Counted from the first letter of the stretch, positions 1-64,000 are shown. The stretch: 64,000 nucleotides of DNA from an uncultured Lachnospiraceae bacterium (GCA_947086895.1 CAMUAR010000013.1:1-64000), one strand, 5' to 3'. Program-made: numbers and translations. The notes: generated from the letters alone by a model not told the origin.

Positions 1-89
1 GCTTTGTAGTATCAAGCATTTTTACATGCTCATGAATAATTCAGGTTTATATATTGCAAATTCTACAATCAATATAAATGAGGGATCAC

Positions 90-815
90 CTAATTTGTAA
101 ATAAAAACATTGCAATTCCAGCCGCAATTGTCAGATTAAGCGAGTCTACTTCGGAAGACTGCGGAATAATTACGCTTGTTCCTTCGGCAAGAAATGAATC
201 GTCAAGCCCTGTCGCCTCATTGCCGAATACAAGCGAGAACAATCTCCGTTTTGAATAATCTATTTTTGGCAGCAATTTTGTTCCATTTAACATAAAACAG
301 AACACTTCCTGATTCGGATTGTTTTTTCGGTAATCGGAAAAACTCTCAAAATATTCATGCCTGAGCCGGAACAGCGCTCCCATTGACGCGCGCACCACCT
401 TTGGATGAAACACATCAACTGCCGGACTGACAAACGCGATATCATGAATGCCAAAGCCGACTGCCGTGCGCAGAATTGTCCCGACATTCCCCATATTTCC
501 AGGATTTACAAGCACAATATGAGACTTTAAAGAGTCCAGTTTTTGTTTGTACTTTTCAAAAACTCCAACGACAAAAACATTTTCTTTATCGCTTAACCGC
601 GCAATCAATTTATCATTCGTCTGCACGGGAATCCCTTTTTCATCACACAGCAGTTTGATCTGTTTTAAATCGGTAAAAGAGGAATGAACGTACACTCCAA
701 GCACTTTCGCTGCCCCGCTTTTTATCAGCTCAATCGTTGGAAATGCCCCAAGTGTGTAAGAGTAATCTGCCGCTTTTTTATATGGCTTTACTGCCGTTTT
801 TTCCTGAATTTCCAT
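90..815 (-). CDS. SpoU/TrmH-family RNA 2'-O-methyltransferase
   Basis: 241 residues. The three SpoU signature motifs are in order: motif 1 (NPGNMGNVGTILR, about residues 104-116, with the conserved Asn and Arg), motif 2 (FGNEATGLDD, 197-206) and motif 3 (PQSSEVDSLNL, 218-228). The C-terminal 140 residues therefore form the knotted SAM-binding domain. Residues 1-95 resemble the substrate-binding region of RlmB/TrmH-like enzymes. Such proteins methylate the 2'-O of a ribose in tRNA or rRNA; the target cannot be read from the sequence. It lies 36 bp downstream of the phosphatase gene and may be co-transcribed with it. The start is less certain: the nearest purine-rich SD (AAAGGA) is about 14 nt upstream. 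Confidence 0.88.
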   Translation of the reverse strand: MEIQEKTAVKPYKKAADYSYTLGAFPTIELIKSGAAKVLGVYVHSSFTDLKQIKLLCDEKGIPVQTNDKLIARLSDKENVFVVGVFEKYKQKLDSLKSHIVLVNPGNMGNVGTILRTAVGFGIHDIAFVSPAVDVFHPKVVRASMGALFRLRHEYFESFSDYRKNNPNQEVFCFMLNGTKLLPKIDYSKRRLFSLVFGNEATGLDDSFLAEGTSVIIPQSSEVDSLNLTIAAGIAMFLFTN

Positions 816-851
816 CTTATGAATACAATCCTTTCGTCTGTTTTTTATCGT

Positions 852-2012
852 TTAACACATACTTATCTTCACATTTTTCCCCAACTGCGAAAGAATTCTC
901 TCCAGAGTTTCAACCGCCTTTAACTTTTCACCGAACTCAATATCAAGCCCTTGATGCGCCTCGTTGACTGCTCTTCCAAAATAAATATTGATATCGGTTG
1001 CCTCCTCAAACAAATAGTACGCCAGGGCGGCAACACCGTCCGTCCGCCGCGGCAGTTCCAGCGACAGCATTGGATTTTCCAAGTACTGTTCTCCAAATTT
1101 AACCAACTGCTGTAATGTGAGAACCCCCTCCGTCACAAGATCTGTTCCTTCCATGCGCGATATTGCCGGCACTTCGTCGGTCGCTGTATCCGAGAGAAGA
1201 ACCGACGGTTTTCCAAGATATTTTGACACGGTAGCCGCTGTCGTGCCGCCGCATACAATATGCCTTCCCTCCTTTCCGAAAAACAAGCGCAAAATCTTAT
1301 TGTCCTCATCTCTGTTTTCCGGTGGTCCTACCATTATATTTGCCGCGTTGCGGCTGCGCACCGCAAGCACCATAGCGGACGTATCGTCGTCGTTTTCTTC
1401 AAGACACAAGGAAAATGCCGCGTCCACCAACAGCGCAGCCATTTTCTGCGGCGCCATCCCCGGCTCGTACACCCGTTCTGCCAGATCAATAATTTCCTCT
1501 CTGCTCCATCCTGAAGTATTTGTTTTTCCAAGTCCTGCCGATGTCATACCGTCCGACATCAAAATCAGCAGATCTCCATCTTCAAGATAGATTGTACTTT
1601 CGTAAACTTCTTTGTTTTCTACAAAAATACGGCTTGAAGAATACGGCTTGTTTTTTCCGCGCCGCAGAAGAATCGCCATTGGATTGTCATACTGTACAAG
1701 ATGCGCAATGTTGTTTTCCACCTGCACCGCTGTAAATGTCGAATATGCAAGTTTGCGCTCCCTGCACATCGGCAGCGTTGAAGCAACCGTATAAACGCAC
1801 TCTTCAACCGGCAGTTTATGTGAAAGCATTGTCGCAAGAATTGTGGAAGTCAATGTTGCAAGAATATTCGCCTTAACGCCGCTTCCAAGCCCGTCCGACA
1901 GCACGACAGTCAATCGATCCTTCTCTCTTACAATATGAGAGGAATCCCCACATAATGTCTCTTGTTTTTTAATTAAACTTACTTTTCCGCATTCTATTAC
2001 TGTCTGAACCAT
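852..2012 (-). CDS. SpoIIE-type PP2C serine/threonine phosphatase
   Basis: 386 residues. PP2C/SpoIIE features are visible: Asp23 in a CGDSS motif, Asp40-Gly41 in LSDGLGSG, Asp154-Gly155 in LMSDGMTSAG, and a late acidic patch ENDDDTSA at 206-213. These are the expected metal-binding positions. Residues about 220-386 form a second domain that I do not recognise. There is no membrane segment, unlike true SpoIIE. The gene follows the hydrogenase-like sensor by 29 bp on the same strand. In Clostridia, group C sensory [FeFe] hydrogenases are commonly neighbours of such phosphatases, so a role in dephosphorylating a partner in response to the sensor is inferred. The start has GAGG just upstream, inside a short leader repeat. 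Confidence 0.82.
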   Translation of the reverse strand: MVQTVIECGKVSLIKKQETLCGDSSHIVREKDRLTVVLSDGLGSGVKANILATLTSTILATMLSHKLPVEECVYTVASTLPMCRERKLAYSTFTAVQVENNIAHLVQYDNPMAILLRRGKNKPYSSSRIFVENKEVYESTIYLEDGDLLILMSDGMTSAGLGKTNTSGWSREEIIDLAERVYEPGMAPQKMAALLVDAAFSLCLEENDDDTSAMVLAVRSRNAANIMVGPPENRDEDNKILRLFFGKEGRHIVCGGTTAATVSKYLGKPSVLLSDTATDEVPAISRMEGTDLVTEGVLTLQQLVKFGEQYLENPMLSLELPRRTDGVAALAYYLFEEATDINIYFGRAVNEAHQGLDIEFGEKLKAVETLERILSQLGKNVKISMC

Positions 2013-2050
2013 GTTTCCTCACATTCTGCTGCGTAAGCGGCTTATATTTC
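2013..2050 (-). repeat. leader repeat copy 1 (hairpin plus SD)
   Basis: Just upstream of the phosphatase start, the minus strand reads GCCGCTTACGCAGC (able to fold as a small imperfect hairpin), then AGAATGTGAGGAAAC and the ATG. The same arrangement, with related bases, precedes the genes starting at 9242, 28368, 46187 and 46878. It supplies the ribosome-binding site. Confidence 0.5.
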
Positions 2051-3748
2051 ATCTCGATCCATCATAATCGCTTCTTTTAAGTCTGCGACTGCAATTTTTG
2101 TCTCCGCCGCTGTCTCACCGAGCAGCGAGGCAATTTCCTGTACTGTGCGCAGCTGTTTTTCCACAATATCATCCGCCATATTTGCCGCCGCAAGTTTCGC
2201 TTTCATCGCCTGATTTTTTCGGTTCCGGTCTGCACTGATATCTTTCATAATACAGATAATACTGCTGCTGGACTTATCATATAGAAAGACTTGCTCGACA
2301 TAACAATTATACTCCGCAAGAAAGGCATTTTTCTTTACATTTTCAATATTGTTGATCATCATATTGACAAAATCAAACTCATCCAGGATTCTTGACACTG
2401 GTCCATTCATCACGTCCTCTGGCCGGACGCCGAAAAGTCTTGCCGCCGCCTCATTGATCTGCTGAACCTTCAAATCCATATCCACGGTTAAAATTGCATC
2501 CGGTGTAATATTGATAATCTGGTCGGAGAATGATTCTGCGCGCTCCTTCATAAACGGCAGACACATACTGATCTCCGCGCGATTCTGAAATACCGCAATC
2601 GCCTTTTTCCGACAATTTTCATAACCGCACATACCGCAGTTCAACTCGTCGGCTGGACTGTTTTTGCCCATCTTTTTTAAAATTGCAGTGATCTGCGCCT
2701 CGGTTGGCATCGGCGCTAAAACAACTTTTGCCTGATATACAGCAGCAGCGGATTCTTCCAATTCCTCCGTGAAATCAGAACATGCCGCCACGACAATTTC
2801 CCCTGCTGCCTTGTCTATGGCAGTTTCTTCTACACTGTGATAAGATGCTGCCAAACCCATTTTTTTTCTTCGGAAACTTGGTCCGCCAACACATCCTCCT
2901 CTGCATGCACTCATCTCGATAAAACAGCCCTTTAACTTTCCAGAAGCCACCTCATCAACCGCTTCCATACACGTTTCCAATCCGTCCATAGATACGTATG
3001 TAACGCCATTATGTTTTTCCATCGTCTTTAAAATTCCCCCAGTTACTGGGAAAAAGCGCGAAAGCATTGGCTCTTTTAAAATATCTGCTCCATCGTCTTC
3101 TTGTACTGGCGCGCTGGAGAACCATTCCTCCACCTCGTCAAATGTCAGTGCAAAATCAGTGTCCGATCCTTCTTCTGCCGCCTCTCCTTTTTTGGCAACA
3201 CACGGTCCGATAAAAACGACAACCGCCTGCTTATCCTGTTCCTTGATTCGCTTTGCCGCAACCTGCATCGGTGTTTTTACCGGCGCCAAAAAAGAAACTG
3301 CCTCCGGTCGGTGCTTGCACAAGTATGCATTGATCGCTGGACAGCACGACGAGATCCAAACCTTCTCCGGGTCTTTTGCAATCAGTTTTTCATATTCCTG
3401 TTTTACAATCCTCGCTCCCATTGCCGTCTCGACAAATTCTGAAAAACCAAGACTGTGCAGTATTCCTGCAAGCTTCGCAAGCGGCAGCCCAAAATATGCT
3501 GTGATGGAAGGCGCAACAAGCGCGTAGACACGTCTCCCCTCCGCAATCACACGGCGCACTGCCTGAAGTTCACTGATATCGCTTTTTGCCTTCTGCGGGC
3601 AAACAACGCTGCAATTTCCACATAAAATACATTCCTGTTCAATAATTCTCGCCTGATGCCCCGTTACCTCAATCGATTTTACCGGGCAATTTCTAACACA
3701 TTTATAACAGTTTTTACAATTTACTTCCTGGAATTCCAAAATTCCCAT
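2042..3748 (-). CDS. group C (HydS-like) sensory [FeFe]-hydrogenase with PAS domain
   Basis: 568 residues. Two [4Fe-4S] ferredoxin motifs lie at the N-terminus (Cys11/14/17/21 and Cys40/43/46/50). An H-cluster-type domain follows, with altered signatures: L1 SSCCPAI (Cys135/136; the usual Trp is Ile), L2 GPCVAKKGE (Cys183, Lys186, Glu189; the usual Met is Gly) and L3 EMSACRGGC (Cys282/286). Next comes a CxxC-x4-C-x16-C cluster domain (Cys371/374/379/396) and a PAS domain at about 405-520. There is no kinase domain. This order matches the group C putative sensory hydrogenases rather than catalytic ones. A cytoplasmic redox or H2 sensor acting through the downstream phosphatase is inferred. A well-matched promoter lies upstream. 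Confidence 0.82.
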   Translation of the reverse strand: MGILEFQEVNCKNCYKCVRNCPVKSIEVTGHQARIIEQECILCGNCSVVCPQKAKSDISELQAVRRVIAEGRRVYALVAPSITAYFGLPLAKLAGILHSLGFSEFVETAMGARIVKQEYEKLIAKDPEKVWISSCCPAINAYLCKHRPEAVSFLAPVKTPMQVAAKRIKEQDKQAVVVFIGPCVAKKGEAAEEGSDTDFALTFDEVEEWFSSAPVQEDDGADILKEPMLSRFFPVTGGILKTMEKHNGVTYVSMDGLETCMEAVDEVASGKLKGCFIEMSACRGGCVGGPSFRRKKMGLAASYHSVEETAIDKAAGEIVVAACSDFTEELEESAAAVYQAKVVLAPMPTEAQITAILKKMGKNSPADELNCGMCGYENCRKKAIAVFQNRAEISMCLPFMKERAESFSDQIINITPDAILTVDMDLKVQQINEAAARLFGVRPEDVMNGPVSRILDEFDFVNMMINNIENVKKNAFLAEYNCYVEQVFLYDKSSSSIICIMKDISADRNRKNQAMKAKLAAANMADDIVEKQLRTVQEIASLLGETAAETKIAVADLKEAIMMDRDEI

Positions 3749-3787
3749 CCAGCGTCCCGTCCTTTCTTGTTTTATTTTGTAGATAAT

Positions 3788-3817
3788 ATTATACTATACT
3801 GTCCTGTATTTTTGCAA
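3788..3817 (-). promoter_or_regulatory. sigma-A-type promoter for the hydrogenase-like sensor operon
   Basis: On the minus strand, TTGCAA (3817-3812) and TATAAT (3793-3788) are separated by 18 bp. The predicted transcript starts near 3781, leaving about 30 nt before the start codon. Confidence 0.6.
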
Positions 3818-4016
3818 TATTTTACAAAACAATCCATTGTAAAAAATCTTTGTAAAACAAACCTTAAAATCATTTTTCCGCTTTTTACACAATGCGTTTT
3901 TCTTTTCTTTTGACCTTATAATTTTTATAAAAATTGGATATTTCAGACAAGCCAGTTTATGATATACTAAATTCGACGGCATGTTTTCGTATGTTATAAT
4001 ATACTGGAGGTGTTCT

Positions 4017-4619
4017 ATGACAATCTTATATGAATTTCATAATAATCTTTATGTCAACCTGACAAACCGCTGCCCCTGCGCATGTACTTTTTGTCTGCGT
4101 CAAACTACGGATCATATGGGAGATTCCGGCAGTTTATGGCTGAAAGAAGAACCAACAGCGATACAAGTTATCAGCGAATTTTCAAAATTTTGTATGCCCA
4201 ATTACAATGAACTTGTGTTCTGTGGCTTTGGAGAACCAACCGAGGCACTTGATGTTTTATTAGACGTTGCCCGCTATGTAAAACATACTTGGCCATCTAT
4301 GCAGATCCGCATCAACACAAACGGTCTTGGAAGTCTTATCAATAACAGAGATATCGCTCCTTTGTTTCACGGTCTAATTGATCTTATCTCCATCAGCCTG
4401 AACACGCCAAACGCAGAGCGATATCTTGAATTGACGAAAAGCAAATTTGGAATTGGTTCCTTTCAGGCAATGTTGGATTTCGCACATAACTGCACAAAAT
4501 ATGTACCAAAGGTTGTTATGTCAACAGTTTCAACTACCATCACGCCAAAAGAGGAAGAACAATGCGCCGATCTCTGCAAACAGACCGGCGCCACCTACCG
4601 TATTCGACCTTTTGAATAG
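4017..4619 (+). CDS. TatD-associated radical SAM protein
   Basis: 200 residues from ATG 4017, chosen because GGAGG (4006-4010) lies 6 nt upstream; a longer in-frame start at 3981 has no such site. The radical SAM motif is Cys19-x3-Cys23-x2-Cys26 in NRCPCACTFC, followed by GFGEPTE, a typical SAM-contact Gly-Glu motif. Length and motif spacing match the small radical SAM family usually found beside TatD-type deoxyribonuclease genes. No tatD gene is present next to it here, and the next gene converges on it. It probably binds one [4Fe-4S] cluster and cleaves SAM; its substrate is unknown. Confidence 0.82.
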   Translation: MTILYEFHNNLYVNLTNRCPCACTFCLRQTTDHMGDSGSLWLKEEPTAIQVISEFSKFCMPNYNELVFCGFGEPTEALDVLLDVARYVKHTWPSMQIRINTNGLGSLINNRDIAPLFHGLIDLISISLNTPNAERYLELTKSKFGIGSFQAMLDFAHNCTKYVPKVVMSTVSTTITPKEEEQCADLCKQTGATYRIRPFE

Positions 4620-4745
4620 CCATCTTGTTTTTATTTCCAGGACGTATCTAAAAAATAAAAACGATTGATAAACTTGCTTGATTTTTCAAACATATTCAAA
4701 TTTGTTTTTTATAAATTTGTGAGATTTGAGATTATCAAAAATGCT

Positions 4746-5750
4746 TTAATTTGATGCTGATGTAGCCACACAGGAAGCCGCAATGCTTGCACTCACTGCG
4801 GCATACATTGCTGTTTCCTGTGCGATAATTGCTGAGAGAATATTAGAAACTGCCGCTGTATGTACCACAGATAAGCGTTTTCCTTCCATTCCAAATTCTC
4901 TTTCTGCAAGTACCGCGGCATACATTGCTCTCTGCTTGCGGCTAATGCTTCCAAGCGCGCCAAATCCCCGCTGCTTTGCAAGCCATTCATCAATCTCACA
5001 AATTAGCCTTGCCTTCTGCTGCGCACTGCCGTTCTCCAAAGCCAGTATTCCAAGTATCGGAAGTTCATTTCTCGTTCCGTATCTGCATCCTTCTTTCTTT
5101 AGATATTGATACAGTTCCACTACCTTTTCGCATTTCTCCTCCGGGGAATTTCCGCATAACACTAAAACTTCACACAGCGACTGCACTGCATCCGCAGAAG
5201 CAAAACTTTTCTTTAAGATTTTATAACATCCCTCCATCTCAAAAATAAGACGTTCATCGCCTTTTTCTGACAAAGCAAGAAGCGCACAAAATGCACTGTC
5301 CTCTTTTGAGGTCAAAAACGGATGCTCTGCCTGCATCAGTTTATAAATATGCCGCGTCCGCGTTACAATCTCCTGATAATTTTCCTGTTTTGCCAATTTT
5401 GCAAGCACCATGGCAGCAAGCACCAAATACTCTGAACTCCAAAAATCTTTTTTCAATAGTTCATACAGAAAAAGCCCTTCCTCCAAAGAATCTTCTGGGT
5501 TCCCACTTGTCGCCATTATCGATGCGACCGCCGGGCGAATATTTCCGCGGAAATTTGAAAATACGCTGACTCTGTTTTTCAACAGTCTCTTGCACTCTTC
5601 TAACTGTGAGATATCTACTGTCAGATCATCTGCACTATAGATCCCTGCACATGCAAGGTGAATCAATCCGCCCTCCCACGAAAAAACACTTTTTACACGT
5701 CCCCGATTATCCATCAATAATTCACAACGTTGTAATGTCTGGTGATCCAT
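4746..5750 (-). CDS. DUF4003-like helical protein
   Basis: 334 residues from the ATG at 5750, chosen for the GAGGAG about 5 nt upstream; the frame stays open for 40 codons further without a good SD. The protein is mostly alpha-helical, with no signal peptide or membrane segment. The FSNFRGNIRPAVASI stretch (about residue 60) and the Leu/Glu-rich repeats after it resemble the DUF4003 family of Firmicutes. Function is unknown in the family. Recognition is from memory of the family pattern, so the name is tentative; that this is a real gene is well supported. It lies alone, downstream of the terminator of the decarboxylase operon. Confidence 0.68.
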   Translation of the reverse strand: MDHQTLQRCELLMDNRGRVKSVFSWEGGLIHLACAGIYSADDLTVDISQLEECKRLLKNRVSVFSNFRGNIRPAVASIMATSGNPEDSLEEGLFLYELLKKDFWSSEYLVLAAMVLAKLAKQENYQEIVTRTRHIYKLMQAEHPFLTSKEDSAFCALLALSEKGDERLIFEMEGCYKILKKSFASADAVQSLCEVLVLCGNSPEEKCEKVVELYQYLKKEGCRYGTRNELPILGILALENGSAQQKARLICEIDEWLAKQRGFGALGSISRKQRAMYAAVLAEREFGMEGKRLSVVHTAAVSNILSAIIAQETAMYAAVSASIAASCVATSASN

Positions 5751-6154
5751 ACTGCTCCTCTTTCCTGCGCCGCACTTTACTGATAAAAGGTTTGGTGCAG
5801 CGCGGATACAAACCTTTATCGCAAGTTTCTTATGCACAGTCTGCCATAGACCAAGAATTGCCCGACGCAAACTGGCACGGCAGGAAAAACAAAAACATAA
5901 ATCTGACGAAAAGATATCTTTTACTTTTCAACCGCAAACAGACAGATATCACGATAAAATATCAGAATTCCCGCCTTCGATTATTTTAAATAAAGCTTTA
6001 TCTAGATCCATTATAATACAATTCTCGGAAAATTGCATTATATTTTAAAAACTTTTTAAAAATAAATAATTTTTCTTTCTTGATTCAGAATATTTATGTG
6101 ACTTTTCCTCTGCATTGAGTCTGCTTGCTTTTCCTTTGACCGTTCGTGTGCAAA
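5751..6154. other. intergenic region, no gene seen
   Basis: AT-rich spacer between the decarboxylase operon terminator and the DUF4003-like gene. Two TATAAT hexamers occur on the minus strand (6015-6010 and 6042-6037), but neither has a convincing -35. No credible coding frame or RNA gene was seen. Confidence 0.5.
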
Positions 6155-6187
6155 AAAGAGAAGACATGTAAAACATGCCTCCTCTTT
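6155..6187 (-). terminator. intrinsic terminator of the decarboxylase operon
   Basis: A 15-bp stem (6155-6169 with 6173-6187, two G-U pairs read on the minus strand) with a 3-nt loop, followed on the minus strand by a T-run. It lies 24 bp after the stop of the last operon gene. T-runs on both sides make it potentially bidirectional. Confidence 0.88.
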
Positions 6188-6210
6188 TTGTCTTTGATCT
6201 TCTTAATAAT

Positions 6211-7623
6211 TTACACTGGATAAGCTTTATTTGCAGTATCCGCCGCAGTTACATCAACCTTCTCCTGCTGCGCCTGACGATACTTGAAAAATTCCATTGC
6301 CACCTGCGGGAACAGTGCGTAAGACAATACATCCTCGTCCTGCTGCTTCCATGCTGCAATCTCTTTCTCAAACTCTGCAAGCTGCGGTTTCAACATATCT
6401 GCTGGACGGCAGGTGATCGGCTTTGTATCGCCAATACACTTTTTCTGTATTTCTTTATTAAACGGCTTAACTGTCTCTCCAAACTCTCCTGCAAGCACTT
6501 TCTTTGATTCTTTTGTCACCATCTTATAGCGCTCGCCCTGCAGTACATTGAGCACAGCCTGAGTTCCGACAATCTGTGAAGACGGTGTGACAAGCGGCGG
6601 CTCGCCAAAATCTTTGCGCACTCTTGGAATCTCCTCAAGCACCTGATAATACTTATCCTCTGCATGCGCTTCCTTCAACTGGGACACAAGGTTCGACAAC
6701 ATACCGCCTGGTACCTGATACAAAAGAGTTTTGATATTTACGCCCATTACTTTTGGATTGAGCAGTCCAGTCTTTAACGCTTCCTCCTGCATTGGACGGA
6801 AATAATCCGCAATTTCAGCCAGAAGATTCTGGTCAAGCCCAGTATCGTACTCTGTGCCGCGGAATGTCTCTACCATAACCTCAGTTGCAGGCTGACTTGT
6901 CCCCATTGCAAACGGCGACATCGCGGTATCGATAATATCTGCGCCCGCCTCAACGGATTTTAAGTAAGTCATCGACGCAACGCCGGAAGTATAGTGGGTA
7001 TGCATCTCTATCGGAAGCTTTGTACCTGCTTTCAGCGCCTTTACAAGTTTTGTCGCCTCGTAAGGAACAAGCAGACCAGCCATATCCTTAATACAGATCG
7101 AATCTGCGCCCATCTCCTCAATCTGCTTTGCCATCTTGGTCCAGTATTCCAATGTATATGCGTCGCCAAGCGTGTAGGAAAGCGCAATCTGCGCATGTCC
7201 CTTCTCCTTATTTGCAGCTTTCACCGCGGTCTTTAAGTTCCGAAGATCGTTAAAACAATCAAAAATACGAATAATATCAATGCCATTTGCGATGGACTTT
7301 TGTACAAAATATTCTACTACATCATCTGCATAATGATTGTAGCCAAGAATATTCTGACCGCGGAACAACATTTGAAGTTTCGTGTTCTTAAATCCTGCAC
7401 GCAGCTTGCGGAGCCTTTCCCACGGGTCTTCCTTCAGAAAGCGGAGGGATGCATCAAAGGTTGCACCGCCCCAGCACTCCACGGCATGATAACCTACTTT
7501 GTCCATCTTATCGACAATCGGAAGCATCTGCTCTGTTGACATTCTCGTCGCAATCAAAGACTGGTGGGCGTCACGCAGAACTGTCTCCGTAATTTTTAAA
7601 GGTTTTTTCACCTGTTCAGCCAT
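6211..7623 (-). CDS. oadA: oxaloacetate decarboxylase alpha / pyruvate carboxylase B-type carboxyltransferase
   Basis: 470 residues from ATG 7623, with TGGAG about 7 nt upstream; earlier Met codons lack spacing to an SD. Family markers are TVLRDAHQSL near the N-terminus (metal-binding Asp), DSICIKDMAGLL (the carboxylation-site Lys of the 5S/pyruvate carboxylase family) and MHTHYTSG (metal-binding His pair). The usual C-terminal biotin domain is absent and is supplied by the separate carrier protein encoded at 8892-9242. Reaction by family: transfer of CO2 between carboxybiotin and pyruvate/oxaloacetate. Last gene of a five-gene operon that also encodes a second, unrelated carboxyltransferase. 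Confidence 0.9.
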   Translation of the reverse strand: MAEQVKKPLKITETVLRDAHQSLIATRMSTEQMLPIVDKMDKVGYHAVECWGGATFDASLRFLKEDPWERLRKLRAGFKNTKLQMLFRGQNILGYNHYADDVVEYFVQKSIANGIDIIRIFDCFNDLRNLKTAVKAANKEKGHAQIALSYTLGDAYTLEYWTKMAKQIEEMGADSICIKDMAGLLVPYEATKLVKALKAGTKLPIEMHTHYTSGVASMTYLKSVEAGADIIDTAMSPFAMGTSQPATEVMVETFRGTEYDTGLDQNLLAEIADYFRPMQEEALKTGLLNPKVMGVNIKTLLYQVPGGMLSNLVSQLKEAHAEDKYYQVLEEIPRVRKDFGEPPLVTPSSQIVGTQAVLNVLQGERYKMVTKESKKVLAGEFGETVKPFNKEIQKKCIGDTKPITCRPADMLKPQLAEFEKEIAAWKQQDEDVLSYALFPQVAMEFFKYRQAQQEKVDVTAADTANKAYPV

Positions 7624-7719
7624 TTTAATCTCCATTCTGGAGCGTTTTGGCAGCACAAATTTTAGATCTGTGCAAATCTATGACGCTCCGGCATAAATTT
7701 TCCTTATAAATAAAATTAT

Positions 7720-8877
7720 TTAAACTCCAAAAATTGCCATAAACACACCGGCAGCTACTGCTGTACCGATAACGCCGGCAACATTCGGTCCCATCGCGTG
7801 CATCAGCAGGAAGTTTGTCGGATCTGCCTCTGAACCTACTTTTTGTGATACGCGCGCTGCCATCGGAACTGCGGACACACCAGCAGAGCCAATCAGAGGA
7901 TTTACCTTTCCATGCGTCGCTTTGCACATCAATTTTCCAAACATCACACCTGCCGCTGTTCCAAGTGCAAACGCAATCAGACCAAGCGCAACAATCTTTA
8001 ATGTATCCCATTTTAAGAATGCTTCTGCGCTTGTCGTTGCACCGACGGAAGTTCCAAGCAAAATAACGACAATGTACATCAGAGCGTTTGACGCTGTCTC
8101 CGTCAACTGTTTTACAACACCGCTCTCACGGAACAAATTTCCAAGCATCAACATACCGACAAGCGGAGCTGTGGACGGAAGAATAAGTACGACAACGATG
8201 GTAACAATAATCGGGAACAGTATTCTTTCAAGCTTGGAAACCGGACGCAGCTGCTCCATCTTAATTTTGCGCTCCTCCTCCGTTGTCAACAGCTTCATAA
8301 TCGGCGGCTGAATAATTGGGACAAGCGACATATACGAGTACGCCGCGACCGCAATCGGTCCCATGTATTCTGTCTGCCCAAGCTTTCCGGCAAGGAAGAT
8401 TGAGGTAGGTCCATCCGCACCTCCGATAATGGAGATTGCAGCGGCTGCTTTATCGCCAAATCCCATTAAAATCGCCATTAAATAAGCTCCAAAAATACCA
8501 ATCTGAGCTGCTGCACCAAGCAGAAAGCTCGCTGGATTGGCAATGAGCGGTCCGAAATCGGTCATTGCTCCAACGCCCATAAAAATCAAGGACGGCAAGA
8601 TACTCCACTCATCCAGCAGATAAAAATAATGAAGAAGCCCACCCGCATGTTCAATGCCAAATTCATCCACATAAGGCGAAGCCATAATTGCCGGATACAT
8701 ATTTACCAAAAGCATACCAAATGAGATTGGAACCAGCAAAAGCGGCTCGTATCCCTTTTTGATCGCAAGATATAAGAAAACCAGTGCGACAAAGATCATC
8801 AGGACATTGCCCCAGTTCAAGGAGGCAAACGCTGTCTGTTTCGCAAGATTTTCCAATGTTTCAGCTACATAACTCAT
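7720..8877 (-). CDS. oadB: sodium-translocating decarboxylase beta subunit (OadB/MmdB/GcdB)
   Basis: 385 residues, highly hydrophobic with about nine membrane segments. The family signature GGADGPTSIF lies at 152-161, with Asp155 as the expected sodium-coupling acidic residue. A second conserved region near the C-terminus (FLLMHAMGPNVAGVIG) is also typical. The subunit decarboxylates carboxybiotin inside the membrane and moves Na+ outward. It begins 14 bp after the biotin carrier gene and is followed by the oadA-type gene after about 96 bp. The channel can serve any biotin-dependent decarboxylase, so the substrate depends on which carboxyltransferase is attached. Confidence 0.95.
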   Translation of the reverse strand: MSYVAETLENLAKQTAFASLNWGNVLMIFVALVFLYLAIKKGYEPLLLVPISFGMLLVNMYPAIMASPYVDEFGIEHAGGLLHYFYLLDEWSILPSLIFMGVGAMTDFGPLIANPASFLLGAAAQIGIFGAYLMAILMGFGDKAAAAISIIGGADGPTSIFLAGKLGQTEYMGPIAVAAYSYMSLVPIIQPPIMKLLTTEEERKIKMEQLRPVSKLERILFPIIVTIVVVLILPSTAPLVGMLMLGNLFRESGVVKQLTETASNALMYIVVILLGTSVGATTSAEAFLKWDTLKIVALGLIAFALGTAAGVMFGKLMCKATHGKVNPLIGSAGVSAVPMAARVSQKVGSEADPTNFLLMHAMGPNVAGVIGTAVAAGVFMAIFGV

Positions 8878-8891
8878 CTAGTTACCTCCAC

Positions 8892-9242
8892 TTAGTTCAT
8901 CGTTGCGAGTACTTCCCCGGCCTCCACACTTGCACCTACGGAAGCATTAACGCTCGCGATCGTACCATCCTGCGGCGCAACAATCTCATTCTCCATCTTC
9001 ATAGCCTCAAGCACAAGAACCGCCTCGCCCTTCTTGACAGCCTTTCCAGCTGCTGCTTTGATCGCAAGGATCTTGCCAGGCATCGGAGCTGTAATCTTAA
9101 CGCTTCCCTGCGCACCAGCTGCCGCTTTCGGAGCCGCCTTTGGTGCTGCTTTCGGTGCTGCTGCAACAGGTGCTCCTTCTGCCGCCTCATCAACCGTTAC
9201 ATCATAGACATTGCCATTCACTGTAATTGTATAATTTTTCAT
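8892..9242 (-). CDS. biotin carboxyl carrier protein of the membrane decarboxylase
   Basis: 116 residues from ATG 9242; GGAGG lies 5 nt upstream and overlaps an alternative Met four codons earlier. The biotinyl domain ends with the EAMKMEN motif (biotinylated Lys82). An Ala/Pro/Lys-rich flexible linker (about residues 24-45) joins it to a short beta-strand N-terminus. The biotin arm shuttles CO2 from the cytoplasmic carboxyltransferases to the OadB-type membrane subunit. It corresponds to MmdC, the GcdC biotin domain, or 1.3S of transcarboxylase. Confidence 0.95.
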   Translation of the reverse strand: MKNYTITVNGNVYDVTVDEAAEGAPVAAAPKAAPKAAPKAAAGAQGSVKITAPMPGKILAIKAAAGKAVKKGEAVLVLEAMKMENEIVAPQDGTIASVNASVGASVEAGEVLATMN

Positions 9243-9281
9243 GTTTTCCTCCATTTCGCCGTACAGGCATTTTAATTAAGG
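9243..9281 (-). repeat. leader repeat copy 2 (hairpin plus SD)
   Basis: Before the biotin carrier start, the minus strand reads TTAATTAAAATGCC, then TGTACGGCGAAATGGAGG. GCC/GGC can pair over a short loop, followed by the SD. It is closely similar to the copy before cmk (28369-28408), including the AATTAAAATGCC start. Confidence 0.55.
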
Positions 9282-9357
9282 GAACTTTGTTCTGCAAAAC
9301 AACACAATTTTTAATTCCCTCACTTCTTTTCTAATTATCTCTATTTTTATTATTGAC

Positions 9358-9789
9358 TCAGGCATTCTGCCATTTTGCTTTGCCCGCTTTGCGGATGCTT
9401 CGAACAACAAGACCCTCAACTGGAATTTCATTGCCCTGAGCTTCCTCATAGGCGTGAATTGCCGCGGTAATAACAGCGACAAGTTCCAGATCATCCGACA
9501 GTTCTTCCTGTGGTTCTTCTGCCTCTACCGGTGCTTCCGCCTCCACTTTCTTTGTCGCTTTGCCCTGCTCAAACTTATAGATATATTTAAATAAACTGAT
9601 AATCTTTGAAATAAGGAGCAGCACAAGGAACACGATAACAATGCCCATCAATGTGTTTAACAGAGCATATCCCATCGTCTCCCCAAAACTTCTTTTTTGT
9701 TCCGTCGCAGCCATTGTTGTCAACGGAGCTGCAAGCGCGGTAAAAAATGCGCCGAACGCCAGCCCTGCAATACCTTTGATTTTCTTCAT
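9358..9789 (-). CDS. OadG-family membrane anchor subunit
   Basis: 143 residues. An N-terminal hydrophobic stretch (about 1-28) could be a signal or first membrane segment; a strong membrane helix follows at about 39-66. A Glu/Ala/Pro-rich linker and a small C-terminal domain (DDLELVAVITAAIHAYEE), typical of OadG/MmdD-type subunits, complete it. In related pumps this subunit holds the carboxyltransferase, biotin carrier and channel together. The position between the two carboxyltransferase/carrier genes fits this. GGTGG lies about 7 nt before the ATG. Confidence 0.8.
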   Translation of the reverse strand: MKKIKGIAGLAFGAFFTALAAPLTTMAATEQKRSFGETMGYALLNTLMGIVIVFLVLLLISKIISLFKYIYKFEQGKATKKVEAEAPVEAEEPQEELSDDLELVAVITAAIHAYEEAQGNEIPVEGLVVRSIRKAGKAKWQNA

Positions 9790-9804
9790 AAACGCGCCAC
9801 CTCG

Positions 9805-11256
9805 TTAAACCGTGCCATGTTTTTTGTCCGGCAGGTTCTCTCTCTTTGTGAATAGCATCTCAAAGCCATACAGAAGGTGCTGCCTTAATGTTTCCGGTGC
9901 AAGAACAGCGTCAACATACCCCCTCTTTGCCGCCGAAGTCGCACTCTGACAAAGTTCGTCATACTCCGACGCCTTTTCTTTGGAAATCTTTGCAGCGCTG
10001 GCGCCCTTTAACTCATCCGCATACATAATCTGCACAGCAAGATTAGAATCCATAGTTCCAATTTTTGCACCCTCAAGCGCATAGACAAGATCCGCGCCGA
10101 TATGTTTGGAGTTCATTGTAATATACGCACTTCCATAAGCCTTTTCTGTAACAACATTGATCTTTGGCACGGTCGCATTTGCAAATGCGTAAGTCAGTTT
10201 TGCAGCAGCAATCGCAATGCTTCCCGCCTCCTGAACCGTCGCCGCATAGCCAGAGACATTGGTGAGGGTTAATACTGGGATATGAAATGCGTCGCAGAAT
10301 TTAACAAAATGCTCCGCCTTGTAGCAGCCTGCTGTTGTGAGCCTGTCCTCAAACTTAGCGGCGGTTTTTCCCTTTTCATCAAGAATTGCCGTGCGGTTTG
10401 CAATCGCTCCAACCGTCATGCCATTCAGCCGGATAAAGCCTGTTACCATTTCCTTTGCATAATCTTTTTTTACTTCAATAAGCAGTCCATTATCGGAAAT
10501 ATCTGCAAGCGCAAACGATGTATCAGTCAATTCTCCTGAAATATTATCAAGCTGACGGTTCAGATCATCCGTATCGGTCTCACCTGTCGCTTCTTCCGTA
10601 TTGTTGTATGGAAGTACAGCCATCAGCTCACGAATATTTTCATAGAGTGCTTCCTCATCTGAACATACAAAATCTGCAACTCCTTTTGCTGCCATATAAC
10701 TTGCTGCCGCAGTATCACATTTGTTCACATTGTTCCCATCCAATGTGTTTGGCGCATTGACAAACAACTTTGCATTCTTCTCTTCCATAAATACAAAATC
10801 ACTGATGGAAGCAAGAACTGCACTTCCGCCGCCGCAGTTTCCAACAATCGCGGTAATCTGCGGAATAATGCCGGACGCCTGCGTCTGCTTTAAGTACACA
10901 TCACCGAACGCTGCGAGCGCATCGGTAGCTTCCTGCAAACGCAGACCAGCGCAATCTACAAGCCCAATGACCGGCGCACCAACTTTAAGTGCAAAATCAT
11001 AGAGCCTTGTAATTTTTTTCGCGTGCATTTCGCCCATTGTTCCGTTTAAAACACTGGCATCCTGCGCGTAAACATACACAAGACTGCCGTGAATCAAACC
11101 GTATCCGGTGACTACACCATCGGAAGGTGCTTCCTTCCCCTGCAGGTTGAAATCAGTATTTCTCTTTGTGACCAAAGCGCCGATTTCAACAAAACTGTTT
11201 GCGTCAAGCAAGGCGGAGATTCTTTCCTTTGCTGACATTTGTGCCGTAGTACTCAT
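9805..11256 (-). CDS. MmdA/12S-like acyl-CoA carboxyltransferase subunit
   Basis: 483 residues from ATG 11256; GGAGG about 7 nt upstream excludes the longer open frame. It is a crotonase-fold carboxyltransferase of the acetyl-/propionyl-CoA carboxylase beta family. Visible elements are KERISALLDANSFVEIG at the N-terminus, NGTMGEMHAKKI, the glycine-rich oxyanion region GNCGGGSAVLAS, and the C-terminal half with AGSIAIAAAKL and AYGSAYITM. Close relatives are methylmalonyl-CoA and glutaconyl-CoA decarboxylase alpha subunits and transcarboxylase 12S. The NCGGGSAV region differs from canonical MmdA, so the acyl-CoA substrate is uncertain. First gene of the operon, 103 bp downstream of a good promoter. 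Confidence 0.85.
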   Translation of the reverse strand: MSTTAQMSAKERISALLDANSFVEIGALVTKRNTDFNLQGKEAPSDGVVTGYGLIHGSLVYVYAQDASVLNGTMGEMHAKKITRLYDFALKVGAPVIGLVDCAGLRLQEATDALAAFGDVYLKQTQASGIIPQITAIVGNCGGGSAVLASISDFVFMEEKNAKLFVNAPNTLDGNNVNKCDTAAASYMAAKGVADFVCSDEEALYENIRELMAVLPYNNTEEATGETDTDDLNRQLDNISGELTDTSFALADISDNGLLIEVKKDYAKEMVTGFIRLNGMTVGAIANRTAILDEKGKTAAKFEDRLTTAGCYKAEHFVKFCDAFHIPVLTLTNVSGYAATVQEAGSIAIAAAKLTYAFANATVPKINVVTEKAYGSAYITMNSKHIGADLVYALEGAKIGTMDSNLAVQIMYADELKGASAAKISKEKASEYDELCQSATSAAKRGYVDAVLAPETLRQHLLYGFEMLFTKRENLPDKKHGTV

Positions 11257-11358
11257 TTTCAGCCCTCCATTTTTTATTGTATTGGCTTTCTTCAAGCTTT
11301 CAATTTTTTACTTTCTATTGCTTGAAAATAACAGAAAAGCCAAATTTGTTCCAATTAT

Positions 11359-11387
11359 ATTATATTCCTTTCATATCAAAATTTCAA
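11359..11387 (-). promoter_or_regulatory. sigma-A promoter of the decarboxylase operon
   Basis: On the minus strand, TTGAAA (11387-11382) and TATAAT (11364-11359) have an exact 17-bp spacer. The predicted leader is about 95 nt before the carboxyltransferase start. The rest of the 11257-11612 gap holds only this and the recX-side hairpin. Confidence 0.8.
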
Positions 11388-11470
11388 GGGAAAACTACGA
11401 AAGAACGAAAAAACTATAATAACCAATTTTTGTATTATTAACATTCAAGCTTATTTCTATGAAAGAAAAA

Positions 11471-11514
11471 CTCCGAAATTTCCAAACTTATAAAACAATC
11501 AGAAAACTTCGGAG
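11471..11514 (-). terminator. probable terminator after recX
   Basis: CTCCGAA (11471-11477) can pair with TTCGGAG (11508-11514) across a 30-nt loop. On the minus strand the stem is followed by TTTTTCTTTC. It lies about 100 bp after the recX stop. The long loop lowers confidence. Confidence 0.5.
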
Positions 11515-11612
11515 CCTCTATTATATTTATTCTTTTATAAAATTTTTTGAGATGGTCTGTTTATACAAAAATAAAGTTTTACTTTCCATAACGGGAAGCA
11601 CAATGACATTCT

Positions 11613-12260
11613 CTATTCTTTTATACGGTCAAATACTCTTGCGATATCAGCCTGACGAAATCCTTTCGCATACAAAGAAGCCATCAGCTTTTGTCTTTCT
11701 TTTTCTGAAAAAACGGTTTGGTTTTTGGATTTTTTGGCGATCAGACGACGGAGCGCTGTTATCTCCGCCTCCTCATACTCCTCCCCCATCACTTCAAGCC
11801 GCTCCTCGCACACAATCTCAAACGCCTCTTCTATAACCTCGCGGGAAACTCCTTTTTCCGTCAGCTTTACAGTCAGCTGCCGACGGCTTTTTTCCTCCTG
11901 CCCAGCTCGAATATAGGAGGCGGCAAGACGCAGGTCATCCACATAATGATAGGAACCTGCATACTCGATTGCTTCTTCTGCCACCTCCTGCGGATAACCG
12001 TCCGACGAAAGTTTATCATACAATTCTTTTTTGGTTCGGTCTTTGGCAGTCAAAAGGTTTAAAACTCTCTTTTTCGCTCTTGGCAGCAGTACGTCATGGC
12101 AAAATTCCTGATACACTATATCCGCTAACTGTGCGCCTTCCTTCAGCCCTCTTTGTGAAAGTTCTGCGGGATACGCCGCAAACAAAAAGCTGTCGTTGAC
12201 AAAAACTTTTCGCTTTTGGCTCCCTTTTTCCGACACGACTGCTGTTATCACCTGTTCCAT
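11613..12260 (-). CDS. recX: RecX regulatory protein
   Basis: 215 residues. Three-helix RecX repeats are visible: LLTAKDRTKKELYDKL, VDDLRLAASYI with RRQLTVKLTEKGVS, and a C-terminal ASLYAKGFRQADIARVFD. RecX binds within the RecA filament groove and limits its activity. It starts 6 bp downstream of the recA stop, so the two are almost certainly co-transcribed and SOS-controlled from the recA promoter. Length is within the usual range for Firmicutes RecX (about 200-270). Confidence 0.9.
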   Translation of the reverse strand: MEQVITAVVSEKGSQKRKVFVNDSFLFAAYPAELSQRGLKEGAQLADIVYQEFCHDVLLPRAKKRVLNLLTAKDRTKKELYDKLSSDGYPQEVAEEAIEYAGSYHYVDDLRLAASYIRAGQEEKSRRQLTVKLTEKGVSREVIEEAFEIVCEERLEVMGEEYEEAEITALRRLIAKKSKNQTVFSEKERQKLMASLYAKGFRQADIARVFDRIKE

Positions 12261-12266
12261 AGCAGG

Positions 12267-13400
12267 TTACGCCTGCCCTTTCTCTTCAGATCCTTCCGAT
12301 TCCGCGGCTTCTGCTGTTTTTGCAGCCTTTCCCCGACCTGATTTTGAAGTTTTCTCCACGCCTGATGGCACTTCCGCAGAATCCTCGTCCTTTTTCTCAC
12401 CGTCTGCGCCGATTCCATACTTTGCGCGCACCTTCTGCTCAATCTCCGCCATAGCTGCTGGATTATCCCTTAAATACTGCTTTGCATTCTCGCGCCCCTG
12501 ACCGATTTTTGCCTCGTTGTACGCAAACCACGCTCCGCTCTTAATCACAATATTTTCTGCCACTGCCAAATCAAGAATATCACCCTCTTTGGAAATCCCC
12601 TGACCGAACATAATATCAAATTCTGCTTCTTTAAATGGCGGGGCTATCTTATTTTTTACAACCTTGACGCGAACACGATTTCCAATATTTTCTCCGCCGT
12701 TTTTAATATAGTCGATACGGCGCACATCCAAACGCACGGAAGCGTAAAATTTAAGCGCGCGGCCGCCCGTGGTTGTCTCTGGATTTCCGAACATAATTCC
12801 AACTTTCTCACGCAGCTGATTGATAAAAATAACAATGCAATTTGACTTGCTGATAATACCAGTCAGTTTTCTGAGAGCCTGAGACATCAAACGCGCCTGC
12901 AATCCGACATGGGAATCTCCCATATCCCCCTCAATCTCCGCCTTTGGCACAAGTGCTGCAACGGAGTCTACTATAATAATATCAACTGCACCGGAACGAA
13001 CCATCGTCTCCGTAATCTCCAATGCCTGCTCGCCATTGTCCGGCTGGGAGATATACAGCTCGTCAATATCAACCCCGATATTTTTCGCATACACCGGATC
13101 AAGAGCATGCTCCGCATCAATAAATCCAGCGATACCGCCCTGCTTTTGAACCTCCGCAACCATATGCAGCGCGACGGTCGTCTTACCGCTCGACTCAGGA
13201 CCATAGATCTCAACAACGCGTCCCTTTGGCACGCCCCCAAGCCCCAATGCGATATCAAGGCTGATGGAGCCAGTCGGCACGGTCTCAATGTTCATATTGG
13301 CGCTGTTATCGCCAAGTTTCATTATAGAACCCTTGCCATACTGCTTCTCAATCTGAGCCAAGGCGGACTCCAACGCTTTCATCTTATCTTCTTTTGCCAT
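12267..13400 (-). CDS. recA: recombinase RecA
   Basis: 377 residues from ATG 13400 (GGAAG about 7 nt upstream; the frame is open 37 codons further, through the promoter region). Walker A is GPESSGKTT at about residues 66-74. Also present are the Walker B strand [22 protein letters not shown], the [22 protein letters not shown] loop 2 region, and [10 protein letters not shown] near the C-terminus. An acidic, Ser/Ala/Lys-rich tail ends the protein. Homologous recombination and SOS co-protease. The promoter overlaps a consensus Gram-positive LexA box. Confidence 0.97.
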
Positions 13401-13462
13401 ATTTATCTTCCTTTCCATTATCCGTGCGGGATATTTTTTGATCTTCGAATTTTCACTTTGAT

Positions 13463-13476
13463 CGAACGTATGTTCT
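13463..13476 (-). promoter_or_regulatory. LexA (SOS) operator of recA-recX
   Basis: CGAACGTATGTTCT matches the Gram-positive SOS box consensus CGAACRNRYGTTYC at all conserved positions but the last. It lies just downstream of the predicted -10 and about 63 bp before the recA ATG, so bound LexA would block transcription. Confidence 0.88.
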
Positions 13477-13482
13477 AATATT

Positions 13483-13511
13483 ATATTATCGCATTTTCCC
13501 ATTATTGTCAA
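13483..13511 (-). promoter_or_regulatory. recA promoter
   Basis: Perfect TTGACA (13511-13506), 17-bp spacer and TAATAT (13488-13483) on the minus strand. The SOS box covers the predicted transcription start. Confidence 0.75.
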
Positions 13512-13902
13512 TCATTTTTTCCGGTGTTTTTCTCTTTTTGTCATTTGCTGTTTCACTTTACCCAAACCGCGCTGGAGAAGAGAAGCTTAAAGTCAGATTT
13601 TTGCATCAGCCATAAATTTTTACGCTAAGAACAAACAGAAACCAAGAACGAAACGTAACTATTATAACAATTTTTCCTTCTTATGTAAAGCGGTACACTA
13701 TATAGAAGATTGTTCTTATTTTTTGTACAAACTGACTATCTCAAAAATACCAAATACTCTGACAAGCCTTTTCTTTCAATTGAGAGAATAAAAACTTGTT
13801 TCCTGGCTATCCTATTACAGAAACTAATATATCAAGCGGCTGCCGCTTCTGCGGCAAAATACGCTTATACCGCTTTCTACAACAGAATGAAAGGAATCAA
13901 TT
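13512..13902. other. intergenic region, no gene seen
   Basis: Spacer between the divergent recA promoter and the Bfd-like gene. It is AT-rich with several short open frames, none with an SD or recognisable content. Confidence 0.5.
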
Positions 13903-14082
13903 ATGAACGAAGATGAAATTATTTGTTCTTGTATTGGAACAACCGTCCGCGATATTATGGATGCAGTAAAAAATGGCGCAAAGACAGTAGAAGATATCAG
14001 CGCGGTCACTCAGGCCGGCACTGTATGCGGCGCCTGCCTTGGCGAGATTGAAACATTGCTTGAGAAATTAAAGAACAAGTAA
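13903..14082 (+). CDS. Bfd-like [2Fe-2S]-binding small protein
   Basis: 59 residues. Four cysteines are arranged as Cys8-x-Cys10 near the N-terminus and Cys42-x2-Cys45, in the context IICSCIGTTVRDI and AGTVCGACLGEIE. This is the fold signature of BFD/NifU-middle/NirB-type [2Fe-2S] domains. Family members bind one [2Fe-2S] cluster and act as small electron carriers or as bacterioferritin partners. AAAGGA lies about 7 nt before the ATG. A perfect hairpin terminator begins 8 bp after the stop. It is a stand-alone gene; no bacterioferritin is nearby. Its partner is unknown. Confidence 0.85.
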   Translation: MNEDEIICSCIGTTVRDIMDAVKNGAKTVEDISAVTQAGTVCGACLGEIETLLEKLKNK

Positions 14083-14090
14083 ATGCGCAA

Positions 14091-14123
14091 AGCCTCCGTT
14101 GATCTGACAGATCAACGGAGGCT
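14091..14123. terminator. bidirectional intrinsic terminator
   Basis: A 15-bp perfect stem (14091-14105 with 14109-14123) with a 3-nt loop, T-rich on the plus side and TTTG-rich on the minus side. It separates the Bfd-like gene from the convergent aldo/keto reductase gene and can serve both. Confidence 0.9.
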
Positions 14124-14138
14124 CCATCTTTTGTATTT

Positions 14139-15137
14139 CTAATTTGCCCAATTGCAGATATCTTCTATTCTCTGCAGCTCTTCGGCATCAAAACTTGTAT
14201 TTTTGATCGCCTTGATATTGTTTAAAATCTGCTCTGGTTTCGATGCTCCTGCAAGCACACTTGTGACAATCCCATCCCGCAAAATCCAAGCAAGTGCCAT
14301 CTGCGCTAAACTCTGCCCGCGCTCTGCCGCCATTTCTGCAAGCGCACGAATCTTTTTCATTGTTCCTTCCCCAAGCGATGATTCTTTTAAAAATCTGCCG
14401 TCCGTCCGAATCCGGCTGTCCTGCGGAATACCATTGAAATAGCGGTCAGTCAGCATCCCCTGCGCCAATGGACTAAATGCAATAATCCCTTTTCCAAGCT
14501 CTTTCGACATTTCCTTTAACCCATTTTGCTCAATGGAGCGATTTAAAATGGAATAACAATTCTGATTGATTATAAATGGGCAGCGAAGCTCTTTTAAAAT
14601 ATCAGAAGCTTTTTTTAACGTTGGTCCATCATAATTGGAAAGCCCTACATAAAGCGCCTTTCCGCTTGTCACCGCCTGCGCCAATGCCCCCATCGTCTCC
14701 TCAAGCGGCGTATTTGGGTCCATCCGGTGATGATAAAAAATATCGACATAATCCAACTGCAATCGTTTTAAACTTTGATCCAGGCTTGCGAGCAGATATT
14801 TTCTGCTTCCCCAGTCTCCGTAAGGTCCCGGCCACATCCCATAGCCTGCTTTTGTACTGACAATAATCTCATCGCGGTAACGTTTTAAGTCCTGTTTTAA
14901 GATTCTCCCAAAATTTTCCTCCGCGCTTCCCGCTTCTGGTCCGTAATTGTTTGCCAAATCAAAATGCGTAATCCCATGATCAAACGCCGTAAAACACAGT
15001 TGTTTCATGTTTTCTACTGGCATATTGCTTCCAAAATTGTGCCAAAGTCCAAACGATACCATTGGAAGTTTCAGCCCGCTTGTTCCGCAGTGCGGGTATT
15101 TCATTGTATCGTAACGATTTTTCAATGCCTCATACAT
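14139..15137 (-). CDS. aldo/keto reductase (YghZ/GPR-like)
   Basis: 332 residues. The catalytic tetrad is visible: Asp60 and Tyr65 in FDLANNYG, Lys96 in VSTKAGYG and His136 (or the adjacent His137) in FYHHRMD. The GPEAGSAEENFG and MWPGPYGDWGSRKYL stretches match the YghZ / Gpr subgroup, which reduces glyceraldehyde-3-phosphate and methylglyoxal with NADPH. GGAGG lies about 6 nt before the ATG. Upstream is a MerR-type promoter with a 19-bp spacer, and a merR gene diverges from it. Expression is therefore probably induced by a reactive aldehyde or similar signal sensed by that regulator (inference). Confidence 0.92.
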   Translation of the reverse strand: MYEALKNRYDTMKYPHCGTSGLKLPMVSFGLWHNFGSNMPVENMKQLCFTAFDHGITHFDLANNYGPEAGSAEENFGRILKQDLKRYRDEIIVSTKAGYGMWPGPYGDWGSRKYLLASLDQSLKRLQLDYVDIFYHHRMDPNTPLEETMGALAQAVTSGKALYVGLSNYDGPTLKKASDILKELRCPFIINQNCYSILNRSIEQNGLKEMSKELGKGIIAFSPLAQGMLTDRYFNGIPQDSRIRTDGRFLKESSLGEGTMKKIRALAEMAAERGQSLAQMALAWILRDGIVTSVLAGASKPEQILNNIKAIKNTSFDAEELQRIEDICNWAN

Positions 15138-15277
15138 AAAAAAGCCTCCTTGTTCTCAAAATATTTTCCTCTTATAAAATTTCTTTTTCTGGGTTTTTCT
15201 TAAAAAATTTTTATATTATGCACCAATCCATATTGTTGATTAAAAATACTTATCCTTTGCTTATTATTCCTTTACAA

Positions 15278-15308
15278 AGCTTAACACTTAAAGTATACTT
15301 GAAGTCAA
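15278..15308 (-). promoter_or_regulatory. MerR-type promoter/operator of the aldo/keto reductase
   Basis: On the minus strand, TTGACT (15308-15303) and TAAGCT (15283-15278) are separated by 19 bp, the over-long spacer typical of MerR activation. A 20-bp near-perfect palindrome (15286-15305; halves ACTTAAAGTA / TACTTGAAGT) fills the spacer. Only one base pair breaks the symmetry. Confidence 0.82.
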
Positions 15309-15367
15309 GAAGTTTTTTCACTTTTTATTTTTTTAAGAAATACAAATTCTACAAGGAGTTATGATTG

Positions 15368-15793
15368 ATGCAGTCAAAAAATACAAAAACTTATACCATC
15401 CGCGAAGTTTCTGCTTTGTTCCACCTGCCAGCTTCCACGCTCCGCTACTATGAAGAAACAGGTATCCTGCCGGCAGTTCCGAAAACTTCTGGCAGACGCA
15501 TCTACAGCCAGCTTCATATGGATCGCCTGTATGCAATAGAATGTTTTAAAAACACTGGAATGAGTATTGCCCGAATCAAAGATTTTTTTACCTATGAGGA
15601 AACGATGGAAACAAATATTGACAATATGTTATCGCTTCTATCAAATCAAAAAATAATATTGGAAGAAAAATTATCAAACCTTCAAAATTCCTACAAACAT
15701 ATTCAATGCAAACTGGAATATTACAGTGCAGTCAAAAAAGCAGTTGATGATAAAAGAACAATACCAGACTGGAATGAGTTTTTCTGCAAATAA
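15368..15793 (+). CDS. MerR-family transcriptional regulator
   Basis: 141 residues. The N-terminal winged helix-turn-helix reads YTIREVSALFHLPASTLRYYEETG (HTH, residues about 8-31; wing with GRRIYSQ). A long coiled coil follows at about 85-125, then a short tail without a cysteine or metal signature like those of MerR or CueR. ATG 15368 is 9 nt after GGAG; a TTG one codon earlier is possible. It diverges from the aldo/keto reductase gene, and the MerR-type operator lies between them. It most likely activates that gene. Confidence 0.92.
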   Translation: MQSKNTKTYTIREVSALFHLPASTLRYYEETGILPAVPKTSGRRIYSQLHMDRLYAIECFKNTGMSIARIKDFFTYEETMETNIDNMLSLLSNQKIILEEKLSNLQNSYKHIQCKLEYYSAVKKAVDDKRTIPDWNEFFCK

Positions 15794-15815
15794 AATTATA
15801 GAAAAGTCAAATCCA

Positions 15816-16529
15816 TTACTTTTCTTTTCCCTGCAATATCGCCCTTACCCGGTGCGTCTCCAGATCCGCATATCTTGTCGGTATTGGAATATGCCCCTCC
15901 TTTCCGACAAGTTCCAGCACAAGCGCGGTTGCTGTATCCAGCGAAATCTTATTTCCAACAGATACAAATACCGGGCGGACATAATCCGTTGTCCGAACTG
16001 CGCGGCCAAGCACTTCTTTATCCGCTATAATATCTGATATACTTCCCGCTTTGTTTTCCGGCATCTCAAAAAAAGCATTCTCCACTTTATAATAACTTTT
16101 CGCCACGCCGACGGTCGGTGTATTCAGATAAAAGGAGGCGTGCGTCGCCAGCCCCATGCGTCTTGGATGAAGAACACCATTTCCGTCGAACAAAAAGATA
16201 TCAGGATGTACATTAAGTTTTGACACTGCCTGCAGCACAAGCGGAAGTTCTCGAAACGCCAGACATCCAGGAATATAGGGGAATTTGACTTCTCCTTCTG
16301 CATACACAGCTTCCACAATCATCTTTGTTTTTCGGTCAATCACGACAATACAACATACTGCCTGCTCTGCGCTGCTCTTCCAGTACGCAAGATCCACTCC
16401 CGCTATAAGCTGCAGCTTATCCGGCGAAATAACATCCCTCTGCTCTACCTGTTTCGCCAGATATTCCTGCTGCCGAACACACTCTTCTTTGGAATATTTA
16501 TCCAATTCATCCGTGCGAAAAATTTCCAT
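15816..16529 (-). CDS. nfi: endonuclease V (deoxyinosine 3' endonuclease)
   Basis: 237 residues. Family markers are IAGVDLAYW (catalytic Asp46), the FRELPLVLQA segment, FDGNGVLHPRRMGLATH (Asp115 and His130) and TPTVGVAKS. The enzyme cleaves one phosphodiester bond 3' to deoxyinosine and other deaminated bases, starting alternative excision repair. The usual family length is about 220-240. The SD is weak (GGGGC about 9 nt before the ATG). It converges on merR and follows the threonine ammonia-lyase gene by 45 bp on the same strand. Confidence 0.93.
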   Translation of the reverse strand: MEIFRTDELDKYSKEECVRQQEYLAKQVEQRDVISPDKLQLIAGVDLAYWKSSAEQAVCCIVVIDRKTKMIVEAVYAEGEVKFPYIPGCLAFRELPLVLQAVSKLNVHPDIFLFDGNGVLHPRRMGLATHASFYLNTPTVGVAKSYYKVENAFFEMPENKAGSISDIIADKEVLGRAVRTTDYVRPVFVSVGNKISLDTATALVLELVGKEGHIPIPTRYADLETHRVRAILQGKEK

Positions 16530-16574
16530 ACAACTGCCCCGCTAAAGTTTTTTAACTGCCCCAAAAATTATTTT

Positions 16575-17795
16575 TTAGAAATATGTGTTTTTCGGCTGTG
16601 CCAGCTTTGGCTGATATCCTTTCTCCTCAAGCATTTTTACAATGCGCTCTTTATGTTCATGCCCAAATGCTTCCATAGTAATCACAAGTTCCACCGCCGT
16701 ATTGCGATTAATGCTGACAAACTGGTTATGCTCCAGTTTGATAATATTTCCCTGCTCCGCCGCGATCAAAGTTGAAACATTGGCGAGTTCGCCTGGCTTG
16801 TCCGGCATCAGCACAGACACTGTAAAAATTCTGCCCCGCTCAATCAATCCGTGCTGCACAATGGAGGACATTGTAATCACATCCATATTGCCTCCGCTTA
16901 AAATCGAGACAACTTTCTTTCCCTTTAAATCAAGATGTTTTAATGCCGCCACAGTTAAAAGCCCGGAATTTTCCACCACCATCTTATGGTTTTCTACCAT
17001 ATCAAGAAAGCTGACAATCAGCTCTTTATCCTCCACCGTAATAATCTCGTCAATATTTTTCTGAATATACGGGAAAATATGTTCGCCCGGAGTTTTTACC
17101 GCAGTGCCGTCTGCGACGGTATCCACGCCTGGCAGCGTTACAACATGCCCGGCTTTTAACGACTCCTGCATACAATTCGCTCCCGCTGGCTCCACGCCTA
17201 TTACATGAATATTTGGATTTAAAAGCTTTGCGAGCGTCGATACGCCGGCGGCCAGCCCTCCTCCCCCAATCGGCACAAGGATAATATCAACCGTAGGCAG
17301 CTCCTTAATAATCTCCATTGCAATGCTTCCCTGCCCGGTTGCCACCATTTCATCGTCAAACGGATGAATAAACGTATATCCATTTTCCTCCGCCAATGCA
17401 AGCGCACGGGTGTACGCCTCATCGTATACATTCCCGTACAGTACAACTTCTGCCCCATAACTTTTTGTGCGGTTCACTTTGATTAGCGGCGTTGTTGTCG
17501 GCATAACAATCACCGCCTTAGCGCCGTACATCTTTGCCGCATAAGCCACACCCTGAGCATGATTTCCCGCCGAGGCAGTAATCAGTCCGCGGTCACGCTC
17601 CTCTTTTGTCAGCGTGCTGATCTTATAATATGCGCCTCGCACTTTATATGCCCCGGTAAACTGCATATTTTCCGGCTTTAAATAAATTTTTCCCCCTGTT
17701 TTCTCCGAAAAATAATCGCTGTAAATAAGCTTTGTAGAATTTGTCACTCTGACTACCGCATCGCTTGCTTCCTCAAATTTCTCTAATGTCATCAT
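16575..17795 (-). CDS. ilvA: threonine ammonia-lyase with C-terminal ACT domain
   Basis: 406 residues. The PLP-binding Lys51 lies in FTGAYKVRGAYYKI. Also visible are the ASAGNHAQGVAYAA cofactor contact, the glycine-rich PIGGGGLAAGV loop and the SGGNMD motif. Residues about 325-400 form one ACT domain starting FTVSVLMPDKPGEL. The enzyme converts L-threonine to 2-oxobutyrate and ammonia. One ACT domain and about 400 residues match the TdcB/short IlvA type. GGTGAGG precedes the ATG. It starts 10 bp after the ftsY stop, so it is read from the rnc-smc-ftsY transcript or a nearby promoter. Confidence 0.92.
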   Translation of the reverse strand: MMTLEKFEEASDAVVRVTNSTKLIYSDYFSEKTGGKIYLKPENMQFTGAYKVRGAYYKISTLTKEERDRGLITASAGNHAQGVAYAAKMYGAKAVIVMPTTTPLIKVNRTKSYGAEVVLYGNVYDEAYTRALALAEENGYTFIHPFDDEMVATGQGSIAMEIIKELPTVDIILVPIGGGGLAAGVSTLAKLLNPNIHVIGVEPAGANCMQESLKAGHVVTLPGVDTVADGTAVKTPGEHIFPYIQKNIDEIITVEDKELIVSFLDMVENHKMVVENSGLLTVAALKHLDLKGKKVVSILSGGNMDVITMSSIVQHGLIERGRIFTVSVLMPDKPGELANVSTLIAAEQGNIIKLEHNQFVSINRNTAVELVITMEAFGHEHKERIVKMLEEKGYQPKLAQPKNTYF

Positions 17796-17805
17796 TGTAT
17801 TTTCC

Positions 17806-18741
17806 TCACCTTTCCGCCTTTACATCAAACAGCGCGTCCACAAACGCCTCCGGGTCAAAACGCTGCAGATCGTCAATCTTTTCTCCAACCCCAATATATT
17901 TTACCGGAATATTTAATTCAGATTGAATTGCAATCGCAATACCACCTTTTGCGGTTCCGTCTAATTTTGTTAAAATAATTCCTGTCAGTTCTGCCACATC
18001 ATTAAACTGCCTTGCCTGTGCTAATGCATTCTGACCGGTTGTTCCGTCCAAAACAACAAGCGTTTCTCTGTTTGCCTCCGGATACTCTCTGCTGATCACG
18101 CGATCAATCTTTCTTAGTTCCTCGACAAGATTTTTTTTATTGTGTAATCTTCCTGCTGTGTCGCAGATTAAAATATCAGCGTTTTTGGATTTTGCCGAAT
18201 TAACCGCGTCAAAAATAACCGCCGCTGGGTCGGAACCCTCCTTCTGCGCAATAATATCAACCTGCGCCCGGTGCGCCCACTCCATCAGCTGTTCCACCGC
18301 AGCAGCCCGAAACGTATCCGCCGCCGCCACAAGCACTTTTTTTCCCTTGTCTTTTAAAAGCCCTGCAAGTTTCCCGACGGATGTTGTTTTTCCAACCCCA
18401 TTCACTCCAATTACAAGCAGAACCGTCTTTTTTTCTTCAAAATCATAAGCGTCCTCCGGCAGACTCATCTGCTCTTTAATACTGGAAATCAAAAGCTGTC
18501 TGCACTGAGCTGGTTCCTTAATTTTATTTTCTTTTACCTTCTCCTTTAGATTGTCGAGGATGGAACTGGTTGCGTTCACACCGATATCTGCCATAATCAA
18601 GATTTCCTCCAGCTCCTCATAAAAGTCATCATCAATGCTCCCCGACCCGGAAAAAATCGCTTCGATCCCGGAAACGATACTGTTTCTTGTCTTGGCAAGC
18701 CCTTCTGCCAGCCTTCCAAAAAATCCCTTTTTCTCGCCCAT
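17806..18741 (-). CDS. ftsY: signal recognition particle receptor FtsY
   Basis: 311 residues. The ATG at 18741 has GAGG 7 nt upstream; an in-frame ATG two codons earlier abuts the SD. The NG domain of SRP GTPases is complete: G1 GVNGVGKTTSVGKLAG, DTFRAAAVEQL, G3 ICDTAGRLHNK, G4 LTKLDGTAKGG, and a C-terminal GVGEKIDDLQRFDPE. The N-terminal A domain is very short, as in many Firmicutes. It docks ribosome-SRP complexes at the membrane. Third gene of the common rnc-smc-ftsY cluster. Confidence 0.97.
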   Translation of the reverse strand: MGEKKGFFGRLAEGLAKTRNSIVSGIEAIFSGSGSIDDDFYEELEEILIMADIGVNATSSILDNLKEKVKENKIKEPAQCRQLLISSIKEQMSLPEDAYDFEEKKTVLLVIGVNGVGKTTSVGKLAGLLKDKGKKVLVAAADTFRAAAVEQLMEWAHRAQVDIIAQKEGSDPAAVIFDAVNSAKSKNADILICDTAGRLHNKKNLVEELRKIDRVISREYPEANRETLVVLDGTTGQNALAQARQFNDVAELTGIILTKLDGTAKGGIAIAIQSELNIPVKYIGVGEKIDDLQRFDPEAFVDALFDVKAER

Positions 18742-18858
18742 ACACATACCTCAACTTTCCTTATTTGTTCGTTCCAACATCCATATTCTTTTTTCTTCTG
18801 TACAAGTTATGGTCTATCTTTTTATATATATACGTTTTTCACTGCAATATACCGCCAG

Positions 18859-21800
18859 TTATGATACTGCATCTTCAACCAAGCTGACAGACACCAAAGT
18901 AGAAACGCCCTTTTCCTGCATTGTTATCCCGTATAAAATATCCGCTGCTGCCATTGTTCCTCTGCGGTGTGTAATCACGATAAATTGTGTATCTTTTGTC
19001 AACTTATGCAGGTATTTTGCATAACGTTTTACATTGGAGTCATCCAGCGCCGCCTCAATCTCGTCAAGCAGACAAAAAGGAGACGGCTTTAAGTTCTGAA
19101 TCGCAAACAATAAAGAGATCGCTGTCAACGCCTTTTCTCCGCCCGACAGCTGCATCATATTCTGAAGCTTTTTTCCCGGTGGCTGCGCGATAATTCGAAT
19201 TCCAGCAAGCAGAATATCCTCGTCCTCATTCAGCGCAAGCGCAGCTTTTCCTCCGCCGAACAATTCCTGAAACACACGATTAAATTGCTCTGCAATCTCA
19301 GCAAATTTCTCTGTAAATTGTCTGCGCATCTCCGTGTCAAGTTCTGAGATAATTCCCAAAAGTGCCTGTTCGGAATCCCGCAAATCATCCCTTTGTCCAG
19401 ACAAAAAAATACAGCGTTCTGACACCTGTCTATAATCCTCAATCGCGTTGACATTCACATCGCCCAGTCCTTTGATCTGCCCTTTTAACTCAGAGATTCT
19501 CTTTTTGTTCTGCTGCGGATCACAAAATTCTTCCTGCTTCCAACCCGCTGCGGCGGACGGCGTAAGTTCGTACTCCTCCCACAGATATCCAATATGTGCT
19601 TCCATCGCGCCTGCAAGCTTTTCCTGCTGACTTGACAGACGAAATACTTCTTTATCAAGCGCGCCGATTCTCGCGGACAATTCCTCTCTTTTCGCAAAAA
19701 ATCCTTTGTGCAGTTTTGTTTTTTCTTCGCGCTGTCTGGACAATCCCTCAATTTTCTGCGCAAGTTCCTCTGTTCGACCAGCATTTTTTTTGCGCCATTC
19801 CCGCTTTTTTGCAAGTTCCTCTTCTTTTTCTTTTCTTGAGTCCTCAAAGCCTTCTGCATCTTTTTTTAACTTTTCTTTTTCTTCCTCGAAACGAACAATC
19901 TCCGTATGGACGCGCTGGATATTTTCCAGAATATTTCCGCTGTTTTGTTCTAACCCAGAAAACTTTACCTTCAGCGCAGACAATTCCTCCTGCGCTTCCT
20001 GCTCTTTTTTTTGCTCTTCTTTTAAAAGCACACCGCACTCGTCCACCCTCTTTTCCAGACGAAAACGATAAGCTGCATTCTCTTCGCACTGCTTTGACAA
20101 CTGCCTGATATTTTCCTGCAGCGCGGCGGTCTGTTTTTCCATCGCGCGCAGCTGCTCAGCAAACTCGACATACTGTCTTACAAGTTCCTGACTTTTTTCC
20201 ACGGCCTGCTCAAGCCCTATTTTTGTTGAATTCAAAACAATGGAACATTCCCTTAATTCCGCTTTTGCTCTCTCGGCCTGCTCGCGCAGTTCATTTCGTC
20301 TGGCGCGCTTTTTTTCGCGCAGATCAGAAAAATATTCCATCTGTCCTTTTTCCCGCTCAGCCCGCTCTTCTAATTCCTCCATCTCCCGCCGTCTTGCAAG
20401 CAGATTTCCTGAATTTTTGTATGCTCCGCCGGACAGTGAACCGCCGGGATTTAATTGCTCTCCCGCAAGTGTTACAATGCGCAGTGTATAACTGTATTTT
20501 CTTGCAATAGCAAGCGCATGGTCTATCACATCCACGACAATCACTCGACCGAGCAAAAACTGCACAAGCGTGCTATACTGCTTATCTGCCGCAACAAGAG
20601 ACGATGCAAGACCAACAACCCCCTGCTCGCGCAGCACGGCAGAATTATTGTTTTTTATCGGCGTTATGCTTGTCAGAGGTAAAAACGTCGCCCGCCCCGC
20701 CTTGTTTTTCTTTAAAAACTCGATCAGGGATTTCGCCGTCTGTTCATCCTCTGTCACAATATTTTGAATGCTTGCGCCAAGCGCTGTCTCAATTGCGATC
20801 TCATAGTTTTTCTCAACTTGAACCAAGTCTGCCACAACGCCTTTAATCCCTGGAAATTTCTCTTTCTGCTCCATAATGCGCCGGATGCTGCCGCCGTAAC
20901 CCTCGTACCGTTCTGCGATATCTTTCAGAGAATCCAGTCTGGAACGATCCGACAAAAACGCCCGCTGTGCGTCCTCAAGTTTTTTTCCTATCTCGTTGAT
21001 TTCCTGCCCTTCCTGCGCCGCAGCGGTCTCCAAATTTTTAACTTCCTCTTCTTTGTCCTGCGCTGCCTGCAAAGCTTCCTGAAACTTTTTGCGGCAGACT
21101 TTTACTACCTCCTCAGCTTCCGCCTCCAAACTTTTATGTCCAATGGCACGTTTGTTCAGCTCCGCCTTCTGGATTGCATTCTGCTCCCGTATTGTCTCAT
21201 ATCGTTCAAGATTTGCCTTATTGTTTGAGTTTTCATTTAACACGCGGAAAATCTCGCTGCTTCCCTCCTCAGCTTCCTGGTTAATCTGCGTTATTTTTTC
21301 TCGTATCTGCTGAATTTTTTCTGCCGCTTTTGTCTGTTCATCATCCAGAGCATCAAGGATCTTATCAATTTCTTCCTTTTTTGTAATATACTCATTAAGT
21401 TCTTTTTGTTTTATATCTAAATTGTTTTGTACTTGTTTAAGCAACTCCGAAAAGTGCAGGTTATTCTGCAAAAGTGCATCCATCTGTTCAAGCAGAAGCC
21501 GGATCTCTCCCTCCGTTTTCTCATACTCTACCTCAAGGCGCGATTTTTCTTCTTTTGCCGCGTCAATTGCGGCGGTGTACTGTTCAAGTTCTTGTTCCAT
21601 ACGCTCGTATTCTGCTTTTGTATTGTCATAAGCGCGCCTTGTATCGTTAAGATCCCCTGAAACAGTTTCTTTTTTTTTCTCCAGCTCCTGTGTTAATACC
21701 GTGTTTTTCTCTTGCTCCAAAATAAACTGATTGACTTCCACCTTCTTTAGTTCCTCGCGGCACTTTAAATATTCCTTTGCCACTGCCGCCTGCTTTTCCA

Positions 21801-22413
21801 GCGGTCCTACCTGCTTTTCTAACTCCGTGATAATATCCTGCACACGAGCTAAATTCGCCTGCTCCTGTGCAAGGTCCTTCTCGGCAACCGCCTTGCGCTT
21901 TTTGAATTTCACAATTCCAGCCGCCTCGTCAAACAGTTCTCTTCGCTCTTCTGGTCTGCCTGATACAATCCGGTCAATCTGCCCCTGCCCGATAATCGAA
22001 TAGCCTTCCTTCCCAATACCGGTGTCCAAGAACAATTCCTGCACATCCCGCAACCGGCATCCTGCCCCGTTCAAAAGATATTCGCTTTCACCAGAACGGT
22101 AAACCCGGCGCGCCACTGTCACTTCGTCATAGTCCACTGGAAGCTTATGGTCCGCGTTGTCAAACGTAATTGCAACATAGGCAAATCCCTGCGGCTTACG
22201 CATCTCGGTACCTGAAAAAATAACATCCTGCATACTGCTGCCGCGCAGCTGTTTTGCACTCTGCTCTCCAAGCACCCATCGCACCGCATCCGCAACATTG
22301 CTTTTTCCACTTCCGTTTGGACCGACAATTGCGGTAATGCCATCTTTAAACTCAAACAAAATCTTGTTGGCAAAAGATTTAAAGCCCTGCACTTCAATTC
22401 CCTTTAAGTACAT
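18859..22413 (-). CDS. smc: chromosome segregation protein SMC
   Basis: 1184 residues, normal length. Walker A is GPNGSGKSN at 31-39. Two long coiled coils flank a hinge at about 510-650 (YEGYGGSIRRIM to LNPGGSLSGGAYK). The ABC signature LSGGEKALTA, followed by the Walker B strand CLLDEIEAALDD, is near the C-terminus. It forms the condensin core with ScpA/ScpB. GGAGG lies 6 nt before the ATG. The gene overlaps the 3' end of rnc by 10 bp. Confidence 0.98.
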   Translation of the reverse strand: MYLKGIEVQGFKSFANKILFEFKDGITAIVGPNGSGKSNVADAVRWVLGEQSAKQLRGSSMQDVIFSGTEMRKPQGFAYVAITFDNADHKLPVDYDEVTVARRVYRSGESEYLLNGAGCRLRDVQELFLDTGIGKEGYSIIGQGQIDRIVSGRPEERRELFDEAAGIVKFKKRKAVAEKDLAQEQANLARVQDIITELEKQVGPLEKQAAVAKEYLKCREELKKVEVNQFILEQEKNTVLTQELEKKKETVSGDLNDTRRAYDNTKAEYERMEQELEQYTAAIDAAKEEKSRLEVEYEKTEGEIRLLLEQMDALLQNNLHFSELLKQVQNNLDIKQKELNEYITKKEEIDKILDALDDEQTKAAEKIQQIREKITQINQEAEEGSSEIFRVLNENSNNKANLERYETIREQNAIQKAELNKRAIGHKSLEAEAEEVVKVCRKKFQEALQAAQDKEEEVKNLETAAAQEGQEINEIGKKLEDAQRAFLSDRSRLDSLKDIAERYEGYGGSIRRIMEQKEKFPGIKGVVADLVQVEKNYEIAIETALGASIQNIVTEDEQTAKSLIEFLKKNKAGRATFLPLTSITPIKNNNSAVLREQGVVGLASSLVAADKQYSTLVQFLLGRVIVVDVIDHALAIARKYSYTLRIVTLAGEQLNPGGSLSGGAYKNSGNLLARRREMEELEERAEREKGQMEYFSDLREKKRARRNELREQAERAKAELRECSIVLNSTKIGLEQAVEKSQELVRQYVEFAEQLRAMEKQTAALQENIRQLSKQCEENAAYRFRLEKRVDECGVLLKEEQKKEQEAQEELSALKVKFSGLEQNSGNILENIQRVHTEIVRFEEEKEKLKKDAEGFEDSRKEKEEELAKKREWRKKNAGRTEELAQKIEGLSRQREEKTKLHKGFFAKREELSARIGALDKEVFRLSSQQEKLAGAMEAHIGYLWEEYELTPSAAAGWKQEEFCDPQQNKKRISELKGQIKGLGDVNVNAIEDYRQVSERCIFLSGQRDDLRDSEQALLGIISELDTEMRRQFTEKFAEIAEQFNRVFQELFGGGKAALALNEDEDILLAGIRIIAQPPGKKLQNMMQLSGGEKALTAISLLFAIQNLKPSPFCLLDEIEAALDDSNVKRYAKYLHKLTKDTQFIVITHRRGTMAAADILYGITMQEKGVSTLVSVSLVEDAVS

Positions 22414-23105
22414 GGTGTACCTCCGCCTGCACGAAGCGCAAGAATTGCGCGGTATGCCGCCTCCTGCTCGGCAGCTTTTTTTGTTCTTCCCACTCCCTTG
22501 GTCACCAGACCATTCTCCACAATCGCCTTAACGCAAAATGTTTTATTATGGTCTGGACCGGATTCCGAGACAAGCTCATATACAACTTTGCCCTTTCCTT
22601 TTCCCTGGATAATTTCCTGTAAAATAGTCTTACTATCATAAAAGAGCTTCTTATGTTCAATATCATTCAACACATGCATTCGCACAAACTCTTTTGCATT
22701 AGTAAAACCACCGTCCAGATAGATTGCGCCAATCATAGCCTCAAGAGCATCTGATAAAATAGAGTCCCGCTCTGCTCCTCCGGATGCCTGCTCCCCTCTT
22801 CCAAGGTAAAGTTCATCTCCTAAACTAAGCTCTCGCGCACAATATGCAAGCGCTGGTTCACAGACAAGGCTCGCGCGGAGTTTTGACATTTCTCCCTCTG
22901 TCATATCCGCATTATCGCAAAAAATCACCTCGCTCGAAACAAGTTCCAGCACCGCGTCCCCCAAAAACTCCAACCGCTCATTGTCCGACACCTGACGTAT
23001 TTTTCTCTCATTGGCATACGAACTATGTGTCAGCGCCTGCAGCAGCAGAGAGCGATCCGAAAAAACATAGCCTAGCCTCTCCTCCAATTTCATAGAATTT
23101 TCCAT
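22404..23105 (-). CDS. rnc: ribonuclease III
   Basis: 233 residues from ATG 23105; a start at 23093 (MKLEER) is equally plausible, since neither has a strong SD. The RNase III signature NERLEFLGDAVLELV is present with catalytic Glu and Asp. The second catalytic motif is DALEAMIGAIYLDGG, and a C-terminal double-stranded RNA-binding domain starts near residue 160. It cuts double-stranded RNA in rRNA processing. The gene has a leader of over 300 nt with several hairpins and a long repeat element, which may allow autocontrol (inference; known for some rnc genes). Confidence 0.95.
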   Translation of the reverse strand: MENSMKLEERLGYVFSDRSLLLQALTHSSYANERKIRQVSDNERLEFLGDAVLELVSSEVIFCDNADMTEGEMSKLRASLVCEPALAYCARELSLGDELYLGRGEQASGGAERDSILSDALEAMIGAIYLDGGFTNAKEFVRMHVLNDIEHKKLFYDSKTILQEIIQGKGKGKVVYELVSESGPDHNKTFCVKAIVENGLVTKGVGRTKKAAEQEAAYRAILALRAGGGTPCT

Positions 23106-23162
23106 TTCTGCGCCACTTTTCTCCCTGAAACAGTTCGTGTCAAACAGCGCACAGACACAAAC
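23094..23162 (-). repeat. long leader repeat upstream of rnc
   Basis: On the minus strand a 9-bp stem (23154-23162 with 23133-23141, one G-U) has a 12-nt loop, TGTGCGCTGTTT. About 20-30 nt later comes GCAGAAATGGAAA before the start. The same stem, near-identical loop and same GCAGAAATGGAAA occur upstream of the aconitase gene at 37258-37330. Confidence 0.72.
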
Positions 23163-23185
23163 CTTTATTTCCCCTTTCCTACAAA

Positions 23186-23204
23186 TACTGCACATAATGC
23201 AGTA
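23186..23204 (-). other. hairpin in the rnc leader
   Basis: A 7-bp perfect stem TACTGCA/TGCAGTA with a 5-nt loop. A second perfect hairpin (GTATGC, TGC, GCATAC) lies at 23230-23244. Neither is followed by a T-run on the minus strand, so neither looks like a terminator. Confidence 0.6.
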
Positions 23205-23252
23205 CTAACATAGCATCTTTATTCCCCCAGTATGCTGCGCATACAGCAAAGA

Positions 23253-23288
23253 AACCGTGTGGGACTCCCGAAGGATTTCCACACGGTT
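23253..23288 (-). terminator. probable terminator after acpP
   Basis: A 10-bp perfect stem AACCGTGTGG/CCACACGGTT with a 16-nt loop, followed on the minus strand by TTTCTTTGC. It lies about 130 bp after the acpP stop. The T-run is short, so read-through into rnc is possible. The remaining 23289-23420 stretch shows no coding frame or RNA gene I recognise. Confidence 0.58.
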
Positions 23289-23420
23289 AAAACTTCTTTA
23301 TCCCTGTCACACTGCATGAAAAACCACCTACAACTGCCTAGGATTCATTCCTGCGTTCTGCAGCCCTAATCTTTGCTGTATCGCATTCTGCCAGAACATT
23401 GGCGGTTTTACACAGCCCGA

Positions 23421-23651
23421 TTAGTTTAAAGAACTCTTAATTTTCTCTACAGCATCTCCAACCGTGGCGATCTTCTCTGCTTCCTCATTCGGAATCTCAA
23501 TATCAAACTCCTCCTCGATACCCATAATAATCTGGAAAATATCCAGGGAATCTGCACCAAGGTCATCCACGAATGTTGTATCAAGTTTGATCTCCTCCTC
23601 ATTCGCATTCAATACCTCGCAAATAATCTTCTTCAGCTTTTCAAATTCCAT
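23421..23651 (-). CDS. acpP: acyl carrier protein
   Basis: 76 residues, acidic and helical. The phosphopantetheine attachment motif is GADSLD with Ser35, preceded by the usual DDL. It carries the growing acyl chain in fatty acid synthesis. It starts 24 bp after plsX, a common pairing in Firmicutes. GCGG lies about 9 nt before the ATG. Confidence 0.97.
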
Positions 23652-23675
23652 GATTGATTGTCCGCCTTTCTTTGA

Positions 23676-24692
23676 TTAAATTCTTTCCTGTACCGCGATA
23701 TTCGCAGCAATCTTCTCATTGATCCGCTCGTGCTTAAAAGCAATGCACTGGAGAATGGAGTTCTTAATTTCAACTCCCTTTGAACTTCCATGACTTTTTA
23801 TCACCAGCCCATTTAGCCCTAACATCGGCGCTCCGCCGTACTGTGCTAAGTCAAACCCCCGCATCGCCTTTTTCAACTGCGGCTTTACAAGTGCAGCGCC
23901 AAGAGTGCTGAGCGGTGTTGCTGTCATGCTCTGCTTGATCTTTTTGACAAGCGACATAGCAAGACCCTCGTAAAGCTTTAAAATAACATTGCCGACAAAC
24001 GCTTCTGTAACAATAACGTCCGCTGCCCCATTCGGTATTTCTCTTGACTCAATGCTCCCAATAAAATTGATTTCATTGCAGTTTTTCAACAGTGGGAATG
24101 TCTCCTTTACAAGCATGTTGCCTTTCTCTTCCTCCACGCCAATGTTGACAATCGCAACGCGCGGATTCTTAACCCCGACAACATTTTCCATGTAGATCGA
24201 ACCCATCTTTGCAAACTGCACCAAATGAGAAGCTCTTGCATCCACATTCGCCCCGCAGTCAACAAGAAGCGCAACGCCGTCCATGGTTGGAATCAACGGT
24301 GCAAGTGGAGGCCGCTCCACGCCTTTGATCCTCCCAATCACCAGCTGAGCGCCGACAAGCACTGCGCCAGTACTGCCCGCAGATACAAAAGCATCTGCCG
24401 TGCCGCTTTTGACAAGGCTCATCGCCACAACGATGGAAGAATCTTTTTTTCTGCGAATCGCTAAGACTGGTGCCTCGTCGTTTGTGATCACCTCGCCCGC
24501 ATTCACAATATGCAGCCTGTCCTGCGGGTATTGGTACTGCTCAAGCTCCTTTTCCAAAAGCTCCTGCCGTCCTACAAGGAACACCTCAACCTCAGGACGC
24601 TCAAGCAATGCATCGATAGTTCCTTTTACAATTTCACCCGGCGAATTGTCTCCGCCCATGGCATCCACTGCAACCTTCACACTTTCCTGCAT
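23676..24692 (-). CDS. plsX: phosphate acyltransferase PlsX
   Basis: 338 residues from ATG 24692, with GGGGGTG about 4 nt upstream. Family markers are VAVDAMGGDNSPGEIVKG at the N-terminus, FVSAGSTGAVLVGA, LVDCGANVDA, and a C-terminal GGAPMLGLNGLVIKSHGSS. PlsX converts acyl-ACP to acyl-phosphate for PlsY in phosphatidic acid synthesis. It heads a plsX-acpP unit with its own promoter 35 bp upstream. Confidence 0.96.
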   Translation of the reverse strand: MQESVKVAVDAMGGDNSPGEIVKGTIDALLERPEVEVFLVGRQELLEKELEQYQYPQDRLHIVNAGEVITNDEAPVLAIRRKKDSSIVVAMSLVKSGTADAFVSAGSTGAVLVGAQLVIGRIKGVERPPLAPLIPTMDGVALLVDCGANVDARASHLVQFAKMGSIYMENVVGVKNPRVAIVNIGVEEEKGNMLVKETFPLLKNCNEINFIGSIESREIPNGAADVIVTEAFVGNVILKLYEGLAMSLVKKIKQSMTATPLSTLGAALVKPQLKKAMRGFDLAQYGGAPMLGLNGLVIKSHGSSKGVEIKNSILQCIAFKHERINEKIAANIAVQERI

Positions 24693-24726
24693 CTTACACC
24701 CCCGCATTATGCTGTTCCTCGCTATC

Positions 24727-24755
24727 ACTATACTAGAACATTATTAAAAAATCAA
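24727..24755 (-). promoter_or_regulatory. plsX-acpP promoter
   Basis: On the minus strand TTGATT (24755-24750), a 17-bp spacer and TATAGT (24732-24727). No clear FapR palindrome was seen next to it. Confidence 0.6.
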
Positions 24756-24781
24756 CACTTAATTTGTAAAAATTTCAATGC

Positions 24782-25558
24782 TTACTTCTTCTGATAAAAG
24801 AACGATTGGAACGTGTCATATCCCAACTTCTCCGGCTGGATAATCTGCTCTGTGCTTCCGACAAACAAAAAGCACTTTTGTTTCAGCGAAGCGTTAAACT
24901 TCCGGTAGATCTCCTCTTTTGCTTCCTCCGTAAAATAGATCAGCACATTACGGCACACAATCAAATCGCACTGTGCAGGGTATGTATCCTCCAGCAGATT
25001 GTGTTTCTTAAATTCCACGCACTTTTTAATCTCATCGCTAATCTTGTAGTTTGTATCATTTATCTTTGTAAAATATTTTTTCAAAAACTCGTCTGGAAGC
25101 CCTTTTAAGCTCTTGACATTGTAGAGTCCCATCCGCGCTTTGTCAAGTACCTGCATATCAATATCCGTGGCAATAATTTTAATTCTGTTCAGCGGCATAA
25201 ATTTAGACAGCAGCATAACGAGCGAGTATGGCTCGTCGCCGGTCGAGCAAGCGGCACTCCATATTTTCAGCGTTCCGCTCTTCGACAACAGTTCAGGCAG
25301 TATCTTTTTTTCCAGCGTAACCCACTGTTCTGGATTTCGATAAAATTCCGACACATTGATCGTCAAATAATTGACGAACTCGTCAAACATCGCTTTGTTT
25401 TTTTTCAGTTCGTCCACGTACTGATGATAAGTCGTAAAACGGTGCTTCGCAATCAACGAATCAATTCTCCGCTTCATCTGGCGCTCCTTGTACGCATTCA
25501 AGTCAATCTTTGTCAACCGGAATACATCTGTTTTAAATACTTCATAACTGTCTGTCAT
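24782..25558 (-). CDS. cheR: CheR-type protein methyltransferase
   Basis: 258 residues from ATG 25558, with GGGGG about 8 nt upstream. The CheR all-alpha N-domain precedes a SAM-binding domain with NVSEFYRNPEQW, IWSAACSTGDEPYSLVMLL (SAM motif) and IVCRNVLIYF. Known family role: methylation of glutamates on chemoreceptors. No chemoreceptor, cheB or flagellar gene is in the window, so the substrate is unknown. It lies downstream of the IspH-S1 gene and upstream of plsX, without close spacing to either. Confidence 0.9.
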   Translation of the reverse strand: MTDSYEVFKTDVFRLTKIDLNAYKERQMKRRIDSLIAKHRFTTYHQYVDELKKNKAMFDEFVNYLTINVSEFYRNPEQWVTLEKKILPELLSKSGTLKIWSAACSTGDEPYSLVMLLSKFMPLNRIKIIATDIDMQVLDKARMGLYNVKSLKGLPDEFLKKYFTKINDTNYKISDEIKKCVEFKKHNLLEDTYPAQCDLIVCRNVLIYFTEEAKEEIYRKFNASLKQKCFLFVGSTEQIIQPEKLGYDTFQSFFYQKK

Positions 25559-25614
25559 GCATTTTTCCCCCATATTTATTTTTCTACAACTGTCTAGTTT
25601 TTCTTGCATACAAA

Positions 25615-25642
25615 AATCCCGGAAACATCCTGTCCCGGGATT
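25615..25642 (-). terminator. terminator downstream of the ispH-rpsA gene
   Basis: An 8-bp stem AATCCCGG/CCGGGATT with a 12-nt loop, followed on the minus strand by TTTTTG. It is the last of three related hairpin units. Confidence 0.7.
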
Positions 25643-25691
25643 CCCGGAAACTCACTACGCCGGTATCCCGGGAAACTAGCTGTCTCCGGGT
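25617..25691. repeat. three tandem GC-rich hairpin units
   Basis: TCCCGG(G)AAAC occurs at 25617, 25642 and 25666, spaced 24-25 bp. Each copy is followed by a CCGG-containing partner able to pair with it. The unit is non-coding, between the rpsA-domain gene and cheR. Confidence 0.68.
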
Positions 25692-25738
25692 CTTGTAATT
25701 ACAGCATTCCTGCCGCGGCCAAAAGGTCTCTCGGCAAA

Positions 25739-27685
25739 TTATTCCTCCGTTGACCCTTCTGAACCGGTGTCTGAGGATGCAAGAAGAGCCTTGATGCTCA
25801 AGCTGATCTTTTTGTCCTCACTGTTGAAATCAACAATCTTCGCTGTGATCTCCTGACCGATCTTCAATACGTCAGACGGTTTCTCCACATGCTCTCTCGC
25901 AATCTGCGAAACATGCAAAAGCGCATCAACACCCGGCTCAAGCTCAACAAACGCACCAAAATCTGTCATGCGCGCAACCTTGCCGGTCACCTCTGTGCCA
26001 ACTGCAAATTTAACATCTGCATCCTTCCAAGGATTTAACTCCGGGAACTTCATGCTCAGCGCAATCTTCTCGCCCTGAATATCCTTGATAAACGCCTTGA
26101 CAACATCTCCTGGCTTAAATACCTTCTTTGGATTTTCAACTCTGCCCCACGACATCTCAGAAATATGAAGCAGTCCGTCAGCACCTCCAAGATCGATAAA
26201 TACGCCGAAATCTGTAACATTTTTCACCGTGCCCTCAATCACGTCTCCTACATGGATCCTCGCGAACAGAGCCTCAGCCATCTCTTTTTTCCTCGCTACA
26301 ATAAGCTGTTTTCTGTCACCGATAATCCTGCGTCTCTTCGGATTGAACTCGCTGATCACAAATTCAATCTCCTGATCCTTGTACTTCTCAAGATCTCTCT
26401 CATACATATCGGACACAAGACTCGCAGGAATAAACACTCTGGACTCCTCCACAACAACACTAAGACCGCCGCCAAGCACCGCAGCAACCTTCGCCTTAAG
26501 CACTTCCTTGTTGTTGAAGGCTTCCTCAAGACGCTTGTTGCCTCTCTCTGCGATCAGCTTCTTGTAGGTTAAAAGAACCTGTCCCTCACCGTCATTCACC
26601 TTCAGTACTTTCGCACTCATTGTCTCGCCCTCTTTTACAAGCGTCCTTAAATCGACGTTCGGCGTATTTGTATATTCATTGCGCGTAATAATACCGTCAG
26701 CCTTATAACCGATGTTCAGGACAATCTCGTCCTCCTTTACGCCGATCACTGTGCCTTCAACTACCTCTCCGTTGTGTATAGTTTTTAATGACTCCTCCAG
26801 TAATTGTTCGAAATTCTCCTCTGACATGCTCCTTTGAACCTCCTTGATTATATTGTTTGGGGTGGATGCCCCTGCTGTAATACCTACGCTACGAAAAGAC
26901 TTCATCTTATTGAAATCCAGGTCACCAAGTGTCTGTATATAGTAAGTGTTCTCACATTCCCTTTTTGAAATCTCGAAAAGCTTCCTTGTATTTGAGCTTG
27001 ACCTTCCTCCGATCACAATCATGGCATCCGACTGCCGGGCGAGCACTTTTGTTTCCGCCTGACGCTCTTCCGTCGCGTTGCATATCGTATTTACAACAAG
27101 TATATCATACCTCTTTTTATCAATAATTTCAACTAAATCTTGAAATTTCTTGTAATTAAATGTCGTCTGCGCCACAATACACAGCTTTTCACCTTCTGGC
27201 AGTTTCAGATTTTCTGCCTCCTCGCGGCTTTCTAATGTTATCACCGGCGTTTTGCTCCATCCGATAATCCCCTGAACCTCCGGGTGTGTCTTATCCCCGA
27301 TCACCAGAATCTTAAAACCCTCTTCACTTTTTTCTCTGACAATTTGGTGTATTTTTTTTACAAATGGACAAGTCGCATCAAAAATCTCAAATTTCGGTTT
27401 CCCGTCCGCATCCTGAAAGCTTTCCAAAAGACGCTGTTCTGATTCGGGAATCCCGTGCGCTCGGATAATAATTTTGCCGCCAGCAAAATTCTGTGCTGCA
27501 GCAGCATGGTCAATCACCTGTACTCCCTGCTGTTTCAGCTTCTCTACAACCTGCTCGTTATGCATAATGGGTCCAAGCGTATACACATTTTTGCGGGGTT
27601 CTTCTTCCGCCTGACGATAGACCAGATCCACGGCCCTTTGAACGCCAAAACAAAACCCCGCGGATTTTGCCACAGTCACCTTCAT
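25739..27685 (-). CDS. ispH: IspH-ribosomal protein S1 fusion
   Basis: 648 residues. Residues 1-285 are 4-hydroxy-3-methylbut-2-enyl diphosphate reductase, with the three cluster cysteines Cys12, Cys106 and Cys202 and the conserved THPEV and HGIPES motifs. It makes IPP and DMAPP in the non-mevalonate pathway. From about 305 to 635 are four S1 RNA-binding domains; the last two carry clear TDFGVFIDL and TDFGAFVEL strands. The fusion is known in Clostridia and is not a frame error. The start overlaps the cmk stop by 4 bp (ATGA), showing translational coupling. Confidence 0.96.
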   Translation of the reverse strand: MKVTVAKSAGFCFGVQRAVDLVYRQAEEEPRKNVYTLGPIMHNEQVVEKLKQQGVQVIDHAAAAQNFAGGKIIIRAHGIPESEQRLLESFQDADGKPKFEIFDATCPFVKKIHQIVREKSEEGFKILVIGDKTHPEVQGIIGWSKTPVITLESREEAENLKLPEGEKLCIVAQTTFNYKKFQDLVEIIDKKRYDILVVNTICNATEERQAETKVLARQSDAMIVIGGRSSSNTRKLFEISKRECENTYYIQTLGDLDFNKMKSFRSVGITAGASTPNNIIKEVQRSMSEENFEQLLEESLKTIHNGEVVEGTVIGVKEDEIVLNIGYKADGIITRNEYTNTPNVDLRTLVKEGETMSAKVLKVNDGEGQVLLTYKKLIAERGNKRLEEAFNNKEVLKAKVAAVLGGGLSVVVEESRVFIPASLVSDMYERDLEKYKDQEIEFVISEFNPKRRRIIGDRKQLIVARKKEMAEALFARIHVGDVIEGTVKNVTDFGVFIDLGGADGLLHISEMSWGRVENPKKVFKPGDVVKAFIKDIQGEKIALSMKFPELNPWKDADVKFAVGTEVTGKVARMTDFGAFVELEPGVDALLHVSQIAREHVEKPSDVLKIGQEITAKIVDFNSEDKKISLSIKALLASSDTGSEGSTEE

Positions 27686-28368
27686 GGTTTTTGCCCTGCA
27701 ATTCCCATTGCTCTAAACAATCTTACTACTTCGTTTTTTGCCTGCTCGATGGAAAGCTTAGAACTGTCCAGCAAAACGGCATCCTTCGCCTGTTTTAAAG
27801 GTGACACTTCACGCTCCATATCCTGTCTGTCACGCTCGATAATCTCATCCCTTATCTTCTCTAAAACACAGTTCTCGCCGCGCGCTAAAAGTTCTTTGTA
27901 TCTGCGCTCTGCGCGGACACTGGCATCCGCTGTCAGATAAATTTTTAAATCCGCCTCCGGCAGCACTGCTGTTCCGATATCCCTGCCATCCATAATAACG
28001 CTTGTCTCTTCGGCAAGCTTTCTTTGCAGCGAGAGCAGCTTTTTTCTAACTTCGGCGACTGGGCTTGTGGCGGACGCCATCTTTCCGACTTCCTCGGAGC
28101 GAATCAGCCCATTGACATTCTCGCCGTTCAGCATCACAACCTGCTCATTTTCTTCATACTGGATTGTAACCTCAACGTTTTTCAACGCTTGTTTTAGCCC
28201 TTCGATATCGCCCGCACCGATTTTCTCCCTGATAAAAAAGAGCGCAAGCGCGCGGTACATCGCACCGGTATCGACATATACAAAGCCAAGTTCTTTCGCC
28301 GCAAGCTTTGCTATCGTGCTTTTTCCCGCACCGGCAGGCCCATCGATCGCAATTTGGTAGTTTGCCAT
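27682..28368 (-). CDS. cmk: cytidylate kinase
   Basis: 228 residues. P-loop IDGPAGAGKSTIAK at the N-terminus, YVDTGAMYRALAL, VIMDGRDIGTAVLP and the LID arginines in ERRYKELLARGE. Phosphorylates CMP and dCMP. Its neighbour ispH-rpsA is the usual partner (cmk-rpsA). GAGAGGA about 6 nt before the ATG is part of a leader repeat. Confidence 0.97.
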   Translation of the reverse strand: MANYQIAIDGPAGAGKSTIAKLAAKELGFVYVDTGAMYRALALFFIREKIGAGDIEGLKQALKNVEVTIQYEENEQVVMLNGENVNGLIRSEEVGKMASATSPVAEVRKKLLSLQRKLAEETSVIMDGRDIGTAVLPEADLKIYLTADASVRAERRYKELLARGENCVLEKIRDEIIERDRQDMEREVSPLKQAKDAVLLDSSKLSIEQAKNEVVRLFRAMGIAGQKP

Positions 28369-28408
28369 TTTTTCCTCTCATTCCGCCGCGCAAACGGCAT
28401 TTTAATTC
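28369..28408 (-). repeat. leader repeat copy 3 (hairpin plus SD)
   Basis: On the minus strand AATTAAAATGCCG, TTTGCG, CGGC (stem GCCG/CGGC), then GGAATGAGAGG and the cmk ATG. Best-formed copy of the family. The stop codon of the preceding flavoprotein gene lies inside its left end. Confidence 0.6.
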
Positions 28409-29736
28409 AAAATCTTATCTCCTCCATCGTTTTTTTCCCCGCGCAAAATGCCATTTGCAGCAAGATGCCCGCTCGACCACGCAATCTGCAGATTAAAACC
28501 GCCTGTCAGAGCGTCCACATCAAGCACTTCACCTGCAAAGTAAAGCCCTGGTACCAATTTTGATTCCATGGTCGAAGGATTTACTTCCTTTACCGCAATT
28601 CCTCCTTTTGTCACCACTGCTTCCTCATAACCGCCCAGTGATTCTACTGGCATGGAAACATCTTTCAGCAACGCTGCCAGGTGTTTTCTCTCCTCGCGCG
28701 AAATAAGATTGACCTGCTTGTCCGGCGAAATCCCACTCAAACTAATTATAACCGGAATCAATTTCTGTGGCAAGAGATGTTCCAATGCATTTTTATATCG
28801 TTTGTTTCTTATCTCGTCAAAATCACGCAGAATCCGCGCGTCTAATTGTTCCTTTGACAAAGCAGGCTTTAAATCGATATGAATGGATACCGCACAGGAA
28901 GCAAGTTCTTTTGCAATGTAACTGCTTGCGCTCAAAGCAAGGGGACCGCTTATTCCCCGCGAAGTAAACACAAGCTCGCCAAAATTTTCGTAGAGCGCTC
29001 TGCCCAATACCGGCGTTTTCTGCTTTTTTTTCTGTTTTGAAGTCCCGTCAATTTCCTTCTCGCAAACGATTTGATCAACCACGGCGCGAAGTTTTATATT
29101 TTTTAATGAAAGTCCTTCAAGCTGTGCTGGGTATGGCGAATCAAGCCGGATGCTGACAAGCGACGGAAAAAGAGAAGTCACAGTATGCCCAAACTGTCTT
29201 GCAAAAAGATATCCGTCTCCCGTGGAACCAGTCGTCGGATACGACAGCCCTCCGGTCGCCAGAATAACCGCATCTGCATCCGCAGAACCACCGGAAATAC
29301 GCACACCGGAAATACAGCCCTCTTTTGTGACAAGCTCAAGAACCTTTGTATTTAATTGTACCTTTACTTGCTGGCGTTTTAGTTCGCGCTCCAACGCGCT
29401 TATAACATCAGAAGAACGGTCCGAGGCTGGAAATACCCGCTGTCCCCGTTCCACTTTGAGCTTTAGACCAATAGATTCAAAGAAAGTGATCGTATCTTCG
29501 TTCGTGAAACTATGGAATGCACTGTACAAAAACCTTGGGTTTGTCACAACACTGCCGAACAATTCCTCCAGTCCGCATGCGTTCGTCAGGTTGCACCTGC
29601 CTTTTCCCGTGATATACAGTTTCTTGCCAAGCTTTTCATTTTTTTCAAACAATGTGACGGAATGCCCATTTCTCGCACAAATCACTGCCGCCATCATCCC
29701 GGCGGCTCCGCCGCCAACAACTACTACTCTACTCAT
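28402..29736 (-). CDS. HI0933-family FAD-dependent oxidoreductase
   Basis: 444 residues. FAD-binding VVVGGGAAGMMAAV at the N-terminus, then KLYITGKGRCNLTN, VILATGGLSYPTTGSTGDGY, and a C-terminal GGFNLQIAWSSG. These are markers of the HI0933/YhiN flavoprotein family. Function is not firmly known; some members are annotated as aminoacetone oxidase or tRNA-linked. Upstream of cmk in a pattern common in Clostridia. Confidence 0.9.
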   Translation of the reverse strand: MSRVVVVGGGAAGMMAAVICARNGHSVTLFEKNEKLGKKLYITGKGRCNLTNACGLEELFGSVVTNPRFLYSAFHSFTNEDTITFFESIGLKLKVERGQRVFPASDRSSDVISALERELKRQQVKVQLNTKVLELVTKEGCISGVRISGGSADADAVILATGGLSYPTTGSTGDGYLFARQFGHTVTSLFPSLVSIRLDSPYPAQLEGLSLKNIKLRAVVDQIVCEKEIDGTSKQKKKQKTPVLGRALYENFGELVFTSRGISGPLALSASSYIAKELASCAVSIHIDLKPALSKEQLDARILRDFDEIRNKRYKNALEHLLPQKLIPVIISLSGISPDKQVNLISREERKHLAALLKDVSMPVESLGGYEEAVVTKGGIAVKEVNPSTMESKLVPGLYFAGEVLDVDALTGGFNLQIAWSSGHLAANGILRGEKNDGGDKILN

Positions 29737-29759
29737 AACAACAATAACTGCCTTTTAAT

Positions 29760-30302
29760 TTAGTTTCCAAGATATACATAGTCTATATCATAACTGCGGT
29801 TCTCCGACTGGTAAGCCTTGCCCTCCACACGGTAGACAACACTTGTGTAATCGGAAAAATTTTCGAGGATGCTCTGCGCGATCGCGTCGAGAACCTCTTC
29901 TTCCAAATCAGCCCCAATACCGCAAACTGGTGCCAAATCATACATAAAACTTATAATAACTGTGCTGCCATCCGACGTGACGGAATCAATTCCAACGGTA
30001 ACATTTGATTCTTCCATCGTGCCTGCAACATAGCGGACAAGCGAATCTATGGTCATCTTTGTACCTTCCGGTAGCACAGCTGTCACTTCCTCACTTTTTA
30101 AGTCGTCCGACAAGGTATAGTACGTGATCCGCTCCACCTGCGATAGAGCATTGGATACTTGTGGGGTAGCGCTGCCCGTCACTTTTGGTATCATTGTGAC
30201 AGGAAGCGGTGTAAGCTCCATACGATCTGGCTCATCCTTCCCGCATGCGGCAAGCAAACACACTGCCATAAACAGTGCAGGTACTCTTTTTGCTCTTCTC
30301 AT
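29760..30302 (-). CDS. GerMN-domain lipoprotein
   Basis: 180 residues from ATG 30302; the frame is open 32 codons further. A possible TTG start one codon earlier is closer to AAAGGA. Lipoprotein signal MRRAKRVPALFMAVCLLAACG, with lipobox LAAC (about Cys20). The rest (about 65-180) resembles a GerMN domain: TEVTAVLP-type strand, SLVRYVAGTMEE helix and a late hydrophobic strand with SENRSYDIDYVYL. In sporulating Firmicutes GerM-type proteins are linked to the engulfment/SpoIIIA machine and germination; this exact role is inferred. Confidence 0.7.
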   Translation of the reverse strand: MRRAKRVPALFMAVCLLAACGKDEPDRMELTPLPVTMIPKVTGSATPQVSNALSQVERITYYTLSDDLKSEEVTAVLPEGTKMTIDSLVRYVAGTMEESNVTVGIDSVTSDGSTVIISFMYDLAPVCGIGADLEEEVLDAIAQSILENFSDYTSVVYRVEGKAYQSENRSYDIDYVYLGN

Positions 30303-30437
30303 CAATGTGCCACATCCTTTCTGAAAATAGCCCCCGCCTGAATACCACGCCAAAGTAAACTTATCCTCAGAATTCAGCATACCATTAAAGTATGTCATTT
30401 TTATGTTAAAACTATTGCATTTCTTCCCCAGGCTTTT

Positions 30438-30980
30438 TTACTTTGTTCCCTCAGTAATAACCCTGCGGTTTTTATAAATATAATCGGCCAGGGACACTAC
30501 CGTCAAAAGAGCTGCCACGTACATTAAAATCTTTTCTGATGTATTAAAAAATACCCCGTCCAAGTCAGCGATAAAAAACACGCACATCACCATCTGCACA
30601 GCGGTTTTTGCCTTCCCCCAATAATTTGCTGCAATCACAATATGGTTTCCCGCAGCCACAAGCCGAAAACCGCTGATGGTAAACTCCCTTGCAATAATCA
30701 GGATTACAACCCACGCCGGCATTGTCCCCGCCTCGACAAAGCAAATCAGCGCAGAGCAGACAAGCAGCTTATCCGCCAGCGGATCCATAAACTTTCCAAA
30801 ATCCGTGACAAGGTTGTTCTTGCGCGCAAGATACCCGTCAAGAAAATCTGAGACGGAGGCGATAACAAACACAGCCGCGGCGATATATTTGCCGTTCGGA
30901 ATACCAGGAACCAACATAAACACAAGGAAAACAGGGATCATGCCGACCCGAAATACAGTAATTTTGTTTGGTAGATTCAT
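30438..30980 (-). CDS. pgsA: CDP-diacylglycerol--glycerol-3-phosphate 3-phosphatidyltransferase
   Basis: 180 residues from ATG 30980; GGAGG lies 6 nt upstream, touching an earlier in-frame ATG. CDP-alcohol phosphotransferase motif D-x2-D-G-x2-A-R-x8-G-x3-D-x3-D is visible in SDFLDGYLARKNNLVTDFGK and FMDPLADK. Four to five membrane segments. Makes phosphatidylglycerol phosphate. The start overlaps the rimO stop as ATGA. Confidence 0.95.
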   Translation of the reverse strand: MNLPNKITVFRVGMIPVFLVFMLVPGIPNGKYIAAAVFVIASVSDFLDGYLARKNNLVTDFGKFMDPLADKLLVCSALICFVEAGTMPAWVVILIIAREFTISGFRLVAAGNHIVIAANYWGKAKTAVQMVMCVFFIADLDGVFFNTSEKILMYVAALLTVVSLADYIYKNRRVITEGTK

Positions 30981-32335
30981 AACCATCCTCCATTCGTTCG
31001 CTTATCGCGATCCGCTACAATTTTCCCGACCAGATCATACCCCTTTGCACCCGTAATCTCAACCTGCACAAAATCTCCTGATATATGCTCTCCTTCGCTG
31101 TACACAAACACATACCCGTCTACTTTCGGCGCGTCCATATAGGAACGCCCGATGTAAACCTCCTCATCCACAAGCTTTCCCTCGATCATCACAGAAAGCT
31201 TTCTTCCTATCATCGCCTTTGCATTCTCAAATGCAACCTGCTGCTGAATCTCCATCAGCTCTTTCTGTCTTTCCAATTTAACCTTTTTCTTGATTTGATC
31301 CTTGCGCCTGCCTGCCGGTGTCCCCTCTTCTTTCGAGTATGTAAACACCCCAAGACGATCAAATCTTATCTGCCGGACAAACTCTTTTAAGTTTTCGTGA
31401 TCTTCCTGCGTCTCCCCTGGAAACCCTGTAATCAGCGTAGTCCGAAGCACAATATCTGGAATTTCCCGCCGCAGTTTTGCAATAAGCTCTGTCAGCTGCT
31501 TATAATTTGTTCTGCGCCCCATCTCCATAAGTATCTTATCCGAGGCATGCTGAATCGGCATATCCAGATAATGACACAACTTTGGCTCTTCCTTTATCGC
31601 CCGGATCATATCGTCCGTAATCTCCTCGGGATAGCAGTAAAGCAGCCTGATCCAGCGAATACCATCGATTGCAGAAAGCTTTTTTACCAGTTCCGGCAGC
31701 TTTTTCTCCCCGTACAAATCAACGCCGTAAAGCGTTGTCTCCTGAGCTACAAGCACAAGCTCCTTAGCGCCGCCTGCTGCCAAAAACTCTGCTTCCTTTA
31801 TCAGCCGCTCCATCGGCACGCTTCGATACTTTCCCCGTATTTTAGGAATTACGCAGTATGTGCAGCATTTATCACATCCCTCCGCAATTTTTAAATAGGA
31901 AGTATACGTGCCTGTTGTGTGTACGCGGTTTGTATCCACAAGCGGAAGTCTGTCAAGATCTGGAAACACATCCATCGCTTTTTTCTCAAGCACATCCGCC
32001 ACAACATCCGCTATGGCATCAATTCCTGCCGTGCCAACCAAAACGTCAACTTCCGGCATTTCTCTTCTGATTTCCTCGCGGTATCTTTGGGCAAGGCATC
32101 CTGTGACGACAAGGGCTTTTAACCTGCCTGTTTTCTTGTACTGGGCCAACTCCAAAATCGTATTGATACTCTCCTGCTTTGCATCGTGAATAAAGCAGCA
32201 GGTATTGACGATAATGACATCCGCCTCCGCTTCCTCGTCCGTCAAAATATAGCCGCGGGCGCTGAGCAGTCCGAGCATTACCTCGCTGTCCACCAGATTC
32301 TTATCACATCCAAGCGAAACAAAACAAACATTCAT
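30977..32335 (-). CDS. rimO: ribosomal protein S12 methylthiotransferase RimO
   Basis: 452 residues from ATG 32335 (GGGAGA about 5 nt upstream). N-terminal MTTase domain with three cysteines (SLGCDKNLVDSE, NTCCFI, TGCLAQRY), then the radical SAM motif in GCDKCCTYCVIPKIRG (CxxxCxxC), and a C-terminal TRAM domain from about 375. The SVPMERLIKEA spacing favours RimO over MiaB. It adds a methylthio group to an Asp of S12. Translationally coupled to pgsA. Confidence 0.95.
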   Translation of the reverse strand: MNVCFVSLGCDKNLVDSEVMLGLLSARGYILTDEEAEADVIIVNTCCFIHDAKQESINTILELAQYKKTGRLKALVVTGCLAQRYREEIRREMPEVDVLVGTAGIDAIADVVADVLEKKAMDVFPDLDRLPLVDTNRVHTTGTYTSYLKIAEGCDKCCTYCVIPKIRGKYRSVPMERLIKEAEFLAAGGAKELVLVAQETTLYGVDLYGEKKLPELVKKLSAIDGIRWIRLLYCYPEEITDDMIRAIKEEPKLCHYLDMPIQHASDKILMEMGRRTNYKQLTELIAKLRREIPDIVLRTTLITGFPGETQEDHENLKEFVRQIRFDRLGVFTYSKEEGTPAGRRKDQIKKKVKLERQKELMEIQQQVAFENAKAMIGRKLSVMIEGKLVDEEVYIGRSYMDAPKVDGYVFVYSEGEHISGDFVQVEITGAKGYDLVGKIVADRDKRTNGGWL

Positions 32336-32398
32336 AAATCTCTCCCATACCAACTGCTTCTGAATTTTTTCTTCTTTCGTCGCTTTTATAATAAAGCT

Positions 32399-33241
32399 TT
32401 ACTTTTGTTCTGCCGATCTCAGACAATTTGACATCAGCATTGCGATTGTCATTGGTCCTACGCCGCCCGGCACCGGAGTAATCGCGGATGCTCTCGGAAA
32501 AACCGAATCAAAATCGACATCGCCGCACAGCTTGTTCTGTGCATTTCGGTGAATGCCGACATCAATTACAACAGCTCCTTCTTTTACATAATCTGCTGTG
32601 ATAAATTTCGGCTTTCCAACCGCCACAACAAGAATATCTGCTCTTTTGGTAACTTCGGTCAGATTCTTTGTGCGGGAATGACAGATTGTCACAGTTCCGT
32701 TTTCCTGAAGCAGCAGAGCTGCCATCGGTTTTCCCACAATATTGCTGCGCCCGACAACAACGCACTCTCTGCCGCAGATCTCAATTCCAGAGCGTTTTAA
32801 CAACTCAATAATTCCTGCCGGAGTACACGGCACAAAGCCGGACTCACCCACAAAAAGACGCCCTGCATTCTGTATATGAAATCCATCTACATCCTTATCC
32901 GGCGATATCGCCTGAATTACCTTATCTTCGCTGATATGGCTCGGCAGCGGCAGCTGCACAAGAATCCCGTCCACATCCTTTCTCTCGTTAAGTTCCCGAA
33001 CCAGTGATAAAAGCTCCTCCTGCGGCGTATTTTCCGGCAGCTCATAAGACAGAGAGCAAAACCCGACATACTCGCACGCTTTCTTTTTATTGCCGACATA
33101 CACGCTGGAAGCCGGATCGTTTCCGACTTGAATTACAGCGAGCGTCACTGTTTTATTTTTGGCGGCAAGCACCGCCATCTTCTGCTTTACTTCCTCCTTG
33201 ATTTCTGCTGAAATTTTCTTGCCGTCAATAATCGCTGCCAT
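32399..33241 (-). CDS. folD: methylenetetrahydrofolate dehydrogenase/cyclohydrolase FolD
   Basis: 280 residues, typical length. [14 protein letters not shown] with the catalytic Lys, [10 protein letters not shown], the Rossmann [12 protein letters not shown] region, and the C-terminal [14 protein letters not shown]. Bifunctional, interconverting methylene- and formyl-THF. GGGAGG about 6 nt before the ATG. Starts 27 bp after cls. Confidence 0.97.
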
Positions 33242-33268
33242 AGCTCTCCTCCCTTATAAGTATCAAAA

Positions 33269-34798
33269 TCAAAACATCGGTGCAAATAATTTTAAGATTG
33301 CCTGCAGCACCACCTTTTGAAATACAGGCTTTAACATATCTCTTGTCACAGGAATACACTTCTCAAATGTCTCCAGAGCGTCTTTTTTTACTTCCATAAC
33401 AGAGCTTGTCTTATATAAGTACACCCCGCATTCAAAGTGCAGGTAAAGACTGCGGTAATCCAGATTGATCGTTCCAACCGTCGCTGTGGTATCGTCGCTG
33501 ACAAAACATTTTGCATGGATAAATCCCGGTTTAAACTCATACATTTTAACCCCGCCGTCCATCAGCTGTTCATAATAACTCTGCGTAAGCATAAACGCAT
33601 ATTTTTTATCTGGGATATGCGGGGTGACAATTCTTACATCCACGCCCCTTTTCGCCGCCAGGCAAAGCGCAGTTACAATCTCATTATCGATAATAAGATA
33701 CGGCGTGAAAATATATACGTACTCTTTTGCATTGTTGATAATATTCAGATATACATTTTCCCCTACATTCTCAAAATCAAGCGGGCTGTCGCCATAGGGC
33801 TGCACATAGCCATCGTCCCCGCACTCACCCGCCGGGTAGACATACGGACGAAACTGTTCAAAATCATTGTCCGTAGGAGAAAGCGCATTCCATACCTGCA
33901 AAAACATCACGGTAAGGTTCCACACTGCATCGCCCTTAAGCATAATACCGGTATCTTTCCAGTAGCCAAACCGCTCCTTCTCATTGATATATTCGTCCGC
34001 CAGATTAATCCCGCCTGTAAAACCAGTATTTCCGTCAATCACAAGAATTTTTCGGTGATCGCGGTTGTTCATCACAACGGAGACAAACGGGACAAACGGA
34101 TTGAACGCCTCACATTTAATTCCAAAACTGCGGATGGTTTCATAATACTGAAACGGGAGCAGGCGAAGACATCCGACATCATCGTAGAGCAGTCTTACAT
34201 CAACCCCTTCTGCTGCCTTTTCTTTCAGTATCTCCAGAATTGTATTCCACATTCTCCCATCAGCGATAATGAAATATTCCATAAAGATAAAACGTTTCGC
34301 CTTTTTCAATTCCTCGATAATATACGGGAAATTCTCCTCTCCGCTCCTAAAATACGTCGTGCTTGTATTGCGCCACATCGGCGCATCCGCAAAATTTTTC
34401 ATGTAGACTGCCTGCCCGTAAGCCGACACATCTTCCTCTTTCAGCTTGTCCAAAATAGCCTCATCCTGAACAATATAAGGTTTCAGCTTTTCTCCCGACT
34501 CATTTAGCTTTGTGCGCAGTTTCCTTGAAGGGCTTCTCGTTCCAAACAATAAAAATGCCAAACCGCCAAACACTGGAAAAATCAAGATCGGCACAGCCCA
34601 TGCAAGTTTATAGGCAGGATTTTGCCGGCTGTTGATCACGACAAACAACGCGATAATACTTAAAATATTTAAAACAATGCTGATTGTTCTGGATGTACTG
34701 GAAAGCATTAAAACGGACAAGGCAAGCCAAGTCACCTGCAGCACGATCAACAGCCCGACAATCAAAATCCTATACACTGTCATTTTTTTACTTTGCAT
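33269..34798 (-). CDS. cls: cardiolipin synthase
   Basis: 509 residues from ATG 34798 (AAAGGA about 9 nt upstream; earlier Met codons are in frame). Two N-terminal membrane segments (about 5-65), then two phospholipase D motifs: HRKILVIDG (HxKx4D) near 255 and HAKCFVSDD near 435. Joins two phosphatidylglycerols at the membrane. First gene after the aconitase terminator and upstream of folD, rimO and pgsA; pgsA makes its substrate. Confidence 0.95.
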   Translation of the reverse strand: MQSKKMTVYRILIVGLLIVLQVTWLALSVLMLSSTSRTISIVLNILSIIALFVVINSRQNPAYKLAWAVPILIFPVFGGLAFLLFGTRSPSRKLRTKLNESGEKLKPYIVQDEAILDKLKEEDVSAYGQAVYMKNFADAPMWRNTSTTYFRSGEENFPYIIEELKKAKRFIFMEYFIIADGRMWNTILEILKEKAAEGVDVRLLYDDVGCLRLLPFQYYETIRSFGIKCEAFNPFVPFVSVVMNNRDHRKILVIDGNTGFTGGINLADEYINEKERFGYWKDTGIMLKGDAVWNLTVMFLQVWNALSPTDNDFEQFRPYVYPAGECGDDGYVQPYGDSPLDFENVGENVYLNIINNAKEYVYIFTPYLIIDNEIVTALCLAAKRGVDVRIVTPHIPDKKYAFMLTQSYYEQLMDGGVKMYEFKPGFIHAKCFVSDDTTATVGTINLDYRSLYLHFECGVYLYKTSSVMEVKKDALETFEKCIPVTRDMLKPVFQKVVLQAILKLFAPMF

Positions 34799-34930
34799 GC
34801 TTTTGTATCCTTTCATTGAAACGATTATCCTGCTACAAGGCTGCTCTTTCCTCTTTTCTCTGCAACCATTATTGATTATATACAACTTTTCCCGCTGGTT
34901 CAATATATCAAAAATAAATTTTGTATAAAA

Positions 34931-34960
34931 ACGCTGCAAACCTTCTATGGTCTGCAGCGT
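34931..34960 (-). terminator. terminator of the aconitase-family gene
   Basis: A 12-position stem with one mismatch, (34931-34942 with 34949-34960), and a 6-nt loop, followed on the minus strand by TTTTATAC. It lies 8 bp after the stop at 34969. Confidence 0.88.
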
Positions 34961-34968
34961 CCTTCCGG

Positions 34969-37257
34969 TTAATTGCGGTAATAATTAATCAAGCAGCCCT
35001 TTAAGATAATCTCCCTCTCGTCGTCCGTCATCTCGCCAAGTTTCAGCGTAAACGAAGGAACACCATCTTTGATAAGGTATGCGGTAATTTCTCTGCGCTT
35101 TTCCTGTACCGCTGTGCGAATCTCAGGAATAAACAGATAATCCCCATTTTCAAACGGCAAATCACTTTTATCAAGCAAAAATGGGAGCATCCCCCAGTTA
35201 ATCAAATTGGAACGATAGCGCTTTGTCGCGTACTCGGATGCGATATTTGCCAGACCGCCAAGCACCTTTTGACAGCTTGCTGCCTGCTCTCTGGCAGAAC
35301 CATCCCCCGGTTTTACCGCATAGATCACGCTTCCAATCTCCGTCTCTTTGGCATCAAACGACGAAAAAATATCGCGTATCTTCTGAAATACAGCATCGAG
35401 TTCTGGAACAGCTTCCACCATAGCACTCTCGCCATTTTCTCTTGCCTTCTCTGCAAGCTGCACTTTTTTTGCGCGCTCAACATACTGCGGATCTTTTCTG
35501 GAAAGCGTAAATTCTGCAAGCCCTAAAGGATTGGAGCGGTATGAGGAAGTTTCTCCCGACGGAATCAGCTCGTCTGTCGTTGTCACTGGATCATGAATCA
35601 CAGAGACAACCTTTAGCAGCAAATCTTTTGTCAGTTCGCTCATTTTCGGCCAGTCTTTAATGCCGGGACCAAACTTCACCTCGGCGGATGGATCTGCCTT
35701 TCCAACACCGTCAAACACACGATTCTTATATATTTTTTCATCAAAGAAATACTTTGGCTTTGTAAAATTCACATCTGTATGTTCCGCGGAGGTCAGACAT
35801 CCTTTGTTCGCCGCTGTAGCTGCAATCGAGCGCGCATCCATCAGAGCCACCGATGCAATCTGTCCGTTTGTAATCTTCGAGCCTTCGCGGTTTGGAAAAT
35901 TTCTTGTGGAATGGCGAATGCTCAATCCTTTGTTCGCCGGGACATCTCCTGCCCCAAAGCAAGGCCCGCAGAACGCTGTGCGCAAAGTTGCGCCGGTCTC
36001 CATCAGCTTTGCGGCTGTGCCGTTTTTTACAAGCTCCATAAAAATCGGCTGACTTGCAGGGTAAACGCTTAAGGAAAATTCGTCCGCACCGATCGTATGC
36101 CCGGAAAGAATATCCGCCGCATCGCAGATATTTTCAAAGCCGCCTCCTGCGCAGCCTGCAATCACACCCTGCTCAACATAAAGTTTGTTGTTTTTTACTT
36201 TATCTCTCAAGCAGAATTCTACTTTACTGTTATCCAAGCTAACTGCCGCCTTTTTTTCTACCTCAGCTAAAATATCAAGAAGATTTGCGTTCAATTCATC
36301 AATTGTATAAGTGTTGCTTGGATGAAACGGCATTGCAATCATCGGCTTAATCTGTGCCAAATCAACATAGATCATACCGTCATAGTACGCCACACTTCCC
36401 GGCGCAAGCTTTTTATAATCGCTTTTTCTGCCATGGATCTGATAGAATTCCTCCACTGCATCATCCGTCTCCCAAATAGAAGAAAGACATGTTGTCTCTG
36501 TTGTCATAACATCAATGCCGATTCGGTAATCCACACTTAAATTTGCTATGCCGTCGCCGATAAACTCCATTACTTTGTTATTTACATAGCCATTTGCAAA
36601 CACCTGCCCGATAATTGCAAGCGCGATATCCTGCGGGCCGACAAACGGCGCTGGTTTTCCGGTTAAGTAAACTCCGACAATCTTCGGCATATTGATATCG
36701 TAAGTCTTTTCCAAAAGCTGTTTTACAAGCTCAGGACCGCCCTCCCCAATCGCCATTGTGCCAAGCGCCCCATACCTTGTATGGGAATCCGATCCTAAGA
36801 TCATACTTCCGCCGACTGCAAGCATTTCGCGCGCAAATTGATGGATCACAGCTTGGTGCGGCGGCACATAAATACCGCCATAGCGTTTTGCACATGACAA
36901 TCCAAACACATGATCGTCCTCATTGATTGTACCGCCGACTGCGCAGAGACTGTTATGGCAGTTTGTCAGCACATAAGGAACAGGAAACTCTGTAAGTCCG
37001 CTTGCCCTCGCCGTCTGAATAATACCGACGAACGTGATATCGTGGGAAGTTAGTTTATCAAAACGAATTTTCAGCTTGTCCATACGATCAGACAAATTAT
37101 GAGCCTTTAAAATATTATAAGCGATTGTCTGTCTGGCTGCTTCTTCCTGCGTCGTTTCTTTTCCAAATCTTGCGGCAAGCTTTTTTCCTGCTTCTGCCCC
37201 GTCCTCAACAATCTCTCTGCCATCCAGCACATAAACACCATTCTCAAATAACTTCAT
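34969..37257 (-). CDS. aconitase-family hydratase
   Basis: 762 residues from ATG 37257. [20 protein letters not shown] is the aconitase substrate/cluster region. Cluster cysteines appear in [13 protein letters not shown]-type and [10 protein letters not shown] segments, and [11 protein letters not shown] is the phosphate/carboxylate-binding Arg region. The C-terminal swivel domain carries [13 protein letters not shown]. Architecture and length are closest to the YbhJ/AcnA-like 'hydratase' branch rather than short LeuC-type enzymes. The [4Fe-4S] dehydratase substrate is probably citrate/isocitrate-like but not proven. No other TCA gene is nearby. The SD is weak and lies within the repeat element. 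Confidence 0.85.
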
Positions 37258-37330
37258 AATCAATTTCCATTTCTGCGTTACTCTTCTTGTATAAGCAATT
37301 TTGTGTCAAGCAACGCACAGACACAAAATT
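37258..37330 (-). repeat. long leader repeat upstream of the aconitase gene
   Basis: On the minus strand an 11-bp perfect stem (37320-37330 with 37297-37307) has a 12-nt loop TGTGCGTTGCTT; then GCAGAAATGGAAA close to the start. It pairs with the rnc copy at 23094-23162: 10 of 12 loop bases and the 13-nt SD-side block are identical. Stem changes keep pairing. Confidence 0.75.
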
Positions 37331-37348
37331 AAAGTCCCCCTGTTTGTT

Positions 37349-37864
37349 TCATTCAAGTTCAAACAACTCCTGAACTTCGTCGCAGTCCGTAAACTTTGTT
37401 GACTGAAAAAGCCCATCTCCGGCTTTAATCTTCATTAAAATATTATCATCCGTCTCAGAATCCATAAATTCAATTTTGATTTTTCCGGTAAATGTTCTTG
37501 TAAAATACCCCGCATAGGTTTGAACTTCCTCCCTGCCTGCAAATTTCACGCGAATCATTAAAAATGAACCATATGGGTTCAGTCCTGGCTGCGCTGTGTA
37601 TTTTCCTGTATACTTTTCACCTGCCGCAACGGACACCGCTGCATCCCGTGGAAGGATGTCGTAATCCTCCTCCTCCGTATCTTCAAAATACAGGCTGATA
37701 GACTCGATATCAACAGCAGAATTATTTTTTATCACAAGTTTTTCGGTGTTTATTGCCTCAATGGTCATCACAGCAATGACCAGAACAAAAACGACCACCG
37801 TTCCAGAAATCAGTTTTACTGGAATTTTCCTCTTATTCTGCTGTCTTTGTACTGTCTTACCCAT
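37349..37864 (-). CDS. hypothetical membrane-anchored protein
   Basis: 171 residues with a clear GGAGG 2-7 nt before the ATG. A basic N-terminus (MGKTVQRQQNKRK) precedes one membrane helix at about 18-38. The outer or rear domain (45-171) is beta-rich, acidic, with no cysteine motif except one near the C-terminus (TDCDEVQELFELE). I do not recognise the family. It lies between the antiporter operon and the aconitase gene on the same strand, 181 bp from the former. Confidence 0.7.
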   Translation of the reverse strand: MGKTVQRQQNKRKIPVKLISGTVVVFVLVIAVMTIEAINTEKLVIKNNSAVDIESISLYFEDTEEEDYDILPRDAAVSVAAGEKYTGKYTAQPGLNPYGSFLMIRVKFAGREEVQTYAGYFTRTFTGKIKIEFMDSETDDNILMKIKAGDGLFQSTKFTDCDEVQELFELE

Positions 37865-38045
37865 ATCCTCCTCCTATCTGTGTGATGCGGTATCAAAACA
37901 CTATTTTCCAAAATAAATGATATTTTCTATTGTAATCAATCTTCGGTCATTTCGCAAGGAAAATTTGTACCTTGTCAAAATTTCAGAGAATTTCTTGTTT
38001 TTTTGTTTTTTTTCAGCCGATTGGTATGGAATATCCGATTAAATT

Positions 38046-39764
38046 TTACTCGACCAACAGATAAATCATGGTCAGAACAAGCCCAAGCCCACATAACATC
38101 AATCCGTAAGACACACTTTTTGTAACGAGCTTCGCTGTACGTGTAGTCTCTCTTCTTCCAACAGCAAACATACGCACAAACGATTTTTCAATTGGTCTTT
38201 TTCTGCGAACAGTCAAATTCAGTGCCAAAACAAAGGTATCCATCATCCGTCCAGCAGCGTAAGTGAATCTTCCTCCGATATAAATATGTTCCCTCGTCTG
38301 CTTTTCCGCAAACAAAGTTCTATATAAAATCCAAGAAATTCCTGATACCAACTTATCTGCCAAACGAAAAACCACTGCAAGCAAAAACGGAAGAAACCGC
38401 ACAAAAAAAGGCCGGTAAATAACTTCTTCCAGGTCAAACCATGCCGGAAGCCGATTGATGTACAAGATATCTTCGCCTTCCTTTTTTCGCAGCAGAGGAC
38501 GAACGAACGCAAAATACAAAATAATCCCGGTTCCAATGGAAATTGCTGCTCCTGCCAAATTGCCCAATGAAAAATAGCGGATACTTTCTTCTGTCTCTAT
38601 ACTGCCTCCATAAAAAAAGCTTGCCGCGTGTTCTGCGACCGGCTGCATAAATTGTTTTGGAAACATTCCCATAATGAGAAAAAGTGCCGCCGGAATTCCA
38701 AGCAAACATTTTACTGGTACTGCAAGATCGCTTTCCTTCACGTTTTTTCCTGATTTTGGCACTTTATCGAAAAACAGCACGGTAAAAATCTTTAGCATAT
38801 AAGCAACCGTCATACCGCCGGAAAACAAAAACAGCACTTCCGCAGCTTTTAACAGCATTCTCTCATCTCCGAAATATCTTGCGCCAGTCTCCACAAGCGC
38901 CTCGTGAAGCAGCGTTTTGCTGATATAGCCGGAAAATGGCGGCATACCGCTAAGCGCAAGCATCGCAGAAACAAACGCCGCAAAAAAGAATGGCTTTCCT
39001 CTTCCAAATCCGCGAATACTTGTCAAGTCCAATCGATGAAGATTCATAAATACAACGCCTGCAAGTATAAACAGTACAAGCTTGATCATCGAGTGATTTA
39101 CGGCATGTAAAAATGCTCCGCTTACCGCCAGACCATCTTCTCCTTCCAGTCCCATCAGAGCAAGCCCAACAAGGATAAATCCCACTTGGGAGACCGACGA
39201 ACATGCAAGCGTCCGCTTTAAGTCGATCGAAAATACTGCAAGAACCGCGCCGGTAACCATCGTCGCTGTTCCAAGTACAAGCACAAGCCACCCAAAGGAA
39301 GCTTCCTTGTACAAGACGCTGCCGGAAAGCAAAATTATCCCAAATATTCCCGCTTTTGTAAGCACGCCGGAAAGCAGCGCGGACGCTGGCGCCGGTGCTA
39401 CAGGATGCGCTTTTGGCAGCCATATATGCAGCGGAAACATCCCCGCCTTTGCGCCAAAGCCAAACAGCATCATACAGCCCGCCGCAAATAATCCCTCCCG
39501 ATTCTCCACTGCGCTGCACGCAGCTTTGAGCTTGTCAAATTCCAATGTCCCTGCAAGATAATAAAGCAGAAACATCCCTGCAAGCATCACCATACCGCCA
39601 AGTACGGATACCGCAAGATAAGTGCTCGCTGCTCGAATCGCTTCTCTTGTCTCCTCCTGCACCACCCATACATAAGAAGAAAACGACATCAACTCAAAAA
39701 ATAAAAATGTTGTAAAAAAATCTGCTGAGAGAAACACTCCTGCCGTTGCTCCAAGGGTCAGCAT
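38046..39764 (-). CDS. antiporter-like subunit 4, C-terminal piece (after in-frame stop)
   Basis: 572 residues from the ATG at 39764, most likely the main part of a NuoL/MrpD-type protein whose N-terminus is the piece at 39774-40112. It has the TM5 glutamate (FLFFELMSFSSYVWVV), the TM7 lysine (FGFGAKAGMFPLHIWLPKAH) and about 12 membrane segments, plus a C-terminal extension of about 170 residues. The two pieces are in the same frame, separated by TAA and three codons, with no good SD before this ATG. It could be a pseudogene, a reinitiating split gene or a sequence error. Confidence 0.75.
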   Translation of the reverse strand: MLTLGATAGVFLSADFFTTFLFFELMSFSSYVWVVQEETREAIRAASTYLAVSVLGGMVMLAGMFLLYYLAGTLEFDKLKAACSAVENREGLFAAGCMMLFGFGAKAGMFPLHIWLPKAHPVAPAPASALLSGVLTKAGIFGIILLSGSVLYKEASFGWLVLVLGTATMVTGAVLAVFSIDLKRTLACSSVSQVGFILVGLALMGLEGEDGLAVSGAFLHAVNHSMIKLVLFILAGVVFMNLHRLDLTSIRGFGRGKPFFFAAFVSAMLALSGMPPFSGYISKTLLHEALVETGARYFGDERMLLKAAEVLFLFSGGMTVAYMLKIFTVLFFDKVPKSGKNVKESDLAVPVKCLLGIPAALFLIMGMFPKQFMQPVAEHAASFFYGGSIETEESIRYFSLGNLAGAAISIGTGIILYFAFVRPLLRKKEGEDILYINRLPAWFDLEEVIYRPFFVRFLPFLLAVVFRLADKLVSGISWILYRTLFAEKQTREHIYIGGRFTYAAGRMMDTFVLALNLTVRRKRPIEKSFVRMFAVGRRETTRTAKLVTKSVSYGLMLCGLGLVLTMIYLLVE

Positions 39765-39773
39765 TGTAAAGCA

Positions 39774-40112
39774 TTAATACCGCCGCACATTTTCATGATG
39801 CCGCATATAGCCCACAGAAAATACACAAGCCGCCATCCACATAAAACTGAGAATCAAAAGGTATACCGCCCGAAAGCCGTCCATTGCAAAGGAAAGTCCA
39901 AATCCACCAAATTCCTCAACACGATACCAAAAGCCACCGGAAAATGAGGATATAAAAAGACAGGCAACAAGTATAAATTCCATTGCTGCAGCAGTAATCA
40001 GCACTCTTCCCGCCCACTTTAACGCTTCTTTTCCAGCAAAAAGATACGGCACAAACGCCGCGCATACAGGCAGGAGAATCAACACGATCAACCAAGCATT
40101 TTCTTCCATCAA
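39774..40112 (-). CDS. antiporter-like subunit 4, N-terminal piece
   Basis: 112 residues with three membrane segments, ending at a TAA (39776-39774) just where homologous proteins continue into the first long proton-channel helices. The residues on each side (GYMRHHENVRRY, then CFTMLTLGAT after the stop) read as one continuous family segment. Starts 15 bp after the previous antiporter gene. Confidence 0.7.
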   Translation of the reverse strand: MMEENAWLIVLILLPVCAAFVPYLFAGKEALKWAGRVLITAAAMEFILVACLFISSFSGGFWYRVEEFGGFGLSFAMDGFRAVYLLILSFMWMAACVFSVGYMRHHENVRRY

Positions 40113-40127
40113 TAAAGCCCTCCTAAC

Positions 40128-41606
40128 CTATATAAGCCCGTTTGAAACTTTTGTCAAAAATTCTGCAACCGGCTTTGCAAAAACTCCGAATATCACAGCC
40201 ATTATCGTAAAAAACAAAATTGGCAGCCGCATCCGCCACCCTGGGTCTGACGCTTGAAAAAAAGTTTCTTTTTCCTCCGCGTCTTTTGTTGGAAATACCG
40301 CTCGCAAAAGAAAGCTAAACAGGTAAGCCGCCGTTAAAAATGCTGAAATAATCAAGGTAAACATCCCCGCAAGCGGAAGATTTTTTGACGCCGATACCGC
40401 GGCAGTGCCAAGATTCCACTTGCTCACAAAACCGGACAATGGCGGAACTCCAATCAGCGCAAGACTGGAAATAAAAAAGCAAGTTACGACAAACGGCATT
40501 CTTTTTCCAATCCCCTCCATACTGTTGATATATTCCAGACCAGAGCGATGTAAAATTGCGCCGACACAGCAAAAAAGAGAAATTTTGATAAATGCATGCA
40601 TAATAAGATGCGTCATGCCTCCTGCCATCCCGACAGGCGTCATCAGCGCCGCGCCAAAAACAATGTAGGACAAATTGCTGATCGTCGAATAGGCGAGCCT
40701 TCGTTTTAGGTGTGGTTCCTTTACTGCCCGAACAGAACCGTATAAAATCGTCACCATTGCAAGGATAAGTATAATATCCTGCGCATAAGTTCCTGCAAGC
40801 AGGTTTGTTCCATAACTGTAATACGTAATTCGAATAATTGCAAATGCTCCCGCCTTGACCACTGCCACTGCATGCAGCAGCGCAGTAACCGGGGTCGGCG
40901 CGACCGCCACCCTTGGAAGCCACGCATGAAACGGAAAAATTGCCGCTTTCACACCGAAACCTAACACCGCAAGAACATAAACTCCACGCAGCAAGTTTTC
41001 TTTTCCTGCAATGCTGTTTGCATCAAACACGCCGCCATAAGCAAAATCCATCGTCGTCCCAAGCTTATATACAAAAATAAACCCGATAAATGCAAATGCA
41101 GCTCCCCCGATGGAAAAAAGCATATACCGCTGTCCTGCCTGCACTGCTTTTTTATCCATGCCATGCATAACAAGCGGCATTGTGACAAGCGTAAGCATCT
41201 CATAGAACATATACATGGTCATTAGGTTTCCAGCAAACGCAATCCCAAGCGTCACGCCAAAGGTCGCTGTGTAGAAACTAAAAAATGCCGTGTCTCTCTC
41301 CTCGTGTTCCATATACTCAAACGCATATAGTGTTGCAAACGGCCAAAGTACTGCAACCACCGCCGAAAATACAATGCCAAGACCATCAATATGAAGCATC
41401 ACAGCAAGTTCGCCTGCAAGGTTAAGTACTAAAAAATCTTCGCTTGGACGATGAAACATCATCCATACAGCAAATGCAGAGGTCAGAATTGTAACGATCT
41501 CAACATAGATATTTCTGGCGCGCCGGTTCCTAAAGTGCAAAAGCGGCAGCAGCGCTCCCATAATCACAGGAAACGCAATCGGCAATAAAATAATATACTT
41601 TGACAT
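40128..41606 (-). CDS. proton-conducting antiporter-like subunit 3 (MrpD/NuoN type)
   Basis: 492 residues, about 14 membrane segments, PF00361-type. TM5 glutamate in YMFYEMLTLVTMP and TM7 lysine in LGFGVKAAIFPFHAWLP are both present, as needed for proton or sodium translocation. TISNLSYIVFG and the late LAGMFTLIISAFLTAAYLF are typical. 15 bp separate it from genes on both sides. Part of the nine-cistron Mrp/Mbh-type operon. Confidence 0.92.
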   Translation of the reverse strand: MSKYIILLPIAFPVIMGALLPLLHFRNRRARNIYVEIVTILTSAFAVWMMFHRPSEDFLVLNLAGELAVMLHIDGLGIVFSAVVAVLWPFATLYAFEYMEHEERDTAFFSFYTATFGVTLGIAFAGNLMTMYMFYEMLTLVTMPLVMHGMDKKAVQAGQRYMLFSIGGAAFAFIGFIFVYKLGTTMDFAYGGVFDANSIAGKENLLRGVYVLAVLGFGVKAAIFPFHAWLPRVAVAPTPVTALLHAVAVVKAGAFAIIRITYYSYGTNLLAGTYAQDIILILAMVTILYGSVRAVKEPHLKRRLAYSTISNLSYIVFGAALMTPVGMAGGMTHLIMHAFIKISLFCCVGAILHRSGLEYINSMEGIGKRMPFVVTCFFISSLALIGVPPLSGFVSKWNLGTAAVSASKNLPLAGMFTLIISAFLTAAYLFSFLLRAVFPTKDAEEKETFFQASDPGWRMRLPILFFTIMAVIFGVFAKPVAEFLTKVSNGLI

Positions 41607-41621
41607 GATAAGCCTCCTCGA

Positions 41622-43082
41622 TTATACGATCGAACTGCAAATTGCCTCCAAAAAACGCAAAAGTCTGCCTGGGAACATACCAAAACCAACCGCCAGCACG
41701 CTGAGAACTGTTATTGGAACAAGCATTTTCCAAGATGCCTCGCATTTCTTTCGCTCTTCTTTTCCCCCTGGAAAAAAGCCGGAAAATGCAGCTGGAAATA
41801 AGTAAGCGGCTGTAAAAACTGCGCTGGCAATCAAAGCCGCCGGTCCTGCGTAATGTATCCACGAAATCCCTGAGGAAAGCGCGCCCTGCGCAAGATACCA
41901 CTTACTTAAAAACGCCGAGGTTGGCGGAATGCCGACCAGCGTAAAAGAAGCAAGCAGATACATCCACATTGTCACCGGCATCTGCTTTCCGATTCCGCGC
42001 ATCTCGTCCGCCCGTGTTTTTCCTGTTTTATGCACAATTGCACCAGCGGATAAAAAAAGCGCATTTTTTGCAAAGGAATGAGCGACAATATGAAAAAGCG
42101 CACCGAGAAGCTCTGTTTTTCCCATTAAAAAGATGCCAAAAAGTATATAAGAAACCTGGCTGATTGTTGAATAGGCAAGCCTTCTTTTCAACATTTGTTC
42201 TCTTGATGCAATTACAGACCCCATCATAATCGTGCCGAGTGCAAGTGCGCAAAGTGTATACTGTACCCATGTTCCTGAAAGAAAATTTGCTCCCACGATA
42301 TAATAAATAATTCGAATAATCACAAGAACGCCCATTTTTGTTACATTGCCGGAAAGAAGCGCCGACGCTGGGGCTGGTGCGATCGGATGTGCCGAGGGAA
42401 GCCAGCTGTGCAGCGGAAACAGCCCCGCTTTGCTGCCAAATCCGACAACGGCAAGAAAACATCCCAAAAAAGCAAGTTCCTGCTGCTGTTTGGAGAGAAT
42501 GAAATCCGTTCCTCCTGCTTGAAACTCCATGCCAAACCCGCTTCCCGACAACAGCAAAAATCCAGCAAGTCCAAGAAACGATCCGCCAAGGGAGTAAAGC
42601 AAAAATTGATATCCTGTGCGAACTGCCATTTTGGTCTGCTCATAAATAATAAATGGTAAAACGGAGAGCGTCATCAGTTCATAAAACAGGTACATTGTTA
42701 TAAAATTACCGGAAAAACAAAGCGCTGTAATCGCCCCGATCGAAATAAGAAAAAACGCCTGATAGCTCTTTGCATCCTTGTTTTCCATATATTCTGAAGT
42801 GTAGACTGCCGAGAGAAGCCACATAATTGCCGAGAGAACTCCAAACAGCATGGACAGCCTGTCCGGGCGCAAAAGAAGCACTGCGCGCCCCGTCATAAAA
42901 AACATTCCAAATTCATACCCGCCGCTTCCCACAATAAGGACTAGAATAAGCTCCACTGCCGATATAACAGCGACATACAAAAATCTAGCTTGTTTTTTCG
43001 GCAGCAGTTTTTTCCAAAAAAGCAGTACTCCCGCAAATACTGGGAACAAAATCGGCAAAAGCAATATGATATCCTGATTCAT
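41622..43082 (-). CDS. proton-conducting antiporter-like subunit 2 (MrpD type)
   Basis: 486 residues, 14 predicted membrane segments. TM5 Glu in YLFYELMTLSVLP, TM7 Lys in VGFGSKAGLFPLHSWLPSAH, and TISQVSYILFG. Residue pattern close to the fourth subunit (FGFGAKAG), suggesting duplication within the operon. 15 bp before subunit 3. Confidence 0.92.
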   Translation of the reverse strand: MNQDIILLLPILFPVFAGVLLFWKKLLPKKQARFLYVAVISAVELILVLIVGSGGYEFGMFFMTGRAVLLLRPDRLSMLFGVLSAIMWLLSAVYTSEYMENKDAKSYQAFFLISIGAITALCFSGNFITMYLFYELMTLSVLPFIIYEQTKMAVRTGYQFLLYSLGGSFLGLAGFLLLSGSGFGMEFQAGGTDFILSKQQQELAFLGCFLAVVGFGSKAGLFPLHSWLPSAHPIAPAPASALLSGNVTKMGVLVIIRIIYYIVGANFLSGTWVQYTLCALALGTIMMGSVIASREQMLKRRLAYSTISQVSYILFGIFLMGKTELLGALFHIVAHSFAKNALFLSAGAIVHKTGKTRADEMRGIGKQMPVTMWMYLLASFTLVGIPPTSAFLSKWYLAQGALSSGISWIHYAGPAALIASAVFTAAYLFPAAFSGFFPGGKEERKKCEASWKMLVPITVLSVLAVGFGMFPGRLLRFLEAICSSIV

Positions 43083-43132
43083 TTTCCTTCCCCTTTTTAT
43101 GCGTATTGCAAAACGGTATCATTTCCTAAAGG

Positions 43133-44626
43133 TCAGGAGAATGTACCAAGCCCCGTCTGAATTGCGCCTTCAATCAGATTTGACCAAGTTCCAAGAAATA
43201 TGTTCAGCAATATAAAGCACAAAAGCGCAATTTCCATTGTTTTTGGAGCACGGTAAGTTGACTGATCAAAATCTGTATATTTGTGCGGGGTATAAATGAT
43301 AATGACTGCGCGGATAAAATAAACTGCATTTAAAATTGTACTGATCGCCAATGCAACCATCGCAACTTCCATTTTTATATCGGATGCTGTAAGCGCCGCT
43401 TCAGCAAAATATACTTTCGATGTAAATCCAGCAAGCAATGGGATTCCGACCATAGAAAATGCGCCGACCAAAAACGCGATCCCAGCGAGACGATTTCGGT
43501 AACCAGCACCTTTTAACCCGGAAAACTCTTTGCTGTCGCCCGACACATCCGACAGTCCCTTCGCCGCGATAAAAAGCATTGATTTGGAGGCGGCATGAGA
43601 CATAATATGAAAGATCGCCGCAACTGTCCCCATCGACACAGACAACCCGATTCCCATATAAATATATCCAATCTGCGCCACGGAGGAAAATGCGATCAAC
43701 CTGCGCATATCCGTCTGGTAGATTGCCATAACAGAACCTGCAATCATACCTGCAACTCCAAAGAAAAACAAAATATTTGTCACTTTATGATCCAGAATAA
43801 ATTCAAATCCGAAAACGCGGTAAAAAACTTTAAACAGCAGGAAAATATATCCTTTTGAAACAAGGCTCGACAAGATGCCAGAGGAAGAAGGCGTAGAATA
43901 GCTGTACGCATCCGGCAGCCAGGAGTGAAATGGAAACAGCGCGCTTTTGATCGCCAGACCTACGCTTATCAGCCCCATCGCCACCGTGAGCGGCAGCTGA
44001 TAATTTCCAGTTCTTGAGAGTACTTCAACTCTTCTGTGAATGTCCACCATCAAAAGATGGCCTGTTACATCATACAAAATCGCAATGCCAATCAGCAAAA
44101 GACCAGATCCCACCAAGCTCATAATCATATATTTTGCCGCTGCCACAAGCGTATGCCCATTACTTCTGCTCATAATCAGCGCTCCAGCCGCAATTGTGTT
44201 GATCTCCACAAAAACATAAGCAGTAAACAAGTCATTTGTGTAGATCAGCGCAAGCAGAGAGGCAAGCATCAGATCAATCATTGTAAAATACAGATTGCTT
44301 TTTGCATCTTCGATATCAAGGGCAATATAATGTTCTCCGCCAAGCACGGATAAAAACATAATGGCGCAGAAAAATACTGCAATCACTGCCTCCAGCATTC
44401 CGACCCGAATCTCATTTCCCCACGGCGCCGGAAAATGCCCCATCATATAAGTATACTGCCCTTCTTTCGCCACAAAAGCAAGAACGGCAATGTTCATAAA
44501 GAAAACCGCCCCAATCAGAAAAAGGCTTAAGCGTTTTGCCTGTTTTGCCCCAAAAACAGAAGAAACAACACCGCACATCAAACACATAACAATATTAAAT
44601 AACGGAAAATTACGTACTATGTCCAT
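43133..44626 (-). CDS. mrpD: proton-conducting antiporter-like subunit 1 (MrpD/MbhH type)
   Basis: 497 residues, about 14 membrane segments. TM5 Glu in AYVFVEINTIAAG, TM7 Lys in GLAIKSALFPFHSWLPDAYSY, and SSVAQIGYIYMGIGL. The VEINTIAAGALI form and its position straight after mrpC (7 bp) match MrpD/MbhH, the conserved antiporter subunit of Mrp and Mbh complexes. Confidence 0.9.
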   Translation of the reverse strand: MDIVRNFPLFNIVMCLMCGVVSSVFGAKQAKRLSLFLIGAVFFMNIAVLAFVAKEGQYTYMMGHFPAPWGNEIRVGMLEAVIAVFFCAIMFLSVLGGEHYIALDIEDAKSNLYFTMIDLMLASLLALIYTNDLFTAYVFVEINTIAAGALIMSRSNGHTLVAAAKYMIMSLVGSGLLLIGIAILYDVTGHLLMVDIHRRVEVLSRTGNYQLPLTVAMGLISVGLAIKSALFPFHSWLPDAYSYSTPSSSGILSSLVSKGYIFLLFKVFYRVFGFEFILDHKVTNILFFFGVAGMIAGSVMAIYQTDMRRLIAFSSVAQIGYIYMGIGLSVSMGTVAAIFHIMSHAASKSMLFIAAKGLSDVSGDSKEFSGLKGAGYRNRLAGIAFLVGAFSMVGIPLLAGFTSKVYFAEAALTASDIKMEVAMVALAISTILNAVYFIRAVIIIYTPHKYTDFDQSTYRAPKTMEIALLCFILLNIFLGTWSNLIEGAIQTGLGTFS

Positions 44627-44633
44627 ACTATTA

Positions 44634-45017
44634 TCATTCCTTGAACTTTTCTCTTTTTACAAGCATTGTGATTCGGTCGATATCAAGTGTGTGATATCTG
44701 CGGTACAGCCGGATGGTAAGCGCGAGCATCACCGCTGTCACACTCACGGATACAACAATTCCAGTAAGCACCAGCCCGGAGGGAACGGGATTGATATAGT
44801 CTTCCACCAGCCTGGATGCATCCGGTCCATCCGGCACTGGCGCCACCCGTCCGGCAATATAACCTTTCGCCGCTAAAAACAGATAGACAGCAGTATCCAT
44901 AATATTAAATCCGATAATCTTTTTTATCATATTTCGGTGAAGCAGAAGCGCCGTAAAACCGATGCCGAACAAAATCACCGCAACCGCCTCATAGTAATTG
45001 TTCCATAAGTTTCCCAT
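44634..45017 (-). CDS. mrpC: Mrp antiporter subunit C (NuoK-like)
   Basis: 127 residues from ATG 45017 (GGAGG 5 nt upstream). Three membrane helices with the NuoK/MnhC pattern: RNMIKKIIGFNIMDTAVYLFLAA and PSGLVLTGIVVSVSVTAVMLAL (the conserved ALxLTxIVI-type region). Forms part of the ion path in Mrp and complex I. Confidence 0.93.
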   Translation of the reverse strand: MGNLWNNYYEAVAVILFGIGFTALLLHRNMIKKIIGFNIMDTAVYLFLAAKGYIAGRVAPVPDGPDASRLVEDYINPVPSGLVLTGIVVSVSVTAVMLALTIRLYRRYHTLDIDRITMLVKREKFKE

Positions 45018-45140
45018 TACATCCTCCAACCACAAAACCGAACCTACATCAGACCCTATTCTTTCTTTTATCAAAAATTTCAATCCTATATCAATACAGA
45101 TAAAGAATTTGAAGGTATTTTTCTTTTATTCCCAAAATTT

Positions 45141-46187
45141 TCAGATTCCGCCCTTTCGAAAGATTGCATAAAATGTGTACATTGTACATGCCACAACACA
45201 GCCGACGCAGATATTAAGCGGCAGAATCAATCCGCTGCTAAGAATATCTCCTGCCCTTCCAAGTGGAATTCCACTGTCCAAATGATTTGCTCCACAGTAA
45301 AAGGAATAACATTTTGCAACAGAGTAAAACAGCAAAGAACACAATGTAACAACAGAAAATGTCCGGTAGGTAAAAAATTGCTCTGCTTTCTCAAAGCCAA
45401 ACGCATTTAAATACAAAATCAATCCTGCGCCGACAATCGCGCCGCCCGAAAATCCCCCTCCCGGTGAAATATGTCCGTTTAAAATCACGTAAATACCAAA
45501 AATAATAATACATGGCACAAGGAAAAATGCCGCTTTCTGGAGAATCTTATCATTTTTCGGCTCAAATTTCCGGTCGTCCTCCTCAGCCGCAAGCTTTGCC
45601 TGCGTCGGCTTTCCGTCCTTTCCGTGATCAATGCGCAATAAAATCAGAACTGTACACGCCGCGATAAATAAAACATGTGACTCTCCAAGCGTGTCGAACG
45701 CGCGGTAATCCAGTATCATACCAGTTACAATATTGACTGCTCCCGTTTCTTCCTGCCCCTTTTCGATATAGCGGTCAACTACCTCGCTGCTGTTTGCCGG
45801 AGTGTCAGCAGAGCCAAATTCAGGAAGTCTTGATACTGTCACAAGCAGTACAGTGATAATAGAAATGCAAATCAAAGCGGAAATCAAGTGATAAAAACGC
45901 CGAAACAGTTTCACTCCCTTTGTGTCCGGCCAATAATCATACTGATTTAACGCGCGGCTGTACTCTCTTTCTGCCTGTTCTTTCCAATATTTCTGGTAGC
46001 TCGCACGCCATTTTTTCTTATTTAAGAAAAACTCATTTCTCTCCTCCTCAAGCTGTTCCATCCGCTCCCCGATCGCTCTCGCTGCATCCTTGCGCTTCTG
46101 CCAATCCTCCGGCAGCTCTTCCCCGTTGACAAAACGCAGAAATCTGCGCCATTTTGTCATTTCATAATCCGGTCTGATCTTACTCAT
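45141..46187 (-). CDS. MbhE-MrpB fusion subunit
   Basis: 348 residues from ATG 46187. A charged cytoplasmic N-terminus (1-85) is followed by an MbhE-like region (about 90-190) with NIVTGMILDYRAFDTLGE, then an MnhB domain (about 215-345) with NGHISPGGGFSGGAIVGAG. This combines two subunits, MbhE and MbhF/MrpB, in one chain. Both are membrane subunits of Mrp-type complexes. GAGAGGA about 5 nt before the ATG is in leader repeat copy 4. Confidence 0.88.
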   Translation of the reverse strand: MSKIRPDYEMTKWRRFLRFVNGEELPEDWQKRKDAARAIGERMEQLEEERNEFFLNKKKWRASYQKYWKEQAEREYSRALNQYDYWPDTKGVKLFRRFYHLISALICISIITVLLVTVSRLPEFGSADTPANSSEVVDRYIEKGQEETGAVNIVTGMILDYRAFDTLGESHVLFIAACTVLILLRIDHGKDGKPTQAKLAAEEDDRKFEPKNDKILQKAAFFLVPCIIIFGIYVILNGHISPGGGFSGGAIVGAGLILYLNAFGFEKAEQFFTYRTFSVVTLCSLLFYSVAKCYSFYCGANHLDSGIPLGRAGDILSSGLILPLNICVGCVVACTMYTFYAIFRKGGI

Positions 46188-46228
46188 CTTTCCTCTCATT
46201 CCGCCGCACAAATTTTTTAGCAGCTAAT
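46188..46228 (-). repeat. leader repeat copy 4 (hairpin plus SD)
   Basis: On the minus strand GCTGC, a 12-nt loop and GCGGC can pair (one G-U), followed by GGAATGAGAGGAAAG and the ATG. The GCGGCGGAATGAGAGGAAA block is shared with the cmk copy. Confidence 0.58.
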
Positions 46229-46559
46229 CAAGATTCGTTCTACTGACAGATTCCTCTTCGGATACCGTGATGCTCTCGCCGTCCAAAAACGCCTCCTCAT
46301 CCTCCTGGTACACGCCTCTTTTCTGATCCATTGCATGAATTTTTTTCAGCGTCACAAAAAATAAAACGCTTGTGACTCCAGCGCCAACCGCCGCCTCCGT
46401 AATCGCAAGATCCGGGGATTCCAACAACATCCAAATAATGCTCATAACAAGACTGTACGACATAAAAATGGCGATGGATGCCAGCAAATTTTTGCTGACA
46501 CAGGTTGCCAGCGCGCAGACAATCAAAAAAATAAGCAGAATCGCTTTAAAAATCGACAT
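46224..46559 (-). CDS. MbhD/DUF4040-type subunit
   Basis: 111 residues. Three membrane segments and the conserved SPDLAITEAAVGAGVTSVLFF of MbhD/MrpA-C-terminal domains. A hydrophilic acidic C-terminal tail. Overlaps mrpG by 14 bp. In canonical Mrp this piece is the C-terminus of MrpA; a separate gene is the Mbh arrangement. Confidence 0.92.
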   Translation of the reverse strand: MSIFKAILLIFLIVCALATCVSKNLLASIAIFMSYSLVMSIIWMLLESPDLAITEAAVGAGVTSVLFFVTLKKIHAMDQKRGVYQEDEEAFLDGESITVSEEESVSRTNLD

Positions 46560-46878
46560 CGTCCGCCACCTCGCATTCTTTTTTTACCTGTTGTTTATTT
46601 GTTGTAATCTCCAGACGTGCAAGCAGATGTGATGCCACAGGACTCGCCATCCAAAAAAAACAAATTAAAACAAACATTTTTAAAGAAGTAAAATTCCAGC
46701 CGTTTAAAATAATCAATCCAAACAGCACAAATAAAATACCGAGCGTATCGTTGAGCGCAGCGGCATGCATTCGGTTCAGCACAAACTTAAATTTATAATT
46801 TCCAATCACAGCGATGCAAGCGACCACAAGCCCAGCCAAGATAAAAACTGCGCCGACAATAAACCGAAATATCTCCAT
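46546..46878 (-). CDS. mrpG: Mrp antiporter subunit G
   Basis: 110 residues. Three membrane helices and the MnhG signature RMHAAALNDTLGILFVLFGL. GGGG about 8 nt before the ATG lies in leader repeat copy 5. Confidence 0.93.
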   Translation of the reverse strand: MEIFRFIVGAVFILAGLVVACIAVIGNYKFKFVLNRMHAAALNDTLGILFVLFGLIILNGWNFTSLKMFVLICFFWMASPVASHLLARLEITTNKQQVKKECEVADDVDF

Positions 46879-46920
46879 CTATTTTCCCCCACATTCCGCC
46901 ATACAGCGATTTTTGATTTC
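46879..46920 (-). repeat. leader repeat copy 5 (hairpin plus SD)
   Basis: On the minus strand CGC, a short loop and GCG, then GGAATGTGGGGGAAAATAG and the mrpG ATG. Weaker hairpin than the cmk copy but the same order. Confidence 0.5.
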
Positions 46921-46932
46921 AACACAATTATC

Positions 46933-47268
46933 TTACTCTTTTTTGATTGCGGCAAGTTCTTCCTGCTCTTCCCGCGATAAATTTTTTTCTTCCTTTTCGC
47001 GATGCACACCCATATAGATCTTTACCAGCACAACAACCGCCAAAAAACTGATCATCGCATAAATCATCGCAACGTCAACAAGAAATCCCTCCTGCATCTT
47101 TACAGCCAATATAACAATAATCATCATTGTCATTGTGCCAATCATATTTACAGCGACAATGCGGTCTGCAATCCGCGGTCCAATAATCGAACGAATCAGA
47201 CAGAAAAAACAGCATAACCCAAGCACCACAATAACCGCGGTTAAAAATACATCATATAGTTTTTCCAT
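46933..47268 (-). CDS. mrpF: Mrp antiporter subunit F
   Basis: 111 residues from ATG 47268 (GGAAG upstream; an in-frame Met 16 codons earlier lies within mrpE). Three membrane helices with the MrpF core GPRIADRIVAVNMIG and a charged Lys/Glu-rich tail. Overlaps the mrpE end by 17 bp. Confidence 0.92.
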   Translation of the reverse strand: MEKLYDVFLTAVIVVLGLCCFFCLIRSIIGPRIADRIVAVNMIGTMTMMIIVILAVKMQEGFLVDVAMIYAMISFLAVVVLVKIYMGVHREKEEKNLSREEQEELAAIKKE

Positions 47269-47743
47269 CTTTCTTTTCTTCCTTTCCGCTCTCAAACCTC
47301 TCAAGCCTTTTAACAAATGTACAGTCTGAGATTCCTTCTCCTAACTCCTTGTCCAGACAGTGGATCAGATACTTGTCCCCCTCAAGCGAGACTGTGATTG
47401 TCCCCGGAGTTAATGTGATCGAATTTGCAAGCACTACCCGCTTTGTATCCCCCTCTAGTTTTGTTTGAAACTGAAGAAGTTTCGGTTCAATAATATATTT
47501 CGGTGATACTATAAGTTTTATCACGCAAAAATTTGCTTTTATAATCTCGCACAATAAAAGTGCAATGTACGCGATGCCGCCGAATATATTTTGATAAACG
47601 TTTCGCTCCTTTTTTATACTGTAATCCATATGTCTGCACAAAAATAAAAATACAAGCGCGGAAACAGCAATGCCAAACAGTACAATCTCCACTGTGACCC
47701 TGCCATTGAAAGCAACCCATAAAGCAAACATCAGCAATAACAT
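47252..47743 (-). CDS. mrpE: Mrp antiporter subunit E
   Basis: 163 residues. Two N-terminal membrane helices, then a cytoplasmic domain containing the MrpE/MnhE signature ANSITLTPGTITVSLEGDKYLIHCLD. First gene of the operon; GGGAG about 9 nt before the ATG, and a consensus promoter about 140 bp upstream. Confidence 0.94.
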   Translation of the reverse strand: MLLLMFALWVAFNGRVTVEIVLFGIAVSALVFLFLCRHMDYSIKKERNVYQNIFGGIAYIALLLCEIIKANFCVIKLIVSPKYIIEPKLLQFQTKLEGDTKRVVLANSITLTPGTITVSLEGDKYLIHCLDKELGEGISDCTFVKRLERFESGKEEKKDGKTI

Positions 47744-47884
47744 AAATTTATCAACTCCCTTATTTTTCTTTCTATAATTATCACTGAGCGATTCTTGATT
47801 TAATTTTTTGTATTAACACAAATTTCTAATTCTTAATTTTATACCTATAAAATATCATAAGCTTGTCTGTAATCAAACTAACTT
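47744..47884. other. leader of the Mrp/Mbh operon
   Basis: About 135 nt untranslated leader, AT-rich; no riboswitch or attenuator I recognise. With the promoter and sigG upstream region it fills the 47744-48046 gap. Confidence 0.4.
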
Positions 47885-47913
47885 ATTATAAGCCTGTCGT
47901 TTTTTAATGTCAA
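47885..47913 (-). promoter_or_regulatory. consensus sigma-A promoter of the Mrp/Mbh operon
   Basis: Perfect TTGACA (47913-47908), 17-bp spacer and perfect TATAAT (47890-47885) on the minus strand. Confidence 0.9.
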
Positions 47914-47973
47914 CCACCGGTTTTGTCAGGCAGAAAAACTACTTAGAATTTTATCTTTTTTCCCTTTCATGGC

Positions 47974-48003
47974 GAATAAAACCAACACAAAATGAGCATT
48001 CTT
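47974..48003 (+). promoter_or_regulatory. candidate sigma-G/F-type promoter of sigG
   Basis: GAATA (47974-47978), an 18-bp spacer and CATTCTT (47997-48003), close to the sigma-G consensus (GHATR and CATNHTA). Lies about 43 bp before the sigG start. Short motifs, so chance match is possible. Confidence 0.45.
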
Positions 48004-48046
48004 TTTTTAGCAAACTGATTACCAACAACATACGAGGTGGGTATCT

Positions 48047-48829
48047 ATGGCAATGTACAAAGTTGAAATCTGCGGCGTAAACACTTCCAAACTGCCGCTT
48101 ATCGATAACGAAGAAAAGGAAGCTCTATTCAAAAAAATCAAGGAAGGAGATCCAAGCGCAAGAAATCTTTATATCGAAGGCAATCTTCGGCTTGTCTTAA
48201 GTATTATCCAGCGTTTTTCTGGAAGTAATGAAAATGTGGACGACTTGTTTCAGATTGGCTGCATTGGACTGATGAAAGCGATCGACAATTTTGACACTTC
48301 CCAGGGAGTACGTTTTTCTACTTATGCGGTTCCGATGATTATCGGTGAGATTCGGCGGTATCTGCGCGACAACAATGCCATCCGCGTCTCCCGCTCTCTG
48401 CGCGACAACGCCTACAAAGTAATCTACACAAGAGAAGCGTTTATCCGCGACAACAACCGCGAGCCAACCATGGAAGAACTATCCAGCGCTTCTGGACTGT
48501 CAAAAGAAGAGATTGTCGGCTCAATGGATGCGATTCAGACACCCGTCTCCTTATATGAACCTGTTTATTCCGAGGGCGGAGACGCGCTTTACATTATGGA
48601 TCAAGTCAGCGATAAAAAGAACCGGGAAGAAAATTGGATTGAAGAAATTTCTTTGCGGGAAGCGATGAAACGGCTGCCCGAACGTGAGAACAATATTATT
48701 CAGCTGCGCTACTTTCAGGGAAAAACCCAGATGGAAGTCGCAGAGGAAATCAATATATCTCAGGCCCAAGTCAGCCGTCTCGAAAAAAATGCCCTAAAAA
48801 ATATGAAAAATTATCTTAGCGCGCGCTAA
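48047..48829 (+). CDS. sigG: sporulation sigma factor SigG
   Basis: 260 residues. The N-terminus KVEICGVNTSKLP is specific for SigG. Region 2 includes DLFQIGCIGLMKAIDNFD and FSTYAVPMIIGEIRRYLRD; region 4 ends with TQMEVAEEINISQAQVSRLEK. Late forespore RNA polymerase sigma factor. GGTGG lies about 8 nt before the ATG; MAM gives a second start two codons later. The stop overlaps the convergent MBL gene's stop by 3 bp. It is not next to spoIIGA-sigE here. Confidence 0.96.
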   Translation: MAMYKVEICGVNTSKLPLIDNEEKEALFKKIKEGDPSARNLYIEGNLRLVLSIIQRFSGSNENVDDLFQIGCIGLMKAIDNFDTSQGVRFSTYAVPMIIGEIRRYLRDNNAIRVSRSLRDNAYKVIYTREAFIRDNNREPTMEELSSASGLSKEEIVGSMDAIQTPVSLYEPVYSEGGDALYIMDQVSDKKNREENWIEEISLREAMKRLPERENNIIQLRYFQGKTQMEVAEEINISQAQVSRLEKNALKNMKNYLSAR

Positions 48830-50421
48830 CGATCCCATTTTTCACAGAGCGCGTTGATCTGGTCCGCAAACCGCGCGAGATCTTTGTTCGCGCCGTGTTC
48901 GTTGTGCCGAATTACCGCAATCAGGCGCTGACCAGCAGCGAGCAATCTGGCAAAAACACCAGAAACTTGCTGTCTTGCGGCCTTTTCTACGCGCTTCATA
49001 CTGCCTTCGGACAGCAGCGCACCATCTTTTAAACTGTATACCGAACCTGTGTACGGTGCAACTGCATTCATACAAAGATCATTCCGCAGGCAGGCGGCAA
49101 AACTCTCTGTCACCGAATCTTCACCATGTACGACAAACACTTTCTGCGGTTTCTTTGCAAATGCTTTTATATATCGCAAAAGACCGTCCTTGTCCGCATG
49201 ACCGCTGATTCCGATAAATTTTTGTATTTGAGCTTTCACCTCGATCGTCTCGCCAAACAGTCTTACTTCTTTTGCACCCTCATAGATTGCCCTGCCAAGC
49301 GTTCCGTTCGCCTGATAGCCGACAAAGAGAATTGTGGATTCTGGTCTCCATAAATTATGTTTTAAATGATGCTTAATTCGCCCCGCCTCGCACATTCCAG
49401 ACGCCGACAAAATTACCTTTGGTTTTGGGTCAAAGTTAATCGCTTTTGATTCTTCCGCGGACACGGCTATTTTAAGCCCTGGAAAATGAATTGGGTTGAC
49501 GCCCTGGCGCACAAGCGCCATCGCTTCTTCATCAAAGCATTCTTCAACATTTCGGTGGAATATATTTGTCGCCTCAACTGCAAGAGGGCTGTCCACATAC
49601 ACCTCAAAATTCTCAAATCCTGGAATAAGGTTTTCCTGCTTTACCTGGCGTATAAAATAGAGCATCTCCTGTGTTCTTCCAACTGCAAACGACGGAATTA
49701 CCACATTCCCGCCGCGCTCAAACGTCTCTCTGATAATTTTGGCGAGCGCAGCGATATTATCTGCATTTCCCTGATGCAGACGGTCGCCGTAAGTTGATTC
49801 GATAATCAAAAAATCTGCTTCTTCAATATAGCTTGGATCTTTGATAATCGGCTGATTTAAATTTCCAACATCGCCCGAAAATACGATTTTTCGCTCCTCT
49901 TCCTCTTCTTTAATCCAGATTTCAATACTCGCTGAACCAAGCAAATGCCCGACATCCGTAAAACGAATTTTTACGCCATCGCATACATCAATCACTTTAT
50001 TGTACGGGCAAGGCACAAACTGATACATAACCCCGACAGCATCCTTTAGCTCGTACAGCGGTACATACTCCTCCTTGCCTGCGCGCTTGCCTTTTCGGTT
50101 GCGCCACTCCGCCTCAAACATCTGTATATGCGCACTGTCGCGCAGCATAATTCCACACAGGTCTGTTGTCGCAGTTGTGGCGAACACACCGCCGCGGAAA
50201 CCGTGAGCATACAAATATGGTATCAATCCAGAATGGTCAATATGCGCGTGGGATAAAAACACAAAATCAATTTCTGCCGGTGTGACAGGAATCTCAGCAT
50301 TCTCATAAATATCAGCCCCCTGCTCCATACCACAGTCGAGTAAAATCGTCTTTCCACAAGCTGTAATGCAATGGCAGCTCCCAGTAACTTCATGATCCGC
50401 ACCAATAAACGTCAGCTTCAT
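48826..50421 (-). CDS. MBL-fold/beta-CASP RNA-processing family hydrolase
   Basis: 531 residues. Zinc motif SHAHIDHSG (His58, His60, Asp62, His63), VFSGDVGN, and the beta-CASP region VVIPSFAVGRTQEMLYF and ILSASGMCEAGRIKHHL, with RMMBL-like GISGHADKDGLLRYI. Such proteins are ribonucleases or nuclease-like (the YsxA/TTHA0252 family), acting on RNA ends. GGGGGAAGG before the ATG. Converges on sigG. Confidence 0.9.
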   Translation of the reverse strand: MKLTFIGADHEVTGSCHCITACGKTILLDCGMEQGADIYENAEIPVTPAEIDFVFLSHAHIDHSGLIPYLYAHGFRGGVFATTATTDLCGIMLRDSAHIQMFEAEWRNRKGKRAGKEEYVPLYELKDAVGVMYQFVPCPYNKVIDVCDGVKIRFTDVGHLLGSASIEIWIKEEEEERKIVFSGDVGNLNQPIIKDPSYIEEADFLIIESTYGDRLHQGNADNIAALAKIIRETFERGGNVVIPSFAVGRTQEMLYFIRQVKQENLIPGFENFEVYVDSPLAVEATNIFHRNVEECFDEEAMALVRQGVNPIHFPGLKIAVSAEESKAINFDPKPKVILSASGMCEAGRIKHHLKHNLWRPESTILFVGYQANGTLGRAIYEGAKEVRLFGETIEVKAQIQKFIGISGHADKDGLLRYIKAFAKKPQKVFVVHGEDSVTESFAACLRNDLCMNAVAPYTGSVYSLKDGALLSEGSMKRVEKAARQQVSGVFARLLAAGQRLIAVIRHNEHGANKDLARFADQINALCEKWDR

Positions 50422-50476
50422 AACCTTCCCCCTTTCTGTCTTGCACTTTATCTAGTTTCCCAAAAAATCTTGCACT

Positions 50477-52201
50477 CTACCGCATACGCCCTGACTTTTC
50501 TCTGTCGAGTCCAAGCTGTCCCCGCACGACCTCACTGTCCACAGTAACTCTTCCTCTGCCATGCTCCTTCGAATAGTACATCGCCCAATCCGCATGTTCC
50601 AAAAGCACGGAAGCACTCTCGCAGCACTGCGGATACCCTGTCACACCGACACTGACATCAACCGATACAAGCATCCCATTGTACTCAAGTCTCATCCCAT
50701 GAATGTTGCTGCGCAGTTCATCGACAACTTTACAGCATTCTTCCACACTTTTTTTTGGAAATACAAGGACAAACTCCTCGCCTCCGTACCTTGCGGCAAA
50801 ACCATTGTACTTTTTTGCCGCATCCTTTGCAAAACCAGCGATTGTCTTAATTACAAGATCTCCAAACAAATGCCCGTAAGTATCATTTACCCGCTTAAAA
50901 TGATCGATGTCAAACAGCGCGACCGACAGGGAGGTTTTTTGTTCTTTTGCTTCCCGGATAAACTGTTCAATCTCCGTATTTAGATGACCTCTGTTATATA
51001 TTCCTGTCAGACCGTCGCAGATCGCCATACGCTGCATTTTTGCATACAGCGCGGCATTTTCCAGCACAATCATAAACTGCGTCATAATACTGTCAAAAAA
51101 TGCTCCGTTATCTCGAAAAAAGCCAAATTGAGCATGTACTGCCAAAAGCCCGCCAATCACCGAATTATCCCGTACCATCGGAAATATAAGCAGCGATCCA
51201 AAACTATGCCCATCCAAAAACTTGTACTCTCCCACACTTACATGGTTATCGATATACCCTTTTCGATACCCCAGATACTCCTCTATATCGCCGTCTAAAA
51301 TATGGCTTTTTACGATTTCTTGTGTCTTTGCCGAAAAAACAGAATCCATCATACAGATTGTCTCTTCGTTTGAAGCCGCATCACGATATAAAAAAATGGC
51401 ACAGCAATCCAGTCCAAGCTCGCCTTTTAGCGATTTTGTCACAATAGAAAGCAGCTTCTCCACCTCGATCACCGATGTGATAGCCTTTAATATTTCATTT
51501 TGCAAAGCCATCTCCCGATTTGCAAAATGAATGCGGTCATAAGCTGCCTCCAGCTTAATCTTTTGTATACTAAGTTCTGCGTTCGCTTTTTTTACTTTCT
51601 CCTGTTGTTTTCTCAGCTCCTCATTGGTCTCTCTTGTATTATTCGCCAGCCTTTTCTGTTCCAGCAGCCTTTGTTTGCTCTTGTTTATTTCATCAAATGC
51701 AATATTGCTTAAAATAGCACAAATTCCCCCAACACATGCCAAAATTCCTGCGCGGCCAAATGCCAGGTGTGTGTCTGCGCTGATCAACATATCAATCACC
51801 AGCACAGCAGCGGCTGGAATAATACCTAGAATCAGCGCGACTGTCCGCGCATAAATATCGCCGTGACCAAACCAAAATACAAGTTCAAGCAGCAGCAACA
51901 GCAATACCGCACTGTTCAGTGTGAACGCAACAGGGTAATTTTCTAAATTAAAAGGAAATGCATACAGAATCAACTGTGCAATGCGCATCCAAATCCACAG
52001 CCGTTTCTCCTCGCAGACCAGCGGAAGCGCAAGCAGCATATCAGCCACAAACATAACTGTCGAAAAGACAATCCAAGGAACAATTCCAATTGCTCCCTGC
52101 TCAATATAACAAAAAATATGAAACACCAACAAGGCCAGACTGAGAAAGCGATTGGCCCGCGAACTCATCTTCTGTATGTCCGAAATCCAATTGCCTCCCA
52201 T
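50477..52201 (-). CDS. membrane GAF-GGDEF diguanylate cyclase
   Basis: 574 residues. About six membrane segments (20-170), a short coiled coil (175-240), a GAF-like domain (about 245-385) and a GGDEF domain (about 400-560) with the active RYGGEEF loop. The inhibitory RxxD site is absent (KKYN at that place). Predicted to make c-di-GMP from two GTP in response to a bound signal. GGAAGGG is 7 nt before the ATG. Alone between the MBL gene and the FtsA-like gene. Confidence 0.93.
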   Translation of the reverse strand: MGGNWISDIQKMSSRANRFLSLALLVFHIFCYIEQGAIGIVPWIVFSTVMFVADMLLALPLVCEEKRLWIWMRIAQLILYAFPFNLENYPVAFTLNSAVLLLLLLELVFWFGHGDIYARTVALILGIIPAAAVLVIDMLISADTHLAFGRAGILACVGGICAILSNIAFDEINKSKQRLLEQKRLANNTRETNEELRKQQEKVKKANAELSIQKIKLEAAYDRIHFANREMALQNEILKAITSVIEVEKLLSIVTKSLKGELGLDCCAIFLYRDAASNEETICMMDSVFSAKTQEIVKSHILDGDIEEYLGYRKGYIDNHVSVGEYKFLDGHSFGSLLIFPMVRDNSVIGGLLAVHAQFGFFRDNGAFFDSIMTQFMIVLENAALYAKMQRMAICDGLTGIYNRGHLNTEIEQFIREAKEQKTSLSVALFDIDHFKRVNDTYGHLFGDLVIKTIAGFAKDAAKKYNGFAARYGGEEFVLVFPKKSVEECCKVVDELRSNIHGMRLEYNGMLVSVDVSVGVTGYPQCCESASVLLEHADWAMYYSKEHGRGRVTVDSEVVRGQLGLDREKSGRMR

Positions 52202-52247
52202 CCTTTTACCCTTCCAGTTGTAAAAATCATAAACTGCTCAAATCTTC

Positions 52248-54653
52248 TTATGCTTTCCAGTATATTTCAGCAAAATCACCTCTTGCAATCGGCGTAGAAA
52301 AATCCGCTTCATTGCCATTTACTTTTAAAACAACCCAGCTTCCTTTCGCCGTTTTAACATCAAAATCATAAAAATCAAGAATATCAACAAAGATATATTT
52401 TTTCTTTCCTGACAGAGTAACCGGAGTCCCGTTTACTTTGATGCGGATAGAATCACTTGGTGACAATGGTTTTTCTTGTTCTAAAGTTTTCTCCTGCTGT
52501 TCTGATGGTTTCTTCTGCTGTACAGATTCTTTTTGTTCCGGCACTTTCTCCTGCTGCTCTGATATTTTATCCTGCTGCACAGATTCTTTTTGTTCCGGTA
52601 CTTTCCCCTGCTGCTCTGATATTTTATCCTGCTGTACAGATTCTTTTTGTTCCGGCACTTTCCCCTGCTGTTCTGATATTTTATCCTGCTGCACAGATTC
52701 TTCTTGTTTTATTACATGATCTGACATCTGTTCCAACGGTTGTTCTGATTTTTTCTGCGCCTGTACTGTCTGTTCTTTCTGCCGCCATAACTGCTCGTCC
52801 TCTTCATCGTCCTCCGGCAAGTTTTCCCATGAATCTGCTTCCTCGTAAACGGTATCTTCTGCCAAAAGAGTACTGATTTTAGGCTCACTTTCAAAATCAT
52901 AATCAACACGGAACTTCTCGTAGACTTTCTCATCCTCATTCGCTGGCATACGATTGACAAAAATGCCCTCTTTGTATGTAACATCCATAAAATTAAGCAA
53001 CTGCCGAAGTGTGTAATAATCTAAAATTTCCAGCCTGTCCTGTTCTTGAATATCATAATATTCGGACACAAGCTCATCATTCGCCCGAATAAACTTTGGA
53101 CATACCACAAGTTTTCCATTTACAGTAAACTCAATTGTACTGCGGTACTCTGCAAGTTCCCCCACTCTCCGCGCTGCAGGATTTCCTGCTGTGGACGCTG
53201 TAATCTCTATTGTATCGTTCGCCCCGATCGCCGAATTTACACTGGCAGGTTTCCCATTCAGCAAAATTTTTGCCGGCTCACCTTCCTCGCCGCGCACCAG
53301 TCTTTTTTTGCCGTTCACATAGAACTCTAACGCTTTCCCGCGCTTTGGAAACATCCCATCATTCGGAAAACCAATCGCCAACGCCGCATCTACAATTGTC
53401 AAATGATTATTGTCGTACAGTTTCACCCTATCCCCATTTACCTGAACAAAAATAAAATTATTTTTTTGTTCATAGTAGTTCAGACAGATTCCGATCGGCG
53501 TAACCAACAGAGGATCTTTCTTTGTCTCTGTCAGAAATGTAACTGCCCCAAGCACTTCCTCACCGCGCAGCGCAACTCTCTCTTTCGGCAGACCAAGATG
53601 CGCAGCCAGCGCGCCTATAAAACTTGGAAGTTTTCCGCCTCCTCCAACAACAAACACTGCGCTAACCGACTTTCCGCCGTTTAACTCCTTGATTCGATCT
53701 GCAATCAGCTTTGTGATCTCCTCCACCTTCTCCTGTGTTTCATCAAGAATCGCCTGCGGCGTCGTTGTGGTCGGAAGTCCAATAATATCATTGTACTGGA
53801 TAACTTCTCCCTGCCCAGAAGCCGCAATCTTAATCTCTTCCGCCGTGGCAAAATCCACCAGATGCCCCTGCACAATAATATTGGTGATTGCATCTCCCGC
53901 CGCAGGTATCATACCGTAGGCGACGATTGTTCCATCTTTTGTAATGCAAATATCCGATGTACCCGCGCCGACATCGACAAGCGCAATATTGAGAAGACGA
54001 AATTTCTCCGGTATCGCTACATTGATCGCCGCAATCGGTTCGAGCGTTAAATTATCAACCTCAAGCCCCGCTTTTGCCACGGCCGCATACAGCCCGTCAA
54101 TCACTTCCTCCGGCAAAAATGTGGCAAGAACCTCCGCCGCAATTTTATTGCCTTTGTGTCCTTCCAGATTAATCATCATCAATCCGTTTAAATAATAGTG
54201 TACTACCGTATATCCGACACAATAGAAATTGATATTTTCCTCCCGCGTCTCCTGGCGGAGAATCTCATAAGCCTTCTGAATACCGATCATTTCAAGCGCA
54301 TGTATCGTATCATTTGTGATTACCTCATCCGTAAACTCCTCGTCGCCAAGACTTTCATCAACGCGCACGGTCACTGTTTTTAATACGCGCCCTGCCGCCG
54401 CAATACACACCCTTGAAAGTTTTCTATCGATCTGCCGCTCCAGATCCCTCTTTACCTGCGCAATCGTCTCTGCCACCTTCTGGATATCATGGATCTGCCC
54501 ATCCAGCATCGCTCGTGTCTCATGGTAGCGGACACTCTGCGCCACTACAATAAAATTGTCGACATTCTGTTTATAGCCGACCGTGCCAACGATGCTCCTC
54601 GTTCCGATATCAAGACCAAATACGAGCTGGTCGGGAATTTTCCTTCCTTCCAT
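52248..54653 (-). CDS. large FtsA-like actin-family protein with repeat linker
   Basis: 801 residues from ATG 54653 (GGAGG 7 nt upstream). An N-terminal FtsA-type ATPase is complete: phosphate-1 GLDIGTRSIVGTVGY (13-27), phosphate-2 VDVGAGTSDI (226-235) and adenosine VVGGGGKLPSF (335-345). Then come beta-rich domains (400-600), an acidic hinge, a Gln/Glu/Lys-rich linker with 19-residue repeats (about 645-730) and a C-terminal beta-domain (about 735-801). Nearly twice normal FtsA length and lacking an obvious C-terminal amphipathic membrane helix. Probably a cell-shape or division scaffold; not the only possibility. Confidence 0.85.
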   Translation of the reverse strand: MEGRKIPDQLVFGLDIGTRSIVGTVGYKQNVDNFIVVAQSVRYHETRAMLDGQIHDIQKVAETIAQVKRDLERQIDRKLSRVCIAAAGRVLKTVTVRVDESLGDEEFTDEVITNDTIHALEMIGIQKAYEILRQETREENINFYCVGYTVVHYYLNGLMMINLEGHKGNKIAAEVLATFLPEEVIDGLYAAVAKAGLEVDNLTLEPIAAINVAIPEKFRLLNIALVDVGAGTSDICITKDGTIVAYGMIPAAGDAITNIIVQGHLVDFATAEEIKIAASGQGEVIQYNDIIGLPTTTTPQAILDETQEKVEEITKLIADRIKELNGGKSVSAVFVVGGGGKLPSFIGALAAHLGLPKERVALRGEEVLGAVTFLTETKKDPLLVTPIGICLNYYEQKNNFIFVQVNGDRVKLYDNNHLTIVDAALAIGFPNDGMFPKRGKALEFYVNGKKRLVRGEEGEPAKILLNGKPASVNSAIGANDTIEITASTAGNPAARRVGELAEYRSTIEFTVNGKLVVCPKFIRANDELVSEYYDIQEQDRLEILDYYTLRQLLNFMDVTYKEGIFVNRMPANEDEKVYEKFRVDYDFESEPKISTLLAEDTVYEEADSWENLPEDDEEDEQLWRQKEQTVQAQKKSEQPLEQMSDHVIKQEESVQQDKISEQQGKVPEQKESVQQDKISEQQGKVPEQKESVQQDKISEQQEKVPEQKESVQQKKPSEQQEKTLEQEKPLSPSDSIRIKVNGTPVTLSGKKKYIFVDILDFYDFDVKTAKGSWVVLKVNGNEADFSTPIARGDFAEIYWKA
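52466..52720 (-). repeat. 57-bp coding tandem repeat in the FtsA-like gene
   Basis: The landmark CAGATTCTT recurs at 52523, 52580, 52637 and 52694 with an exact 57-bp period; a degenerate unit precedes them. Each unit encodes ESVQQDKISEQQGKVPEQK or a close variant. The spacer stays in frame. Confidence 0.95.
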
Positions 54654-54764
54654 TATTGTACCTCCAGAAACAGGGAATTTTTTATGTCCCTTACATTTTA
54701 TCACAATTAGCCAAAGAATTCTACTATTTTCAAACTGTTCTCAAAATTTTCCCAAACTTCCAAT

Positions 54765-54872
54765 CCTTCTGCCGCTTTTTTTCTGACTTTTGACAGCGAA
54801 TCTTTCACCCGTCATTTTCCTTCTGCCGCCCTTTTTTCTAGCTTTGGGCAGCGGATTTCTTTCCAATGATCT
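54765..54872. repeat. imperfect 54-bp tandem duplication
   Basis: Two units starting CCTTCTGCCGC at 54765 and 54819 share T-rich and CAGCG elements; a third, partial unit reaches into the 3' end of coaE. Non-coding, between coaE and the FtsA-like gene. Confidence 0.45.
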
Positions 54873-55484
54873 TTATTCTGCTGCCGCTTTGCCGCAGATC
54901 TTTTTCAGCTGTTTTAGAATATTGTCCTGCGTAATGCCATCCTGATTGTCAATTACCGCCGTCGCAATGTTTCGAAATTCTTCCTCCGTTTTTTGCCTGG
55001 CAAATAATTCTGTAATTTTTTGGTCAGAATATCCTCTGCTTTTTTTCAGGCGCTCGCGTCTTTGTTCGTCCGGAGCATACACATACCATACCTGGTCGCA
55101 GAAACTATGATATCTCCCCTCGATCAACAGCGCTGTCTCAATCAATAAATAATCGTGCCATCCAGCCCCCCGCTCCTTCTGAACTTCCGCGAGCACATAC
55201 TCTGTCACAGGAGGATGCGTCAGCATATTCAGCCGTTCCAGCTTCTTTGCATCAGAAAAAACAAGTGCCGCCAGTTTCTTTCGGTCAATCGTTCCTCCTT
55301 CTTTTAAAATGCTCTCTCCAAACTCACAAACTACGTTCTGGTACACAATCCCGCCTGGTTCCATCTGCATTCTTGACACCTCGTCCGTCAGAATGCTCCG
55401 ACAGTTAAAATGCTGTTCCATCAACTGGATAATTGTAGATTTCCCGCAGCCAACGCCTCCTGTCAATCCGATCACCCAAGTCAT
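54873..55484 (-). CDS. coaE: dephospho-CoA kinase
   Basis: 203 residues. P-loop IGLTGGVGCGKSTI, then RKKLAALVFSDAKKLERLNMLTHP, LLIETALLIEG and the LID region ERLKKSRGYS. Last step of CoA synthesis. 11 bp after polA, as in many Firmicutes; GGGGGCGG before the ATG. Confidence 0.95.
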   Translation of the reverse strand: MTWVIGLTGGVGCGKSTIIQLMEQHFNCRSILTDEVSRMQMEPGGIVYQNVVCEFGESILKEGGTIDRKKLAALVFSDAKKLERLNMLTHPPVTEYVLAEVQKERGAGWHDYLLIETALLIEGRYHSFCDQVWYVYAPDEQRRERLKKSRGYSDQKITELFARQKTEEEFRNIATAVIDNQDGITQDNILKQLKKICGKAAAE

Positions 55485-55495
55485 AACCGCCCCCT

Positions 55496-58400
55496 TTAAT
55501 GCGCCTCAAGCCAGTTGCTGCCTGCTCCTGCGGACACAGTAAGAGGCACGTGAAGCTCTGCGGCATGTGACATTTCTTCAATCAAAATTTCTTTTACCTG
55601 TTCTAACTCACTTTCTTTTACTTCCACCAAAAGCTCATCGTGAATTTGAAGCAAAAGCCTCGACTGAAACCCGCCTTCCACAAGTTTTCGATCCACGCGC
55701 AGCATCGCAAATTTCATAATGTCCGCCGCAGTCCCCTGGATCGGCGCGTTCATCGCAATCCGCTCCTCCTCCGCCTGCTTTTTGCTATTGGTGCTGGAAA
55801 TATCCGGCAGCGGGCGTATTCTGCCAAACAGCGTCCTTGTCTCCTGCATTTCTCTTCCTTTGTCAACAAGACTGTCCATATACTGTTTTACTCCGCTGTA
55901 CGTCTTAAAATAATTGTCCATATATTCCGCCGCTTCATGTTTTGAAATATTAAGACGCTGGCTAAGACCAAAAGAACTTGTTCCGTACACAATACTGAAA
56001 TTCACTTCTTTTGCACGGCTTCGTTGCTCTTTTGTCACCTCGTCAAACGGCGTGTGAAATACCTCGGACGCGGTGAGCTGATGAATGTCCTGTGCTTCCT
56101 GATACGCTTTTACCAGCCGTTGATCGCCGGAAAGATGAGCGAGCACGCGCAGTTCAATCTGTGAATAATCCGCGTCCAAAAATACAAATCCATCCTCAGG
56201 AATAAAAACACGGCGCAGCAGCCTGCCCGCTTCCATACGTATTGGAATATTCTGCAAATCCGGGTTTGTGCTGCTGATTCGCCCTGTCGCCGTAATGGTC
56301 TGATGAAACTTTCCATGTATTCTGCCGTCCGGCAAAATAAACGCTGCAAGCCCGTCCGCATAAGTGGACTTTAATTTCGACATCTGCCGGTATTCCAAGA
56401 TTTTTTCCACAATAGGGTGATCTTTGGCAAGGGGTTCCAGCACATCCGCCGCGGTTGAATAGCCAGTCTTTGTTTTTTTGCCCTTAGAAAGCCCCAGCTT
56501 TTCAAATAAAAGATCTCCTACCTGCTTTGTCGAATTGATATTAAATTCTTCCCCGGCAAGTGTATAAATTTCTTTTTCCAGCGCTGATATTTTTTCCCCA
56601 AGCTCCTTTCCATACTCGGAAAGTTCCTCTTTTTTTATGCGTATTCCCCGCTCTTCCATCGCGCGCAGTGTAAATAATAACGGCATCTCAAGCCCGAAAA
56701 ACAATTCCTCCATTCCTTTTTCATTCAACTGTTCCAAAAGGCTTGGCGCAAGCAAAAACGACATATTACAGCCAAGTGTCAAAATCTTTTTCACAGATTC
56801 TGTTAAAATATACGCTGCTTCCGCCCTTGTCAATTTTCCAAAAAGTTCTTTCTCCCCTGGAAGCGCTAAACCATATAAGTTCTTTGCCATACTGACATAA
56901 TCGTATTTTCCTGTAAGGGGATTAATTAAATACGCTGCAATCTGCGCATCAATCAGTACTTTTTGTTTGCACAAATCATACATTAGCTCCTTTGGCAGCA
57001 CAGCGAGCTGCTCTTTTAAATCCCCAGTTACCATTGTGATTCCAAGCTCACCCGCCTTCTCAAACAATGCGGCAAGCTCCTGCTGATTTGGCTTTCCAAT
57101 ATAAATGGTATCTGCGCTTGCTTGCAGTGCGACCATCAAAAGGTCTTCGTCCATAAAAAAAGTTTGGAACGCTAACATTTTTCCACTGAGAAGTTCCTTT
57201 TCAGGAATCATGCAAAAATCTAATATATTAGAAGGTTCTTTATAATCTGGATACCATGTTTTCTTCCCGGTTCTTGATGTTATTGAAGCATCTTCTTTGG
57301 ACTCAAAATTTTCCTTTTTCTCTTTCTCTTTTCTCCGACCGTCTATCTCCTCGTCCCAGCCTTCCGGCGGATTCATTGGGAATACATAAGAAGCGGAGCC
57401 AAAAGCATTCGACGGCGCTGTGCTTTCAAATGGATTTTCCTCTGCCAGCTGAAATCCATCCCCAACATCCTCGCCTTTTTTCCCAGGTTCCTCAATCTTT
57501 AATGAGCGGAACTGAAGACGTGCAAATTCCTTCTTTGCCTCCTCCTTATTAAGATTCACGCGCAGATCCTCCAGTGTGACTTCAAGAGGAATATCTTTTT
57601 TAATGGTCGCAAGTGTTTTTGAGAGCAGTGCGGCCTTCTCCCCAACAAGTTCCGTATCGCTTTTTTTCATCAGCGGTCCCATCGGAGAACGCTTTATGCC
57701 AAGCCGCTCCTTCCACTCCACAGCAAGCTTTTTTCTGCCCGGCTCGTCGAGCGCATTCAACACTTTATAGAGAGCTTCCACTGAACCGTACTCGTGGATC
57801 AGCGCTGCTGCCGTCATCTCCCCGACTCCCGGAACTCCCTTGATATTATCTGAGGCATCCCCCTGCAACCCCTTTAACGAATTTATGGATTCCGGCTTTA
57901 CGCCAAATTCTTTTTCCACCAGTTCCACATTAAATGGAAATGTTCGATCCGGCACATCGTAATCCCTCTGTCTCATCGCATACTTTTCATACAATTCTTC
58001 CGTCTTTTTTGCAGTTGAATGAATCATCCACAATTCTGTCCGCTCTGTGACAAGCTGCAAATAATCATGATCTTTTGTCATAATGCGCACGGGAACCTGC
58101 CCTTCAAATTTCCCTGCAAGCGTACCGGAAAAATCATCTGCCTCATAGCGCGTATCCATAAACTGACGGATATTCATTTTCTCAAGCAAATCCTGGCAGA
58201 GCTTAAATTGATTTTTTAAAGGCAGCATTGTCTCACCGCGGTTTCCCTTGTAATCAGGATAGATTTCTCTGCGGAAGGTATCCCTTGTCAAGTCCCATGC
58301 GACCGCAAGATACGCCGGCTGTTGATCCCTCAATATCCTTAAAAGAACTCTCATAAAACCGTACACCGCATTTGTGTAGATTCCGGTATCTGTCTGCATA

Positions 58401-58525
58401 ATTCTTGGAAAATACTTTTCTTTTTCCTCCATTGTTTTTGCAAACACAATCTCGCGCGGAAGATTTCCAAAAAACTGTGTTGTCAATAAACTCGAACCAT
58501 CAACGATCAATAAAAAATCTGACAT
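55496..58525 (-). CDS. polA: DNA polymerase I
   Basis: 1009 residues from ATG 58525, about 120 more than usual. The 5' nuclease domain (1-310) has YKGNRGETM and GLQGDASDNIKGVPGVG. A Lys/Glu-rich insert of about 90 residues (345-435) lies before the 3' exonuclease-like domain, which lacks the D-x-E motif and should be inactive, as in Bacillus. The polymerase has motif A VFLDADYSQIELRVLAHL, motif B RSRAKEVNFSIVYGTS and motif C IHDELLVEV. It starts 2 bp after the zinc-finger gene. Confidence 0.97.
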   Translation of the reverse strand: MSDFLLIVDGSSLLTTQFFGNLPREIVFAKTMEEKEKYFPRIMQTDTGIYTNAVYGFMRVLLRILRDQQPAYLAVAWDLTRDTFRREIYPDYKGNRGETMLPLKNQFKLCQDLLEKMNIRQFMDTRYEADDFSGTLAGKFEGQVPVRIMTKDHDYLQLVTERTELWMIHSTAKKTEELYEKYAMRQRDYDVPDRTFPFNVELVEKEFGVKPESINSLKGLQGDASDNIKGVPGVGEMTAAALIHEYGSVEALYKVLNALDEPGRKKLAVEWKERLGIKRSPMGPLMKKSDTELVGEKAALLSKTLATIKKDIPLEVTLEDLRVNLNKEEAKKEFARLQFRSLKIEEPGKKGEDVGDGFQLAEENPFESTAPSNAFGSASYVFPMNPPEGWDEEIDGRRKEKEKKENFESKEDASITSRTGKKTWYPDYKEPSNILDFCMIPEKELLSGKMLAFQTFFMDEDLLMVALQASADTIYIGKPNQQELAALFEKAGELGITMVTGDLKEQLAVLPKELMYDLCKQKVLIDAQIAAYLINPLTGKYDYVSMAKNLYGLALPGEKELFGKLTRAEAAYILTESVKKILTLGCNMSFLLAPSLLEQLNEKGMEELFFGLEMPLLFTLRAMEERGIRIKKEELSEYGKELGEKISALEKEIYTLAGEEFNINSTKQVGDLLFEKLGLSKGKKTKTGYSTAADVLEPLAKDHPIVEKILEYRQMSKLKSTYADGLAAFILPDGRIHGKFHQTITATGRISSTNPDLQNIPIRMEAGRLLRRVFIPEDGFVFLDADYSQIELRVLAHLSGDQRLVKAYQEAQDIHQLTASEVFHTPFDEVTKEQRSRAKEVNFSIVYGTSSFGLSQRLNISKHEAAEYMDNYFKTYSGVKQYMDSLVDKGREMQETRTLFGRIRPLPDISSTNSKKQAEEERIAMNAPIQGTAADIMKFAMLRVDRKLVEGGFQSRLLLQIHDELLVEVKESELEQVKEILIEEMSHAAELHVPLTVSAGAGSNWLEAH

Positions 58526-58527
58526 AA

Positions 58528-59187
58528 TCACCGCCCCTTTAATGTAATATAAATACTTCTTTTAATCTCCGGTCTTTTCCCCTCAAGAAGTTTTTCGTAA
58601 AAAGACCCGACAGCCGCCTCAAATTCTTCTGGAAGCGCATAATGTATCTCCCCTCCTGGTTTCAGCGCCAAAAGAATCCCTCTATCCTGCTCCCAAAGCT
58701 TTGTTCGCACAAGCATTCTCGCCTGCTGACTCAGCGTGAAATCACATAGTTCCACATTGTGAATAACCGCGGCACGGCTGACAAAAGCAATCTCCTCCGG
58801 CACGGACAATTCAAGCCGGAAAGACGGTTTGACGGCAGACACAGGCGGAAGCGGCTCCGCAGCGGTTTTGCTCATGCTTACACCGAGCGCAATGCCGACA
58901 AACAAAAGCACCATAACAAGACGAACCCTTCGGATTTTCGCCAGCAGCTGCGCCCGCTGCCATTCCTTTCCTGTCCGCTCAAGCAGTTCTTCCACCGCCC
59001 CGCTGTAATCACCTGTCCCAACATCATCAATCACACCTGTTGTAACAAGAACAACAAGATAGAATTCCAGCTCCTCACGGCACTGCTTACAACCGCGGAT
59101 ATGCTGCACTAATTTTATCTCTTGTTCCAAGCTCAACTTATTTTCCAAAAATGGCACGACAAGCGACTGTGCCTCGGTACAATCCAT
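58528..59187 (-). CDS. zf-HC2-type membrane protein (anti-sigma-like)
   Basis: 219 residues from ATG 59187 (GGAGG about 7 nt upstream). An N-terminal zinc-finger motif has Cys3 and H-x3-C-x2-C (HIRGCKQC, about 29-36). One membrane helix at about 105-122 (LVMVLLFVGIALGV). The outer domain (125-219) is unrecognised. Family members bind a sigma factor or respond to redox; no sigma gene is adjacent. Co-transcribed with polA and coaE. Confidence 0.82.
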   Translation of the reverse strand: MDCTEAQSLVVPFLENKLSLEQEIKLVQHIRGCKQCREELEFYLVVLVTTGVIDDVGTGDYSGAVEELLERTGKEWQRAQLLAKIRRVRLVMVLLFVGIALGVSMSKTAAEPLPPVSAVKPSFRLELSVPEEIAFVSRAAVIHNVELCDFTLSQQARMLVRTKLWEQDRGILLALKPGGEIHYALPEEFEAAVGSFYEKLLEGKRPEIKRSIYITLKGR

Positions 59188-59292
59188 CTTAATCCCTCCT
59201 GATGTGCTTGCCTTTGCTGTTCTTGTCCACATATAAAGCACAGAATTTTACATACAATAAGAAATAACCATTTATTTTGCGCTCTTACAATT

Positions 59293-59321
59293 ATTGTACA
59301 CGCTGAAAAGAAAAAAATCAA
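59293..59321 (-). promoter_or_regulatory. promoter of the zf-HC2-polA-coaE operon
   Basis: On the minus strand TTGATT (59321-59316), 17-bp spacer and TACAAT (59298-59293). The remaining parts of 59188-59573 hold AT-rich DNA without a gene. Confidence 0.55.
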
Positions 59322-59573
59322 GAAAAGAGAAAGATTGTTAATGTGAACATTGTATAAAAGAAAAAACAAACAAATATAAAGAAACTTTCCGAAAACTCTG
59401 AGACAAAATTCATGACAAAAAATGATTTTAGAAATATTAAATAAACATTAAAATCACGAAAAAACAGCCGCAAACCATTGATCTCACTGAGAAATCTACG
59501 ATTTACGACCGTCTTTTACCGTGCAAAACAGCGCGAAACATGAACCACTTGTGTTCCGCTTCGCGCCCTTCGA

Positions 59574-59657
59574 TGCCGCAGGCGGGACTTGAACCCGCAC
59601 GAAGTTGCCCCCGGCAGATTTTGAGTCTGCTGCGTCTGCCATTCCGCCACTGCGGCA
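59574..59657 (-). tRNA. tRNA-Leu (anticodon CAA)
   Basis: 84 nt on the minus strand. Acceptor TGCCGCA/TGCGGCA; anticodon stem GCAGA/TCTGC around loop CTCAAAA, giving anticodon CAA. Variable arm CGGGGGCAACTTCG is long, as in class II Leu tRNAs; T arm GCGGG-TTCAAGT-CCCGC. CCA is not encoded. Confidence 0.95.
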
Positions 59658-59724
59658 AATATTGGCTTTTCCGTCCAACATGTTGCATTATAACACATCA
59701 TCAAACAAAATGCAAGTATTATTT

Positions 59725-60774
59725 TTATAAAATTCTTTTCGCTATAGTTTCTGGGTTTCTGGCAGCCAAAATCGCCTTGTCAGCATCAATCTTGCGCTCA
59801 AGATACAACTGATAAACCGCATCGTCCATCCCCTGCATTCCAAATTTTTTATCGGACTGAATCAAAGAATCGATCTGGCTTGTTTTTGCCTCCCGAATCA
59901 AATTTCGGATTGTGTCTGTCGCACACATAACCTCAAACGCAGCAACGCGCCCTGCATCGTCTGACGCAGAAATCAACTGCTGGGAAACAACTGCCTCAAT
60001 CACCGACGCAAACCGCGGGCGGATATCCTGCCCGACTCCTGAAAATAGATCCATAATATAATTCAGAGTAGGCACTACGCCAAAAGTATGCAATACAGCA
60101 AATACAAGACATCCTGCTTCCGCCGCAGTCAATGCTGCTAAAACGGAGTCCGCATCGCGCAGTTCTCCTGCCAAAATAACATCTGCGTCCTCACGCAGTG
60201 CCGCACGCAGAGCTTTGGTACAGCTTGTGGCATCTGCTCCAATCTCACGCTGACTAACCATCGATTTTTTATGACCATACAAATACTCTATTGGATTTTC
60301 TATTGTGATAATGGAAACGTTTCTCTCTGTATTGATCTTGTCAATCAGTGCAGCAATTGTTGTTGTTTTCCCGCTCCCGTGTGCGCCCGTCACAAAAACA
60401 AGCCCCTGTTTTTTCTTTGTCAACTCTACTACAGAAAATGGTATGCCAAGTTCCTCCACCTTTGGTATTTCATCTCGGATCATACGTATTGCTATAGCGG
60501 GAGTCTTTTGCTGTAAAAATACATTGACTCGGCAGCGCGCTGTTCCAATTTGACATGTAAATTCTGTTTCGCCCTGTTTTTCTAACATCGCACGGAAATG
60601 ATTTGGAATAATTTGATTTAACATTCCCTCCACATCTTCCGCCGAAATTCCCGGATCATCTAAGCTGCACAGTTCGCCATTCACCCTTATTCTCGGCGGT
60701 ATTCCAGCTATTATATGCAGATCGCTTGCCGCCTGCTTTTTCGCGGCATTTACAAACTCCTCTATTATCGCCAT
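59725..60774 (-). CDS. pilT: PilT-like twitching ATPase (orphan)
   Basis: 349 residues. N-terminal PAS-like domain with ASDLHIIAGIPPRIRVNGEL, Walker A GAHGSGKTTT (about 135; usually GPTGSGKST), the Asp box ENPIEYLYGHKKSMVSQREIG, and the Walker B ADVILAGELRD (usually VGEMRD). A His box ALHTFGVVPTLN is present with small differences. Probable hexameric ATPase that retracts pili or moves related fibres. No pilin, PilB or PilC gene is adjacent. It has its own promoter. Confidence 0.88.
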   Translation of the reverse strand: MAIIEEFVNAAKKQAASDLHIIAGIPPRIRVNGELCSLDDPGISAEDVEGMLNQIIPNHFRAMLEKQGETEFTCQIGTARCRVNVFLQQKTPAIAIRMIRDEIPKVEELGIPFSVVELTKKKQGLVFVTGAHGSGKTTTIAALIDKINTERNVSIITIENPIEYLYGHKKSMVSQREIGADATSCTKALRAALREDADVILAGELRDADSVLAALTAAEAGCLVFAVLHTFGVVPTLNYIMDLFSGVGQDIRPRFASVIEAVVSQQLISASDDAGRVAAFEVMCATDTIRNLIREAKTSQIDSLIQSDKKFGMQGMDDAVYQLYLERKIDADKAILAARNPETIAKRIL

Positions 60775-60831
60775 GAAAATCTCCCTTTTATTTCCTGCAC
60801 GTCGGGTCTTTTTTGCATTACCCGCAGGTAA

Positions 60832-60860
60832 ATTATACTTTCGTTTCTACATTTCGTCAA
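60832..60860 (-). promoter_or_regulatory. pilT promoter
   Basis: On the minus strand TTGACG (60860-60855), 17-bp spacer and TATAAT (60837-60832). Confidence 0.8.
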
Positions 60861-61002
60861 CACCTGCTAGAAACTATTCCCACTCTCTTTTAAAATCTAT
60901 TGTTTTCTGTGTAAAATTTACATCTTTTATAAAATCCACTCAAACATTCCTGTTTTTTCCTATAAGGAATCCATAAAAAATTTATTAACTCTACAATTTT
61001 TG

Positions 61003-61031
61003 TTGAAGTCGCCCGCCAATTGTCGTATAAT
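61003..61031 (+). promoter_or_regulatory. activase promoter
   Basis: TTGAAG (61003-61008), 17-bp spacer and TATAAT (61026-61031). The leader would be about 360 nt. Confidence 0.78.
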
Positions 61032-61220
61032 ACAAGCTCATGGGAGCTTTTATCCCTTTACCTATATATATGTGCATGTCAGGCTGGCGGCACAAAGCAC
61101 CAAAAATTTACAGCTCGTTGCAGCATAACCATTATTTTGCCTATGGAAATAAAATCTGCTCCAAACAAAAAATGTATTGGTATCAAATTAAAACAACATC
61201 AATAATTTTCCAAAAGCAAT

Positions 61221-61356
61221 CTAAGGGGTGTCTGAAAACTGCTTTCTGCGGGCTGTGCGTCTCAATTTATAGAAGAATTCTGCCGAATAAGGGAACAAAA
61301 ATCATGCAAATTGAAACGTGCAGAATGCAGGAATAAGTTTTCAGACATGTCCTAAG
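61221..61356. mobile_element. possible MITE or palindromic repeat
   Basis: Perfect 12-bp terminal inverted repeats TGTCTGAAAACT/AGTTTTCAGACA (61229-61240, 61336-61347), continued inwards by CTGC/GCAG, CTGTGCGT/ACGTGCAG and CAATTT/AAATTG pairs with short internal loops. CTAAG flanks both sides (61221-61225, 61352-61356) as a possible 5-bp target duplication. No coding content. It lies in the leader between promoter and activase gene. Confidence 0.58.
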
Positions 61357-61396
61357 ATGGCAAGCTGCGGCATAGTTTATATACGGAGGTTTTAAC

Positions 61397-64000
61397 ATGT
61401 CTGACCACAAGTATTCTCTTGGTATTGATATCGGCTCGACGACGGTCAAGATCGCTTTGCTTAACGAAAACAATCATATTTGCTTTTCTGACTACGAGCG
61501 CCATTATGCCAATATCCAAGCTACACTCGCTTCTCTTGTCACAAAAGCGATGGAACAATTAAAAGAAAATCCTGCTGTATGCCCGGTTATTACCGGCTCC
61601 GGCGGACTCTCCCTCTCCAAAAATCTCGGCGTGCCGTTTGTGCAGGAGGTTGTCGCGGTTGCAACATCATTGAAAAATTATGCTCCGCACACGGACGTTG
61701 CTATTGAGCTTGGCGGAGAAGATGCAAAAATCATCTATTTTACTGGCGGTATCGATCAGCGCATGAACGGAATCTGCGCGGGCGGTACTGGTTCTTTTAT
61801 CGACCAGATGGCGACTTTGCTAAAAACAGATGCGTCTGGTTTAAACGAGTATGCAAAGTCTTACCAGGCGATCTATCCGATTGCTGCGCGCTGCGGTGTA
61901 TTTGCAAAATCGGATATTCAACCGCTGATCAACGAAGGTGCGACAAAACCGGATCTCGCGGCTTCCATTTTTCAGGCCGTTGTCAATCAGACGATCAGCG
62001 GTCTGGCCTGCGGTAAGCCAATCCACGGCAACGTCGCGTTTCTCGGCGGTCCGCTGCACTTTCTTCCAGAACTGAAAAACGCATTTATCCGCACACTGAA
62101 TCTGACGAAAGTGCAGATTATCGCGCCGGAGCATTCTCATCTTTTTGCTGCGATCGGTTCAGCGATGAACGCAGATTTCACGGTTTCCGTTTCGCTTCAT
62201 GAGCTTGCCGACCGCTTAAACCACGGCGTGGCAATGGAGATGGAAGTTAGTCGTATGGAACCTTTGTTTGCGGATGAAAACTCATACTCTGCTTTTATAA
62301 AACGCCACGGCGCGCACAAAGTAAAAAGAGCAGAACTATCCTCCTATCAGGGCAAATGCTTTTTAGGTATCGACGCTGGTTCAACAACGACAAAAGCTGC
62401 TCTTGTCGGGGAGGATGGCTCGCTGCTCTACTCGTTTTATTCCAACAACAACGGCAGCCCGCTGAAAACGACAATCCGCGCGATTAAGGAAATCTACTCT
62501 CTGCTTCCGAAAGATGCAAAAATTGTGCGCTCCTGCTCCACCGGTTACGGGGAGGCTCTAATTAAAGCTGCCTTGCTTCTCGATGAAGGCGAGGTGGAAA
62601 CGGTCGCCCATTATTACGCCGCCGCTTTTTTTGAACCGGAGGTTGACTGTATCCTCGATATCGGCGGGCAGGATATGAAATGCATTAAAATCAAAAACAG
62701 CACCGTTGATTCGGTTCAGCTCAATGAAGCCTGTTCCTCCGGCTGCGGCTCGTTTATCGAAACTTTCGCAAAATCTTTAAACTACGAAGTTGCCGATTTT
62801 GCCAAAATCGCGCTGTTTGCCAAAAATCCGATCGATCTTGGATCACGCTGCACGGTATTTATGAATTCCAAAGTAAAACAAGCGCAGAAAGAAGGCGCTA
62901 CCGTCGCAGATATCTCTGCCGGACTTGCCTATTCTGTAATTAAAAATGCGCTTTACAAGGTAATTAAAATTGCTGACCCGAAAGATCTGGGCAAAAATAT
63001 TGTTGTACAAGGCGGTACATTCTACAACGATGCTGTGCTCAGAAGCTTTGAAGCCATCCTTGACCGTGATGCGGTGCGCCCGGATATTGCAGGAATTATG
63101 GGGGCGTTCGGAGCAGCTTTGATTGCACGCGAACATTATTCCGGCGAGCAGACAACAATGCTCTCCATCGAGCAGATCACGGAACTGCGCTTTGAATCCA
63201 CAATGTCGCGCTGCAAGGGCTGCACAAACAGCTGTCTTTTAACCATCAACAAATTTTCCGGAGGCAGACAATATGTATCGGGCAATCGCTGCGAGCGCGG
63301 CGTTGGAAAACAGAAAAATAAAGACAATATTCCAAATTTGTTTGAATATAAGCTGCACCGCTATTTTGACTATGAACCGCTCGCAGAAACAATTGCGACC
63401 AGAGGAACCATCGGTATCCCGCGTGTTCTTAATATGTATGAAAATTATCCATTTTGGTATACATTTTTCACCAGACTTGGCTACCGCGTTGTACTCTCGC
63501 CTCTCTCGACAAGAAAGATTTACGAGATGGGCATCGAGTCCATTCCAAGCGAATCCGAATGTTACCCGGCAAAGCTTGCGCATGGGCATATTATGTGGCT
63601 GCTCTCCCAGGGAATAAAATATATTTTCTATCCTTGTATTCCTTATGAGCGCGCTGAAGTTGCGGGAGCAGGAAATCATTACAACTGCCCAATTGTGACT
63701 TCCTACGGTGAAAATATTAAAAACAATGTTGAAGAACTGCGCGAAGATGGAATTGTCTATCAAAATCCATTTCTCTCTCTTGAGAGTGAATCCATTGTGA
63801 CAAATCGGCTGATTGAATTTTTTACCGCAGAAAACCATCTGCCGGAGGATGAAATTCGCACTGCTGCCGCTGCCGCATGGGCAGAACTTACAGCGGCGCG
63901 CGACGACACGCGCAAAAAGGGCGAGGAAACTTTAACCTATCTGAAAAATACAGGAAGGCTTGGCATTGTGCTTGCTGGTCGTCCATACCATATTGACCCG
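61397..64000 (+). CDS. acyl-CoA dehydratase activase, large BcrA/BadF-type (truncated by window end)
   Basis: 868 residues visible, without a stop. ATG 61397, with GGAGG 61385-61389. Two ASKHA ATPase domains in tandem: domain 1 (about 6-290) starts [15 protein letters not shown] and has [12 protein letters not shown]; domain 2 (about 318-590) starts [14 protein letters not shown] and has [12 protein letters not shown]. Each has the conserved cluster-ligand Cys. A CKGCTNSC motif near 605 and a DUF2229-like region follow. It is an ATP-driven activator of radical dehydratases such as 2-hydroxyacyl-CoA dehydratases; the target is not visible. Confidence 0.94.

Follow-up and report, generated by a model that had tools for sequence, protein, structure and literature searches.

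We begin by considering the described systems that lie closest to the locus studied here. Group 3 of the Mrp antiporters is defined by the lack of a full-length mrpA and by mrpD in one or several copies, and it includes stand-alone members (PMC8415708). The stand-alone Mrp of Pyrococcus furiosus (mrpEFGBB'CD) is such a complex, with neither a full-length mrpA nor a redox module; at low pH it takes up Na+ and expels H+ in exchange, with Na+ as the coupling ion and a role in pH homeostasis (PMC8415708). The membrane arms of MBS and MBH (MbsA-H', MbhA-I; 6u8y, 6cfw) are joined to a J-N redox module, while the canonical group 1/2 Mrp complexes (6z16, 7qru, 7d3u) have a full MrpA, the C-terminus of which corresponds to two separate proteins elsewhere: MbhD and MbhE are homologues of MrpA TM17-21 and are present, in one form or the other, in every Mrp (PMC8415708 Table 2, PMC7419157). 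Odd mrp clusters have already been noted in anaerobes and cyanobacteria (PMC5703873).

The window, i.e., the whole stretch of 64,000 nucleotides that was analysed, contains an operon on the minus strand (47743-38046) with the order E-F-G-MbhD-(MbhE+MrpB)-C-D1-D2-D3-D4, as read from open reading frames and family profile matches. The first gene encodes the MrpE/MnhE subunit (163 aa, 47252..47743; PF01899, 1.3e-29), whose P113 and H128 are kept in at least 113 of 115 homologues. It is followed by MrpF (127 aa, 46933..47316; PF04066, 5.4e-14), with N57 at the position of the Na+-path Asp, by MrpG (110 aa, 46546..46878; PF03334, 2.8e-20), with an extra Asp (D44), and by a MbhD-type subunit equivalent to part of the MrpA C-terminus (46224..46559; PF13244, 1.9e-19, and alignment with 6cfw_D). 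The MbhE-MrpB fusion (356 aa, 45141..46211; PF20501 and PF04039, MnhB) carries a charged N-terminal extension of about 100 aa; among solved structures it is closest to MbsE, the corresponding fusion in MBS (6u8y_E). After the MrpC/NuoK-like subunit (149 aa, 44634..45083; PF00420, 5.7e-23) come four large antiporter-like subunits, all Proton_antipo_M (PF00361) proteins with E < 1e-49. D1 (497 aa, 43133..44626; 2.5e-52) adjoins C and is MrpD/MbhH-like in the tree described below, with MbhH (6cfw_H) as its best solved homologue. D2 (486 aa, 41622..43082; 1.6e-50) and D3 (492 aa, 40128..41606; 4.2e-57) are sisters, and D4 (38046..40112; 7.5e-55 for its downstream reading frame) is the distal, MrpA-N/NuoL-like subunit with a lateral-helix region.

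MrpE, F, G, B and C are thus found together with MrpD-type subunits in one operon. Since D4 resembles the N-terminal part of MrpA and MbhD/MbhE supply its C-terminus, the operon is a complete Mrp set in which MrpA is split in two, with two further MrpD-like subunits. The initial annotation held that the locus fits neither Mrp nor Mbh/Mbs, and this was half right: the existing group 3 class does accommodate it, as MbhD and MbhE are separate from D4 and there are four PF00361 genes. The MbhD and MbhE hallmarks that were noted are both present, but the link to hydrogenases was overstated; being equal to the MrpA C-terminus, they have no value as hydrogenase marks. We consider it very probable that the complex is a stand-alone group 3 Mrp, that is, a secondary antiporter that exchanges Na+ (or K+) for H+ and has no redox driver.

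Compared with the P. furiosus Mrp, the operon follows the same E-F-G-B/B'-C-D order, but it encodes four large subunits instead of one, fuses MbhE to MrpB where P. furiosus fuses MbhD to MbhE, and has in D4 an MrpA-N-like subunit that the archaeal complex lacks. The membrane arms of MBS and MBH provide the closest solved homologues of D1-D4, C, MbhD, F and MbhE-B; the operon is collinear with MbhA-H, and MbsE is the same fusion. The J-N redox module, however, is missing here, two to three more large subunits are present, and the Asp of MrpF and Thr/Ala of MrpG in MBS/MBH are Asn and Asp. All MrpA-G domains of canonical group 1/2 Mrp can be recognised, including D4 and its lateral-helix region as the MrpA-N part and MbhD and MbhE as the MrpA C-terminus, whereas the division of MrpA, the two extra MrpD-like subunits and the absence of the MrpC His pair set the operon apart. 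Also close are stand-alone operons of other Clostridia with three large subunits (e.g., loci L188, L198-L200, L230, L244, L259), which have the same order without redox genes, the same MrpF/MrpG exchange, and orthologues of D1 and D4. They differ in having one middle subunit in place of D2 and D3, and in that MbhE and MrpB are usually separate.

Comparison of the operon order among relatives, which the initial annotation had proposed, gives a consistent picture. Of 120 related loci, 105 have all ten genes in this order and 13 more lose part of it only at a contig end, which rules out chance; the remaining two are irregular, one in a fragmented assembly and one with a single subunit undetected. 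The TM5 Glu and TM7 Lys that had been noticed in each large subunit (D1 E141/K227, D2 E135/K218, D3 E136/K220, D4 E140/K222) are invariant in 108-120 homologues, and no pair has been lost. LysTM8 and LysTM12 of the four subunits are nearly invariant as well, and K404 of D1 is invariant.

That the operon has four large subunits holds for its parts, all of which are found, but D4 is not one open frame. An in-frame TAA at 39774-39776 splits it into two reading frames of the same phase, an upstream one of 112 aa (39774-40112) containing TM1-3 and a downstream one of 572 aa (38046-39764). In the homologues, which read through, the stop column is mostly Tyr, so D4 is broken in the present assembly by a single lesion that is either a mutation or a sequence error; intact copies are found in relatives, including a genome of the same genus (G173, locus L035). 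If the stop is genuine, the complex of this genome may therefore be defective or a three-channel version. One could go further and regard the whole operon as decaying, with D4 a pseudogene and the rest on its way out, and the stop, in a column that is Tyr in most relatives, would agree with this. We judge such a decay unlikely, though: the remaining genes have open frames with no invariant residue lost, D4 itself has just one lesion and keeps its own invariant residues downstream of it, the assembly is a draft in which the stop could be an error, and D4 is open in relatives.

We predicted the D4 fold from the intact relative at locus L106 (pLDDT 80.2). Residues 7-587 of the model superimpose on residues 1-591 of MrpA (7qru_A) with a Z score of 46.9 and an rmsd of 2.6 over 565 residues, and the model contains the 14-TM core, TM15 and the start of a lateral helix, in the manner of MrpA-N and NuoL. 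Beyond TM15 it continues for about 125 residues as helix that is partly amphipathic and of low confidence, and it closes with a hydrophobic helix; residues 588-688 are of low confidence and end in a predicted helix. Such a C-terminus would suit a lateral helix with TM16, although only the beginning of that helix is well supported. According to the model, D4 is an MrpA-N/NuoL-like subunit.

The ancestry of the large subunits was examined in a tree of 118 sequences, made by a quick method and with long branches, in which placement relative to NuoL/M/N and Hyf is unsafe and only the D1, D4 and D2/D3 groupings are used. Stand-alone operons of other clostridial families, mostly with three large subunits, have their first large subunit grouped with D1 and their last with D4. 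D2 and D3 fall together with support (SH-aLRT 99), and the middle subunits of L188 and L196, which bear the His, lie outside this group; as far as the sequences tell, a middle subunit was duplicated to give the fourth one. The lineage-specific duplication suggested by the initial annotation is thus borne out in the tree for D2/D3 only.

The two duplicates differ at a residue of functional interest. His248 of MrpA in the Bacillus pseudofirmus Mrp is a proposed proton switch, the Ala mutant being inactive (PMC9568556). The equivalent TM8 His is H245 of D3, present in 113 of 113 homologues with the H-x5-K spacing of canonical MrpA, and no TM8 His is found in D2 or D4. A gap at TM8 in the MAFFT alignment hid the His of canonical MrpA, NuoL and HyfD; the comparison was therefore made on the H-x5-K spacing. 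With H245 in D3 and no such His in D4, the histidine switch and the lateral helix, which canonical Mrp combines in one subunit, are here in different subunits. Several relatives with three large subunits have no TM8 His at all.

We next consider the residues of the cation path. The C-terminal acids of MrpA (E706, D792, E796) all have invariant counterparts: E55 of the MbhD-type subunit aligns with MbhD E69 and with MrpA E706 (87 of 87 homologues), and D173 and E177 of MbhE align with MrpA D792 and E796 (both acids in 119 of 119). In alignments with 6u8y_G, 6cfw_G and 6z16_C, D63 of MrpC corresponds to D37 of MbhG (119 of 119), and Tyr67 stands where MrpC has His40 (Y67 in 115 of 119). The literature places the MrpF Asp (D35 in A. 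flavithermus, D38 in B. pseudofirmus) on the proposed Na+ path and calls it invariable (PMC7419157, PMC9568556). Here its position is taken by N57, in a gapless alignment with 6z16_F, 7qru_F, 6cfw_B and 6u8y_B, all of which have Asp, and Asn is found at this site in 108 of 108 homologues of the lineage. We treat this exchange as a variant and not as exclusion from Mrp, the residue having been called invariable on the basis of other members and being outside the published group definition.

A gained acid in MrpG goes along with this substitution. D44 of MrpG, present in 116 of 116 homologues, aligns with T48 of 6z16_G, at a site that is Thr or a small residue in the solved homologues. Among 181 operons with both genes, 18 combine the MrpF Asp with a non-acidic MrpG residue and 163 combine a non-Asp MrpF residue (N, G, A, L, S, T) with Asp or Glu in MrpG, with zero exceptions. 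This perfect match counts as a single event, because one change in each gene maps to the same branch of the D1-type subunit tree. No reversal followed: the MrpF residue drifted and some MrpG acids became Glu, but the acid in G was never lost. From these patterns, the carboxylate at the cation entry appears to have moved from MrpF to MrpG.

Since the MrpF Asp and the two MrpC His, all cation binders in the A. flavithermus Mrp, are replaced, the ion or the ion path of the complex may differ. Transport of K+ or Ca2+ instead of Na+ would be in line with these substituted ligands, and an Mrp complex with Ca2+/H+ activity has been reported (PMC5703873); it is nevertheless improbable in view of the core loading and exit acids (the equivalents of E706, D792 and E796), which are invariant, and of the Na+-based economy of the cell considered below.

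A partner for the complex was sought, again along the lines of the initial annotation, in the source genome (3.75 Mb, 96% complete, a draft in 138 contigs), family by family, with positive controls matched in each redox and DabA search. The genome has exactly four Proton_antipo_M genes, all in the operon. There are zero matches genome-wide to the Complex1_49kDa/NiFe large subunit (PF00346), the NuoB-type Fe-S subunit (PF01058) and the NuoH-type anchor (PF00146), so that membership among the energy-converting hydrogenases, MBH or MBS does not apply, and zero to Rnf/Nqr D-E; the missing 4% or so of the draft may hold a partner in the source strain. DabA (PF10070) is likewise absent from the genome, which rules out a DabAB CO2-uptake complex. 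Beside the operon, neither the source genome nor the relatives have redox genes, and the flanks of 41 loci share no gene that is present in more than 8 of them.

The same holds across the family, where operon presence was scored by the MbhE-MrpB fusion at E < 1e-70. A 49-kDa-type gene occurs in 37 of 299 genomes and together with the operon in only 4 (about 7 would be expected by chance), leaving 56 of the 60 operon-bearing genomes, and also the same-genus genome G173, without one. In the four with both (G010, G150, G211, G298), the redox genes belong to Ech or Mbh operons (L223, L222, L215, L214) that have their own antiporter subunit. Rnf shows no association with the operon (53 of 60 bearers against 264 of 299 overall). 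The earlier statement that no NiFe subunits are encoded is therefore valid for the whole genome as well as the neighbourhood, and the suggestion of a stand-alone multi-channel antiporter has held up; docking of a redox module from elsewhere, proposed alongside it, is rejected for the known families, as the genome has no such gene and the redox operons of relatives are self-supplied. A redox-driven pump, with the complex as membrane arm and with a soluble half (of NiFe/NuoB-D type or a ferredoxin/NADH dehydrogenase from another family) supplied by genes at another site, is very unlikely, in spite of the complex's closest sequence relationship to MBH/MBS membrane subunits and of true Mbh operons in the same family (L214-L218), given these absences and the fact that the redox-linked operons examined (8 of 8) keep the MrpF Asp lost in this clade, with a non-acid in MrpG.

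Gene content, conservation, subunit ancestry, the placing of the key residues and the lack of a redox partner from known families are observations. For a stand-alone group 3 Mrp, we propose the following mechanism, in which we infer the order of the subunits in space, the transport activity, the cation and its direction. The driving force would be the membrane potential together with the ion gradient. Cations would travel through E, F, G, MbhD, MbhE-B and C, with entry at E/F/G, loading at E55 of MbhD, passage to the C/D1 junction and exit at D173/E177 of MbhE. D1, beside C, would couple H+ to Na+, and a Lys/Glu charge relay could run D1-D2-D3-D4, lengthened by D2 and D3; D4 would be the outermost subunit, its C-terminal helix running along the other large subunits. 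The extra large subunits may provide more H+ per Na+, or added relay steps. The likeliest role would be control of cytosolic pH in fermenting, acid-producing bacteria with a Na+-motive economy, Na+ moving in and H+ out as reported for the P. furiosus Mrp, and the direction could be reversed under alkali or salt stress. A Na+ gradient should be available, since the ATP synthase c-subunit of the genome has a Na+-type motif (GPGVGQG...VAETTGLY) and genes of a Na+-pumping decarboxylase lie in the same 64-kb window; the Na+ ligand pattern used for comparison is that of Ilyobacter tartaricus.

A more specific version can be offered only tentatively, as somewhat short of an even chance: the clade moved the cation-entry carboxylate from MrpF to MrpG, its four-subunit members came to hold the histidine switch in D3 and the lateral helix in another subunit, D4, and the complex exchanges Na+ and H+ at a high ratio through four coupled proton modules, where complex I has three, and without redox drive. 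The stand-alone group 3 class and multiple MrpD were already known. As far as we could find, the MrpF/MrpG exchange, the location of the histidine switch in D3 apart from the lateral-helix subunit, and the version with four large subunits are new, no description of any of them having turned up in the open-access literature. It is debated for complex I, MBH and Mrp whether each antiporter-like subunit moves one proton or a shared exit is used, and which route Na+ takes. The complexes described here are natural variants for testing such proton and charge models: four subunits without redox drive next to three-subunit relatives, a duplicated subunit whose histidine switch survives in one copy only, and an Asp traded between MrpF and MrpG.

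The operon is borne by 60 of the 299 sampled Lachnospiraceae genomes. Bearers in the family include Hungatella hathewayi WAL-18680, Schaedlerella arabinosiphila and Fusibacillus kribbianus, and the operon also occurs on some contigs labelled Oscillospiraceae or Butyricicoccus. The analysis gives a likely ion-exchange role to an operon carried by roughly one in five of the Lachnospiraceae genera sampled. Its proteins match models whose names refer to subunits of Mrp, hydrogenase-4 or NADH dehydrogenase.

The antiporter operon shares the window with genes of Na+-pumping decarboxylation (6211-11295), namely those for an OadA-type alpha (6211-7656), for the beta subunit (7720-8877; TIGR01109, 1e-142) and for an MmdA-type carboxyltransferase (9805-11295). 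On contig C49 of the source genome (G000), the c-subunit of the F-ATP synthase (locus L224, 6435-6716) carries the Na+ ligand pattern known from Ilyobacter tartaricus, and this pattern in the c-subunit sequence suggests that the ATP synthase of this genome is driven by Na+.

Stand-alone Mrp-like operons of a third type occur at six loci from other clostridial families (L201, L203, L204, L239, L261, L263). At the exchange position these operons retain the Asp in MrpF and have Leu in MrpG, and their large subunits, two to four in number, belong to a different clade. In two operons from another family (L260, L267), six large subunits are found close to an E-F-G cluster and the MbhE/C order is rearranged.

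The MbhE-MrpB fusion begins with a charged N-terminal extension of about 100 residues (45900-46211); its length differs among members of the lineage, and its RF-x-RWV-x-GE-like start is kept throughout. Within the gene for D4, the fourth large subunit, lies an in-frame TAA (39774-39776) flanked by two halves that share one frame; the gene is uninterrupted in relatives.

Elsewhere in the window, the gene for a SpoIIE-like phosphatase (852-2012) adjoins one (2042-3748) whose product combines ferredoxin, [FeFe]-hydrogenase-like and PAS regions, and the two genes (852-3748) look like a sensory hydrogenase-type pair. A single long ORF (25739-27685) looks, by eye, like an IspH that continues into repeated RNA-binding regions of the S1 type.
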